A stretch of DNA of 64,000 nt from Temnopleurus reevesii (Eukaryota; Echinodermata; Echinoidea; Temnopleuroida; Temnopleuridae): contig BQKZ01002897.1 of NCBI GenBank assembly GCA_036244855.1, forward strand, positions 11,601 to 75,600, read 5' to 3'. A model generated the notes under the pieces. It had not been told where the DNA came from. It was given only the letters and a program-made list of their open reading frames with translations, and ran no database searches. Both the position numbers and the translations under genes were made by a program. Positions 1-64,000 of the stretch are shown one piece after another. How positions within the stretch are numbered: the stretch's first letter is position 1; each line of letters begins with the position of its first letter.

Positions 1-577
1 AAAAAAAGGAAAATTAAATATTCTTAAATGCAATTTCCTGGCATCTAAGACCATAAAGTGAGTGATATACCTCCCTCTCGTTTTTTCCATTTTTCTTTCA
101 TTTGTTTTGGCCGAAAAATAGGGGGGGGGGGGGCGTGCGCCGGGACGCCTCCCTGGGTCCGCTACAGTTAGGGTAGATGAAACATTCCCAAAAAGCGACG
201 AGGTGACTTTTGTTTCGAATAAATTAAGTCTATATTATGTTCCACATTTTTAACGCTCCAAGTTTATTATACACTGTATTCTTTATCAGCCCAGTGAAGA
301 AAAAAAAATTGCCTTCACCAAGAGTTTAGTTGAGTTTAGATTATCAACTCATGGTCACTCATAAAAACAACCACCCTCATGGGGTATGAGAGTAATAGAC
401 AACAACTTTTTTCTCTACTATTTTCGTTTGCTCGACTGTCCAGTCTTCTGTTGTTTATTATCTGTTTATATCTGAAATTACAATAAAATAATATGTTTGT
501 GTTTATGGGTATATGACTTTATCATGAAATGATCAGATGACAAGCTATTGTCATGTCTACATAATTGGAAGGATGAT

Positions 578-615
578 CAAATGACAAGATACAAGATCTA
601 ATATCTTGTCATTTG
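578..615. repeat. Short perfect hairpin
   Basis: A 13-base arm (578-590, CAAATGACAAGAT) is exactly reverse-complementary to 603-615 across a 12-base loop. Related partial motifs (GATCAGATGACAAG) lie just upstream, so this is probably a fragment of a dispersed fold-back repeat. No function is implied. Confidence 0.5.
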
Positions 616-824
616 CTCATCTCTTCGAAAAGATGTAGCTATATAGACCCCCATATTTTTTCTTTTTCCTGTTCGTGCTCATAACGTGTCTTTTAAATAG
701 TGAAACATAAGTGATATTGTTGCAAGTCATATGTGTTCTCAGTATACTTAATAATAGTGAACGGCTTTTATATACCGCTTATCAATTCATGAGAATTCCC
801 AAAGCGCCCTATAATTGCAGCATT

Positions 825-1016
825 ATTAACCTGGCTTTAGCCCGGCAGCCACCAGTGCAGCGCTCTTGGCGTTTCAAGGAATAAATATTCCTATACCAGG
901 TACCCATTCACCTCACCTGGCAATACAATGTGGATGAATTTCTTGTTGAAGGAAATTAACGCCATGGGTGGGACTCGAACCTACGACCCTCTGGTTGGAA
1001 GGCGAGAGTCATAACA
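825..1016 (-). mobile_element. tRNA-derived SINE, inverted copy
   Basis: Read on the minus strand, it begins with a tRNA-like head whose B box is visible as GGTTCGAGTCC (971-981 on +). A body shared with the + strand copy at 1267-1560 follows, including the segment on spacing of 'GGTGAGGTGAATGGGTACC' and the 'GCACTGG...GCTAAAGCCAGG' tail. It is a non-autonomous retroelement and not a working tRNA gene. Confidence 0.75.
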
Positions 1017-1266
1017 TTATATCGGGATCAATGAATTCAATCATTGAGCATGTTGAGTACTGGCCTAGAAAGATTTTCAGTCATTAGCTTTCTATTTCTC
1101 CATGTGCTTATTTATTATTTTTATGGGGGGGGGCGCTCAATGAAGTCTGAATTGTTTTTATATTACCCCAGATATTAAGCTTGTGTATAGGCACACCCCA
1201 AAATTCAATCATGCCCAATGTGCTATAATTTTAAAGATCAAAGACGCGGATCAAATGTAATCATAA

Positions 1267-1560
1267 GCCGTCGTGGTGTAGTGGTTCTGACTCTCGCATT
1301 TCAACTAGAGGGTCGAAGGTTCGAATCCCACACATGTCATTAATTTCATCCACAAGAAAGTCATCCACATTGTGCTGTACTCGACCCAGGTGAGGTGAAT
1401 GGGTATCTGACAGGAGGACATTTTCCCTTGAATTGCAGCGTGCTACTTAAAGCTGCACTGCTAAAGCCAGGGTAATCATGCTACATTGTAGAGTGATTAG
1501 GGACGACTGATAAAGTTAGTTTTAGCTAGGCACTGTTAAAAGAACGTATTATTACTATTA
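1267..1560 (+). mobile_element. tRNA-derived SINE
   Basis: The head has an A-box-like TGGTGTAGTGGTT and a canonical B box GGTTCGAATCC at 1318-1328, typical of RNA polymerase III internal promoters. The tRNA-unrelated body continues through GTGAGGTGAATGGGTATC and GCTAAAGCCAGGGTAATC. The 3' end runs into an ATT-rich microsatellite (1545-1570), as is usual for SINE tails. Related copies lie at 825-1016, 44865-45165 and 59985-60120. Confidence 0.8.
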
Positions 1561-2177
1561 TTATCATTTTACTTTTAAAAACAGGGTAATAATAATAATA
1601 AAAAAAAAGGGGGGGGGGGGTCTTCCCCTTTTTATTTGTTAACTGTGTCTTCATCGTAGAGGGGGCTATTTTGGCTATTTCCAAAATAAAAAATAATAAT
1701 CCTGAATCAGCCTCAGCTCGGCCTAACGTTATTATCCATCTTTTTGGGGAAAGCACAGGCGTTTCCATCAAGAAGAACCGAATAATTGTAAGTGTGGAAC
1801 GTAAGTGTTAATTTGAAGGTAGGAATATAATAACGTTTGTTTAGTAAATTCAGAAATAAAATCTGAATAAAATCATGCTCATTGATCCTGATAAGATCCG
1901 GGTGACAGTGGGTGGAGTAAATAATAAATATGCGAGTGGGCGCGGCTACCACTTCGGTGGCACCGATATGATGACCGCCAGAGTTACCCGATGACTAAGC
2001 TTGAGAGCACGGTGTGACGTGTGTGTTTGACGTGCATAGTTGTGCATGAATTTTTAGGAAGACAGAAGAATAGATACTGTATCAATATACAACACCACAC
2101 CAGCCTGTAGCTCTACAAACTACCATAGACCAGCCAACAACAAGCAGAACGTCAGTTAAATTAAAGGTATGTTAAGT

Positions 2178-2376
2178 AGTCCGAAAGCTGCTGACTCTCC
2201 AGGCATTTGGCTGGTTGTGTTACACTTCGTTCCTCGTTCACTGGCCACCCTACCCTCATTACGTCATTACATTACGTCGGTATAGCGGGAGATTCGGATT
2301 CGTAATGAGGGTGGCCAGTGGAACGAGGAACAAAGTGTAACAACCAGCCAAATGGAGAGTCAGAAGCTTTCGGACT
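2178..2376. repeat. Fold-back (MITE-like) inverted repeat, about 199 bases
   Basis: The ends AGTCCGAAAGC and GCTTTCGGACT are reverse complements. The homology continues inward through GGCTGGTTGT / ACAACCAGCC and GGCCACCCT / AGGGTGGCC for about 80 bases per arm, with a short AT/CG loop around 2262-2295. It carries no coding sequence, as expected for a non-autonomous DNA transposon. Confidence 0.8.
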
Positions 2377-3870
2377 ACAAGGTATGGTGCTGTCACATTA
2401 AATCGCATATTCGCCCATCATATGGATTTCTACAAAATAGATGAAATATGACAAATCTGACATCACCATCATGAAGAGGGTTGTTTATTTGCATAAAATG
2501 GAAATTTTATTAGCAAAAGGACCAAAAACAATGAAAATATTGCCAAAAATCGGCAGATTTGCTTGCATTTGCACAAAAACACTGGTCTTGCGACACTGAT
2601 CTGAATCCTTCTGATTTTCGAACAATTATCAAATTCGTAAGTTAGCAGTCATTACATTCGATTCCTATATATTTCGTGGTCAAACTAGAGTAAATTTTCA
2701 ATCTTGGATGGAAGAAGTTTTACGGTAAATCTTGTGCAAAACGGGCTCTATGAATTAATATGACACAGTTTGTTGACAAATTTCGCCATTTTCCAGCGTG
2801 GAGTGATGCGATCGTTTCGTCAATAGAATTTTAATATCGCGATATTTCCGTGATTCTTTTGTGAATTGATTTTATTTTTATAAATATTTGAAGCCTAAGA
2901 TATGTAGTTTCATTTCCTGCCAAGATTTTAGAAAATAATTTTGTATTTTAAGAGATATATGTTGTACCATGTAAGTACCATGATCTAAAAGGCTCTAGAA
3001 AAACTATACGAAGTAGTGTGACCCCATCATATAGATTCGTAATGGTCGGGATGTAGGAAGTGATGTTAAACGAGCTGATGTATTCACAAGTTGCTCTACA
3101 TGCCTAAATATAACTGTGTACAAAATTAGGAGAGGATTTTTGCACGTATTCTTGAGTATTTTAAGTCTAATATGCCAATCAGCCATTATTCCTACGGTGT
3201 GCTAAGTGCTTTCGCATGGGGGAGCGAGCGTGGGCCCGGAATGGATGGAGCGATTGGTGGTATTGTCTGTGGTGTGTGAGTTTGCATTCATTTTGTACGT
3301 GAAGCATGTTGTGTTAAGGAGAGCGACCGCAGCATCATTTTTTATTTGCGATAATTAAGCCATTTCTTGATCAATTTTATTCAAACAAACTATGGACATG
3401 CTCGAATTTGCTATTGAAAGACTGCATTATGATATTACTTTTACTCCAACTCACAAAGTAGATAAATATCTGAAGCACCATCTCTCCCAAAACTAATCTA
3501 TCGGTTTAATTGCCAATTGAATTGGGTAGATGGTTAGTTGGCAACAGCTAACACTGGAAGTTTTTAACGTTACAGTTAAACTTTAAAGAAGACCTGGAAC
3601 ATTATATTTGTACCCGGCCTCCACAGAGTTTATGGTAAGCATTGGAGTTACATTTTAGGCCTTGTGTGGAATAAAGTGAAAGACTAGTCTAGAAGTTGAT
3701 ACGGTAAACATTTCTGTATTTTAATATGTGATCAGATGGAAGCTGATCACAAACAGCTCTAATGATACACCATGTTGCAGTGGCACCATAAAATCTATCT
3801 TTGGCTAAAATGTAATTATGCTAAACTTGAACTATTTTCCTACTTAGGTGACATTTGGGTACCCTCAATC

Positions 3871-6447
<2,577 letters not shown>

Positions 6448-9339
6448 GAATTCCAAATGCACTTGAAAATGGTAGAGATGTCAACCTTGTGGAATATGCA
6501 CGAAGATAGAAATTAGAATGGGAATCACCAAACATCTGAAACAAATTATATGGAGTGATGCTCAAAATAAAAGAAGCTCAACTCCAAACCTGTTCAACTG
6601 CACTGTGCAAATTTTAAGAAAGAAAAAGAGATTTTGATTATTTCAGCTACTGTTGCTTTGATTACCAGCTAATTTGGCAATGCTAGATCGAAATCAAAAT
6701 ACCTCATTCTAGCTATTTATTTTGGAGGAAGAAAAAAAAATTGCAATTTGAATACCCCTGTGTGATTATTATCCTGCTTTCTCACTGCTTTCTCGCTTTT
6801 TGGTGATTCACACTTCAATTTTCATCTTCATGCATTCTCTGAGATTTTGTACTCTCTGTACAAGGTATCCACTTGTTTGCCTGATTTGGTAGGGAATTTT
6901 TCTGAGACCCTGTCAGTTATAGACATTGTCACATTATCAAGATTTCATTATTTATAACATTAACAAATCTGTCAGCTTGATTAGATTGACTAAAAAACAA
7001 CAAAGAATGCAAAAAAGAAGGGAATTTTACAGACACTATCAAGAGATCTATGGAAATTGAATAAAGCGTAACGATATCGCTTTATTACTGCACAGTGTGC
7101 CAATGTAGGTCAAATTTTAAATTTTACCTTTTTAAAACACTTAGTGTTGATTATGGAGCCTAATATTTTCATAGCTTAGGATATGTATACTATCAACCAT
7201 TTAGGTAGCATTTAGGTGGCATTCAAAACCATTGTGGTACAATGTCTTTAATGTTAAACAAATGCTAAAATCATTTGTCAACTCGTATGAAATTCCTGGC
7301 TTTTCCCAGTGGAGGATTGGGACTACAATTTACTCCTGCGAACCTATCAAGGAAAGTAAAGTGGCCTATTCATCAGGTGCAACATTCCTGGAAATAATGA
7401 ATTTTCTAAATTTCCCGAATTTTCTTTAATTTTGATTATATTTGTTAATGTTAATGAATATTTACTCGATTGAAAAAGATGAGAGATTAATTATTTTTGA
7501 AACACACAAACAAAGTCAGTGAATCACCCTTATTCTCAATTAACTTTCTTCCAATGCTTTTAGAAAGCAATGTTTCGATTGATCATGCAAATATATTTCC
7601 TTGATGGGTGTCAGATAAAATGATAACTTTGATTCAGAATTATAACCATTTTTACATTTCATTGTAAATCTAATCTGAAATTTTATATTATAGATAATGC
7701 GTTGCATTGGAACAATTTTCTAAACGTTTTTCTTTGTAGTAGTATGACACAAGGTATAGATTTTTGTAGTTAAATGTAAATATTTAAAAATATGTATAAA
7801 AATGTATATTACAGGCAAGGAATCACAATATATCAAGATCACAGAAGAAAGATATTTCTGCAGGTAAAAGATCATTTGCTGCGCATTCCTTTTCAAAGAT
7901 TTTCTTTTTTAGTTAGTGATTGCTTGTGACATATTGAAAAAATAGATAATTTATATAAACCAGTCAAATTCCATTTGTGAATACTTCATATTCTGAAAAC
8001 TACGGTAATTCGACAATTATTTTAGAACCACTATTGATAAGTTTTTTTTGCAACAACTTTGCATTTCAATATGGGGAGGTCCCATTACATGTATATCACG
8101 CATTTTGTATTGAAATATGATCATGTAGAGATTCTGTACAATTATGCTGAGTTTTCGGCCGGGAACATGAAACAAAATATTTGAATTATTCAAGATATGA
8201 AATAATAAAAAATTCATCATGTTCTTGAAAAGAAATTGAATTTCAACAAGAAATAGTGTAAATTTATCCCACAGCATGTATTTCACTACAGACTTGCTAA
8301 GAACAGGAAATTTTTATTTCCTTTCCTGGTTAAAATGTATTCACTTTTAGTTGTCATATTTACTTTCCTATTGTAGCTAGTGTGTTTCCTCAATATTTAA
8401 ACTTGCATTCCTATATCATTATAATTACTCACACATATTCTTTTGTGATTTTATTGTATGAATTTTCTCAAAGGAATTACTGGGCTGGTCCCAAGATTAT
8501 TTGTACAAATTTATTAAAGGAAAATGAAACCCTGGAATAAATGTGTTCAAAGTAGATGAGGAAAAACACTTACAGTGTAATATGATTAAACTGAAAATTT
8601 TCAAGTGACATTTCATTGGCAACTTAGGCAAAATATATATATTTCATCCTAGACAATTCTCCTTTCATTCAGTACACCAAATTAAAAATTTTCTTCTTTT
8701 TCAGAGGAGTATTAAAACAAAATGTTGGTTTTTGTCTTAACTGTGACATGTCCTCATTAATTCTGCAAGTGTTTTTTTTTTTTTTTATTAATCATGTACA
8801 ATGATTATGCTCACTTTTTACAATTTATCTATATGAAATGACCGGAGAATTGTCCTCTCATACATCATAGATTCTACAAAAGTTGCCAACTCAAGGATCC
8901 CAATCAGAGGACATGACTGAATCTTTAACAAAAGTTTTTAACATATAATCAGATTATGCTCCAATTTCCTGTGTGATCCTCAAATTTTTCTTCATTTACT
9001 GAGCGCACATTAATTTCAGGGTTTTGTTCCCTTTTAACTATATACATCTTGTAGTTTTGGTAGAATTTTCTTTAACAATGTAGTTTATAATCCAAAATTT
9101 TTGTAAAAAGAACTACTTTTGCTAATCCTATGGTGCTGGCCTCGCCCATATATCCAAATTGTATGATGCATATTTATATGTGTACTAAAAATGTTAGAAT
9201 AACAACTCACCAAAACAAAGAAATATCTCTACACCTAAATATTGTGCTGATAATTGGGATATGTATCTAGCTCCAAGAAGTTTATGTTTTTACTCCTTTT
9301 CTTCTAGCTTTTGATAGAATTATTCATTGAAGGTGCTTT
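6448..9339 (+). other. Probable MORN4 3' UTR and flanking DNA
   Basis: No coding sequence was found. AATAAA hexamers follow the stop codon at several places, among them near 6566, near 7060 and near 8537, so one or more alternative polyadenylation sites are plausible. The true 3' end cannot be chosen by eye. The stretch is AT-rich with few repeats. Confidence 0.45.
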
Positions 9340-9850
9340 TTTTCAGATATATTGAAAATTAGTGAATGTTGTATCTTTGGAAGGAAATATGGTAATGAGA
9401 GATGCCAATAGTTCTGCTTTTAAAGTGTCAACATAGGTCTTGTGCTTTCTGCCAAGTCCCCGTCGCCCATGCAGTGGCTCCCATAGAATAAGGCCACTCG
9501 CAGCCAACTCTGGATGTCGATGGCAGTGTCCAGCAAGTTGCATCCTTCTTCTTGCAACTTTGTCTCCAACTTTGGGTAGATTACCATATAGGGTCTTATT
9601 TGGCAAATGTTGCTTCCATTCGATGTTCAATACTGTCCTCGGCATTCTTGTATAGCAACCATTTTTAATAGTAGTGACTTTTCCAAAGTTGGTGTTAATG
9701 TCCATGCCTTGCAACCATACAGCAGGACGGTGTCCACGGTTGCAATGAAGAAGCCGATCTTGGTTCTACTAGACGGTTGTGATTTCCAAATGGTACTCTT
9801 TTTGTTCAGGGCTAGCCATGTTCCTGATCACTTTCTGTTGAATTTACCCA
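9340..9850 (-). mobile_element. Fragment of a non-LTR retrotransposon (reverse transcriptase C-terminal part)
   Basis: The minus strand reads, with at least one frame change, ATVDTVLLYGCKAW, then GCYTRMPRTVLNIEWKQHL, LYGNLPKVGDKVARRRMQLA and GHCHRHPELAASGLILWEP. This is the thumb/post-RT region widespread in echinoderm and cnidarian RTE-like LINE copies. The catalytic FADD region is absent and the reading is interrupted, so it is a dead, truncated copy. Confidence 0.8.
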
Positions 9851-10297
9851 TGGTCTAAGGTACATGGAGATCCCCCACTTCGACTATATTTTATTTATCT
9901 GTTGTGTTCATAGTGATATCATGTGTCTTTCATTGTTTGCCCTTTTCTTTCAGAATCATACACTGTATTGGCGGAGATACAATATAAAACCATGCAATGC
10001 TAATATTAATGTTACATTGAAAATTTATTTAAATGATGATTAGTAAGCTCTAACACGTATTATGTATACAATGACTGCATATTTTTATTAAAATATTTTG
10101 ACATTTATGTAAATGATATATTTGTTTTTTTTTTTTGTATAATATTGTTTCTGCTATTGTTAGCATCATATTTGTTGGGTCTGTGTCTAAAAATATGAAT
10201 TTCTCATTGGCAAATTGATGAATCAGTTGTGTCGTGCCAGTGGGGAGCACTCCAATTGAACACATAATGAAAAAATGCTATGAAGGCACTTCACTTT

Positions 10298-10425
10298 GCT
10301 GGAAAGTTGAAATAAATTGCAAATTGTAGTTTTATGCAACTACTGGGCAGCATTAAAAATGCATTTTTCCATTATTTTGCAGTTGATATGCAATTAATCG
10401 CAAATTTCTAGCAACATGTTGAAAG
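10298..10425. repeat. Dispersed GTTGCAA fold-back repeat copy
   Basis: Motifs AATAAATTGCAAATTGTAG and GTTGATATGCAATTAATCGC match the family described at 5452-5635. It is non-coding. Confidence 0.5.
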
Positions 10426-10639
10426 TCGGGAGTTCCATGTAAAAATTCTCAGATGCCTTCATGAAGGAAAATAGAATTTTTTAAATATATTTTTTAAAAT
10501 AAATGATATAAGATTCCAATTTGAATGCGCACAGGTATGAGGGTGTGATGCATTCATAGACATGTATACCAATAGGCTGGTTTACTTATATATTCAAATG
10601 TATGTACTTTTCTTGCCACTGAACGTAGTTACGTGGTAT

Positions 10640-10800
10640 TCCATAGACCGGTTGATAACAATAAGACTACAATACTTGGAATCCAATTTGCATACATTAC
10701 CTGTTGCTATATCGGGCAAGCCTCAGGCAAGCTTTAGGGTTGTCTAGAACAACCTTTGTGTTAGAGGTATGCATAAAATTTGCATTTATTAGCGATTTGT
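10640..10800. repeat. Dispersed repeat, first of two copies in the window
   Basis: The segment 'AACAATAAGACTACAATACTTGGAATC' to 'AACAACCTTTGTGTTAGAGGTATGCATAAAATTTGCAT' recurs with about 80-90 percent identity by eye at 34625-34785. It is a short interspersed family of unknown class. Confidence 0.65.
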
Positions 10801-13700
10801 AGCAACACTATATATACTCAAACCCATAACACACAGGATCCTACGGAACAATAAACAAGATATGGAGTTTGGTTTATATTGTGCCGCTACAAATACTTAA
10901 TCGGTACTGTACATTAGGTCTAAGTGCCCCCTTAAAAAGCAAAAGAGGATTAAAAAAGTAAAGAATACAATTTTTGGTTGGAATGTCTGTTCATTTTGTG
11001 AAATAGTGATGCCTATTACATCCTCATTTGAGAAACAAGAACAAAGTGCGAATCAAATGATATTTTCATCAAAATGTGATATTTTATTCAAGATCATCAT
11101 CATCTCCATTATTCATTTTGCCAATATTTATAGATATTTCTTCCCATCATCATAAACAAATCTTTGTGCATACAATTTATTACAATAAAAATGTTGTCAC
11201 GACAGAGACACACTAAAAAATCATCTATCAATATATAATCATCTTTCACATATAGATTGCACCTTCACACGTTCAACAATTCATTGATTACATAATAATT
11301 CTTCCATGGAAGAATTTTTTTTAAAAATCCAAGTTCGCAGATAAATTGGCAGATTTTTTTTTTCAATAGCAAAAAATAGAAGCATCTAGAATATTTGCTA
11401 AGTATAAATTATAAGTTTTACAATAGGATGAAATACATGCACACAAGTGGAACAAAGCAAATAACAGGCGATAGGACTGACGATTTCTAAAAAGAAATTT
11501 TCATATGAAAGCACAAAACTTCCATTATAAAATGGCATTTTTACATGTGGTAAATGGTACTTTAGAACTAAAAAGTGATACAAAGAAATACATGTGGTTT
11601 ATAACAAAGCAAGGGAATAGAATTCTAGAATAAGGAAATAAAACATTGCCATTGGGGATACACTAAAAACTTGAATCAAATGTTGGTTCAGATTATGATT
11701 ATTTTGGCTGATACGGTTAAGCACCCTGCTAAATGCCTACATTTTGGTAGTTACAAGTAATTAAACCGTGTTGGGCAATTTCATTAGATTTTAATAGCAA
11801 CATAATTAACACAAACCTGTCAAAGAAGGAAATAAACGGAATGATAAAACAGGAATGTGTTTCTTTCCAATCCAAAATTTTAGGTTTGTTAGCATTCAAA
11901 ATTTTAATGAGTGTAATAAACCTAATATCCAAATGAATTTTAGCTTGGAAATTTCAGAGAAATAATTTTAAAACTAAAAAATAATGACCACAAACCTTTC
12001 ATTACATTTGTCAAAAACCAACAAAAACAAACATGCTTTATCATGGGTGACCACATATCACATAAATCATGATTGTTTTTTACAAAAAACACACAAAAAA
12101 AGTTTGAATTGAAATCATCTTTTTAAGTAGCTTGGCCAATTCTATCCTGAGCAAAATCTGTTTAAAAATATAACCTTATACATAATAGCATGAAGGCAAA
12201 AACATTGCAAAAACTTAGTACATGAAAGAGAGTCCTCATAACATTGCCTCATATTCTATGTAAAATAATAACTAAAGCATTAATCTAAGCAAGCGATCGA
12301 TATGGCCTATATACAAATACACTTCTGACAAGAATGTTTTTATAAACATCCTTACAGTTTTAGTACTGAATAAATTATACCTGTAACGGTTATAGAACAT
12401 CTGAGTTATCATGTCTTCATGTGATTGCAAATGTTACAGATTTAATCGGATAACATCAAGTGATTCCACGTGAACATTTATGACATAATAATTTGAACGA
12501 ATCGAAGAGGAGTGAAAGTTGAGATGCCATGACATGCTATTGACTTTGACATTTGATACTTACTAAAGACACAATGTCAAAGTGTGATTAATAGCAAAAG
12601 TTAACAGAAATGTCATATCAAAGTTTATGTGAATTTCAACTGAATGGTGGGAAGATCTTGAATTAATTTGGATCAGGACTGCCAGGCTTTCATTGATATT
12701 AGTGTGCTTCTGCAAGTTGATTCTGAACAACGCAGGATGTAAAGTTCATGTTCATGAACGAAATTCTGGTGCAAAAACCCTCCAATGTCCACAAATCCAG
12801 ACCCGTTGTCTGGCGATCTAGTGTTGCTCTTATCAGGCATAATAGGAAAATATATAAAATTATGATTTAAAGACAGTAAATAATTGATACCTACAGTATG
12901 ATAACTGTAGATAACGTGTTATCATATTACAATTGTTCCAATTTACAGTGTAATAACTAAAGAGGAAGAAGAAAGTAAAACTCTTTACCTTCCTAACACT
13001 CATCCCTGACAGTACTGATAAGAAAAATAAATTAAATCCTAATTTGAAAATCTTTTGATCATAGGCAAATGTGTGGAGAGGATACATGTATCAATGTATC
13101 AACCCTCAAATGCACAAGCAATTTTGATTTTGATGACTCTGCGTTCAGGAGGGGGGGGGAGGGCACAATAAGTGCATAAGGGACAAAGGACTCAACGTAA
13201 ACAACTTCCATTCAAGAATTCACAACAGTTCCATGCACACACATGAAATATCCTTCCCTCTGATTCTGTATAGAAATTGCAAAACTGATGTCACACCTGT
13301 TAAGTGAATCAACAGGCCAGCTACTTTCTTGTGTGTTCAGTCCTTTGCCCATTCTGCTAGAAGATTCTGGTAATTTCTTCAGGAATCTTAAACCAAAAGG
13401 CTTCAGATCAATAGATCTCGAGTCAATTTTACTCTGACAAACAGTACACTAATACATCACAATACCACTTTTCATTCCATTCATAAATTTGGACAAATAG
13501 ACAATTAACACTCAATTGCAGCATTGTTCATCAAAACACACCCACAAAAAACTGTAGTGATATAGAATAGAAACCAGAGTCACTTGGAAAGAGTCCTACA
13601 TGTACACATCGGAATATTCTGTCACAAAAAATTGTGAATAGCCAATTGGGATAGGCCAACATTCTGAAGAACTGGGGCACCAGATAACTACAACATAGCT
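10801..13700. other. Convergent intergenic / possible distal attractin 3' UTR
   Basis: No exon was recognised. On the minus strand AATAAA occurs at 11083-11088 (TTTATT on +), preceded by a long AT-rich stretch with few dispersed repeats. That would be compatible with a very long attractin 3' UTR ending near 11050-11200; this is a guess that needs RNA data. A repeat related to the 17472-17660 family lies near 13140-13330. Confidence 0.3.
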
Positions 13701-13774
13701 GCCAACCATTACTAATCTTTAGTAATCAATACTAATTTAGGCCTAAGATTTGTCAATTTTTTTAATAAAACCAA

Positions 13775-13870
13775 AAAAAAATAACAAATTTAGACAAAAA
13801 AAGAAAAAAAAATTTAAAAAAAAAAAAAAAAAAAATAAAAAATTAAAAAAAAAATAATAAAAAATTACAA
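13775..13870. repeat. A-rich low-complexity tract
   Basis: An almost uninterrupted run of adenines with scattered T; on the minus strand it is a long T tract. It is simple sequence with no evidence of a retrogene body attached. Confidence 0.85.
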
Positions 13871-14069
13871 AAAACCAATTTTAGCAATTATGCTACAATC
13901 CAAATAACACTTTGTGAGCATAAACTAGCTTGTTATCGATAAGTATGAACCTGTAATATTGCACCTATTTAAATTCATACCACACAACAATTATCATGGA
14001 ACTATTATCTGTGGTGAAACTGATCAAATTGGCCCCAGTTTCTCCCCTTATCAGTTCTCATCCCAAAAA

Positions 14070-14585
14070 GTCTATTAGGGTGTCGTTCAAAAGTTGCAGT
14101 TGATCATTGTTTCATGCGCGTCTTGCTAGAAGAGCAAATCATGCGTGAATGAAAATACGTGTTTCAATTTGAAACTGATTCGCAGTTGATATGCAATCAT
14201 TTGCAACTTTTGAACAACACCCCCTGTAGCTTGTAAAAATAACCTGTTTTTAACGTTTTTCCTTGAAATGATAAACATTAAATTTTAGATTCTTTTGAAA
14301 TACAGAATGCACTGTGGGCAGAAGGCAAGGATTTGGACAAAGTAAACAACGTTCATTGAAATATTTACCATAGCAAGATGCACACATAAGAAATTTCTTT
14401 CACTCTAAGAGGATGTTGCTCAAAGGTTGCAATTGATCGGAAGTTGCAGTTGATCGGAATAAGCCAATCAAAATCATTGTTTCATGCGCGTCTAGTTAAA
14501 TGTGCAAACCAAGAGCGAAAAAAAATGCACATTACAATTTCCAAAGTTTCAGTTGATTTGCAGTTGATTCTGAGCAACACCCCCT
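14070..14585. repeat. Two copies of the GTTGCAA fold-back repeat
   Basis: Copies at about 14078-14225 and 14412-14585 share 'GTTGCAGTTGATC', 'TTTCATGCGCGTCT' and a terminal 'GAGCAACACCCCCT' or 'GAACAACACCCCCT'. Each folds back on itself imperfectly. Confidence 0.7.
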
Positions 14586-14692
14586 AATTCTGTTATTATA
14601 AATGTTAAATAGGTATTACACCTATTTGCAATAGCGTTGTCAAAATTAAGCTAGGTCTAAGTCATTGGGATTTTACACCCCTGAGGGCTGTT

Positions 14693-14852
14693 TCACCAAG
14701 TCGTTCTTAAAGTTACACATGACTTTAAGAAAGACTTGAGTACATTAACAAGTCTAATACGCATGAGAATCTCGATCATTCAGCAAAAAAACTGATACCA
14801 ATCGTGCATCGCTCTTAAAGTCTTTCTTATCTTGGTGAAACACCACTCAGGT
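14693..14852. repeat. Fold-back element with GTTTCACCAAG / CTTGGTGAAAC ends
   Basis: The outer arms TGTTTCACCAAG and CTTGGTGAAACA are exact reverse complements, and the inner arms contain CTTTAAGAAAGAC and GTCTTTCTTA. Four further members lie inside attractin introns (39648, 43545, 50778, 54420), marking an abundant local MITE family. Confidence 0.75.
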
Positions 14853-15724
14853 TTAAATGAAAATAGCCGAGTCTGTGGATAAGTAAAACCTTCCTTTCGG
14901 AATTCTGGTCATTGTATCTTTCTGGTTACAATCTATCCTTTTCTTTGTACAATACATCACTTGGAAGTCAAAAATTAACTTTGGCAGAACCTCCACACAC
15001 AAATATATACATATGGCATTAAAGCGAAACTCATCCTCGAAGCATACCTCACGCACTCTTTCATTCTTTCAATCTAAAAAAATCTCTCTATACATACTTC
15101 CACTCTCCCTGTCAACCCCTAATAATTGCTAAAAGTCCACTCCTTAAAACTTATGAACATTCATCGTTCTAAAAATGGAATGGCTGTAAAAATAAAACTG
15201 AATGTTGATGCCAAGCCTCGCAAAATAGGCCTTGGTAGAGACTCGATATACAGATGTGCGACAAATCTTATTCTAAAATGGATTGCACAAGCGAGGTGAA
15301 TTTTTGTAACACTTCGTTCTTTGAGTCACAAATAAAACAAATTGCCGTAATGGCAACTTGTAGACTACAATTTGAAATATTAAGTACCACATTTTTACTC
15401 AAAATGCTGAAAGTATATATACTCTAGAAATTGAATAAATGGTTTGTTGTTTGAAAGTTCTTGATTAAGTACACATATCCTGAAATATATTGTAATTATG
15501 GAGATGCTGTCCCATGGATTTGATCAATATTCTAGGAATTACTTGATTAATTCCTATTAAAAGGAATCCATGAAAGAACACATTTTCTTTCATATGGTCT
15601 CTATTAGGGTGTGTTGCAACAATTAAAGGTGACAATGATTGGCCATGTATAATACCGTCCTTCAAAACAGGTCATTAAAGAAGAATCACACCTAGACATT
15701 AATGTACTGTCAACTATTAACTTT

Positions 15725-16320
15725 CACAACCAGATGTTTAAAGGGGAATTACACCCATGATAAAGTACTGTCAGTAAATTAAGAAAAATCAGATGAACAA
15801 ACTGAAAATTTGAGCAAAATTGGATAATCCCTTCAAAAGTTATGAATTTTCAAAGTTATCATTTCCACCTATGCTGGACATCCTTAAATTGGCAACGTAT
15901 AGCCAATTAGCATAATCTGTGATGTCATACATGGAGAACTCCTCATGCATTCACTTTGTATATAAATTTATTGAAAATGGATCAATATCATATTTCAAAT
16001 GAAGAATCAACACCCTTCTTTCTGGAATGCTTGCAGAATTGATGTGGCTATAATATATTTAACCGAAAAAATTTTCTCTACTTTTCTGGAAAAAGAGGAA
16101 AATGTGAAATTTTGTGTACAAAGTGAATGGAGAGTTCTCCATGTTGGCAGCTATTTTGTGCCAATATGTTTGCCAATTTAAGGAGCCCATGAGGGGTGTA
16201 AATCAAAACTTTGAAATTTCATTACTTTTGAATGGATTATCCGATTTTGCTCAAATTTTCAGAGTTTGTTCATCAAATTTTTCTTCATTTAATAATAGCA
16301 ATTTAATGTCTGAGTGTGGT
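15725..16320. repeat. Long fold-back dispersed repeat
   Basis: The left arm (AATCAGATGAACAAACTGAAAATTTGAGC...) and the right arm (...GCTCAAATTTTCAGAGTTTGTTCATC) are reverse complements over roughly 100 bases, with 'CATGGAGAACTCC' / 'GGAGAGTTCTCCATG' nearer the centre. Partial relatives lie near 5925-6060 and 63165-63290. Short open frames inside are incidental. Confidence 0.7.
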
Positions 16321-17097
16321 TCTCATTTAAAAACAATGCAATCTCTCCTTCATATAATCAATCATCTTTAAAAACATTTTTTGTTAAAGTACCAGTCACA
16401 CTCATAAACCACTTCCCCTACGCTACATCAAGACGGAAAACTTGTTGTAGTTATTCATATAAAAATCATTTTTAACACTTAAATATTTCAATGGCAAATG
16501 CATTCTCAAATTCTTAATCTACAAAAATTTATCAGATTCTATACAGGATAAATCAGGCACTAGAAATAAAGATATATCTTTAAAAAATATTAGATTTCAA
16601 AATGTCAGGCCTTTACTACATGCCAGTAAAAAACAATAAATCAATTGAATGATTAAGTCTATTTATATTTGCATTCTGTAAAACAAAATCTATTGTTGCA
16701 CATGGACGAGATGATCTTTATTCCTTTGAAAGATGAATATCCATGGACAAATTTGAAAAAGAAAAACTTTTAACTCTCATGAAACGGAACTTAATAATGT
16801 TTTTTGGCAGTCCATGTTCATGGAGTGCATGATTCAAGTAAGTCGTTGAGAAAAAGGTTATAAAATGGATATCTTACAATGGAAACATTCATTTTACATG
16901 AATTATGCTTCTAAAAATGGGAACATATAACAATTTATTTGATCAAGTTAAATAGAGGCTCTAAAAATAAACAATGCATGTAAATATTTACAATGGAACC
17001 TGATTAATTTAAAACTTCCTTTCCATAAATAAACAAATTTTGAGAGCTGGAAAGACTAATCTCATGGACAAATTGTGATTTAGGATTTTTTAAAACT

Positions 17098-17413
17098 CTA
17101 AGGCTCGTACTCTGATCTCAGGTTTAACTTAAACTAGACTTTAAATCTGTGGTTTAAGTACGGAAAGCCAAAAGAGGCTTGAATCTATAACAGTTGGTGT
17201 TTAATTTACCAGAACAATTGTCACTCATAGTATTAAAAACTGTCTTGGAATAAAAACTTAAATATTTTTCCACATTATAAGAGCATGGGAAAAGAGAGCA
17301 GTTAACATAAGAATTATATAAATTAAATAAAGTTTTGGCACTTTAGGCTACCCATACTTAAACCACAGATTTAAACTCTAGTTTAAGTTAAACCTGACAT
17401 CAGATTACGGGCC
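17098..17413. repeat. Fold-back repeat with TTTAAACTTAAACCACAG-type arms
   Basis: The arms GTTTAACTTAAACTAGACTT and GAGTTTAAGTTAAAC, with TGTGGTTTAAGTA and TACTTAAACCACA, pair around an AT-rich centre. Related half-elements occur near 20935-21110. Confidence 0.7.
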
Positions 17414-17471
17414 TAAAATATTCAAGATTGGCGGTTTGGCAAAAGCTAGCTGACATTTTGAAATCACAAGG

Positions 17472-17660
17472 GTGTTACAAGACATCGTCAAAAGCACAAG
17501 ATCCCCATGCACTGTGAGCAGAAGGGACAAAAGAATCGGACAAAGTAAACAACTCATGCTCAGGCCTTCAAAGCACCATTCACACACAAATGAAAAATCC
17601 TTCCCTGTTTATTCGATGAACAGATGCGAGCACCATTTGTTTTTCCACAGAATAAGAGGG
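17472..17660. repeat. Dispersed repeat (CACTGTGAGCAGAAGG family)
   Basis: It shares CACTGTGAGCAGAAGG and GGACAAAGTAAA with copies at about 13140-13330, 14300-14345 and 48646-48900. The 48646 copy is a complete palindrome, so this one is probably a partial arm. Confidence 0.6.
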
Positions 17661-17806
17661 AATTAAATTTACATTGTGTGCCTCTAGCTATGTGAATATT
17701 TGACTGGAAGCTAATTACATTATTCAATCCCTTCGTCCCTTTTTGCTAACAGCGATTTCTTGCAACACGCTTGGAGGAATGAAAATGGAAGGGAATTTAA
17801 AAAATG

Positions 17807-18202
17807 CTATACCATGGCAGGGTTATCGTACTCTGCATGGTGTCGTATGTGTCTCGTATCGTCCATGATACCGACCGAGATGGCGTCGTCTGATGGTATG
17901 ACCGCCAGCGGCGCTAAACTTATTTGCTGCTGCCGTTGATTCTGCAACTCCTGCTCTCTCTCCCGCTCCCTCTCCCGCACCCGATTCTCCCTTTCCCTCT
18001 CGCGTTGCTCCCTCTCTCTATCTCGCTGCTCTTTGAGTTCGGTTTTCTTTGGTTTGATTTGGACGAGGGCAGAGGCGAGGGCTAGGCGGGGTTGACCGAG
18101 AGGGGGCGTCTCTCCATCTGGCATGGGGAGCTGCAGGAAGACCGTCATGATGCCGGCTTTGCTATCGCTGCAGGTCTCTAGAGCGGCTAATACTTGATAA
18201 TT
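17807..18202 (-). CDS. ATRN: Attractin last exon: conserved cytoplasmic domain and charged tail
   Basis: The acceptor is TTTTATTCTTTTACAG, phase 0, and the stop codon TAG is at 17807-17809; it encodes 131 residues. Residues about 15-50 (GIMTVFLQLPMPDGETPPLG, then LALASALVQI) match the conserved attractin cytoplasmic block (vertebrate AVLSVFVRLP...GLAVASALVDI). Then comes a lineage-specific run rich in Arg-Glu/Gln (about residues 55-95, RERE-type repeats). The C-terminus reads HAEYDNPAMV. The RE-rich segment has hexameric CTCTCC/TCCCGC-type coding repeats and may vary in length between alleles. Confidence 0.92.
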   Translation of the reverse strand, partial: NYQVLAALETCSDSKAGIMTVFLQLPMPDGETPPLGQPRLALASALVQIKPKKTELKEQRDREREQRERERENRVREREREREQELQNQRQQQISLAPLAVIPSDDAISVGIMDDTRHIRHHAEYDNPAMV

Positions 18203-21200
18203 CTGTAAAAGAATAAAACAAAGAGAAAAAAATTCCATGATTAATCCATTACGGAATTGTGACACAACTTCTTTTAAGGATCAATGTGATTTTGGATAGC
18301 CTAAAACAACCTGAGGCGAAACCAAAAACCATGAATAATTTCTTTTTAATCTAGGTTCATCAGTCTGCAAAGACCAATTGTCTGAAATTGTTACCCTCTA
18401 CCAATGGGGGGCCTGCATATATAAGTTTTTATTGTATCAATACATGTGATTAAAGGAATAAATGACCTCTAGTCCAACCAGCAGTTTTGTTACTGACTTT
18501 TAAGGCCCTTTATAGGTAAATATGACTGTATCAGCAGACATTTTGGTCATCATTAATGTCAGGGGTAGTCCCATTAGTCCAAGAAAAAAAGTATTTTGAT
18601 GCCCTATATTGACCGGTCCTCTGAAAATTTCCTAACATGAACTTTCTGCTTTTCAGTCAAATAAAAAAAATCACAGTACAATTGTAGAAACCATATGAAA
18701 CACAACCTAGAAAATACACTTTTAAAATGCACTTGGCCTATTTAATCCCTTGCATGAACTATAATGAGTTTAATTTTTCCCATGAAATTGTTGGAATTCA
18801 AGAATCACGATCACACTTATTATCTTCGAAGCTCACATGACTGCTGCAGACACAAATGTCACGCTTGGAGACAGAAAATTTGCATTATGCAGCTCCAAAA
18901 TATTGTCTAAGATATTTTTCTTGGCATGTACATAAATACAGTCAAACCTCATTAAACAGAGGTCCTTGGGACCAGAGAAATTATCTCTTTATATCAAAAC
19001 CTTGTTATATCAGGGCCAAAATACAATAAAATACAAAGAGATGGGACCAGGAAAACTACCTTGTTATAGCAAGATCTCGTTATAACAATGTTCTTTACAA
19101 TGAGGTTGGACTGTATTAAGGCTCTTTTTCAAACAAGGTGACAAGTTTACGACTTTTATACACTCACCTGGCATTCAGCAACAAGGTCCGGTGGTGCCGA
19201 TTTACTGACCTCCACGTTGACGGTCGCAAATGGTCGACTGGCCATCACAGCCATTTCAACCGCTCGTTGCTAGAAGGGTGGGGTAGGGAGAGAAAAGAGC
19301 GATAGCCATAAGAGTACGACACGTCATAGCAAGTACAGCTCTGCACAACTCTTACAAAAGGATGCAAGTTCATGAGTTGTAAATCAAGAAAATATATTTT
19401 CTTCCATGTGTTACTAATTCCTTTAGATATGTCTAATTTTAGAAAGTATATCGGTTATGCGACCTAGTTTTTTTTTTACAATCATCTAGAGCATACCCTG
19501 AGATAAAATAGAAATTTTAATAAAATTAGGCGCTGCTTCCTTTTGTTATAGTATGACAGAGCCTATTAATCAATGTAAATACCTTACAATTTTCAAAAGT
19601 TTACATTTCTTTAATTTTTCAATTCATTTCTTCTTTCAATTTTTGCTCATTGATCAAGTATAAAACATATTTTCTCACCAAAAAATAAAATAGATATTGA
19701 CTTCATATATAGGAATATAATATTACCAATAAAATTGTGCTGTTTCATTGTTGTAAATATGGAATAGTTCGATAAAGTAATGATCCAGAAACATTAAATA
19801 TAAAAATGGCTGTTGTACAATGTTTCAAGTAAATCATTCATATTGTCAAACGTTTTGCATAACAAGAAATTATTACTTTTCAATAAACCAATAGTCCCCC
19901 AACAGGTCATGCAAATTATAATGCAAAATGCAAAAAATAACAATTTCAATTTAAAAATTAAATAATTCACATATGTTAGTCAGTCAACAAATGCAGCAGC
20001 AATTGAAATAACAGAATTGGAAATCATGACTTTAAAGTGCTTTTTTTTTAGAGTGAAGTAAGTATGAATATTAGTCATTCATGCCTGCTTGTTAGTCATA
20101 AAATTCTACTGCAGGGAGCATGAGATGATCTACAATGTATTGTCAAAATCAATAAACAAGCAGTTCCCAAGACAGATATTAAAATGAATTAGTTCAACAT
20201 TTCTATGCAGCGTGAGGGTAATAGAGCGAACAAACATCTAAAAGCAGTTAATCAGAAATGTGAGTGTAAATTGTTAGCATATCTTGTGACATACCATAAC
20301 ATAAGGTAAAATGGAACATTGGGGTGAAAAGGGACACATCTTCAAATTTCCCTAAATCTTCTCATATTCTACTTTCACTTTTTTTCCTAATTCCCCCCAC
20401 AGGACTAAAGGTCTATCCCAGAGCAGAAGAGTGATCCATCTCATAAATTTTTTTTCTTTGAAGATCTAAGTTTTGTCCCTGTTCACCTTGGTGTTCCAAT
20501 TTAACCCATTTTACGGTACTATAGGTCGTAGGAGGTGTTGCTAGAAAGTTGCAATCAATTGCAAGCCAGAGTTGATTGGTAGGCGGCAATCAAAACCATT
20601 GTTACAAGACAGTCCTGTTAGAAGCGCAGACCCTGCTCGAATTTAATTGTCTTTTTGAATTTCCAACTTATCTGCAGTTGATTTGCCATCAATTGCAACT
20701 TTCTAGCAACATCCTGTAGACATGAATGTTGGTATGGCTTCACAGCATTGACTAGCTAACATGCAAACTTTGCAGCAACATCAAGTGATTTAGGTTTCTT
20801 GACAGGTGGAACTAAAACATAAAATGCAAATCTGAAGCAAAAGACAATCGCTGAAACGAATGAACACAGAAAGCATAAAATGCCAAAATAGAAGTAGCTT
20901 GTGAGAGCCAAAGTAAAGATATGAACTGTGAGAAATTGAAGATTAATAATGGTCCATATTCCAATAAAAAATATTCAACTTAACCCAGGACTAAGATATT
21001 TTTTATTTAGACCAGGCTTTTCAAAAGTTAAAACAGATGGTCTAAATGACAATGACTTAGACCTGGATTAAGTTTACCTCACTATCAGAATACGGACCTA
21101 TGGGTATTGGAAACTGGTACAAACAGTAGACCATTTTTTTCTCTCTTGAAAAAAAAAACCTTGTAACAATACACTGGAAATCTTAGTATATATCTATCGC

Positions 21201-24200
21201 TAACATTATGTATGTATAATATCTTAAAGAAAAGATAGCATTGGACATTAAGAGACTTAGTTACATTCAGCATTAAAAAGATGTAAGTCTTGACTTTGCT
21301 GGGCTTTAAATACCTCAAACCGCATAAAATAATGAGCAACATACCATAAAGAAAGCCAACAATAAGCCATTTCAAAGCAATGCTACGACTGCCAGATCAT
21401 GACGGACATGAAAAGGGAATCTGCATCATTATGATTTTTGGTCATAAACATCATCCTAATTTCATTGATTTGATGTCACTTTAAATTAGTATTGTCAATA
21501 GTAGCTTTGCTCCTATTATTATTTTTGTGACAGTTATTCTTGAGATGCGTATGAAACAATTTTGTATGGTACATGACTCAACAAGGTGAGATAATGTCCA
21601 AGATCACTCCTTCCTCATCATTACAAGGAAATAGCCTAGTCCTCACACACAAAGTCCATAGATTTGAAGCCGGGATAACTCAAAGCTGAAACTGGAACTC
21701 TTGTTAGTAAAGTGATCACTAAAACCCCCATAAGTAAGCCTGAAATTGTTTAGAACCAGTTCACTTGAGCACGAATTGCTGTACTTTCTTGAAAACAACA
21801 GACATCACTTTCTAAAGGTTGACTGGTGGTATGCCTTTAGACAAATAACTTATAAAAAGTTATTCTCTCAAAATTGGGATCCAAAGAAACCATTTATCAT
21901 TGAATAAAGAAGAGGTTTTTCTTTAAAAAAATAGATGTAATGATTATTCAATTGTCTTTTAAATCATTAACTAGTATCTATTCGTTTTGGTGCCCCATTT
22001 TCAAGTGTAAAAGGATTAAAACGTGTGGATTCCACTTTTAGATTTGCAGGTATACTGTGGACCTACCAGCTCGGATTGTTACAAGTCTATTTCATCACCT
22101 CACAGCATACAAATAATCATCTAGTTGAGGACTCTGGGGTTTCATAACACCTGCCTCTGCACATATCCTAGTCCTGAACACACAGAAGCTACAATACTTG
22201 GCCACAGAGTCTCATATACCCTCTCTGATCGTGCCTCCCACAGGTGCGCTCAAAGGGGTATGTTAGAATCTGTGGTTCAGTATAGTCCCTGTGTGTTCAG
22301 GGCAAAAATGTATGTGTAGAGGCTACTGCTATTAGAACACAGAATCCTCAACTGGACTAGCAAAAACAATCATAATAACAGATGAAACACTCATACAGAT
22401 TTTCGAGTAGAGGACAACATACACTCTTTACAAATGGTTCAAACATATGCCTACGTGGTTCCAAACATCGGGAATGTAGGATTTACAAGTGTGAGAAACA
22501 CAATGAATGTTGAAGATAGAATGTAGCATTTGTGTCATTGAATTTTCCAGTGAAACTCACACTAATCGACTTTGTAGGGAAAAAAAAATATATTCTTTAC
22601 AAAATGGTTGAAACATTATAACTGGTGCCAAACATAGGAAATGAAGAATATAGAATTGTAAGAAAAGACAAGACAAACATTTCTGACGATGGAATGTAAT
22701 GTTTGTGGCATTGAATTTGATTGTGAACCCAAAATTGTTTGAATTTGTAGGGAGAGGAAAAAGATATGTGTGGCTTGCATAAATGAATTAACGCATAATT
22801 TCTCCCGATTGATGAGATATTTAAAAAAAAATTCTTTCTTTCTATAAACAGTCAACCTTAACTGACTAAAATCTGTTGGGACTGGAGAAATTGATTTATG
22901 AAGAGTGAAAACAATTGAATATAAGAAGAAGATAAAACTTTATCAGAACTTCAACATGGCTATGAGTTTCGGGTTGTAAACAGAGTTCACTATAATTCAA
23001 CTTTATAATCAGTGAAGTTTATGCAATAAGGTGAGTGTCGTAAAACACTCGACCATAATGAAAAGCTGGCGAGGTAATGGAAGTTCATTCCAGTTTTATA
23101 GTGAACAGACGTAAAACATAAACTCTTAATGCAGTATGCTGTAATTCAGATGTATTTGTGGAATTGTAATGAATGAAGCTTCTTTCAAACTTACTACAAG
23201 TATGTACGTGGTACATGATAAACAATACACAAACATTTCATGTATATAAAATGCTGGAATAGTGATAATTCATCTGATTCTGATGTTAACCTGATTTATG
23301 TAGAACATTCAACAAATAATGCAGTGTACTGTATTTCAGATGTATTTGTGGAATTGTGATTGATAAAGCTAATCTTTCAAACTTGAATGTATGATACAAT
23401 ACTTAAACATGCATGTATATAAAATGCTGGAAAAGTCATAATCCATCTGATATTGACTTGATTTAAATGCATGTAGAACATTCAACAAATAATGTAGTAC
23501 ACAAGTACCATATTTCAGATGTATTTGTGGAATTGCAATTAATGAAGCCCATCTTTCAAACTTAATGTATGGTACAATACTCAAACATAACATGCATATA
23601 AAATGCTGGAAAAGTGATTGTTCATCTGATGTTGATGAGACTATATGTAGAACATTCAACAAATAATGCAGTATGCTGTATCTATATTTTAGATATATGG
23701 AATTGTGATCAAGTATGTTCATCTGTTAAACTTAAATGTATGGAACAATACTTGAACATTACACGTAGATAAAATGCTGCAAAAGTGATAGTTCATCTGA
23801 TGTTGACCAGATTTATGTAAAACATGAAATACATACTAATTAATGCTTATGGTCCCAAATAAATCTATTAACTTGTGGAGAGAAAATGAGCTTTGTTATT
23901 TTTTTTATTAAATTCATGCTGAACTGCGTATAATGGATATGGAATAAACCATCAAGAGATAAGTACATGTATAAATAAATCTAGCATAGACATTTGGTAA
24001 ATGTTAAATTATCACAATTTAATTTGAATCTATAAATGGAGTTTTGTCAACAACATAACTGGTACGCATGAGTGGTCACAACATAAGAATATTTGTTGTA
24101 ATACATGTGTCTTTGATGAAACAAATATCATGGAGTACTGACAAACGTTGGAACACTGATATATAAAATGTTGACTTGAGAAAGATATCTATGAGATGTA

Positions 24201-27200
24201 ACAATATTTCAGACTGAAAAAAGGGATTATACTACAATAAGTAACATAATTCCAGGGAATATAGAGATTTTTTTATAATTGTGTAGGGTAATAATAATAA
24301 TTAAAAAATCATACAGTTTAAACATTGCATTAGTCTGAAATGACACAGTTCCATGTTTTGTCGTCCACATAGGAGATAGGTGGGAAGCCTATATTTCTTT
24401 AAATTGTTATCAGGGCTTGGGTATATTAAATTTTGAGTTAATGAAATGGAAAAATATATAAATCAAATCAAGTCAAAGTTTCTGCTTAAAAAATAATCTG
24501 CTACTTTTATGAAGGAAGAAGAAAGAAAGAATGTATTAGTGCAAGGTTTATGAAAGAATTATTCTGTTAATGCACCTAAAAAAAGAAAGTCCACCTTCCT
24601 TCAATAAAAACAACAAAAAATGTCTCTTATAAAGATTTGATGCTCTTTCAAATCACCTATAACTTGTCCTATATCCAATTTAATTTAACATCACATTTGG
24701 TTTACTATCTAAATGTGCAAGACATCTTACACAACGTTGGATCAGGTTACCTCAAGAAGATTAAAATTTACATGCTTTTAAGCTAAAAAGCAAGGTGTTA
24801 GACTGGTGCTTTTAGGGTCTACTTACCCTTGCATTGGTGTATCAAATGCAACAAAATATGTTTATTTCATCTACATTTAAATGTTGGCAAATAAAAGTAA
24901 AAAGCTGCCCTATCTTTCAGTCCAAACACACAGAGCCCCTTTCTATTAGTTCTCTGTTACATAATCATATCTAATTAAAATCAACAAGACTATTCAAAAT
25001 CAACAAAACTAATATCATTTTTGACATAATATTCACTTAAAATCAGATTAATCAGACAATATTTGTTCAAATGCTCTATTCAGACTTTCTGTCGGATTTC
25101 AAAATTTTCTTAATTTTTTTGAGTAGCTGTAGATAATTGTTACCAGGGTATTCCAAGTGTTCCCCTAATCACAATTATAATATTACTGGGTGGTGGAACA
25201 TATATATGTTTATATAAGATGACTTGATATATTAGATGGAATATGGGCAAAATATGTTGTATAAAATGGGAAAATATGGTGTTGTGGTGTATAAATGGGG
25301 AGATGAGATGGTCATGTTTTATGAAACCAAAAACAGCGATTCACCCGTTTAAAACAAAGGCTTGGCTATAGCAAGGCAAGTAGCGGTTCGATGATGAAAT
25401 GCCTTTGAGGGGGAGGGCGAGCTCAGAGACTCCGACTCAAACCACCTAAGATCGGAAGATTCTCCCGCCAAGATTATTATGATTCTGGGAATTTTTGCTC
25501 TATGAGCCAGTAGCCCATTATGTTTGAGAAATGTCAATGAAGTTTTACTCTGTTCTACTTGCATTTTTATTGGGGACAATATTGGGTGTAGTTCATTGAT
25601 TTAGATTGATTTTTGTCAAAATTGGGGTTGAATAGAAAAAGAAATGAGACAACATCTATTAAAAGTGGGAGAAATGGATGGTGTTTCATGAAGCTTGCCA
25701 CAGTGACAAGCACTCATTCTCCAACAGTTACCACAGCAAAGGTCAGAGACAGTGCTTTTCATCCATTCAAATCAGCCCTGATTAAATTGCCACTGCTAAA
25801 AACCTTCATGCAACACCCTCCTGCTACCAGGGTTGTGTTTCATAAAGACACTCACAGAGGAACGAACGAACGACTGTGCGCTTGACTGCGGATCCCTTTC
25901 TGCTCTCAATGATAACCCATGTTGCAGAGGTTGCACCGGAGAAATGATCCCCAATCTTACGTAACTCTACAAACAACTTTATGAAATATATCCCTGATTC
26001 ATACCGCCATTCGTAGAGGTAGGCATGATTCCACATACGATTGGTGACCCTTCTTCAGGTGCCAACTCATCCATATTGGTTATCATTAAGTACAGGAAAG
26101 GGTCACTGGCTTTGCAAAGAGTGAATACTTCTAAGAACAGCCTTTATAGAACAGGTTCCAGGAGATTTTTGCGAAAATGAGCTCAAAGCGGGAGATCTCC
26201 CACCGAAACTGGGCAAGTTGGAGTCTCTGTCAATAAAATCCCTTTTTTTTGGGGGGGGGGGGCAAGGGACAACCCAAGATCTTAAGAATCCGGGGGGTGG
26301 GGGGTGGGGGATACGGATTTCCGCACGATCAGAACACTCACCCGGATTCGACGATGGCGGTCATAGCGGTCCTTAACCTTGAGCCCGCCGAGAAAGAGCA
26401 GCAGGAGAGATAGAAAACAGACAAAGAAGGACACCAGAACAGTCACCCAGTTTAGGAGAGGGTGATACTGGGCTACCTGAGGGGAACCAAAAAAGGGGGT
26501 GCAAGGCAACAAGATAGGTTCAGGATTTTTGTTACTTTTTTTTCTAAAAGACCCACCCGAGGGGGCCAAAAAGAGGGTGAAAGTCTACAAAGACTTCGTA
26601 AGGATTCCTTTTTTTTTCGAAAATGGCCACGTGAAGGGGCCAAAACAAAAGAAGGGTGGAAGGCAACACAATAAATTCAGGGCTTGCTATTTTTTGTCCA
26701 AAATGGCCACCTAAAGGGGCCAAAAAGGGGGTGGAAATCAACAAGAAAGGTTATTGACTTTGTAAGATTTTTTCCTAAATGGCCAACCTGAGAGGACCAA
26801 AAAAGGGGGTGCAAGGCAATAAGATAGGTTCAGGACTTTGTTACTTTTTTTCCAAAAATGGCCACCTTTAGGGCTAATAAGGGGGTATGAGGTAGGTTCA
26901 GGAGTTTTTACCAAAAAATGGCCACCTAAAGGGACCAACAAGAGTGTGCAAGACACAATGATTCAGGGTGTTTTTCCCCTTCAAAGATGGTGTCCCAGAT
27001 GGCTACCTGTACAAAAAAAATAACCCAAACTGCTCTTCAAGAGGGCCCTAGATGCTCAAGATTATGTAGGAGGAATTAGGAAAGGTAAATTGTTTTCAGA
27101 TGGCATGAAAAAAGGAAGTATCAATGAATTTGAAGGTGAGAGATTAAAATGAGTTGGATGTGGAAAATTAATTGAAAATGACAAAAGTGGGTCTGAGACA

Positions 27201-27870
27201 GATTTAAGGACATTTCAAAACAATTTCGTTGGGCTATTGCTTCCAAATGGGATCATATATTACCAGTGTGTGAACCTGTCAAATAAAGACAGAGTAGTAA
27301 TGAATCCTTATACCAGAGAAGAGTTAGGGTTAGGATGAATTATTTAAAAAGAAATGATTTTGACCATGGAAAAATGTTTTCAAAAACACATTTCTTCAAT
27401 ATGTTTCGTAGAAAGAAAAGAAAAGTGAATTTGGAGAGGGTTTTAAATGCATGAATATTAGATTAAAGAAAGCTATATTTATGTATAAAATGAGGGAAAT
27501 GGTGAACTGGGAACCTTAGAAGAAAGAAAGAGACAGAGAGTGTGAGAAAAAGAACTACATAGTATACAGAGTAAAACCATATATTTCCAGTGGTTGTTCT
27601 AAATTTAAATTTGATCAGATTTATAGGACTACGCTCTTCATAACTTTTGTGACCATGGGACATAGTAGGAGAGAATAAGCAATGAAAATGACAATTAATC
27701 TCATGAAAGAGATGAAAAATATTGTGATGCCCAAATATGAATTGATACAGATCTGGAAAATACCAAGGAGAAATTATTCACAATAAACCTGTTTTATATA
27801 AAGACATCCTACTAATTCCAAAGAAATATGTTTTTATGAATTTCATTTGTGACAAAATCTTGAATGCATA

Positions 27871-27921
<51 letters not shown>

Positions 27922-30900
27922 TTGGGTACATCTTTGTAAACTGGTGGTCCGCTAGTAGGCAAGCACTCACAAATATACAAAGTAAACAGCACGACTCAAC
28001 CATTCAATAAAAACTTTTCAATTTGAAACACTAAAAAATGGGGTAAAAAATTACACAAGAGTGCTTCACATCATTACAATTGCACACTGAATTTGCAGAA
28101 GGGGTGTGCTATTACACTGACGCTAGATCTGTTAAGAGTTATTTCTGAAAATATGGGAGAAATATTCAGTTAACAGCGTGCAACACATGCAATTCAAATA
28201 CAGAACACAAGTCACCAAATCAAACAAAACACAAGGATATCAAACAGACTTGAAACAGCTAGGTAAAGAATCAAAATGAAAAAAATTCAGCATCTAGTTA
28301 AAATGAAATGAAAATGGGAACCTAAATCAAAATGCATAAGCAGTCACATGACGTCCTAGGAGTAGTAGCATGCAACATGCATGTAAAACTAAAGATGGCA
28401 ACGATCGACCATCGAGGGCCGGCCACAAAAAGTTCCAACAAAATCTCCGGGAGCTTGGTACGACTGGGACGAGTTCTGAACTCACGCCGACCAACCGCGA
28501 TGGAGGGATGGAACGTACCTGTCGGTGACGAAAAGCATCGCAGCGCTGCTTAAACTTCCAGCCCAGCACGAAGAAGAGCAGGAAGAAGAGAAAACAGCTG
28601 AAGAAGACTATGAGGAACTGGAGCAAGGTGAACATCAGTGTGGGAAGGATCAAGAACACCTGTTGGCGGGGTACCGAAAAATCCCAGGGGGAGAAGAAGT
28701 GGGAGCGTGGAGAAAAGGGGTAAAATAATGGAGGAAAAGTTGAGATGTATGGACCAAGGGCATGAAAGTGAAATATAATTGGAATAATATATTAATTTTT
28801 TTTATGAAATATATCTCTTCCAGATACATCAGTGTGGGAACAATCAAGAAAACATGTTGTCGGGGTACAAAAATTCCCAGGGGGAGAAGAAGTGGGAGCA
28901 TGGAGAAAAATAGGTAAAATGGAGGAAAAGTTGAGGTATATGGACCAAGGGCATGCAAGTAGAATGAAATTGTAGTAAAATATCAATTTTAGGATGATAT
29001 ATAGCTACTCCATATGCATAAGTGTGAGAAGGATCAAGAACACCTGCTGTCGGGGTACCACAACCTGGGGGAAAGATGAGGTAAGCATGGAAAATGGGGT
29101 AACAAAGGAGGAAAAGTTGAGATGAATAAATCCCCATGGACCAAGGGCAGAAATGTGAAGGGGAAATGGAATAAAATATGGGTGGAATATATCTGCTCCA
29201 GTCATAGCATTGTTAGAGGGATAAAAACACTTGTTGTGGGGGTACTAAATCCCGGTGGCAAAAAAGAGGAGTATGGAAAAATGCGAAGATAAAGGAGGAA
29301 AAGTTGAAAAGTATGTATCTGCTGAGAAAACCAATGCCATGGACCAAAGCTGAAAATTGGTGTGAGAAATGTATTACAAATACCCTTGTTGTGGGGGTAC
29401 CAAATCCCATTGACAGACAAGGGCAAAATGGAAAGATGAAGGAAATAGTCGAAATGTATGTACCTGCTGATAAAACCAATGCCGTAGACTAGGGAAAGGT
29501 GAACTTCAGCATGGAAAGTATTTAAAAAAAAACTTGTGGGGGTACCAAATCCCATTGGCAGACAAGGGGAGCATGGTAAAATGGGGAAATAAAGAAAGAA
29601 AAGTTGAAGTATATGTATCTGACGATGAAAACCAATGTCATGGGCCAGAAATAGGTAAATTTCAGGATGGGTAGGAAAAAAAACTACTGTTGTGGGGGTA
29701 CCGAAACCTGGTGGAAGGGAGGGGCGAGCATGAAATGGGGGAAATAAAAAGCTAATGATTATATGTAGATGAACCTGATGATACTTCTAAAAATCTACTT
29801 CACCTGTATTAATGTAATTTTTCTGATTGTCACAAGATGAAGATGATTGAAAGATGACACAACCAGTATAGGCATCAAAGAATTTTTCTACTTTCTACTG
29901 AAAAAGAGGAATAGCGCTTGATTTCTATCCAATGTTTGACCGCTTAAATTTTCTCTTCATCTAGCCCTTGTATGCCAATGTTGAGGTCCAGCATTGGAAA
30001 TTATTCCTTTCAAGAATTAAACGATAATCAAAACCTGCTATTAAAAAGAAAATTATTAATCAAAAAGGAGATGGAGAGAGAGAGAGAAGAAAATACTGCT
30101 GCATAACTCTTGACCACGGTGATTTGCCAATAAAGAAAAGATTATTTAAAATGGAATAAAACAAGAATTGCAAAGTGCTAATGATTTTCAAAACCACACA
30201 ACACATCTGCAACAGAAAATAGACAATTAACTTGTTAGTGTTGGCATAGAATAAAAACCACATCAAACAAGATTAAGAGAATATAGGTGCATTTGATTAT
30301 AAAGGACAAAAGTGCAGAATAGCGACTGAGAGAAAGCGACGCAAGGGATTGGTTGGTTAGTTTGTTTGTTTTTTTAGAGCAAGAAGCACAAGGGATATTG
30401 ATACAAAACCTTTCAGGAAAACCCATTCCTCAGAGACGAGGACATTTTCAAGTGAGTGGGGGGCTTACCTGCCGATCACGGCGCGACACCAAACAAGTTT
30501 GGATTCGGACACCCACAAAAAATAGGAGCAGAGTAATAATGAAGGCACCAAGAGCTGCGGCTATGTAATGAAGAAGTTCTGGCTGAATATCCACATATAA
30601 AACCTGATGCGTTAGCGGATGTGTAAGGCGTTGGGGGGTAAAAGGGAGAGGGGTGAAAAGACAAATCATATTTAAACTTGAAATGACATCTTTCAAATTG
30701 TCAAACAATGCTGGTATATCATGAAAAGCTCTTGGATGTCCTCAAGATGGGGAATGTAAGATGCATTGGGCAGGGGGAGGGAGGAGGAAGATGACAAAAA
30801 TATATGGGGACAATAATATTTTTTTTTCATATCGAATAACAACGCAAATTGCTTGTAGTCTCGAATCATGCAGTTAAGATTGTGCACAAGACTCTTGCAA

Positions 30901-33900
30901 ATTCAAAAAGTTATTAGTATTCAAGAAGAAGAGTTCTCATATGCAAATGCTGTGCAGGAATATAAAATAAAGAACATTCGCTATGATACAACTCTGGAAC
31001 GCTGGGAGACAAAACGTGCCATGCATTCTCCCATGATGCACCACCCCAGTGTGTTGCTAGGCTGGGCAAGCCCGGGTGCAGTACGCTACCTGTCTGAGGC
31101 GACGGATCTCGAGGTGCTGGTAGATGCGCCATGTGAAGGTCATGAGACCCAGGAGAAGAACCATACATGATACAAACACTATAAGAGCTTCAAGAACGTC
31201 CTGAAAGTCCCCACTGTACTGCAGGGGAACCTGGTGATTTAAAGTTGAAATATCACTGAATTCCTTCATAACTCAATCATTTTCAAAACTCTCTGCTACT
31301 GTAGGTACAATTGGGAACTGGTAGTTCACAGAAGTTTGATGGAAAGTTGATATCAATTTCGATGTGTCAATCTGTGCAGGAATAGTTAACTCCCTCCCAG
31401 CTAGAGATTCAACTTTTAACACTTACATGGTTTTGTTTGCATTTTTGCACAACTACACACCTCTAGGGAAAGCAACCTTTTTTGTGTAAACCTAGGGAGT
31501 ACACACAATAGCCAGAGCCTACTTTCTATTGTTTGCAGTGCCTAAGCTGGTGGCTTGGGCAATGTAACCCCTACCTTAAGAATAAATGCAACACAGAAAG
31601 GGTTAAGAGAAATTCAGGATCAAAATCTCTATAGATAGCCATATTGCTCCCATAATATCACGGAAGTTTATCAAGTCATTCAAGAAATACAAGCCTATAC
31701 CTTGGCTTTCGGATGTTTGCAAAAACATCATTAAAGAGTGAAGCAAACTTTCTCAATAAAATTAATCAAGCACACTATATACATTTTTGAAGACAGAAAA
31801 TTACAACTTTGCAAAAACATTGCAATCACAATAACCATCAAGAAATAATTAATAAACATCCTCTCTTAAACTTAAACATACATGACATCCCTAAGCACAA
31901 TTGAAACAATCTTTATATCATGTAAATGTCATCAATAGGTTTGGTAAGATAGAAAACTTGTACAAATGATAACACTAAAATTTGAATACTAGTACAAAGT
32001 CCAGAGAAGCTACATGTAAATTGTATGTCTTTCTACAGTCCCTTTCCAGTCCAAACATATTGTCAGCACTGTATATCAAGGTCTCAATATATTCCCCTTT
32101 TTCCTATAACTGTCCTTTTCACTGAAAAAAATGCTACTAAGTAGGATAAAAATCCTTCATATCTGTAGCTCTGCAGCCCATATGTGAATACCGGTTTGTA
32201 AAATGAACAGACATTTGGAAGGCTGATACACATAATATTTGAGCATTCTTGATTTAAAGCAATCTCCTTTGTCATCTTCACTTTACTCTAACAACCCTAG
32301 AGAGAAAAAAAAATCCCAGCTTACCGATGTTTCCAATTGTGAAAAGACAATTCAAGCAAGACAACAAAATACATAGTTGATGTAATAATCATTTTACAAT
32401 CAAGAGAATGTATGATAAAGAGGAGAGAAAATAGTAGAAAAGGAAGTTAGTATAAATGAGCGTTTGATTGTTAGTCATCCGATGTTCACAAATACTGGAA
32501 GGAGAATATATTTATCAGCAGCTATCAGTAGGATGGAATGATAATTATTGATGGAGTTTTATTTCTATCCTAGATGTGGGGCCTGCAACATTGAAGTGAC
32601 TTGTCGACCTTTGGTATATTCTAATTTGCCATTAATATGGTTCACACTTATTGCAGAGACCTTATGGTTTCAGAAACAATGACATTCCCACAGAAGCTTA
32701 TGCGTGCAGCGCAAAAGGCAAGTCGCCAGGGTGAGTTTGTACAAGTTGTCTTCTCACCCTCTCGTGCGAAAAAAGGCACCCAGACGAGTTTGTAAAAATG
32801 GCCTTCTCCCTTTTTTGTCCGAGGCAAGGTATAAAGGCAAGTTTGTACAAGTCGCATTCTTGCTTTCTTCGTCCTACACAAGGCACCAAGGCAAGTTTAT
32901 ACAAATCGCCTTCTCGTCTTTTCAACCAAAACAAGGTTCATTGTTGGGGCATTGAACAACTCGCCTTTAAAATGCCATAAAAGCTTCCGTAGGAGACTTT
33001 CTTAGATTCTGAAAGGCTAAGGTTTAACATTTAAGTAAGAACCCAACTATACATGTAGTCTTACAATCAATGAAAATTGTAGTTTTGGTTGTACATGTAT
33101 CTCCTATGTTACAGGCGCCTGTTTCAACACACCAAACAGTTTGGTTGTAAGATGAATCACCATCACGCGTGATGAACAGAGGAAATGGAAAGGTAGAATG
33201 TGAAAACCAAGAAGAAGAACAAGAAGGGGTAGAAGAAAAAGAAGAAGAAGAAGAAGAAGAAGAAAAAGAAGAAAAAGAAGAAAAAGAAGAAAAAGAAGAA
33301 GAAAAAGAAGAAGGAGAAGGAGAACATGAAGAAGAAGAAGAAGGAGAACGTGAAGAAGAAGAAGAAGAGGGAGAAAAAGAAAAGAAGAAGAATGAGAACA
33401 TAAAGAAAGATGAGGCAGAAGAAGAGAAGGTGGAAGAGAACAAGACAAGAGGAAGAAGAAAAAGAAGAGGAGAAATGAAAAAGAAGACTGAGAAGAAAAA
33501 ATGCCTATATCCCCACCTTTAATTGGCAAAGGCACAAATAGAAAACAAAGAAACACACATGGAAGGACAGAGGGGAGAGATAAAAACTCTAAAAATGAAT
33601 GAATTTTTAAAACAGTTGCTTTAATATTCAGAAGTAGTTAGATGCCTACATCAGAAACAAGTTAGAAGCCAGCAGCAAGGGGCTCTACCCAGTCGATGAC
33701 ACTTACCCTCTCCCCCTGCCTGCGCATGTAACAGTTATGGCACAACCTGCCGAAAAACGCTCCGCAGGACACAATTACAATGATGGCCATCACGACCAGG
33801 GCAACGGCGAAGAGAACAAAAAACGAGCGCGAGTCGGAAGGATGGTCATCATCGTAGCCGTATTTGTCTTCCTCTGAATCCGAATGTTCTTCCGAGTCGC

Positions 33901-36900
33901 AGTCTATGGTTTCTACACAAATCTACCAGAAGGAGTATCCAAATAATGAAATGGTACAAATGGGAAGTTTTGTGGGTTCATTCTCATCACAGGTAAATTC
34001 TGTAAGTCCCGTAGGTTTTGCGCATTCAAAAGCCTTACACGTAATTCCCAGAAATGCATAATGTTTTCATGATAAATAACAAAGAGTAGGTTATTTGGGG
34101 TGATGGGGTCACCAATATGTGTAGACTTTTCATAAAGTTTTTGAAGTAAAAAATGTTTAAAACAACATATTTTTTAAGGATATGAATAATTTAAAATCTA
34201 TTGGCACAAAACAGAAGGAAATCTTTCAGAAGATTGTTTGGAAAAAATCTAAACGTAGAAATATTGTGATGTAGGAGACTTGATTGACACAAAACAAGAA
34301 GGATGAAAGTGCATGAGAGAAACTGGAAGGAAACAAACAGGACAAAACTCATTTGTGACCCGGGATGGGATGGTGATCCAAGAAGACATATTGAAATTGA
34401 TGAAGGATTTGACGAAGATGTATTAATAATTAAAGTTACATAACAAATATCACAAAGTTGTTCTTGACAGAAAGACAGAAGGCATCATCAAACATCTCTC
34501 AACTGTGGGTTTACAAATAAAAAGTCCTGATATTATCCAGTGCATCAATAACTCAATCTAAAACATCAGCACGAATTGGTGGCAGTTACGAGAAAGAGAC
34601 CATGACGAAAGAAGTAAAAAAAAAAAAACCCCGCTTGTAACAATAAGACTACCATACTTGGAATCTAGTTTGTGTACATTACTTGTTGCTAGGTTAGGCA
34701 AGCCTCGAACAGGCGTTAAGGTTGTAAAGAACAACCTTTGTGTTTGGGGTATACATAAAATTTGCATCTATCATTAGATCCGTCTATTGGACATTCACTT
34801 CAATAGTGCAAAATCCTTTTTCACTCTAACCAGCATTGGAAACAGCATGTGGGAATGATTGATATTAAAAAGTCAAAACAAAGCCCATTTTCTGAACATA
34901 TATTATGCTTTTATGCTTTTATGCATTTTCTTGCAAAATAATCTGGCAAAAAATTTGTATCTACAGCTTTGAGCATTTTTTCTAAGTTGCACTTCTGTGA
35001 ACATTCATTTTATGGCCAGTACCAAAACAAGATATTACGTTGCATATTGAGATGACCACATCAAGCAAATCATCCATTTGACTGAATTCCACTTGGTCTC
35101 ATATTAAATTCATCAGACAAATTTCATTCCATACTGCAAGATATTAATCGCTATCTTCTTATCTCCATCTACATGTTAGTGGACAATTGGTAGGAATAAA
35201 CCCTTGGATTCGATTCTGGCTCTAAGCAATGACCGCATAATTATGAGATACTTTGTTTCAGGCGCAGTTGGGCATTTATATCTACAAGCTGCACTCTACT
35301 CGTACAAGTAGTTAAATTATTTAGATCAATGCGACTGCAAGAAAATAACTGACCATGTTAATACAGTAAATAACCATGACGATAGCCACGGAGAAAGAAA
35401 CAATGAAGGGGTTCCCACAGAAATTGGAAAAAAAAGAAAAAAGGAATTCTATGACTTTTCCATGACTTTTCCATGACTGAATTGCTTCTCCCCATGACTT
35501 CCTTTCTGGCAGGAGTTTAAAATCCCAAACATGATAAACACAGATGAATGTGCATCTTACAGAGAGGACATTTTTGCAAGGGCAAGACAGCGAAATTCGC
35601 AAAAATAAAACTACCGCCAGAATTTCAGCCTATACAATATTGAGAGAAGGGATGACATAGAAAAAAGTGCAAAAGAATCCATAAGAGAACAGAATGAAGT
35701 GTAAAGAACATTGATGGAGACATTGAAAGAGAGAGGAGAAAAGAAAGGAGGATGAGATTAGAGGGAGGGATGAATGATGAAGGGGATGGATGGGAGGAAG
35801 GGGTGAGATGAAGGCAAAGGAAAGAGAGAAAGGAAGAGATTGAACACAAATAGGAATGCAGGTAGGGAGAAGTTAACAATCATGAGAAATGAACCCCCAA
35901 ATATAAACACCAAAATGATGTGAAACAGTGAGAAAAATTACATAAAGAGAGAAGGTTGAAAGAAAAAGAAAGGGGAAAAGTATTCTGAGTTTGAAAATTT
36001 TATAACAAAAGTGAAATGGAATGTAACAGAAAGATTAGGAGAGAGAAAAGAGGTCATACAATGTATAAGGAAGAAGAGAGAATGAAGAAATTTTTATAGA
36101 AATAAAGATAGAAAGATAGAATAAAATAGCATGAGGGGAGGAGAAGGAAGAGATAAAAGAGGGAATACAGTATTAGTCAAATACCAAACATGGATGATTA
36201 TTCACGCTATATTAAGTCATATAAGTATGCCTCTAGGAGGTTAATACAAAAACGCCTTCTTCGTAACCTACGGGACTTACGGGAGTGCCCACATTTCGTG
36301 AGCGGTACAGGTCGCAACAAATCCTGGTCATGGACCCAATGCAAGACGCCAATATGATCAACGACATCACGCTAATCGTGATGTCGAAACTAGCAAAATT
36401 GAACGAAAGTCTCCAAATGTTGCCTCCGATTGGGGTTTGTGTGCAGCTGGGGGAATCGGTTAACATAATTGCTGCTGTTGTTGTTGTTGTTGGCATTCCG
36501 GTAAGACCTGTTTGATATTGGCTAATGGATGCACACCCAACCTATAATACAAAGTGAAAGGTGGTAATGACGATAATGATATTTTCTCTTGCCCACAACA
36601 AATTCTATTCGACTAAAGGAAAAAAATCTGTGCCAAGTCAAAAGTGATAGTCAAAGCAGCAACCGTTAAAGTAGCACCAGATCGACGTAGAGCACAGAAC
36701 AAGGCTTTACAAACTCACTTGCTCGAAGCCTGAAGCAACAAAATCGAGCCATCAGGCAAACAAATGGAATGGATACTTGTCTGATTGGGCAAATTATGGT
36801 TTCACAGTCCAAGAACTATATATTCTTGACTGCAAATTAATTTCCTGTGAGTAGGCCCCACCCAGTTGCATGATCTACAATTCGACCAACTTCCATGACA

Positions 36901-39900
36901 CCTCGGCCTACTAAGATGCTATGTATGCGTGTGCAGCAGTTTTGTTCACTTACCGGGGGTATATAAATAGATTTTTGGGCAACAGAAATTGGTCTTCGGT
37001 CAAGTGATTCAAAAAGTCACTTGCCCAACAGAGCAAATGGTTCATAAAATTCTCATAGCACCCTGCAGAGTAGCAGCAGCTCTCATCTTTTAATGGCTTT
37101 CAGTATGACAAGGGTGGCTGGAAATCTAACCATGGCCTCCTGGTTTTGAGGCAAGCACTCTGCTGAACATCCAAATAAATTTGTCAAGGAATGATTGTTC
37201 CATGTAAGGAATTTATCACAATTATTGAAGAAGATAACAGACGGATAACTAGAGAAGAATAACAAATAATAACCCCACATTTTCGGAAGACAGAATTACT
37301 ACTTTTCATTTATACATGTATCATTCTCCAGTGCAGAATTTAAATACATAGAAAAACAGACAACTTTGAAATAGCAGTGAGAGAGTGAGAAATAAATGAA
37401 TTACTAAAGAAGGAGGCAGAGAGAAAGAGGACACACTGACCATAAATTCAACAACTATTGTATGAATATTGCAATGGGGGTAATTTCCTCTCAATAATTG
37501 CAGCTACATATATGTCCATTGTGTATGGCGTAATTTTGGCATTGAACAGTCAGAACTTTATTTTTGCTGATCCAACACCTTGTTTCATTTTTCAACTTCA
37601 TCCTCATGTTTCCAGGGAACCTCTGTCATGTCAAATATATTGTCAAAAACTATATCGATACTGCACACATAAATCAGAAAGCAGTAACATGGAAAATCAC
37701 ATTGAAAGAGCGTCTGAATCAATCTGATATATATTTCTATATGAATAAAGCCTGTTTGGAAAACGATGTTGAATAAACCTAAGACCAATTAAGACAATGT
37801 CCATTACTTTTGAAACAAATATGGAGAGCAGAAAATACAAAAGAAGATAGCGAACATTTCCAAGAAAACTTCAATGACTGAAAATTTCAGAGCCAATAAC
37901 GAATAAAAATAGATGCTGTCAGTTGCCATGTTACAAAAATAAAATATCTCCAGCATTGCAGAACCTGATTCAACAATTTCTATTCATAAAAAGATTTATA
38001 TTATATGGATGAAAATGACTGCAATGGATGTAACATAAAGCCAGGAGGAAAAAAAAATATTAAAAATCTTCAGAGCTCTGGAACACGTACTTCATTAGCT
38101 GGGAAAAAAAGAACATGATTACACACTTTTCTATATTATGAGATAACAATGCATATACACATATATTTGAAATGGATCAAAATAAATGAATGAAATAAAT
38201 CTATTAAATTTCAGAGAACAAACAAAAAATCAAACAATTACATTTATCAACAAACGCTTCCTACAGCATTTTAAAGCAAAATGAACCTTTTTTTTAAATA
38301 CGATTTTGACATTGCTTGTTTTTCAAGTCAAATAAAAAATCATGCACTTTTTTTTTGTGTCACTTGGCTTATTTTTTGTTCACCATCAGATTGTAAATCA
38401 AGGGCCAAATACAATGGGGAGGTAAAAAGGAAGGGTTTTATAAAAACCTACCGGGGTAAATTAATTAGGAAGTCAAAATGCAATATTCAGATAAATATCA
38501 GGTCACTAACAAATGGGAATTATGGCATGTAAAAAATGCTGGATCAAACTATGTAGGCAGGGGTGTATTGAAATTAAGGTTCTTGCAAAATAAAGCAATG
38601 ACTACATATTTTCTGATGTTTGGTGATTGTTTAATTGTATTCAATTTTGTATCTTTTAATGTGTATAATTGTTTGGGAGTAACCAGCATGATTACATTAA
38701 TATATTAATGAATTGTTAGGGGCTGTGTTTTTAGAAAAAATCACAATTTAACCGTTGAACTAATAATTCATTAATTTCAGGTTAAAAAAAATCTTTCAAA
38801 AAAAAAAAATACAAGAATTTTACAAACTGAGCTATAAAGTGTTTTTAAAATATAAATTTCTAGATTATGAAAAACAACAAGTCCTCAATTATCAACTCTA
38901 TGATTATATCAAATTTTAAACCATTTTGCTAAAATCATGGTAAAACTCTTAGAAATCCATTTCAACCCTATCAAATGTGTCTCTGAAATATATATAATTT
39001 TGCGGTGTAATGCCTTTTCATAAAAAAGGCAAATACATATTTTTTACTTTCAAAGTGACCTGTCGCAACCCAGAGAGGGAGCCGTTAGAGGTGTCCATGT
39101 TTACTGTCACTTGCATTTTGGAGAAAGGCAAAGGAGATAGTACCCAATAAAAGGCAAAAAGCCATTCTTAGCAATGCGAGATATTGCTCGGGGCTACGAA
39201 CTTGGTATCAGACGTCCATGCTTTCTGAACATGGCATGCTTCGCAGTACAGCATACATTTTCAGAGCTCCCTCTATTGACTGCGATGGGGCACTTTGATA
39301 ACGTTCCATGAACTTCAACAGAAACACCAATCAACACAGAATATGAATTACAGTGGAAAGTCAGGATAATGAGGTGCTTGGGACCATCAAAAATACCCTA
39401 TTATAGCAGAGTTTAAAAACAGGTTTTTTACCTCTGTATATCAGTTATTTTGCTCCATCAGATCTCTTTATATCAAGTTTCCACTGTAGATGAGTCATTG
39501 GAATGTGATAAAGCAAACTGCTGGACCAAATGATTACTCATGAAAGAAAACTTGGCTACAAAGGCCTTATACTCAATTCCTTCATTCAGGAATCAACAAA
39601 CAAATTTATATGGACCTCATCAAAATTCTGTAATGTTTGGCGGTCCTGGGAGGTGTTTCACCAAGATAAGAAAGACTTTACGCACGACTTTACTTTCGAC
39701 TGGTATCCCTTCTTGTGCGTAATAATTCATAATAGCATGTCCATTCAGCGAAAGAATTGATACCAATCGATCTTAAAGTCGTGCGTAACTTTAAGAACGT
39801 CTTGGTGAAACACCGCCCAGCATTACGGAATGCCCAGCATATTGATGTGAAAAAAGAATGTCTCTGACCTTGAATGACATGGGTGTTGTGAAGTTTGAGA

Positions 39901-42900
39901 GGTAGAAGTAGAAAGTGGTGTTTCCATCCATGCTGAAGTCGTAATCGTAGCGGGATAACTTCTGTCGGTAAGTGTTCTCCACGTACGTACCGTCCACTAC
40001 CGAGACCTCCCCTTCCACATCTCCTACAAAAAAGGGAAAAAAAGTTAGTTAAGAGATTAAATTACATGTTAGTGAATAGAATGTAATGCAAATCTTTGTG
40101 TGGTAAACTTGTTTTCTAAGTCCATGTTTTTCACCATATGTTAAAACCATTGCATGAGAAAATTCAAGGGTTATGGACTTAATCTGGTGTGTACATTTGT
40201 ATATATGACACAATAATCGTAGCGGGATAGCTTCTGTCTGTATGTGTACTCTACTTATGTCCCATCCACTACAGAGACCTCCCCTTCTACATCTCCTACA
40301 AAAGAAAAATAAAAAAAAAAAACAAAAAAAAAACAGTCAGACATCAGTCTTTGCATAAATTTCAATTTGGAGTGGTGAGATATGTTCATCATGTGGTCTC
40401 TAACTCGGCTGCACATGTGGGAACTTTTTTTGTGCATAAGTAATTATAGTCCTAGACAGTGAGTTTGCTGCAAATGGAGCAAAGGAGAGTCGCACCAATT
40501 ATCTGCCAGCATCTCGACATGCCTTTTATTAATAAATTTTTGTTCCAGATTGCTATTCAATGTTACTTATGACCGCTTAAGTTACCCTGCGATTGCTACT
40601 TATGGGTTGACTAAACTTACTTGCAGTGAATGTTATATTGAGGTAGACAGGTCTACAAACCTGCAGATTACACTCTGTATGTCTATCTGGACTATTGGAG
40701 GCGGTCATCATTGTGATGCACCTCTTTGATGCACATTTTGGTACCCCTTTGCCACTCAGCATATTTCCCTGAGGTGGCGGTTTAAGCGTTGACTATACTT
40801 ACTAATATTGAGGTAGACAAGTCTATCAAACTGCAGGATGAATTCTTGGGCTATTGGGGGCAATCATGATTATGATGTGCCTTTTTTGCACATTTTGGTA
40901 CCCCTTCAAAACTTGTCATGTTTCCCCGAGGTGGCCCCTTAAAGGTTGACTATTACTTACTTGCAGTGAATGTTATATTGAGGTATAAAGGTCTGTCAAC
41001 CTGCAGGATAAACTCTTTATCTAAATTTGGACTGTTCGGGGCGGTCACCATCACGATGCCCTTCTTTTTTATACATTTTGGTACCCTGTTACAACTTGCA
41101 ACTCGTCATGTTTCCCCGAGGCTTGACTATACTTACTTTCAGTGAATATTATATTGAGATTAACAGGTCTTTAAACCTGTTCTATTTGGACTATGAGGGG
41201 CAGTCATCATTGTGATGCCCCTCTTTTTTGCACATTTTGGTACCCTTTAAGAACTCATTTTTTCACTATACTTACTTGCAGTGAATGTTATATTGAGGTA
41301 GACAGGCCTATCAACCTGCAGGATAAACTCTATATCTCTATTTGGACTATTGGGGGCAGTCATCATTGCGATTCGGGTGTAATTTTTATCCTCCTCATCG
41401 GAAAGGTTGAAGGTGTATTGCCAATTCATCAAGAGTTTGTCTGTAGGCAAAAGAGATGATTATGAGCGGATGTATGTACAACAGATTCAATTACCAGAGT
41501 TCCATTGGAAATATTAAAACTGAATTAAAAAAAAAATTCCATGACTTTTCTGATTTCCATGACTTCCATTTTGTCAGTTTCCCCCACTTCCTCTCACGGC
41601 CATTTTCTTTCTTTGTGAAAATAATGGAAATTGCAATTTCCATCAATTTTTTTCTTCAATTTGACCATTAAACACGGTTGGAGTGATAGCATTAGTGTCA
41701 TTAATAGCTTATCTATAAGGACACATATAAGATGTCTCCAAGTAAGAATGTGCTCATTTATAGCCTAAAAAACGGAACTTGTGTGACTTTCAAAAAGTAA
41801 AATTTTTCCTTCTATGTATTGGGGCATATTGGAGAATGCTGATTTTTAACACACAAGTTGGCCAGATAGCTCACAGACATAACCTGTAAATTTGGTTTCC
41901 TGACACTTCCTCTTTGAAAATTTATTCTATATTCAATAAGAAAGACTTTTTTTATTACATAATAAAGTGCAATACATTATAACATTAAGTTGAATTCATA
42001 CTCACAATAACAGTAACCACCATTTACAGGGTTCCCATAATACTTGGCATTCGTTTCACATCTGTTAATGAGGGATGAAAAAATAACAAAAAGCAAGATG
42101 GTTCAATACTCTGTTAAAAAAATATATACCGTAAGCTTTATGTGTCATTGGGGCGTTGCTGCCAGCTTGCTGCAAATTGGAAATCGTATTTACATTTGTG
42201 GACTGTCTGCACAACTTTGTAGCAACACCCCCTATGGAGTCTTATACTTATCACTACTTCTGCAAGCATGTCTGAGGATCTCATCAAATGCAAATGCACA
42301 AAAATTATTGTTTGGTAGGAAAGGGGGAATATTTTTGTTGACGCTTCCTGGTACTTTGTTCACTAAATGTACATATCAAGCATTTATAGTAATGACTAAA
42401 AAATTCAGACCAAATAACATGAAACTTTTCATGAGAGCTGGAGAGCGGTACCGTTTGAGATAAAGATTGATATGTACGTCACTACCATACTAATATAATA
42501 CGGTGACGTGTTAATATTGACCTTTAACCCCTGACCTCACATTTCATAGTAGCTGCTAGTGACCCCCTTAGCACCACAGTAGTATTGACCTGTGGTCTGG
42601 TGGCATATGTCTGAGTAACCATTGCAAGAACACAGGTTACACTCACCACAATTCCGTGGACTTTAATAGGTTAATATTGACCTTTAACCCCTTACCTCAT
42701 CTTTCACAGTTGCTGCCTGTGACCCCTTTAGCATCATAGTAGCATTGACCAACAGTCTTAAAAGGAAAATTTATGGTAACATTCACTGCCATTCTACGAA
42801 CAATGATGTGTTAATAGAAAGTGTGAAATACATTACAATGGATGACCTTTAACCTCTGACCTCACCTTTCATAGTTGCTGCCAGTGGCCCCCTTAGTATG

Positions 42901-45900
42901 ACAGTAGCATTGACCGGTGGTCTGGCGGCATCCAAGTAACAGTTTATGGAACATTGATTACAATTACTGCCTTTCTATGAGCACTGATGTGTCAATATAA
43001 ACTTAAGAAATGTATTACAATGGACCTATTGACCTCTGACCTCACCTTTCACAATTGCTGCCAGTGACCCCCTTAGCATCNCATTGACCCCTGGTATGGT
43101 AGCATCCAAGTAACCGTTTATGGAATATTGATTACAATTACTGCCTTTCTATGAGCACTGATGTGTCAATATAAACTTAAGAAATGTATTACAATGGACC
43201 TTTTGACCTCTGACCTCACCTTTCACAATTGCTGCCAGTGACCCCCTTAGCATCACAGTAACATTGACCGGTAGTCTGGTGGCATAAATCAGAGTGACCG
43301 TTGCAGGAGCACAGGTTACATTCGCCACCGTTCTGCGGCCGACCATAGTAGCCCAGCTGGCATGTGTCGCATTGCTCACCTGGCATCAAAGAGATTTTAC
43401 AAGATACATAGAGGAAATAAAGAGGAAAAAGCAAAGATAGACAATCGGTATGCTCTAGAAACTTGAGAGGGGAGAGTGTTCAGTAGACACTCCAGAGTCC
43501 TAGCCCATACTTGACACAATTCCAAGATAAAATAATTCACTCCTGGGAGGTGTTCCACCAAGATAAGAAAGATTTTACGCACGACTTTACGTTCGACTGG
43601 TATCCCTTCTTGCGCTGAATGCGCGTAATATTATGAATGATTACGCACAAGAAAGGATACCAGTCGAACGTAAAGTCGTGCATAAAGTCTTTCTTATCTT
43701 GGTGAAACACCTCCCTGGATTGTGTTTCATAGAGCTTTTCGTACACATACAAGTACGCACGACTGCATGCATGGCTGCCGACCCTTCCTCAGGTGCTCAC
43801 TAATTGACATGGGGGCCACTGAATAAGGAAAGGGTCATTCCTTCTGTGTAGCATCATGTGTACCTCTGCTAAAAATACTTTACGAAACAAGCCCCTGTGT
43901 TGCTAAGAATATTATTTTATCTGCTTATTTGGGCACAACTGACCCAGAAAGGACCAGTTTCTAAAAAAAACCACTTCAATCTTTTTAATTCACGAGGGCA
44001 ATTCCTCAAAAAATATCAGTGAGTTCTACCACAATCCGCAGTATTTACCATATTTATTGAATCACAGAAGAATTATGAGTGGCCGAGACAGATTAATTGT
44101 ACTCAGGGAGCACTCCCTGGGTTTGGGCTTAAAGAAACAAATTACACCATGTTTAGTATTAAATACAGCATATTTCATTTCTTGTGCTCTCTTCACCCCA
44201 AAATACAAACTTATATGTAATTCCTTCTTTCAAACAGACAATCTTATTTTTAAAGTAGCGTGCAATTGATGTGGATCCTAAAACTTTATGATTATTCCTG
44301 ACTTTTAAACATCAGTAATTATGAAATTTCTTATTGTTTTAATGATCAACTTGAATAAAAAAAAAAGGGGAATAAAACCATGCAGTTTTTGTCATAAATA
44401 ATATAATTTCAGAAATTGATGTTAAATGAATATAAACTTGCAAAAAATGAAATCAATTTAAAATTCAATTCAATTTGTAAACTAAATTAAAAGTGCAAAC
44501 TCATACCAAACATAAAAACAATTCAAACAAAAACTACACGTAAAAACATGCATGTTAGAACACCGAATGGCAAAATTAAGTTTAAGAATAAGTTCGATTA
44601 AAACCTAATTCTATTACACATTAAAAAAGTAACATAAATGTCAAACAAAAGTTTACCTGGTGAACAGAAATAACTTGATATTCACTTTTCTAAACATTAA
44701 AATCTGATAGAGCACATATTCATAAAACCATGCAAACTAAAGGAGGTTAAAAGTAAACAATTAAGGTGGTATTCGATAAAGAAAGAAAATGAAATATTTC
44801 TGACTCTGATTTGAAGGCACTTTTTAAAACAATCTGTGGTAGCTTTATGTCCAATAAGAAGATTACATAATAATAAAAAGGTCCATTTATATAGCACAAT
44901 CACTATATGCATATACTCTACTGCGCTTGATACTAGGTACCATATTATTACCCTGGCAATAACTACCGAGCAAGCCAGGTAGGCGCTCAAGCATTCCAAG
45001 GAATAAATTCCTGCCAGGTACCCATTTTTACACATGGGTTGAGTGCAGCACACTATGGGTAAATTTCTTGCTGAAGGAAATTAGCGCCCTGGGTAAGATT
45101 CGAACCACCGACCCTCTAGTTAAGAGGCAAGAGTCCGAACCACTACACCACGACACTTCCATTCAAGGTCAGGTATACTCTAAATACTTTGAAATAGCAA
45201 AAGTGGATATTCTGTTAGTAGAAGGCTTCATGGTACACCATGATATACAGTAGGAATTCCATCATAAAAATATTAAAAAATTGGAATCTAATTTTTCAAT
45301 ATTTGAACTAAAATGGTTGATTAATGAAATTTTTTGCACATTAAAGTTTGTATTAACCAATGGAAGAAGGTATTCTGTTGAACCAAATGCCAGATAGAAC
45401 CCCATAATGTGGCTATATAATTCATATTGATATGATTTCTTGAAAAGACAAAGTATTCATGCAAAGTATTACAGGCACGCTATACTTCCAGAGGCACACT
45501 CCAAAGACACACACAACAACAAACAGATTATTGGTCACAAGACAATTCATGAGGGTCACCTGGGTTTTGTTTCATAAATCTGTTCATAGAGGCATACATG
45601 TACCTCTACGAGAAGCATTATGAAACACAACCCTGGCGAGATATCACAATTTTACCTAAATTTAGCTCTTAAAAGATGCATCTTAATGTTATTCAATGAT
45701 AATGACCCATAAGGATTGAAAGCCTTTTGCACTACACAAAAGCACCATTTAATTCTAACAAGCCTAACATATTTTACCCAACCATAATATGATTTGGATG
45801 GATATGGGCATCCCAAATCGTATATTCGGGTTTTTCATTTTCTGAATGATTTATAAAAATGGATGACAATTTTTATTTTGGTTTGGAATAAAAACTCATG

Positions 45901-48900
45901 TGAACAATTCGTTGATTTTACCAAACTAACATACACCAACACTCTAGGAGTGCTGTATCGTCTCAATGAAAACCGGAAATAGCAGTGAGTACTATTGAAA
46001 AGCAATGTGATTGTATTGTATGCAGTTTTGTTATAATCATTCATTATAAAGGAATCTGGATAACAGGATGCCAGCTGAGAGAAATCAGCCTATTTGGGTG
46101 TTGCTACAAAGTTGCGATCAATTGCAAAATCAATTGCAAATACATGTAAATTTCAAATTGAAGGATGCATTTTTCACCTGCGCTTCTAATAAAATGCATA
46201 TCATGATTGGCTTATGCTTACAATTGATCACAACTTTCTAGCAACACCCCTTATTTCTGTATTGAGAGAATTAAGATTAGTAAAACACAACATGCTACCA
46301 TCACAGGCAAGGAAATTTACAGTATAAACTACTTTTATATAATAATTCTGCATTCAAGTGAAAACAATCAAGCTGGTAATAATTGCAGTAGGACATTAAG
46401 ATACAATTATCAGTAAAAGCGAAATAAAGCTTTTGAAAATTTACCGACATCAAAGCAAAGACATTCATGCTAATTATATCATAGTAAAGCAAACACAGGC
46501 ATTAATTAAAAGATGAAAATCAATTAAAAGCTTTCAAAAATTTTCTAACATCAAAGCAAATACATTCATGCTAGTTATATTTCACTAAAGCAAAATACAG
46601 GCATTAATCATAAACGAAAGAAAAATAAAAAGCGTTTGAAAATTGTCGCACCTTCTGTGTTGTCTTGGCACAAGCCACACTCGGACGAGTTATTCGGGCA
46701 CGTACTGTGTCCATTGCACTGGCATGCTATGGGTGTGTGTACACGATTCAATCAAATCCAACGGGGGTTGGGGTACAAATGATGGACAGATCGTAGGATC
46801 GTAGGATGGGCGGACGAAGAACGAGGAACATCCAGAAGGAGGAGGAGGAGGAAACCGAAGGCACAATACAGAAAACAAAAGATAAAAAAAAGAAAAGAAC
46901 AAAATAACATTTTCAGCAGCTAAATCACGACAAGAACATTCATTCTAGGTCAAATCGATTGATCAAAATAACTAAATGATAAAACTGTCTGCAATACTTC
47001 AAGGTAATTACTACTATGATTGGCAATGATGGGTTAAAAATGATTAACAAAAACAAAACAATATGAAGTAACAAAATCTGAACACAAATGAACTTAAAGG
47101 TAAAGAAATTGATGACATTTTTTACGAATGGCCCATAAAACTCTCACAAACGAGTAGTATGCTTGTCTTTATCCAACTTAGCATGAATGAAAATTGTGAA
47201 ATTGACACACTGGTGTGATTGTGTAAATATTTGACTCAAATGAATCTTGCTTTCAAATTACATCACCTTTATTTTATTACAAAACAATAATATGGAAGGG
47301 CATGTTCCTAAATTTCAGTTGCAGAACGTTTCAATATGATCCACAGGAAGCAAAAAGAATACCCCTTTTACATAAGGATACTTTCAAAACGTAATGCAGA
47401 AAACTAAATCAATGATGTAAAAAACTTTAGAAATGGAATGACTCACGTAATTTGCTATAAATAGATATATATAAGAATATAATTTGAGAAGCAGATACAG
47501 AATAAAAGAATGGATTGATAGTCAGCAGTTGCAAGTCATAAGTGTTAGAGAAAATGAAGAATTTCTAATTAATCTTTAATCTTGCAATAATCACGGTAAA
47601 ATAAAGAGAATGGTTAACAGGTCTTGATGTTTACTTTTCCTTTCGGGAGCCAGCCGGGCTCCTTAACTTTATTTTGGGGGAGCCCGTTTAAATCTCAGGG
47701 AGCCCAGTTTTATCCTGTAATTTCATAAAAATCATTTCATCAAAAAAGCTGGAGAGCCATCCGGGCTCCCCAACTGATTTTTTAAGGAGCCCCTTGCAGT
47801 TTAGGGGAGCCATTTGCCATCGGGCTCCCTAACTGATTTTCTAAGGAGCCCCTTGCAGTTTTGGGGAGCCATTTGCCACTGGGCTCCCTTTAAAGTCGAG
47901 CCCTGGATTAATATCTACTAAAACAACACATTTACGACTTTTGAGACTGGCGACTTCAGAATATTTAAACTAATGTTCCTTAATTCTTATTACATAACTT
48001 CAAATTCAAATTTGCATTAATTTGGAATTGTGATGATTAAAATGAAATTTAGACTATAATTGTTTTAGTCCTGGTAAAAATATTTCAAAATGAAATAGAT
48101 TGAATTGTACAAATGAAATTAAAGATCACAGGTAATGGAAACAAGATGCATAAAAACAGACCGCACTGAAATTCAATGGTATTCATGCCACATGCTATAT
48201 AGACATACATGCCAACACACAAAAACATATATCTGGGTCTTATCATGATGTAGTCCAAAAGAATATTTAAGCTTCAATAGAACTACAGTCAAACCTATCT
48301 ACAGGGGCCACCCCAAGGGAAACAGAAAAAGTGGCCACTGTAGACAGGTGGCCTCTATAGACAGGTTCTATCACATGCATTTTCACCTGGAGGGAATCAA
48401 TTAAAGTGGCCACTATAGACAGGTGGTCACTATAGACAGTGGTCACTATAGACAGTGGCTATTATAGACAGGTTTGACTGTATATAGTTCAGAGGTAGGT
48501 AAAACTGTGTTCTCAATGCCCCACAGTTCAAATTGAAAATAGAGCGCTGGAATCCAATGCAAAAACGGACCGTGGGGTATTTTAGTTTGCTGTTGTTGCT
48601 GAGTTTAGAAGGCACCTTTCCATATGCTTCACTTTATCTGCACTTCACACTGTGAGCAGAAGGAGCAAAGGACTTGGACAAAGTAAATTACTTCATTCAA
48701 GCCTAAACAATAGCTTCATGAATACAAAGGTAGCTTCCCCATCCCTATTAATTCACTGGACAGGTGCAACACCTGTTTGACAGTATTCTGCAGAATAAGA
48801 TGGAAGGAATTTTCTTTTGTGTGCATCTAACTATCGTGAATGTCTGAAAGAGATCTGTTTACTTTGTCCGCATATCCTGCTCCTTCGGCTCACAGTGGTA

Positions 48901-51900
48901 GCATTCAACATGTTGAGATACAAATGACTAAAGAGCAGCTTAAATACAATAAAAAAAAAAACCATCATAATTTTTCTTTCTGAAAGTCTTAGCAAATCAT
49001 TTTCCGCAATAATATCTGGCAAAAAGGTGAGACATGCAAGTATATCCTGTATAATCAAAAGTTCATTAAATCTAAAATAATCATCATCTAGACTACACCA
49101 TGATGAAATCCATTAAATAAAACAATCAATGTACAATGTCCTATATTCATTATCCCCCAACTCCCTGTAAACAACAACAGACAAATTTGTATGTTTCCGT
49201 TGTTCTTATTCGATTCAATACGTGGAAAAAAAAAACTACCATGCAAATGTCTCCTAGTCCTACATCACAAAATAGAAAACTTACGGAGTAAAGACCATCA
49301 AAAACTTTATGAGACAAATTACTTATCATTTACTAAATGTTCACTCTGTAACTCTTGGGAAATATGCAGTAACTCTTGGAGAATATATATTGCTGCCATG
49401 CCAAATGAACTAGCAGATATTCTAATAATATTTTCTGTACATGCTACAAATAATCCAAGATGAAATTTTTTCTACAGAACTAGAGGCATAGACATTGCAG
49501 ATGCAGAATGAATGCACACCATTTCATATCTCTGTCATTGGGGATGGTAGGACCGAACATTGCTCATGCCATAGAATAAACCAATAGGAATCTACCGGGC
49601 AATTCCATTCAAAGCGTTTGTTGACTAGTAAGATAGTGTTCATTTTACAGAGATTCCAACTGTTCCAGAATATGCCTGATGTGTATTTTCATATGAATTC
49701 AAGGTTTTCATTACAAGTGAACGGTTAAGAGTGTAGTTATCATTGTCACATTTACTCTCAAGTTTGTATTGCTAGTACATTATTCACATAATTTTGACAT
49801 TATGCATATTATGGAACAGTTGACATCTCTGCTTTTTAAGTGGCCAAAACAAGTATTATCACTAAGAACTTTGAAGTCTTCTAATTTTATTGGTACATAC
49901 CATGTCATCTCATATATTAGAGGCCAAAAAAGGATTTTTGGGGTAGGATTTTGTTAATGTGTCTCACCTGGCAGCTGCACACTACATCTAGATGTAGCAT
50001 AGTCAAAATCAAAATACTTTCTTGGGACTTTAAGAAAATCGATGTCCATTTGCAATGTTTTGACCTTTTCATAACATCAAATCAAGGCGAAAAAACAAGG
50101 TCATGGTTCAACAAGACATTAAAAAAAAATTATCCTAAATTATTTCAGCAAATCTACAGCATTCTCGGGCATTCAAAGGATAAACTTCAATATCTACTTA
50201 CAAGGACATTGGACGAAGTACCAACTCGGGGCGGGGCACATGCCGTAATCGACGACAGGTTCCATGGCGGTGGTGTCCACTGGTCCGGTGTAGCTACCCG
50301 TCATGCACGCCCCCAGGCCATCCCTGTTACCGCCATCGCACCAGCCACACCCTGGGTCACCCTGGCATTCTGCGCAGGTCTGGTAGTCGGAGCAAATTTC
50401 TGAAAGCGACGAAAAACATATCCAGAAAACAGAATGAAAATGAACCATTGTGATCAATTGATTTTCATTAATCTAATCTACAGACTATGTCAAAGAAGAT
50501 AAAAATCTTGATTACAACAAGAAAAAACAAAAAACATCAAAAGATATGGGTGAGAGAAAAGTATTGACCAAAAACTAAACCATTATTTGCTGTTAATAAT
50601 GAAACATAAAACACTTCAAAATTCTTATCTATACTTGATTAGAATAGGGGATGCCGTTAGAAAGTTGCAATGAATTGCAAATCAATCAAACTTAAGTTGC
50701 AAATTGAAAAGTGCAATTTTACATGTACCAATGCATAGTTTTCTTCAATGTATGCTTGAGCTGATTGCAACTTTCCAGGGCGGTGTTTCACCAAATCGTT
50801 CTTAAAATTACGCACGACTTTACGTTGGACTGGTATCAGTTCTTGCGCTGAATGCGCGTAATAATGTGAACCATTACACACAAGAAGGGGTACCAGTCGA
50901 ACATAAAGTCGTGCGTAAAGTCTTTCTTATCTTGGCAAAACACCTCCCAAGAACACCGCTAAGGCTCCTCTGCTTTAAAAAAAATTGTTTGGATGCCCTC
51001 TAGTGACATTTTTGAAAAAAAAAACAAGCATTGGTTGATCGGAAAAAAAAAATTCACACAATTTTTCAGGAAGAAAATAAGACTTAGACGGGAGTGAACA
51101 GCCATAGAACATCACTAACCACCGATTTATGTCAATAAATTAATACAGGGGACATATTTTCCAGACATACTCTTCAAAATATAACACATTAAGTACTTTT
51201 TACTTACTCGGGCACTTCTCTACATTAGTCCTCCATTCCAAACAAAGACCGAATGGAAACGACGTCATGTAGGTCGTAGAGTCCACGCATCGCTGTTGAC
51301 TCTGGCACCACATGCAGTTGACGGCATTCTCCGATAGGCATGTGGAACAGCTGTCAAATTCTGAGCATGGCTCGTTGCAAGACCCTGTATTACCTGCGTA
51401 TTACAAAATAATAGGTTGATAGAAGATGAAACCAAGGATGAAACTTTTTATGAGAGCTTTCAACCTATCTCTGTTACATCTCATTGAAAGATATTCTACA
51501 TAAGACGAGCATTCTCTGATAGGCAAGTTGAACAGCTGTCGAATTCTGAGCACGGCTCGTTGCAAGACCCTGTATTACCTGTGCGAATATTAGAGGGGTA
51601 GTTTGCACAAAAATGTTACAGAGACAAGTACGAATACATCCAATTTAACATGTATGCTACAAGAGAATTACAATATCTATGTTTGCAAACAAAGATCGAA
51701 TGGAAACGTAGAGTCTACACATCTTTGCTGACTCTGACACCACATGCAGTTGACAGCATTCTCTGATAGACATGTGGAATGGCTGTCGAATTCAGAGCAT
51801 GGCTCGTTGCAAGACCCTGTATTACCTGTGTGATTGTTAGAGGATTAGAGTTTGCACAATGATGTTAGAGAGATAAGTATATACATCCAATTAAAATGTA

Positions 51901-54900
51901 TGCTACATCTAATATCTAAGTTTGCAGGCAAAGATAACATGGAAATGATGCCGTATACATTGTAAAGTTTACGCATCTCAGCTCAGTGAAAATTATGCTG
52001 TATTAGAAGAGCATTCTCCGATAGGCAAGTAGAGCAGGTGTCCTATTCGGAACATGGCTCGTTGCAAGACCCTGTATTGCCTGCAGTCACATAATATTAG
52101 TTGGAGAGAAGATAAAAAAGAAGGCTGAATTTTTTTGTGATAGATTTCGACCCATCTCTCCAATGTTACTACGTTCTGGTTAGTCCTATCATGGTCAAAA
52201 TGAATTAATTTTTTTGCCGTAATTCTGTACAGCCTTTGTCACAATACCAGAATAAAAAAGAAGGAAAAAAAATAGGAATGTGAGTGACAAAAGGCATAGG
52301 ACTATATAAAAGGAATAGTACTGGGTTTGGTTAAAAAGTGAGAGAACATAATGCTTTTTTTTATGTATGCAAATAAATTAAATAATACAAATAATCATAG
52401 AATTATCATTAAAGTTCATATTGCCAATTTCTAACAAGTACCATGAAAACAATGCAGATCTATATGATATATATTTTTTTAAAATACAGTCAAACATGCT
52501 TTAGCAACCACCTGTCCATAGAGCAATTTACAAATAAATAAACCTGTCTGTAGAGACCACCTGCTCACGAGGACTCCATTTTCTGATTTCCTTGAGTGGT
52601 CTCTATAGACATGTTTGACTGTAATATGGCAACTTAGCAAAGTAATAACGAATTGCCCCTACAGTTACCTCCAGATGAAGATGTTTGACATTTGCCACCT
52701 GTCCACTGGCAGTAGTTTTGACTGTTGCAAGCACGACAGCTATAGAAGACAGAACAGGTGGTGGGATTGCATTCTTGGCTCTCGATCTAGAGGAAAGGAG
52801 ATAAAAACTTGGCATTAAATCTCTTACATAAATTGTTCAGATTGTTTATATGTCCGATCATTCATCACTTCATGACGACAAAAAAAAAAAAAGTAGAACA
52901 GTATGACAGTGCAATACCTTCTTTTTAAAATTAAAGTCTTAACAATAGATTTTCTTTTCAATGGCTACACATTCAAAAATGTTTATCTTGAATAAATCTT
53001 TATCATTGTATAAATCTTTATCATTATAAATTGTCTATAGTCACAATTTTTGGCAGAAGATATTCAGATGAGATGGGGTTTTTTTTTTGGGGGGGGGGGG
53101 CAATGGAACCAAATTTGAATCTTGAACATCTTGAGCCATGATAATTCAAAGAACATTACAACTAGTTTACAAATCAGATATAAATGATGAAACATGAATT
53201 CAGCAATGTCTCATATGTGTCGAGGGGTTAAGCTCATTAAGCTGACAAAGAGCCGGAGACCAGTTAACAAATAAAATATATTGTTAAAGATTGAAAATAT
53301 TATTAAAAATTGCCCACTTACCTCATCCTCACATTCATCAGTGCAAACATCATTGCACCAGCCACAGCCTGGTTTCTCAACACAGCTCTGACAGCTAGTT
53401 ACCACTCCACACTGTGGATCTGTACACAAAGAAAGGTTACCAGTCTCAGTCTTCATTCATAATGCAATGTTTGCCAGTACATTTTCTAAATCAATTCTTC
53501 ATTTCAATTAGTCAAATAAGAAATTTTGTTCCCTAAAAATATGAAAGAAATCTTTGAGATTATTTTAGTTTCTAATATCCCTTTATTGACAGAATTGCAA
53601 CAGTTATTGCTACCATTTTTCTTTCCAATTGTTGTACAAAAAGACTCTCTTGTAAATCGAAATAAGTATCTGCATTGTGAAAAGAAGAACACTTTATTGC
53701 ATATATATGTAGTCATTGCTGGAACTGATACCAATCGTTCTGAAGGTCTTTCGTAACTTGGCGAACCATTGATCAGGCAAGGAATGTGCTGATGTATGGA
53801 CTTACCTTCTGCCAAAGTGCAGATGGACTGGTTGCTAGCAAGCTGGAGACAGATTTCATTTACAATAACCCAAATGCACCACAGACATGGTCAGCCTTCT
53901 TTACAAACACAAACATGGAGGAAGCTCCCCGAATTGACTTACCTTCTGCCAAAGCGCAGATGGATTGGTTGCTAGCAAGCTGGGGGACGGAGTTTGCTGA
54001 CACACAGATTTCATCTACAATATCCCAGACGCACCAAAGGCCAGGCAGGCCCTCCACACACACGGAAGAATTAGTAATTACAGAACAATTCCCTGCAAAA
54101 GAAAAGAGAAATATTCACAATAGCAATAGTTTCATTTTCATTATTCTAATCATGAAAATTCCACCTACTCTTTTTTTAGAGGCACGTCCTATCTTTTAGC
54201 AATCAAGGGATTGTTTGAAGTGATTAAGAACTACCCCATGAAGTTATGTTTTAGCCAATTGTTTGTTTGTATCATACCTTTAATCACTTGAAATTACTGA
54301 GCAGATTTTCCTGTCAACATTACTTTCAAACTTGAGTCTTTTGTTGAATCTGCATGACGCAAACAAAACCAGGAAATAACAACAAAGTTTCGATCTAAAA
54401 ACTCAAGCTAGAGACCAGGGCAGTGTTTCACCAAGATTAGACTTCAGAGATGACTTATTTAGCACAAGAACCCAGACCACTCGTCCTTTGTTTCTTATCA
54501 TGGTGAAACACCGTCCTGAAGATTTTACACAATTGAAACTTGAAACTTTTAATGGAAAATGTGCTCAAAAAAGTAAATCCTGCCAAAGGCAGGAAAGTTG
54601 AAGTCTCTTCTATAAGAATGATCCTTTCAATAATCTGTTGGAGCCTTAAAATTTGAGATAATATTTTACCTGGGATGTATAATAAGGCACTGGTAGAGAG
54701 AAGACCATTGTATCCACTGTATATCCACATGGACTCCTGATAGATGAATGCAGTATGAGCAAAGCGAGACACCTCGTTCTCTAAACCCGACGTCATCTCA
54801 ATCGGCTCCCAGCTCGCACATTCTGAAAGAGGAGATTTTACAATGTTTAAGATTGATGATTTTTGTTGTGATTGCCATTCATTTGTAGAGGGATTTTCAG

Positions 54901-56478
54901 ACACCCCGTCAACCCCTTTCTACTATATATGTCCCCCTCTTTCCCTTGCCCTTTCCTTTTCTCTCCCCCTTCTCTCCCTCCCCCTCTCCTTCCCGCCCCT
55001 CAACCTCCCCTCCCACTGTATATCCACATGAACTCCTGATGGATGAATGCAGTATGAGCAAAGCGAGACACCTCGTTCTCTAAACCCGACGTCATCTCAA
55101 TCGGCTCCCAGCTCGCACATTCTGAAAGAGGAGATTTTACAATGTTTAAGATTGATGATTTTTGTTGTGATTGCCATTCATTTGTAGAGGGATTTTCAGA
55201 CACCCCGTCAACCCCTTTCTACTATATATGTCCCCCTCTTTCCCTTGCCCTTTCCTTTTCTCTCCCCTTCTCCTTCTCTCCCTCCCCCTCTCCTTCCCGC
55301 CCCTCAACCTCCCCTCCCACTGTATATCCACATGAACTCCTGATGGATGAATGCAGTAGGAGCAAAACGTGACACCTCGTTCTCTAAACCTGAGGTCATC
55401 TCAATCGGCTCCCAGCTTGCATATTCTGAAAGAGAGATTTTACGATGTTTGTGATGAATATTTTTATATTTTCGTTTTAATTACTATTCATTCGTATGAG
55501 GGTTTTCAGACAAAACCTTCATCCCCATTCTCCATCATATGTCCCCCCCCCCCTTTCCCTTGCCCCTCGTCTCTCATCTTACTACTTTTCTTCCCTTTTC
55601 TTCTTCTTTCTTCTCTGCCATCCAACTAATTCTCTGAACCTAAAGTAATGTCAATCTGGTCCCATCTCCCATCGTCTGATTAAAAAATGATTTCATATAT
55701 TTTCTGATTCATATATATATTTACATTGCGATTGCGAATCATTTATAGGAGCATTTTGGTCAATCCCTAGGATTCATTCCTCATGTCTATCCTCTTCAAA
55801 CCTCTGCTCACATGCCATATGCTTCCCCTCTAATCCCCTAAACTTTCTATTTTCTCCCATTCCATCTCCCATTCCCTCCCCTCTCATCTCATCATTCCCC
55901 ATCCCCGTCTTGCCTCTCACCTCCCCCTCTCCCCTCTCTTATCAACCCTTTGTAATCCTTCTTTTCTCCTCTCCTCAACTCCTTTCCCCTCTCCACTCCC
56001 TATGTCACTTCTCCAATCGACATCTCTATTGCAACCCCCTTCTCTATTTCCGCTTTTTTCCCCTTCTCAATTCTTTCCTACAATGTTACAAACCAATATT
56101 AAAATTAAGGAATATTTCTTACCAAGGTTATAAGCCAAGAAGTCTTGGGAGTAGCACTTGGCTCCGCTGGGGCGTGTGTTATCTGTATGTGTGTTGCCCC
56201 CAAATATAAACATCAATCCATTAAGAATCACTGCAGAGTGGAAGAATCTTGGCTGGGTGCTCTCCTTTAAAATGAGCCTAAAGTGAAGAAAAGTGGGAAA
56301 AAGGTACAACCAAACTATGAGTTCTGAGAGCATGAGAACTGTTTACAAATATACAATATCTAATTGTGGTAATTATCATCTTCATAGGCATGAAGAAGGG
56401 AAAAAGCATCGCTATGATCATTATCACCATCGCAAACATCATCCCCACCTCACTGCCAACATCACCACAATCATCATT

Positions 56479-56525
<47 letters not shown>

Positions 56526-59500
56526 TATCATCATCATCATCATCATCATCATCATGTACTATCATCATCATCATCATCATCATTATCATCATCATCACTA
56601 TTAGTACTAAGACCACCACCACCACCACCACCATCACTACCATCACTAAAACCCTTATCATCATCCTTTTCATCATCGTCATCATCATCATCATCTTCTT
56701 CATCTTCATCCTAAACTCACCATGATTTGGTCATTACATCATACCGATACGTCTGATCGGAGAGCATGTGGTCCTTCCCCGTCTTGAGTTTAAACCCTCC
56801 GTGTATGTAGATCTTGCCGCTTTCCTGATGGTAAACGCTTGAATGTCCGTAAGCTCCCACCACGGCCGCTCCTCTCGTCTGCACCTCTGACCAACTCCCA
56901 GTGGCTGGAGGGAAATTAAAGAAAAAAATTGGGCCATTACAAATGGGAAGTGGATTCTTCATTTATTTATAACAATTACAGATTTTCCATCTACTGTAAA
57001 AGTGGAATTATTATTGGGGAGAAAATTTTTCTGCATTTCACGGAATGCTGTTTGTACACATAAATAAAAGCAGACAAAACTTATGGCACTAATTGGCAAG
57101 ACAATTTTATGATTTTTTGTCTTCTTTGAAGATTAATTTGCAAAATTCAATTTTCCCGTTTTATTCTCATGGAAATTGCAAGCTATTGTTATACTTTTCC
57201 AACATCGAGCTGATGAGACTGAAAGCGCTTCATTTCTTTCTGACGATGGAGACTTTATGAGTCGTGTTTTTGTGTGCATAAGTTGATTGTGTGCACAAAT
57301 TAACCAAAGTAAAATTCCAATTCTTCTTTCTAACATTTGTTTCTGTGGTCAAATTGAGCAAAATATGATGCCTAAAAATAATCATACTGTTTAACGAGAA
57401 TGATTCATCATTTTCTTATTCCAATAAATACTGAAAATACAAGAGTGTTATCTTGCCTATCATAAGTACCACTTTGCTAATGCATGGGAACACAGAATAT
57501 CACTTGAGTAAAATATCATTATGACAAATATTCTGAAAAGCAATTAGATTCATAAGTGCACAAAAGGAGTGTTTGTATTCAAGCATCATTATCAACGCAT
57601 CAGACAATGATGTTGAGCACTACTCAGTGAAGATTAAATTTACACAATCATTTTGCACAATGTAAGAGAAAAATATGTAGCTAATTTGGGGCTGTATAAT
57701 TACATTTTAAAGACACTGTATCAAAGTTTTTATGAGAGGCAAATGAGTAATATATATATCCACTTAAGTAAGTATATATTAACAGGTGCATAATAAGCTT
57801 GCGACGGTATGCATTTCGATAATAATGATAATGATATTATTGACATTTATATAGCATTCTTACAGACATGTGTATCACAGAGCTTTACAACATTATGCTA
57901 CTTCATTGAAATTGGTGACAAACATTACAATTATCTACATAGAAATACAACAACAAAATATATAACTATTAAAGATAAAGGTTTTTAAGGAATGTTGAAA
58001 AATAGTAAGACAATTTTGACTGTGTAGAACTATCGCTTTATTGATAAATACTTGTGCATCAAACTTAAAGTTATCATAACAATGCAGGGAAAAAGTACAA
58101 ATACAAAACCAAATCATTTCTTGGAGTTGGATGTTTCCAACACGAGGGCATTGGGCAATTACGTAATTATTTATACAGAAAAATTAGATACTGTATATTC
58201 CCAAGAGCTGAGAGAATTGCATAAACAAGGTGAAAATACTCATATTGCGCAATTCTATCCTGTGCAACAACACTTTAACGGTTAAAACTGATCGTATCAC
58301 CGTATTCAGTGGATTTGAACTTTTTGAGCTTCGTCTGGGGTTGATCTTGATGTGTGATAACACCATCAAGTGCAGTGCAGTACAGGTAAGGTTATATAGA
58401 TAGCATCGGGAGGCATGTTCACATTTGCCATTCTTAATAACGATATGCATTCAAACCAGTAGATGTATGTTGTAAAGCGCTGTAATACACAATCTATCTC
58501 ATGTTTGGAGGATTTGAACTTTTTGAGCTTCGTCTGGGGTTGATCTTGATGTGTGATAACACCATCAAGTGCAGTGCAGTCTAGGTAAGGGTATATAGAT
58601 AGGATCAGGAGGCATGTTCACATTTGCCATTCTTATTAATAACAATGTGCATTCAGACCATAGGGCCATTTGTTTGTTTTAATTCAGTACAGTAGCTCCA
58701 TCAGTATTATTAAAACTTAATTCCATGGATGCCCATTGTGTCTGCTACAGAACTAAAGATATATATATATACAAGATAAAAAACGATGAAGCGACGCGTT
58801 CCGTTGAATAATTTAAAAATGAAATGAGTAAAATGTAGAATATATAGATAGATAGACAAGATAGATATACAAGATATATCTATAACCATAGATAGTTCAT
58901 TTTGGTAATTTTTGTTGTAATACATCATGGAATAGCCACATTCTAGATTACCCACAACATTTATTCATTTTGATACCGCCTTGTGAAGCACAAAGAGGAC
59001 TGTAGAAGTTTTGGAGAATGAATTGAGGTTAAAGGAACATGTATGGTTAGTTAAAAGTGATTATGGTGCATGAATTTACTCTGCAGTGTTAAAGGTGCTA
59101 TTGTACTATTGGAACACTCGGATTAGCCTAGCTGTCGTTTGCCACTGGAGCATTGAAATTATTACAGGTTTGTCATCTTCACTGGGATAGGTGTGACACA
59201 TTATGGATTGTTTTCTAGTTGAAGAAAATTAATGCCATCACTTGGTTTCAATCCCAACAAATGACATACGTCAAATATCTTTGTAATACAGGAAAGGCTG
59301 TAAACAGCATGCTGATGAAATGCAAAGGGCATGCTCAAACTAGATTTTTTCCTGCCAAGGAGTTTAACCCATTGAAAACTGAATTCCGTAATTCCTATAG
59401 ACATTGTGCAGAGATTACCTGGTTTCAGTAGTTAATGGGTTAACGACCAACTTACAATCTGTCTGCAAACTCATTATTTAAGAAATTGCAACAGTTTTAT

Positions 59501-61716
59501 CAGAAACATTTGAAACACAAGGAAAATATTTCAATGAGGTTCCGAAAACAAAAATTGATTGTAAAATTAGGCATAATGCAAGCTTTCTAATCAGAAGAAT
59601 AAAAAATTGGCTCCAAGTCGGAAGGAAGATGTGTCGCGTCAAAGTAGTCATAGGATTGTCTACAATTTGAAACTGATATGTTCCGCTTTATCCGGTGAAA
59701 CTAACAATATATCAAAACCATAGGTTTAGTATAGAGTGTTTGGAACAATAATCAGATGAATGTCATATGAAATATTTATTAGTTAAGAATTCATTTCCAA
59801 ATTGGATCAAATGACGGTTTTAAAGTGTACAGTGAACTCAAGGCAGAGTGACAGTGTTTCTCCTGAAGGACCCAATACTGTATAAGCCAATATTTTTTTA
59901 GCGAACAGATATTTTGTACCATTTCAGCACATTGGCGTGTTGTTATTTCCATGATTTTTATCGTGTTCGTGCACATGAATTTTTTTCTTGAAATGCAGCG
60001 CGCTACTTACAGCTGCACTGCTAAAGCCAGGATAATTATGCTGCATTATAGAGCACTTAGGGACTGATAAAGTTAGCGTACTGTTAGGTGCTATGTAAGA
60101 ACGTACAATTATTATAGGAACGTGGAAACTTTCGCAAGGCCAAACCTAGCGAAAATAATACTGGCGCAAAAGTTTCAGCTTATACAATAAAACAATGTGT
60201 GAATGAACCTTAAACAGGAAACATTTTTATCTTGTAGATCTTAATGTTGTATGCCAGTGTTCATGTCATCTCCTCTTTATCTGATCAAATTCTCAGGCCA
60301 TTGTAGCCATTTAAAATACAAAGGTTACCACAAACTTCTAAAGATCATGAAAGGAAATTTGATCAAAAACTTTCAGGATATCTGATATTTAGGTAACTTT
60401 TCAAACATCTACCATTTTGAATTTTCTCACACAGGCATGATATTTCAAACTGCAAAATTTTTTTCATGAAAACATTCCAAATCAATGAACACAACCGTTC
60501 ATCATTTTCAATTTGTAAATTGAAATTAAATCAATTAATGCATACTTTACTTTAAAAAGCAGAAACAACAAAAGAAGAAAAGTTTTACCTTCCAAAGCCC
60601 TGCCCCTCCTACTACAGTACCTTTCATACTGATAAGTAATAATTATTCAGCGGGTGGCTTGAAAAAGACATTTTATTTCATTTCATCTCACCGCCATGTT
60701 TTGCACTGATAATTTGACTGATTATGGGCACGCCCATTAAAACATAAACAGTAAATATGATTTTATATGAAGTGGAATCAAGAGTCTTAGCTGCTATTCA
60801 GTAGATTCAAATCCATGGATCGGGTTACGTACATCTGCAAAAAGAACATAGCCCCTTTGTTGCAATACATAACTAATCTGAATGAACATTTGAAGCTTAG
60901 AAATTGTATCTTTATTCCCATTATAACTTTAAAAATATATTTATATGTTTGTTTTTACATCCACAGATGGACAGAGCTACTATATTCAGAGATCAAAATT
61001 AGTTTTTAATAGATTATCAAATTGGCAATATTGTGGAGAAACTGTCAAAACGTCACTAAAATGTGGCACTGTAACTCTAAATGACAAAAAACTCTGAAAG
61101 ATATACAAAATTTCAAGGAGGTTTGTGGTTGCACCATGTGGTGTAGGGTTATCTTTCAAGAAATAGTCCTGAAAAGGACTGAGCAAAAGCTAAAAAATAA
61201 AGATTTTTAAAATCACGACGTTCTGAGTAGAATTAACTATCAGTAATCAGTCATCTTTTAAAAAATCTTTTTTTTTAGCTTTTGCTCAGTCCTTTTCAGG
61301 ACTATTTCTTGAAAGATAACCCTACACCACATGGTGCAACCGCAAACCTCCTTGAATGTTTACTACACCATGCAAGTTCTAGTTTTCTTCATAAACAAAT
61401 TTACACAAAATAAGAAAAAAAACTCCGAATTAAATAATGCCTCCTGTGCAACCTTCACAGAGATGGAGGCATAGAAATATCTAAAATTTTGATGCTTACT
61501 GATGTTGTATTCCTGAACCAAGTTTGTGTAGCTATAGATGGGACTATAGCCAAAGATGACGACCATGACATCATCGACGATGTGCGCACTATGGCCCTCG
61601 AGGGCGTACGGTCCCTCCGACATGTTGGTCCATGTTTGGGATGGAAGATGAAAAGACCACATCTCGGCCGTTACCTCGCTACCGAACAGGGAACCGCCAT
61701 ACATGTAGAAATTATC
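17807..61716 (-). CDS. ATRN: Attractin-family transmembrane receptor, 3' part, with six alternative transmembrane exons
   Basis: The minus strand holds fourteen constant ectodomain exons (61500-61716, 56721-56904, 56123-56277, 54670-54822, 53943-54092, 53322-53419, 52669-52786, 51208-51393, 50202-50399, 46652-46726, 43220-43379, 42006-42061, 41276-41440, 39869-40023). Six candidate transmembrane exons and two cytoplasmic exons follow (19168-19269, 17807-18202). The constant ectodomain part is 2070 bases (690 codons) with every junction phase consistent. Domain order is Kelch blades, PSI-type modules, laminin EGF, the attractin membrane-proximal domain, one helix, then MASRPFA. In mammals attractin and its paralogs MEGF8/ATRNL1 scaffold the E3 ligase MGRN1 to control surface receptors (melanocortin receptors, Smoothened). 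The 5' exons are outside the window. ATRN and ATRNL1 are vertebrate duplicates, so the symbol denotes the common ortholog. Confidence 0.93.
18203..19167 (-). other. Attractin final intron
   Basis: No coding sequence. It contains a dispersed repeat at 18938-19120 with 'GTCAAACCTCATTAAACAGAGG' and 'CAATGAGGTTGGACTG' ends that pair as a fold-back (family also seen at 39352-39490, and distantly at 48286 and 52490). Confidence 0.75.
19168..19269 (-). CDS. ATRN: Attractin cytoplasmic exon carrying the MASRPFA motif
   Basis: The acceptor is CCCACCCTTCTAG and the donor CAG|GTGAGTG; 102 bases, phase 0 at both ends. It encodes QRAVEMAVMASRPFATVNVE and then a short PPDL-containing acidic stretch ending AECQ. 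MASRPFA is the near-invariant juxtamembrane motif of attractin, ATRNL1 and MEGF8 that binds the E3 ligase MGRN1 (established for vertebrate MEGF8/attractin). All six alternative transmembrane exons can splice to it without changing frame, so each predicted isoform keeps ligase recruitment. Confidence 0.95.
20528..20722. repeat. GTTGCAA fold-back repeat, well preserved copy
   Basis: The ends GGTGTTGCTAGAAAGTTGCA and TGCAACTTTCTAGCAACATC are near-perfect reverse complements, and the inner parts AATTGCAAGCC / GATTTGCCATCAATT pair weakly. This copy defines the outer boundary of the family. Confidence 0.8.
22122..22345. repeat. Fold-back repeat with AGTTGAGGA ends
   Basis: AGTTGAGGACTCTG at the left pairs with CAGAATCCTCAACT at the right, and the inner segments CCTGAACACACA / TGTGTGTTCAGG pair as well. 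Non-coding; a short open frame across it is incidental. Confidence 0.75.
22420..22780. repeat. Two-copy tandem duplication, period about 175 bases
   Basis: The block 'CTCTTTACAAATGGTTCAAACAT ... TTTGTAGGGA' is followed by a diverged second copy starting near 22593 with the same order of motifs (GGTTGAAACATTATA, GGAATGTAATGTTTGTG, TTTGTAGGGAGA). It lies within the long attractin intron. Confidence 0.7.
23118..23835. repeat. Tandem repeat, about four copies of a 175-base unit
   Basis: Each unit contains ACATTCAACAAATAATGCAG, GATGTATTTGTGGAATTG, AATGTATG(G/A)TACAATACT, ATAAAATGCTGGAAAAGT and TCATCTGATGTTGA in the same order. Units start near 23120, 23305, 23475 and 23645, with a partial one after. 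Intronic; no known function. Confidence 0.8.
26342..26476 (-). CDS. ATRN: Attractin alternative transmembrane exon TM-f
   Basis: The acceptor is TTTTGGTTCCCCTCAG and the donor CGG|GTGAGTG; 135 bases, 45 codons, phase 0 at both ends. The order is a short stalk (VAQYHPLLN), a helix at about residues 10-31 (VTVLVSFFVCFLSLLLLFLG) and the basic tail LKVKDRYDRHRRIR. The helix shares the FFxCFLSLLL core of vertebrate attractin. In the transcript it is the last of six cassette exons before MASRPFA, 7.1 kb away. Its acceptor side is flanked by a minisatellite of decayed acceptor copies (26477-27015). Confidence 0.9.
26477..27015. repeat. Minisatellite built from the acceptor edge of exon TM-f
   Basis: About seven units of roughly 70-100 bases carry '(T)GGCCACCTGAGGGGACC', then 'AAAAAGGGGGTG(C/G)AAGGCAA', 'AGGTTCAGGA' and a T-run followed by CCAAAAATGGCC. 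The first unit is the true acceptor (GGCTAC|CTGAGGGGAACC on +). On the minus strand several units read as pyrimidine tract plus CTCAG|GT or a decayed form, so they are spare or broken 3' splice sites. Confidence 0.8.
27016..28518 (-). other. Intron between alternative exons TM-e and TM-f
   Basis: No coding sequence was found. It contains a 46-base (GT)n run at 27875-27920, which is (CA)n in the transcript, 0.6 kb downstream of exon TM-e. The remainder is AT-rich and unremarkable. Confidence 0.6.
27875..27920 (-). repeat. CA-repeat microsatellite (transcript sense)
   Basis: Twenty-three uninterrupted GT dinucleotides on +, CA in the attractin pre-mRNA. CA repeats in introns are established binding sites for hnRNP L and can enhance or repress neighbouring exons. 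A role here is inference from its position between two alternative exons. Confidence 0.9.
28519..28659 (-). CDS. ATRN: Attractin alternative transmembrane exon TM-e (closest to vertebrate attractin)
   Basis: The acceptor is TACCCCGCCAACAG and the donor CAG|GTACGTT; 141 bases, 47 codons, phase 0 at both ends. It encodes the stalk VFLILPTLMFTLLQ, a helix at about residues 15-33 (LIVFFSCFLFFLLFFVLG) and the basic tail WKFKQRCDAFRHRQ. The FFSCFL core and W-K-[IF]-K-Q juxtamembrane motif are nearly those of vertebrate attractin, so this is the best candidate for the ancestral cassette. Its first 30 bases plus acceptor are the seed of the seven-copy minisatellite at 28650-29745. Confidence 0.92.
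28660..29745. repeat. Minisatellite built from the acceptor edge of exon TM-e
   Basis: About seven units of 145-195 bases start near 28650, 28848, 29034, 29220, 29375, 29519 and 29678. Each carries the acceptor region '(A)CCTGTTGTCGGGGTACC' and then GGAGGAAAAGTTGAG and ATGGACCAAGGGCA. The first three also keep the exon start (minus-strand VFLILPTLM, VFLIVPTLM, VFLILLTLM). Unit 3 retains an intact CAG|GTGTTC acceptor; in unit 2 the AG is destroyed. Several spurious open frames arise from this repetition. Confidence 0.85.
29746..30468 (-). other. Intron between TM-d and TM-e
   Basis: No coding sequence seen. It contains a short GA-rich patch (30068-30090) and otherwise plain AT-rich DNA. Confidence 0.6.
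30469..30603 (-). CDS. ATRN: Attractin alternative transmembrane exon TM-d
   Basis: The acceptor is CATCCGCTAACGCATCAG, with a branch-like CTAAC, and the donor CAG|GTAAGCC; 135 bases, 45 codons, phase 0 at both ends. It encodes the stalk VLYVDIQPELLHY, a helix at about residues 14-31 (IAAALGAFIITLLLFFVG) and the tail VRIQTCLVSRRDRQ. Length, phases and the [KR]-[VFIL] position after the helix match TM-c, TM-e and TM-f, but the helix sequence itself is quite different. It lies only 486 bases downstream of TM-c, a tight spacing that would favour exclusion of one by the other. Confidence 0.88.
31090..31230 (-). CDS. ATRN: Attractin alternative transmembrane exon TM-c
   Basis: The acceptor is CAACTTTAAATCACCAG (weak pyrimidine tract) and the donor CAG|GTAGCGT (non-consensus after +2); 141 bases, 47 codons, phase 0 at both ends. 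It encodes the stalk VPLQYSGDFQDVLE, a helix at about residues 15-34 (ALIVFVSCMVLLLGLMTFT) and the tail WRIYQHLEIRRLRQ, which shares the W-[KR]-[IF] start with TM-e and ends in R-R-x-R-Q like TM-d. The weaker splice signals suggest regulated use. Confidence 0.88.
32690..32945. repeat. Tandem repeat, about four units of 60 bases
   Basis: Units share '(A)AGGCAAGTTTGTACAAGTCGC' followed by CTTCTC and a T-rich joint, with divergence among copies near 32715, 32780, 32838 and 32898. Translations show a repeating LYKLA-like word, but there are no start or splice signals supporting a gene. Confidence 0.7.
33185..33500 (-). repeat. GAA/TTC microsatellite
   Basis: About 300 bases of (GAA)n with AGG and GGA interruptions on +. 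In the attractin pre-mRNA it is a long UUC/UCU pyrimidine tract, a typical binding landscape for polypyrimidine-tract-binding proteins. The long glutamate-rich and phenylalanine/serine-rich open frames here are repeat translations and not proteins. Confidence 0.9.
33707..33922 (-). CDS. ATRN: Attractin alternative transmembrane exon TM-b (acidic stalk)
   Basis: The acceptor is GGATACTCCTTCTGGTAG and the donor AGG|GTAAGTG; 216 bases, 72 codons, phase 0 at both ends. The first 33 residues are extracellular and strongly acidic (13 Asp/Glu, including CDSEEHSDSEED and YDDDHPSDS) with two cysteines. A helix follows at about residues 34-56 (FFVLFAVALVVMAIIVIVSC), then the tail GRLCHNCYMRRQGER. No ATG-started open frame marks it; I found it from the splice signals and reading frame. 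The stalk is unlike the short stalks of TM-c to TM-f. Confidence 0.82.
33923..36280 (-). other. Intron between TM-a and TM-b
   Basis: It contains the second copy of the 10640-type dispersed repeat (34625-34785), a repeat fragment with GGGTTCCCACAG / CCATGACTTTTCCATGACT near 35395-35520, and purine-rich DNA at 35640-36150. No exon was recognised; a hydrophobic open frame at 35321-35602 was considered and rejected. Confidence 0.6.
34625..34785. repeat. Dispersed repeat, second copy of the 10640-10800 family
   Basis: It shares AACAATAAGACTAC, ATACTTGGAATC, GGCAAGCCTC and AACAACCTTTGTGTT with the copy near 10640, same orientation. Confidence 0.65.
36281..36541 (-). CDS. ATRN: Attractin alternative transmembrane exon TM-a (threonine-rich stalk)
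   Basis: The acceptor is TTTCACTTTGTATTATAG and the donor CCC|GTAAGTC; 261 bases, 87 codons, phase 0 at both ends. It encodes a 50-residue stalk with VGCASISQYQTGLTG, a run of five threonines and a SPSCTQTP segment (O-glycosylation-prone by composition). A helix of about residues 52-71 follows (FDITISVMSLIILASCIGS), then the tail TRICCDLYRSRNVGTP. It is the first cassette after the constant ectodomain. The helix is more polar and the tail ends without the R-R-x-R-Q of TM-c and TM-d, so it is the most diverged member. Confidence 0.8.
36542..39868 (-). other. Intron between the last constant ectodomain exon and TM-a
   Basis: No further cassette exon was recognised. It is AT-rich, with a dispersed repeat at 39352-39490 ('CAGTGGAAAGTCAGG' to 'TTTCCACTG' ends) and the fold-back element at 39648-39825. 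Confidence 0.55.
39648..39825. repeat. GTTTCACCAAG fold-back element
   Basis: GAGGTGTTTCACCAAGATAA at the left pairs with CTTGGTGAAACACCGCC at the right, and the inner arms share TTTACGCACGACTTTA / TAAAGTCGTGCGTAA. It ends 44 bases from the donor of the constant exon 39869-40023. Confidence 0.8.
39869..40023 (-). CDS. ATRN: Attractin constant membrane-proximal exon
   Basis: The acceptor is TTTTTTCCCTTTTTTGTAG and the donor AAG|GTCAGAG; 155 bases, phase 1 to phase 0. It encodes DVEGEVSVVDGTYVENTYRQ, a YDYDF motif and FYFYLSNFTTPMSFK with sequons NTT and NFT. The FY[FV]Y[LV]SNFT element is the conserved membrane-proximal signature of attractins and lies just before the transmembrane helix. Its phase-0 end is the common donor for all six transmembrane cassettes. 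Confidence 0.93.
40212..40295 (-). pseudogene. Decayed 5'-half copy of exon 39869-40023
   Basis: It repeats the acceptor (CTTTTGTAG) and the first 80 or so exon bases. The translation runs GDVEGEVSVVDGT then a TAA stop at 40255-40257, then VEYTYRQKLSRYDY. No donor follows. It lies upstream of the real exon in transcript order and could act only as a cryptic or poison exon. Confidence 0.8.
40605..41275 (-). repeat. Tandem copies of the 3' (donor) half of exon 41276-41440
   Basis: Four diverged units of 140-185 bases. Each carries a donor (GTAAGT on minus; ACTTAC on + at 40615, 40797, 40955 and 41131) joined to exon sequence that reads like IEFILQVDRPVYLNITFTA, with decay. A shared intron piece with GCACATTTTGGTACCC and TGTTTCCCCGAGG also recurs. 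The 5' half of the exon and its acceptor are missing from every unit, so none is a complete exon. Confidence 0.85.
41276..41440 (-). CDS. ATRN: Attractin constant exon (post-EGF beta-rich domain)
   Basis: The acceptor is ATCTCTTTTGCCTACAG and the donor GCAA|GTAAGTATAG; 165 bases, phase 1 to phase 1. It encodes KLLMNWQYTFNLSDEEDKNY, TRIAMMTAPNSP and DRPVYLNITFTA. It corresponds to the vertebrate attractin segment LLIDYQFTFSL...LNITW. The sequon NIT is conserved. It is the intact member of a five-unit tandem series. Confidence 0.92.
42006..42061 (-). CDS. ATRN: Attractin constant micro-exon (end of laminin EGF)
   Basis: Only 56 bases: acceptor TCCCTCATTAACAG, donor TTATT|GTGAGTATG, phase 2 to phase 1. 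It encodes CETNAKYYGNPVNGGYCY, matching the vertebrate attractin Y-x-G-[ND]-P...G-x-C-Y-Y motif. It is needed to bridge the phases of its neighbours, which do not join directly (phase 2 against phase 1), and it is too short to appear as an open frame. Confidence 0.9.
42515..43219 (-). repeat. Tandem copies of the donor half of the EGF exon 43220-43379
   Basis: Four decayed units (exon-like parts from about 42541, 42701, 42866 and 43046; period 160-180). Each contains GCTGCCAGTGACCCCCTTAG and the donor context CTCAC|CTTTCA. The farthest unit (42541-42660) still reads GECNLCSCNGYSD...CHQTTGQ on minus but ends in substitutions of cysteines and a stop. In unit 42701 the donor GTGAG has become ATGAG. 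One base is undetermined at 43081. Confidence 0.85.
43220..43379 (-). CDS. ATRN: Attractin constant laminin-EGF exon
   Basis: The acceptor is ATCTCTTTGATGCCAG and the donor GAAAG|GTGAGG; 160 bases, phase 1 to phase 2. It encodes EQCDTCQLGYYGRPQNGGEC and NLCSCNGHSDLCHQTTGQC, then CDAKGVTGSNCER. Cysteine spacing is that of laminin-type EGF modules as in vertebrate attractin (GFYGDPTNGG...CNGHA). Confidence 0.94.
43545..43720. repeat. GTTTCACCAAG fold-back element, best preserved copy
   Basis: GAGGTGTTCCACCAAGATAA to TTATCTTGGTGAAACACCTC form terminal arms. The inner arms include ACGCACGACTTTACGTTCGA and TCGAACGTAAAGTCGTGC, so nearly the whole 170 bases can fold into one hairpin. Confidence 0.85.
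44865..45165 (-). mobile_element. tRNA-derived SINE, inverted
   Basis: On the minus strand the head GTCGTGGTGTAGTGGTTCGG and the B box GGTTCGAATC are visible. The body contains TACCTGGCAGGAATTTATTCC. The + strand end 'TTTATATAGCACAATCAC' is the SINE tail. Related to 825-1016 and 1267-1560. Confidence 0.8.
45556..45640. repeat. Short palindrome (GTTTTGTTTCATAA family)
   Basis: GGGTTTTGTTTCATAAATC and TTATGAAACACAACCC pair, and the centre AGAGGCATACATGTACCTCT is also palindromic. Fragments of the same family appear near 25835-26035 and 43720-43920. Confidence 0.65.
46090..46255. repeat. GTTGCAA fold-back repeat copy
   Basis: GGGTGTTGCTACAAAGTTGC and ACTTTCTAGCAACACCCC form the ends. It is the same family as 20528-20722. 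Confidence 0.75.
46652..46726 (-). CDS. ATRN: Attractin constant exon, first laminin-EGF module
   Basis: The acceptor is CACACACCCATAG and the donor GAAG|GTGCGA; 75 bases, phase 1 to phase 1. It encodes CQCNGHSTCPNNSSECGLCQ and DNTE, matching the vertebrate attractin CQCNGHS module. It joins the QCP-ending exon 50202-50399 upstream exactly as in vertebrates. Confidence 0.93.
47640..47915. repeat. GGAGCC/GGGCTCC interspersed low-order repeat
   Basis: Repeated words GGGCTCC, GGAGCCC and GGGGAGCCATTTGCCA in direct and inverted order, including two 70-base direct copies (CGGGCTCCCTAACTGATTTT...). It is a dispersed repeat of unknown class. Confidence 0.6.
48286..48482. repeat. Fold-back repeat with ACAGTCAAACCT ends
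   Basis: The ends ACAGTCAAACCTATCTACAG and AGACAGGTTTGACTGT are reverse complements. The centre repeats GTGGCCACTATAGACAGG several times. A second member is at 52490-52623. Confidence 0.75.
48646..48900. repeat. Palindromic repeat (CTGTGAGCAGAAGGAGC family)
   Basis: CTGTGAGCAGAAGGAGCAAA...GGACAAAGTAAA at the left pairs with TTTACTTTGTCC...GCTCCTTCGGCTCACAG at the right, about 38 bases per arm. Half-copies are at 13140, 14300 and 17472. Confidence 0.75.
50202..50399 (-). CDS. ATRN: Attractin constant PSI exon 2 (WYFVQCP)
   Basis: The acceptor is TTTTTCGTCGCTTTCAG and the donor CCTT|GTAAGTAG; 198 bases, phase 1 to phase 1. It encodes ICSDYQTCAECQGDPGCGWC, a PSI (plexin-semaphorin-integrin) core, then a Gly/Thr-rich loop and APSWYFVQCP. 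The last part matches vertebrate attractin WSFIQCP just before the laminin-EGF. Confidence 0.94.
50650..50948. repeat. Two adjacent fold-back repeats
   Basis: A GTTGCAA-family copy (50650-50775, GCCGTTAGAAAGTTGCAATG to TTGCAACTTTCCAGG) abuts a GTTTCACCAAR-family element (50778-50948, GGCGGTGTTTCACC to CTTATCTTGGCAAAACACCTCCC). Both are non-coding. Confidence 0.75.
51208..51393 (-). CDS. ATRN: Attractin constant PSI exon 1
   Basis: The acceptor is TTTGTAATACGCAG and the donor CCGA|GTAAGT; 186 bases, phase 1 to phase 1. It encodes NTGSCNEPCSEFDSCSTC, NAVNCMWCQSQQRCVDSTTY and FPFGLCLEW, matching vertebrate attractin C-x-x-PCS...C-S-x-C...MECMWC...SFPYGQCLEW. In vertebrates a C-type lectin domain precedes this segment; here it joins directly to the exon at 52669-52786. 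Confidence 0.94.
51505..52080 (-). pseudogene. Three decayed tandem copies of exon 51208-51393
   Basis: Copy a (51505-51578) keeps the acceptor and reads NTGSCNEPCSEFDSCSTCLS, then runs to a stop. Copy b (51685-51825) is nearly complete (through CMWCQSQQRCVDS) but has Cys to His in DSHSTC, an internal deletion and no donor. Copy c (about 51925-52080) has an in-frame TAG soon after CNEPCSE. All three retain an AG at the exon start, so cryptic acceptor use is conceivable. Confidence 0.85.
52490..52623. repeat. Fold-back repeat with ACAGTCAAACAT ends
   Basis: ACAGTCAAACATGCTTTAGC at the left and CTATAGACATGTTTGACTGT at the right pair. It is the same family as 48286-48482 and ends about 45 bases from the donor of the 52669-52786 exon. 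Confidence 0.75.
52669..52786 (-). CDS. ATRN: Attractin constant cysteine-rich exon (QNYCQW)
   Basis: The acceptor is CTCCTTTCCTCTAG and the donor GGAG|GTAACT; 118 bases, phase 0 to phase 1. It encodes IESQECNPTTCSVFYSC and CNSQNYCQWTGGKCQTSSSG. It corresponds to vertebrate C-x-x-L-T-S-C-K-S-C...NCQW-DQ. In mammals the lectin domain starts right after this point. Confidence 0.92.
53322..53419 (-). CDS. ATRN: Attractin constant PSI-like exon (GCGWCND)
   Basis: The acceptor is ACCTTTCTTTGTGTACAG and the donor GAG|GTAAGTGG; 98 bases, phase 1 to phase 0. It encodes PQCGVVTSCQSCVEKPGCGW and CNDVCTDECEDE, a short PSI core with C-x-x-C...GCGWC spacing. Confidence 0.93.
53806..53895 (-). pseudogene. 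Decayed 3'-half copy of exon 53943-54092
   Basis: It ends in the same donor (GCAGAAG|GTAAGT; ACTTAC on + at 53800-53805). It reads PCLWCIWVIVNEICLQLASN and QSICTLAE with no recognisable acceptor. It lies downstream of the real exon in the transcript and is a tandem partial duplicate of about 137-base period. Confidence 0.8.
53943..54092 (-). CDS. ATRN: Attractin constant exon after the Kelch propeller
   Basis: The acceptor is TTCTCTTTTCTTTTGCAG and the donor GAAG|GTAAGTC; 150 bases, phase 1 to phase 1. It encodes NCSVITNSSVCVEGLPGLWC and VWDIVDEICVSANSVP, a cysteine module equivalent to vertebrate attractin NC...C...G-x-x-CVW-x-x-x-x-C. Confidence 0.92.
54420..54518. repeat. Short GTTTCACCAAG fold-back element
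   Basis: GGGCAGTGTTTCACCAAGAT pairs with ATCATGGTGAAACACCGTCC. It is an internally deleted member of the family at 43545-43720. Confidence 0.7.
54670..54822 (-). CDS. ATRN: Attractin constant Kelch exon (last blade)
   Basis: The acceptor is AATCTCCTCTTTCAG and the donor CCAG|GTAAAA; 153 bases, phase 1 to phase 1. It encodes CASWEPIEMTSGLENEVSRF, AHTAFIYQESMWIYSGYNG and TSALLYIP. The R-F-x-H-[ST]-A and [MI]-x-I-[YF]-[SG]-G signatures fit a Kelch blade; the usual GG doublet is SG here. Its 5' part is tandemly duplicated upstream in the transcript (54823-55680). Confidence 0.92.
54823..55680 (-). repeat. Tandem copies of the acceptor half of exon 54670-54822, about 300-base period
   Basis: Exon-like parts are at 55013-55121, 55317-55425 and, heavily decayed, 55629-55675, each with the same CTTTCAG acceptor context (lost in the last). 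They are separated by a shared intron piece containing TAAGATTGATGATTTTTGTT and a C/T-rich run. The first spacer and exon copy are almost identical to the real exon (period 299), so the latest duplication is recent or still polymorphic. Confidence 0.88.
56123..56277 (-). CDS. ATRN: Attractin constant Kelch exon (FFHSAV...FGGN)
   Basis: The acceptor is CACTTTTCTTCACTTTAG and the donor CTTG|GTAAGA; 155 bases, phase 2 to phase 1. It encodes LILKESTQPRFFHSAVILNG, LMFIFGGNTHTDN and GAKCYSQDFLAYNL. It is closely similar to vertebrate attractin ILKESG...LHSAV...LIFGGNTHND...GAKCFSADFLAYD, one of the best-conserved blocks in the gene. Confidence 0.95.
56458..56700. repeat. ATC/GAT microsatellite
   Basis: Long runs of ATC with ACC interruptions (CATCATCATC...). 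Histidine-, isoleucine- and aspartate-rich open frames on both strands are repeat translations. It lies 17 bases from the donor of the Kelch exon 56721-56904. Confidence 0.92.
56721..56904 (-). CDS. ATRN: Attractin constant Kelch exon (GAYGHSSVYH)
   Basis: The acceptor is TTTAATTTCCCTCCAG and the donor CATG|GTGAGT; 184 bases, phase 1 to phase 2. It encodes TGSWSEVQTRGAAVVGAYGH, SSVYHQESGKIYIHGGFK and SDQTYRYDVMTKS. G-Y/A-Y-G-H-[ST]-S-V-Y and I-Y-[VI]-H-G-G are shared with vertebrate attractin. Confidence 0.95.
57815..57905 (-). mobile_element. SINE tail fragment
   Basis: 'AATAATGATAATGATATTATTGACATTTATATAGC' followed by CAGAGCTTTACAAC resembles the 3' tail of the SINE at 44865 read in reverse. 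There is no tRNA-like head. Confidence 0.45.
58290..58655. repeat. Two-copy tandem repeat, period about 200 bases
   Basis: The segment GGATTTGAACTTTTTGAGCT through GGCATGTTCACATTTGCCAT is present at 58311-58433 and again at 58508-58632, nearly identical. Recent tandem duplication; non-coding. Confidence 0.85.
59985..60120 (+). mobile_element. SINE 3' portion (head missing)
   Basis: GCAGCGCGCTACTTACAGCTGCACTGCTAAAGCCAGGATAATT and 'GGGACTGATAAAGTTAGCGT' match the body and tail of the SINE at 1267-1560. The tRNA-like promoter half is absent. Confidence 0.75.
61110..61357. repeat. Near-perfect inverted repeat with arms of about 85 bases
   Basis: TTTCAAGGAGGTTTGTGGTTGCACC... at the left and ...GGTGCAACCGCAAACCTCCTTGAA at the right are reverse complements over about 85 bases. 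The inner boundary AAAGCTAAAAAATAAAG pairs with TTTTTTAGCTTTTG. The unpaired loop is about 70 bases. By eye there are only one or two differences between arms, so the copy is young. Confidence 0.88.
61500..61716 (-). CDS. ATRN: Attractin constant Kelch exon (first one inside the window)
   Basis: The acceptor is ACTTTTTTTTCTTCACAG and the donor CATCA|GTAAGC; 217 bases, phase 0 to phase 1. It encodes DNFYMYGGSLFGSEVTAEMW, FHLPSQTWTNM, YALEGHSAHIVDDVMVVIFG and TNLVQEYNI. It closely follows vertebrate attractin (FMYGG...ELWVF...YAVEGHSAHI...IFGYS...QEY). Its phase-0 start requires an upstream exon beyond 64000 in the minus direction. Confidence 0.95.
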
Positions 61717-62029
61717 CTGTGAAGAAAAAAAAGTATGTTGGTAAATGACTGAATTTTATGAATATTGTTTTCAATTTTCGCTAACGACAATTGATATGCG
61801 ATATCAAACATTATTACCTGATCATGGCGTTTTAGAGACAAGATATAAGCGCGTATTTTAATTGTCTATATTGACTTGCGCAACATTGATTACGTCACAA
61901 TGCCTCATCGCTTTGTAGAGTGGAATAACAACAATATTACCCTCTTCGCGCAATGTCAATGGCATTTGTGTACAAAATTGGCGGTCAATAACAACGGTAT
62001 TTCCCCTCTACATCTCAACGGTTACAAGG

Positions 62030-62220
62030 GCCAGGGCAGTTGAAGCGGGGATATCCAGTGCGCGCAGTGAATTGCAGCGAGCCAGGCTAGGCTAGTACGT
62101 GTGTGTGGGCTTTGTGTGCAGGGTTCCCAGGGCAGCTGATATGCGGATATCCAGTGCACGCAGTAAATTGCAGCGAGCCAGGCCGGTACGTGTGTGTGGA
62201 CTGTGTGTGCAGTCAACCGC
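62030..62220. repeat. Two-copy GC-richer tandem repeat, period about 105 bases
   Basis: GGATATCCAGTGCGCGCAGT and AATTGCAGCGAGCCAGGC with TACGTGTGTGTGG occur twice in the same order. It is the most GC-rich patch in this part of the window. Confidence 0.8.
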
Positions 62221-62289
62221 TGATTTTGGGATCATATTTTGGATCATACTTTGCCTAATTAAGTCCAACATTTCAATAAATCACGTTGG

Positions 62290-62420
62290 GTAATAATAAT
62301 AATATTGACTGACCTTTCTTTCGGGAGATACCACAAATATTTCCCTCACTGGATCAATATAGATGCCGTGAGGGAAATATATGTGGTATCTCCCTCAAGG
62401 CCAGTCAATATTATATAAAT
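62290..62420. repeat. Fold-back element with AATATTGACTG ends
   Basis: AATATTGACTGACC...GGGAGATACCACA...TTTCCCTCAC at the left pairs with GTGAGGGAAATATATGTGGT, ATCTCCC and GGCCAGTCAATATT at the right. MITE-like. Confidence 0.8.
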
Positions 62421-62869
62421 ATCTCACAATACCATCAGTATTGTTTTGTGAGTTTGGGAAGATAACTTTCAGTTTGGGAAACTTATGCATGTGCTATGCC
62501 TTTCATATCGGAAAATTACTCATTTTTCTTCCTTAAACATGGTGCTGCATTCAAGAAATACATCATGTTGTAATAATAGTCAGTATAATGAAATGGAATA
62601 CAAACATGATTTTTCTATCTAAAACCTAACAAAATGGAATGCATATGCACGAGTGACCGTAACAGGAATTGGGTATGCCGACTCATGATTTGTTCATATT
62701 TTTTTGTCAGTGGCGAGAATTCAAGAAGCTGAAAAAACAGTGTCAATGGGAAATATTGAATAATGAGAAGGTAAATGAAGGAAGAACAAGGAACTGGGAA
62801 ATGGGAGACAGGGGGGGGGGGGTACAGATACATGTATTCATAAATAGATAGTGAGGGGGAGCGAGCAGC

Positions 62870-63780
62870 AAGAGATAAATTGAGAAAAAAAGGGTCATGG
62901 GTAAGACAATGAAAAAGTAAATGTAAAAGAGAGGAATGAAGAGAAAGGAAGAGGAGGTGGAAGAGGGAACTGCAGATCATAGAGAATAGGCAGATAAGTA
63001 GAGCAGGGAAGAAAGAGANGACCACATCTCGGCCGTTACCTCGCTACCGAACAGAGAACCGCCATACATGTAGAAATTATCCTGTGAGAAAGAAAATGAG
63101 AAGTAGATTAATGAATCTCATAGGGGGAACCAATCCCTGGAATAATCGTTTTCTCATTGAATGAAGCAAAATCAGAAGACCCAGCGGTGAAAATTTGAGC
63201 AAAATCGGACAATCCGTTCAAAATATATGAATTTTCAAATTCTCAAAGATATGGCAATTGCAACCGCAGATGGGGTTCCGCGCTATCAGCAACATTGGCA
63301 GAAACTGGCTGGAGAGGGAACTGCAGAACATAAAGTATAGGCAGAGAGGCAGAGAACTGGAAACTGAGGGAGAGAGAAAGAGAGACAGACAAATAGATAA
63401 AAGGGTGTAAAATACATTGACAACAGAATAGGAATGAGAAAGAACAGTTAAAAGAGAGAAGAGAAGAGTAGGGAACAGAACGTGAGGAGAAAGAGGGTGG
63501 ATAGAGAAATGCTGACCAAAAAAAGAAAGGGGATAAGTGATTGAAAAGAAGAGAAATAGAGATAGGGAGAGAGAGACAGAAAGATAGATAAAAGGGTATA
63601 TGTTGACAACAGCATGAAAATGAGAAAGTACAAGTAAAAGAGAAAAGAGAAGAGAGGGGAAGAGAAGGCTAGGAGAAAGGGGAGAGTTTACAGGGAAATT
63701 CTGAACAAAAAGAATGGGGAAAGTGGTAGAGAGAGAGAGTGAAAGAGAGAAACTAGATAATAAAAGGGTGCGTAATATGT
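62870..63780. repeat. Purine-rich tandem repeat, period about 185 bases
   Basis: Units share AGATAGATAAAAGGGT, TTGACAACAG(A/C)AT, GAGAAAG and GGAGAAAG(A/G)GG at about 63390, 63585 and 63755, plus an earlier related block. In transcript sense it is a long CT-rich tract. The exon fragment at 63018-63085 is embedded in this array. Confidence 0.7.
63018..63085 (-). pseudogene. Partial copy of the acceptor edge of exon 61500-61716
   Basis: It repeats the acceptor (TCTCACAG) and about 65 exon bases reading DNFYMYGGSLFGSEVTAEMW, with one synonymous difference. It is then broken off into purine-rich repeat DNA next to an undetermined base (63019). It lies 1.35 kb upstream of the real exon in transcript order. 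Confidence 0.85.
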
Positions 63781-64000
63781 AGACAAAAAATAACTCTGTT
63801 CAAGGCCTCAGGGAACTGCACCATTGTCTGAATATTTCAGCTCAATGATAATATGACGCAAATGCAGACGCAATTGAACACTGCTCTTGTGAATTGAATA
63901 GCAGGGTAATTGAGGAAAACCAAATTGAATTACACCTTTTACGAATCCAAGTTCATCCTCATAAAACCCGAATTTCTTCTCATCAACTGTAAAGAATGTT

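Follow-up and report, generated by a model that had tools for sequence, protein, structure and literature searches.

Six candidate alternative membrane-anchor exons in an attractin gene of the sea urchin Temnopleurus reevesii

Results

The window analysed here, a 64,000-nucleotide stretch of the Temnopleurus reevesii genome (GCA_036244855.1, contig BQKZ01002897.1, positions 11,601 to 75,600), carries an attractin gene on its minus strand. Domain matches agree with the gene assignment made in an earlier sequence-only reading: on a model joined from the window exons in genomic order, with the N-terminal part beyond the window and some exons unplaced, we found Beta-prop_ATRN-LZTR1 (4.1e-81), PSI (1.6e-11), EGF_LMN_ATRN (6.3e-15) and GBD_ATRN (6.3e-22). 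The attractin-type beta-propeller, PSI, attractin EGF and GBD-like stem follow in family order, which places the gene with ATRN and ATRNL1. The stem domain finishes at donor 39869, the end of a constant upstream exon (39869..40023, minus strand; acceptor at 40023 placed from the sequence) whose donor, AAG/GTCAGA, is open to each of the six cassettes described below. On the far side of a 20.6-kb intron lies a constant 102-nt exon of phase 0-0 (19168..19269, minus strand), where MASRPFA follows the membrane helix, a second mark of the attractin family. The last coding exon (17807..18202, minus strand; stop codon 17807-17809) encodes the cytosolic tail. These flanking exons had been proposed as shared by the array, which is supported, except that the lower coordinate of the downstream exon is 19168 and not 19169.

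Between these two constant exons lie six minus-strand exons, which we call cassettes, all found where they had been reported; each is preceded by AG and followed by GT, has phase 0-0 and contains an open frame. Two of them, group A, carry 30-40 extra residues on the outside. Cassette A1 (36281..36541, 261 nt, 87 aa) has a Thr-rich stalk of about 40 aa, a marginal helix and a basic tail ending in NVGTP, and cassette A2 (33707..33922, 216 nt, 72 aa) has an acidic stalk of about 30 aa, a strong helix and a basic tail ending in RQGER. The four group B cassettes each consist of a helix and a 14-residue basic tail. B1 (31090..31230, 141 nt, 47 aa) has a helix of the attractin/MEGF8 type, B2 (30469..30603, 135 nt, 45 aa) shows the weakest homology and codon signal of its group, B3 (28519..28659, 141 nt, 47 aa) comes nearest to MEGF8 in its helix (57% across 30 aa), and B4 (26342..26476, 135 nt, 45 aa) shows 53% identity with B3 across 32 aa. 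Every exon encodes one hydrophobic helix with a basic tail, as had been claimed, but the helix of A1 is only marginal: its best 19-residue mean hydropathy is 1.98, and on an approximate insertion scale it scores +0.5, where the helices of the remaining five cassettes score -2.5 to -5.1. A net positive segment follows the helix in every cassette.

When cassette B3 is joined to the MASRPFA exon, the product can be aligned with MEGF8 from 9qty (E 1.7e-8). Searched against the genome, the same query matched this contig twice and a MEGF8 paralog once at E 0.001 or lower; the other cassettes were missing from its output, and diverged copies elsewhere could thus escape it. The identity of the paralog rests on the match to a solved structure, as Pfam returned only sub-threshold unrelated matches on its exon. 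A single transmembrane segment at this point, stated in the sequence-only reading for the vertebrate proteins, fits MEGF8 of solved structures and the T. reevesii paralog. In the paralog, stem, one helix and RASRPF stand in one open frame with no intron between helix and motif.

Comparison of the cassettes revealed two groups of related exons. B1 and B3 (z 6.2), B3 and B4 (z 5.5) and A1 and A2 (z 5.8) are clearly homologous, as are B3 (z 5.8) and B1 (z 4.8) to MEGF8, with 0/1000 shuffles as good in each case. The remaining group B pairs are weak (B1-B4 and B2-B4, both z 1.6; B1-B2, z 0.0), as are B4 and B2 against MEGF8 (z 1.6 and -0.7), and the signal of duplication for B2 is weak at z 2.7, with 25/1000 shuffles as good. 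At E 0.002 or lower, B3 or MEGF8 also picks up some hydrophobic but unrelated stretches of the window. Homologous, adjacent, same-phase exons within one intron are clear for five of the six cassettes and weak for B2. The proposed origin by duplication holds for B1, B3 and B4 and for the A pair, applies weakly to B2, and stops short of a link between the two groups. B3 is probably the ancestral anchor.

A scan of both strands for phase-0 membrane exons returned 13 matches on the minus strand, all within the six cassette loci, and none on the plus strand; no further phase-0 cassette was found on either strand. In phases 1 and 2, the only locus was 48863-49087, outside the intron. Order-2 Markov versions of the intron contained one such locus in 25 of 200 cases and more than one in 0 of 200, at thresholds chosen after the exons had been seen. 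With that proviso on the thresholds, the scan and the Markov control led us to reject chance open frames as the source of the array. Simulated neutral decay of B3 (20000 runs per setting) left an intact membrane exon in 0.2% of runs without indels and 0.015% with indels at 51% identity, and in 2.8% and 0.5%, respectively, at 69% identity. Real group B pairs share 34-50% nucleotide identity; for the closest pair, the results at 69% give the fairer comparison because its divergence is split between two branches. Synonymous codon choice differed from the intron null in all six cassettes (p 0.0143 or lower), in four of them at 0.0005 or lower. This signal is exon-like in four cassettes and intermediate, at its weakest, in B2 and A1; the per-codon score of some intronic open stretches exceeds that of every cassette.

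Scored with approximate weights against 1104 intronic GTs, the cassette donors fall at percentiles 97.1-99.9; the acceptors, against 906 intronic AGs, fall at percentiles 86.5-99.7. Introns between cassettes measure 486-2476 nt, a spliceable length. Exclusivity through splice-site classes or too-short introns was rejected, since all sites are GT-AG and the shortest intron has 486 nt. Nor is exclusivity enforced by frame, as all exons are phase 0 and skipping, single use and joint inclusion are all in frame. A Dscam-type docking element, which would pair with a selector next to each variable exon, gave no convincing signal in two candidate regions (39868-38400 and 20800-19290). Pairing in 39868-38400 did not rise above that of 12 shuffles. 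For 20800-19290 there is a hint: all 12 shuffles fell below the best mean pairing on either side, and only 5 and 10 of the 12 fell below the weakest pairing. In a comparison with one shuffle, two of four settings gave stronger and two gave weaker mean pairing for the real sequence. Pairing of a G-rich candidate at 20393-20432, the best of 147, with the cassette flanks was not clearly above that of random stretches.

Two cassettes are preceded by repeats on the minus strand. Tandem copies of the B3 acceptor region, together with the 5' part of this exon, occupy 28632..29748 at a spacing of about 145-195 nt, and the B4 acceptor region forms a tandem repeat of about 77 nt over 26469..26940, with six copies of one family; AG/GT is kept in three of the four upstream copies listed by a motif. 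This attractin gene contains many partial copies of exon edges.

The distance from helix to motif is exact in group B. Counted from the first K or R behind the helix up to the A in ASRPF, the spacing is 22 residues in 4/4 B cassettes and 2/2 MEGF8 proteins, whereas the A cassettes have 23 and 24, their link being one or two residues longer and containing Gly or Gly/Pro. Gly also occurs in the link of the MEGF8 paralog and so does not by itself mark A cassettes. MGRN1, the ligase expected to act through this motif, was not recognised in the T. reevesii genome in searches with approximate human queries: these gave 3 and 6 matches at 31-43% identity, none of which reached beyond the RING part, and on inspection by eye we took them for other RING proteins.

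Discussion

The six cassettes lie between one stem and one tail, and we consider it somewhat probable that they arose by duplication and serve as alternatives, one per transcript. One-cassette use is inferred from topology and from precedent. Under the positive-inside rule, a positive segment after the helix favours the cytosol. Two cassettes in a row would place one such segment outside and MASRPFA out of the cytosol, which argues against multi-pass attractin made by splicing several cassettes together in some transcripts; even with every combination in frame and the intervening introns spliceable, we regard that as very improbable. Soluble attractin occurs in humans, and here skipping all cassettes (39869 to 19269) would join stem to tail in frame, while tandem copies of acceptor regions precede B3 and B4. 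An array serving mainly to toggle between anchored and soluble attractin, with repeated decoy acceptors tuning inclusion, would nevertheless leave several different, individually preserved anchors unexplained and seems improbable to us.

A more serious alternative, if still an unlikely one, is that only the canonical B3 is used, perhaps with B4 and B1, and that the rest are decaying copies or chance frames. The weak codon signal and homology of B2, the marginal helix and weak codon signal of A1 and the frequency of exon-edge copies in this gene would fit it. On the other hand, reading frame, helix, basic tail and splice sites remain intact in all six, which simulated neutral copies seldom achieve (0.015-2.8% of runs at 51-69% identity); moreover, B2 keeps the exact 22-residue spacing, and A1 and A2 are related (z 5.8).

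In mammals and flies, proteins of the attractin-MEGF8 family are described as adapters of the MGRN1 ubiquitin ligase in three papers (PMC12752501, PMC13161197, PMC8254101), one of which reports that MEGF8 and Drosophila Distracted depend on the MASRPF motif to associate with MGRN1 (PMC8254101). T. reevesii attractin has the attractin domains and the stem-helix-MASRPFA layout in common with the adapters ATRN, ATRNL1 and MEGF8. If one cassette enters each mature transcript, the same extracellular region would be linked to the same cytosolic tail by one of six helices, and the MASRPF motif, by analogy with mammals and flies, would recruit MGRN1. The MEGF8 helix extends into the cytoplasm and places the ligase beneath its receptor. 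The four B cassettes, with helix length unchanged and membrane-facing and proximal residues varied, may then meet another receptor or membrane partner with the ligase still in register, and the two A cassettes, with their outside stalk and longer link, may loosen or shift the coupling. Splicing choice could thereby set the target or the strength of receptor turnover. A bolder and rather unlikely reading is a six-way switch of receptor-degradation specificity in which splicing, and not separate genes, would pick which receptors leave the surface, through six forms of a ubiquitin-ligase adapter differing only in helix, stalk and first cytosolic turns. Weighing against a part for the anchor, MC1R and MC4R were each served by overexpressed MEGF8, by ATRN and by ATRNL1 in PMC12752501, where MOSMO specificity was ascribed to the stem.

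Alternative membrane-anchor exons are already known elsewhere. Exon 17 of insect Dscam1, which has been studied at the RNA level, comes as two exons, against six here, in a protein family unrelated to attractin. PMC8042237 gives two in each Coleoptera species listed. Arthropod N-cadherin has the paired mutually exclusive exons ME-18a/b, each with part of the single transmembrane domain; these are two exons of 68-70 aa against six in attractin, and the anchor isoforms showed no difference in localisation (PMC2655722), which likewise weighs against a part for the anchor. Tandem duplicated exon substitution in human, fly and worm likewise uses homologous exons alternatively and is enriched in membrane proteins, with eight such exons in Drosophila mrp; the sections available from that survey contain no case of six alternative single-span anchors (PMC9741552). 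Attractin anchor isoforms are absent from the titles and abstract openings of the open-licence attractin papers among the matches listed, in line with the statement in the sequence-only reading that no such description was known.

To our knowledge the six-fold array in attractin would be the largest set of alternative single-span membrane anchors, compared with two in Dscam1 and N-cadherin; Drosophila mrp is an ABC transporter and not a single-span protein. How MGRN1 adapters pick their receptors is described as unresolved in PMC12752501 and as needing work in PMC13161197. With ectodomain and ligase-binding tail both kept constant, such natural anchors would make the role of the membrane helix directly testable.

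Results

Six exons of the attractin gene, each encoding a putative membrane helix and a basic tail, had been proposed by the sequence-only reading. We confirmed all six of these cassettes, named here by their lower coordinates, on the minus strand at 36281-36541 and 33707-33922 (group A) and at 31090-31230, 30469-30603, 28519-28659 and 26342-26476 (group B). All are preceded by AG, followed by GT, divisible by three in length and open in phase 0 (6/6). The shared upstream donor was also borne out at 39869, where exon 40023-39869 ends in AAG before GTCAGA. The common downstream exon, which carries the cytosolic MASRPFA motif, is present as described, but its lower bound is 19168 rather than 19169 (19168-19269, 102 nt). 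Ranked with splice-site weights, the donors lie at the 97.1-99.9 percentile of the intron's own GT sites and the acceptors at the 86.5-99.7 percentile of its AG sites. The helix of 36281 is marginal. Joined into a protein model of only those exons that could be placed, the gene's 5' end lying outside the window, the sequence matched the Pfam attractin beta-propeller, attractin EGF and attractin GBD-like stem. As the stem match ends at model residue 670 and the pre-cassette exon at about residue 669, the array is placed downstream of the stem and upstream of the cytosolic exon.

Both strands were scanned for phase-0 stretches, 90-400 nt long and bounded by AG and GT, that encode both a hydrophobic 19-mer and a short basic tail, using thresholds set with the exons already known. 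The minus strand gave 13 hits, all on the six cassette loci, and the plus strand gave none under the same criteria. The intron was also randomised 200 times with an order-2 Markov model: 25 of these versions contained one such locus and none contained more. A single phase-1 locus (48863-49087) lies elsewhere than the cassettes. The array is real.

Synonymous codon choice in the cassettes, with amino acids given, was compared with that of 1002 reference codons (constant exons plus the genome's MEGF8 paralog) and with that of intron triplets. It exceeded the intron expectation in every cassette (4000 draws; p = 0.0050 for 36281, 0.0005 for 33707, 0.0005 for 31090, 0.0143 for 30469, and 0.0000 for both 28519 and 26342). 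Four cassettes (33707, 31090, 28519 and 26342) deviate from the exon expectation by no more than two standard deviations, and 36281 and 30469 score between the two expectations. Because the per-codon maxima of some intronic open stretches (0.57-0.73) exceed the best cassette (0.505), the codon signal is support, not proof. Group B pairs share 16-33% amino-acid and 34-50% nucleotide identity; their second codon position is the most conserved (0.47-0.60), a value that hydrophobic composition lifts by itself. In neutral decay simulations, the share of runs with a cassette still intact was 0.015-0.2% at 51% identity and 0.5-2.8% at 69% identity.

Alignment scores against 1000 block shuffles per pair joined 31090 with 28519 (z 6.2), 28519 with 26342 (z 5.5), and MEGF8 with 28519 (z 5.8) and 31090 (z 4.8). 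The 30469-28519 link is weak (z 2.7, equalled by 25/1000 shuffles). The remaining B pairs were not significant (31090-26342 and 30469-26342, z 1.6 each; 31090-30469, z 0.0), nor were 26342 (z 1.6) and 30469 (z -0.7) against MEGF8. The A cassettes joined each other (z 5.8). Since the top of the eight A-to-B pairs, 36281-28519, reached z 2.7 (19/1000 shuffles), we claim no link between the groups. Searching the window with either A cassette returned the other as top non-self match (E 0.001-0.002); however, unrelated hydrophobic stretches also score E 0.002 or lower with 28519 and MEGF8 as queries, so E-values alone are a weak guide here.

A search of the genome (558 Mb, 10433 contigs) with 28519 joined to the MASRPFA exon gave one other match, on contig C3796, in a frame matching MEGF8 of the solved structure 9qty across stem, helix and motif (E 6.6e-46). 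In this MEGF8 paralog, stem, helix and RASRPF share a single open frame (L003, 1429-2256, minus strand, matched to 9qty); with no intron between helix and motif, its anchor is not swappable in the same way. Measured from the first K/R that follows the helix, the A of ASRPF lies at a distance of 22 residues in all four B cassettes, in the paralog and in the MEGF8 comparison sequence, which we take to be human. In 36281 this distance is 24 and the link contains G and P; in 33707 it is 23 and the link contains G; the paralog link has one G as well. Before the helix, 36281 has about 40 extra residues, Thr-rich, and 33707 about 30, acidic.

Reading frame does not impose exclusivity on the cassettes. 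Tests for docking elements found no excess over 12 shuffles in 39868-38400; in 20800-19290, the best mean pairing exceeded 12/12 shuffles on both sides and the weakest pairing did not. A G-rich stretch upstream of the MASRPFA exon (20393-20432), the best of 147 candidates, pairs in silico with the cassette flanks at a strength matched by 2-16% of random sextets from gene or plus-strand stretches. As a docking element it is a weak hint, unconvincing for the best of 147. Tandem repeats lie upstream of 28519 (28632-29748, acceptor region and first exon bases) and 26342 (26469-26940, acceptor region), with the AG retained in several copies; local duplication in the gene may have left them as by-products, or they may act as decoys. 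Elsewhere along the gene, other attractin exons or their edges (laminin EGF, stem, PSI, kelch) often recur as partial tandem copies (42508-43328, 40581-41372, 40214-40303, 51236-52159, 53796-54039 and 63007-63096). Related element copies at 39644-39824 and 43541-43721 (79% over 185 nt) have, by eye, long inverted arms and are MITE-like. Open frames of a neighbouring plus-strand gene (4679-5379) resemble MORN repeats.

Discussion

Judged from sequence, the array most likely supplies attractin with alternative membrane anchors; its least certain members are 30469 and 36281. One cassette would be used per transcript. Mammalian ATRN, ATRNL1 and MEGF8 recruit MGRN1 to receptors (PMC12752501, PMC13161197), and the MASRPF motif of Drosophila Distracted is required for Mgrn1 association (PMC8254101). 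MGRN1 is a putative partner in this species; searches of the genome with human queries did not recognise it, a miss for which short exons could account.

The B cassettes keep helix length and vary its surface, and the A cassettes vary length, link and stalk, so cassette choice would be expected to change the receptor or partner met, with MGRN1 recruitment common to all. The MEGF8 stem is described in PMC8513608 as packed against the helix, "tightly sandwiched"; an A-type stalk would therefore loosen this coupling. Against a role for the anchor in partner choice, PMC12752501 reports that all three mammalian adapters, when overexpressed, could serve MC1R and MC4R, and attributes MOSMO specificity to the stem, and N-cadherin anchor isoforms showed no difference in localisation (PMC2655722).

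Dscam1 exon 17 and N-cadherin ME-18 are systems of the same kind, but each has two exons, whereas attractin of T. reevesii has six. What is new here is six anchors, in a protein that is likely an adapter for a ligase that degrades receptors.
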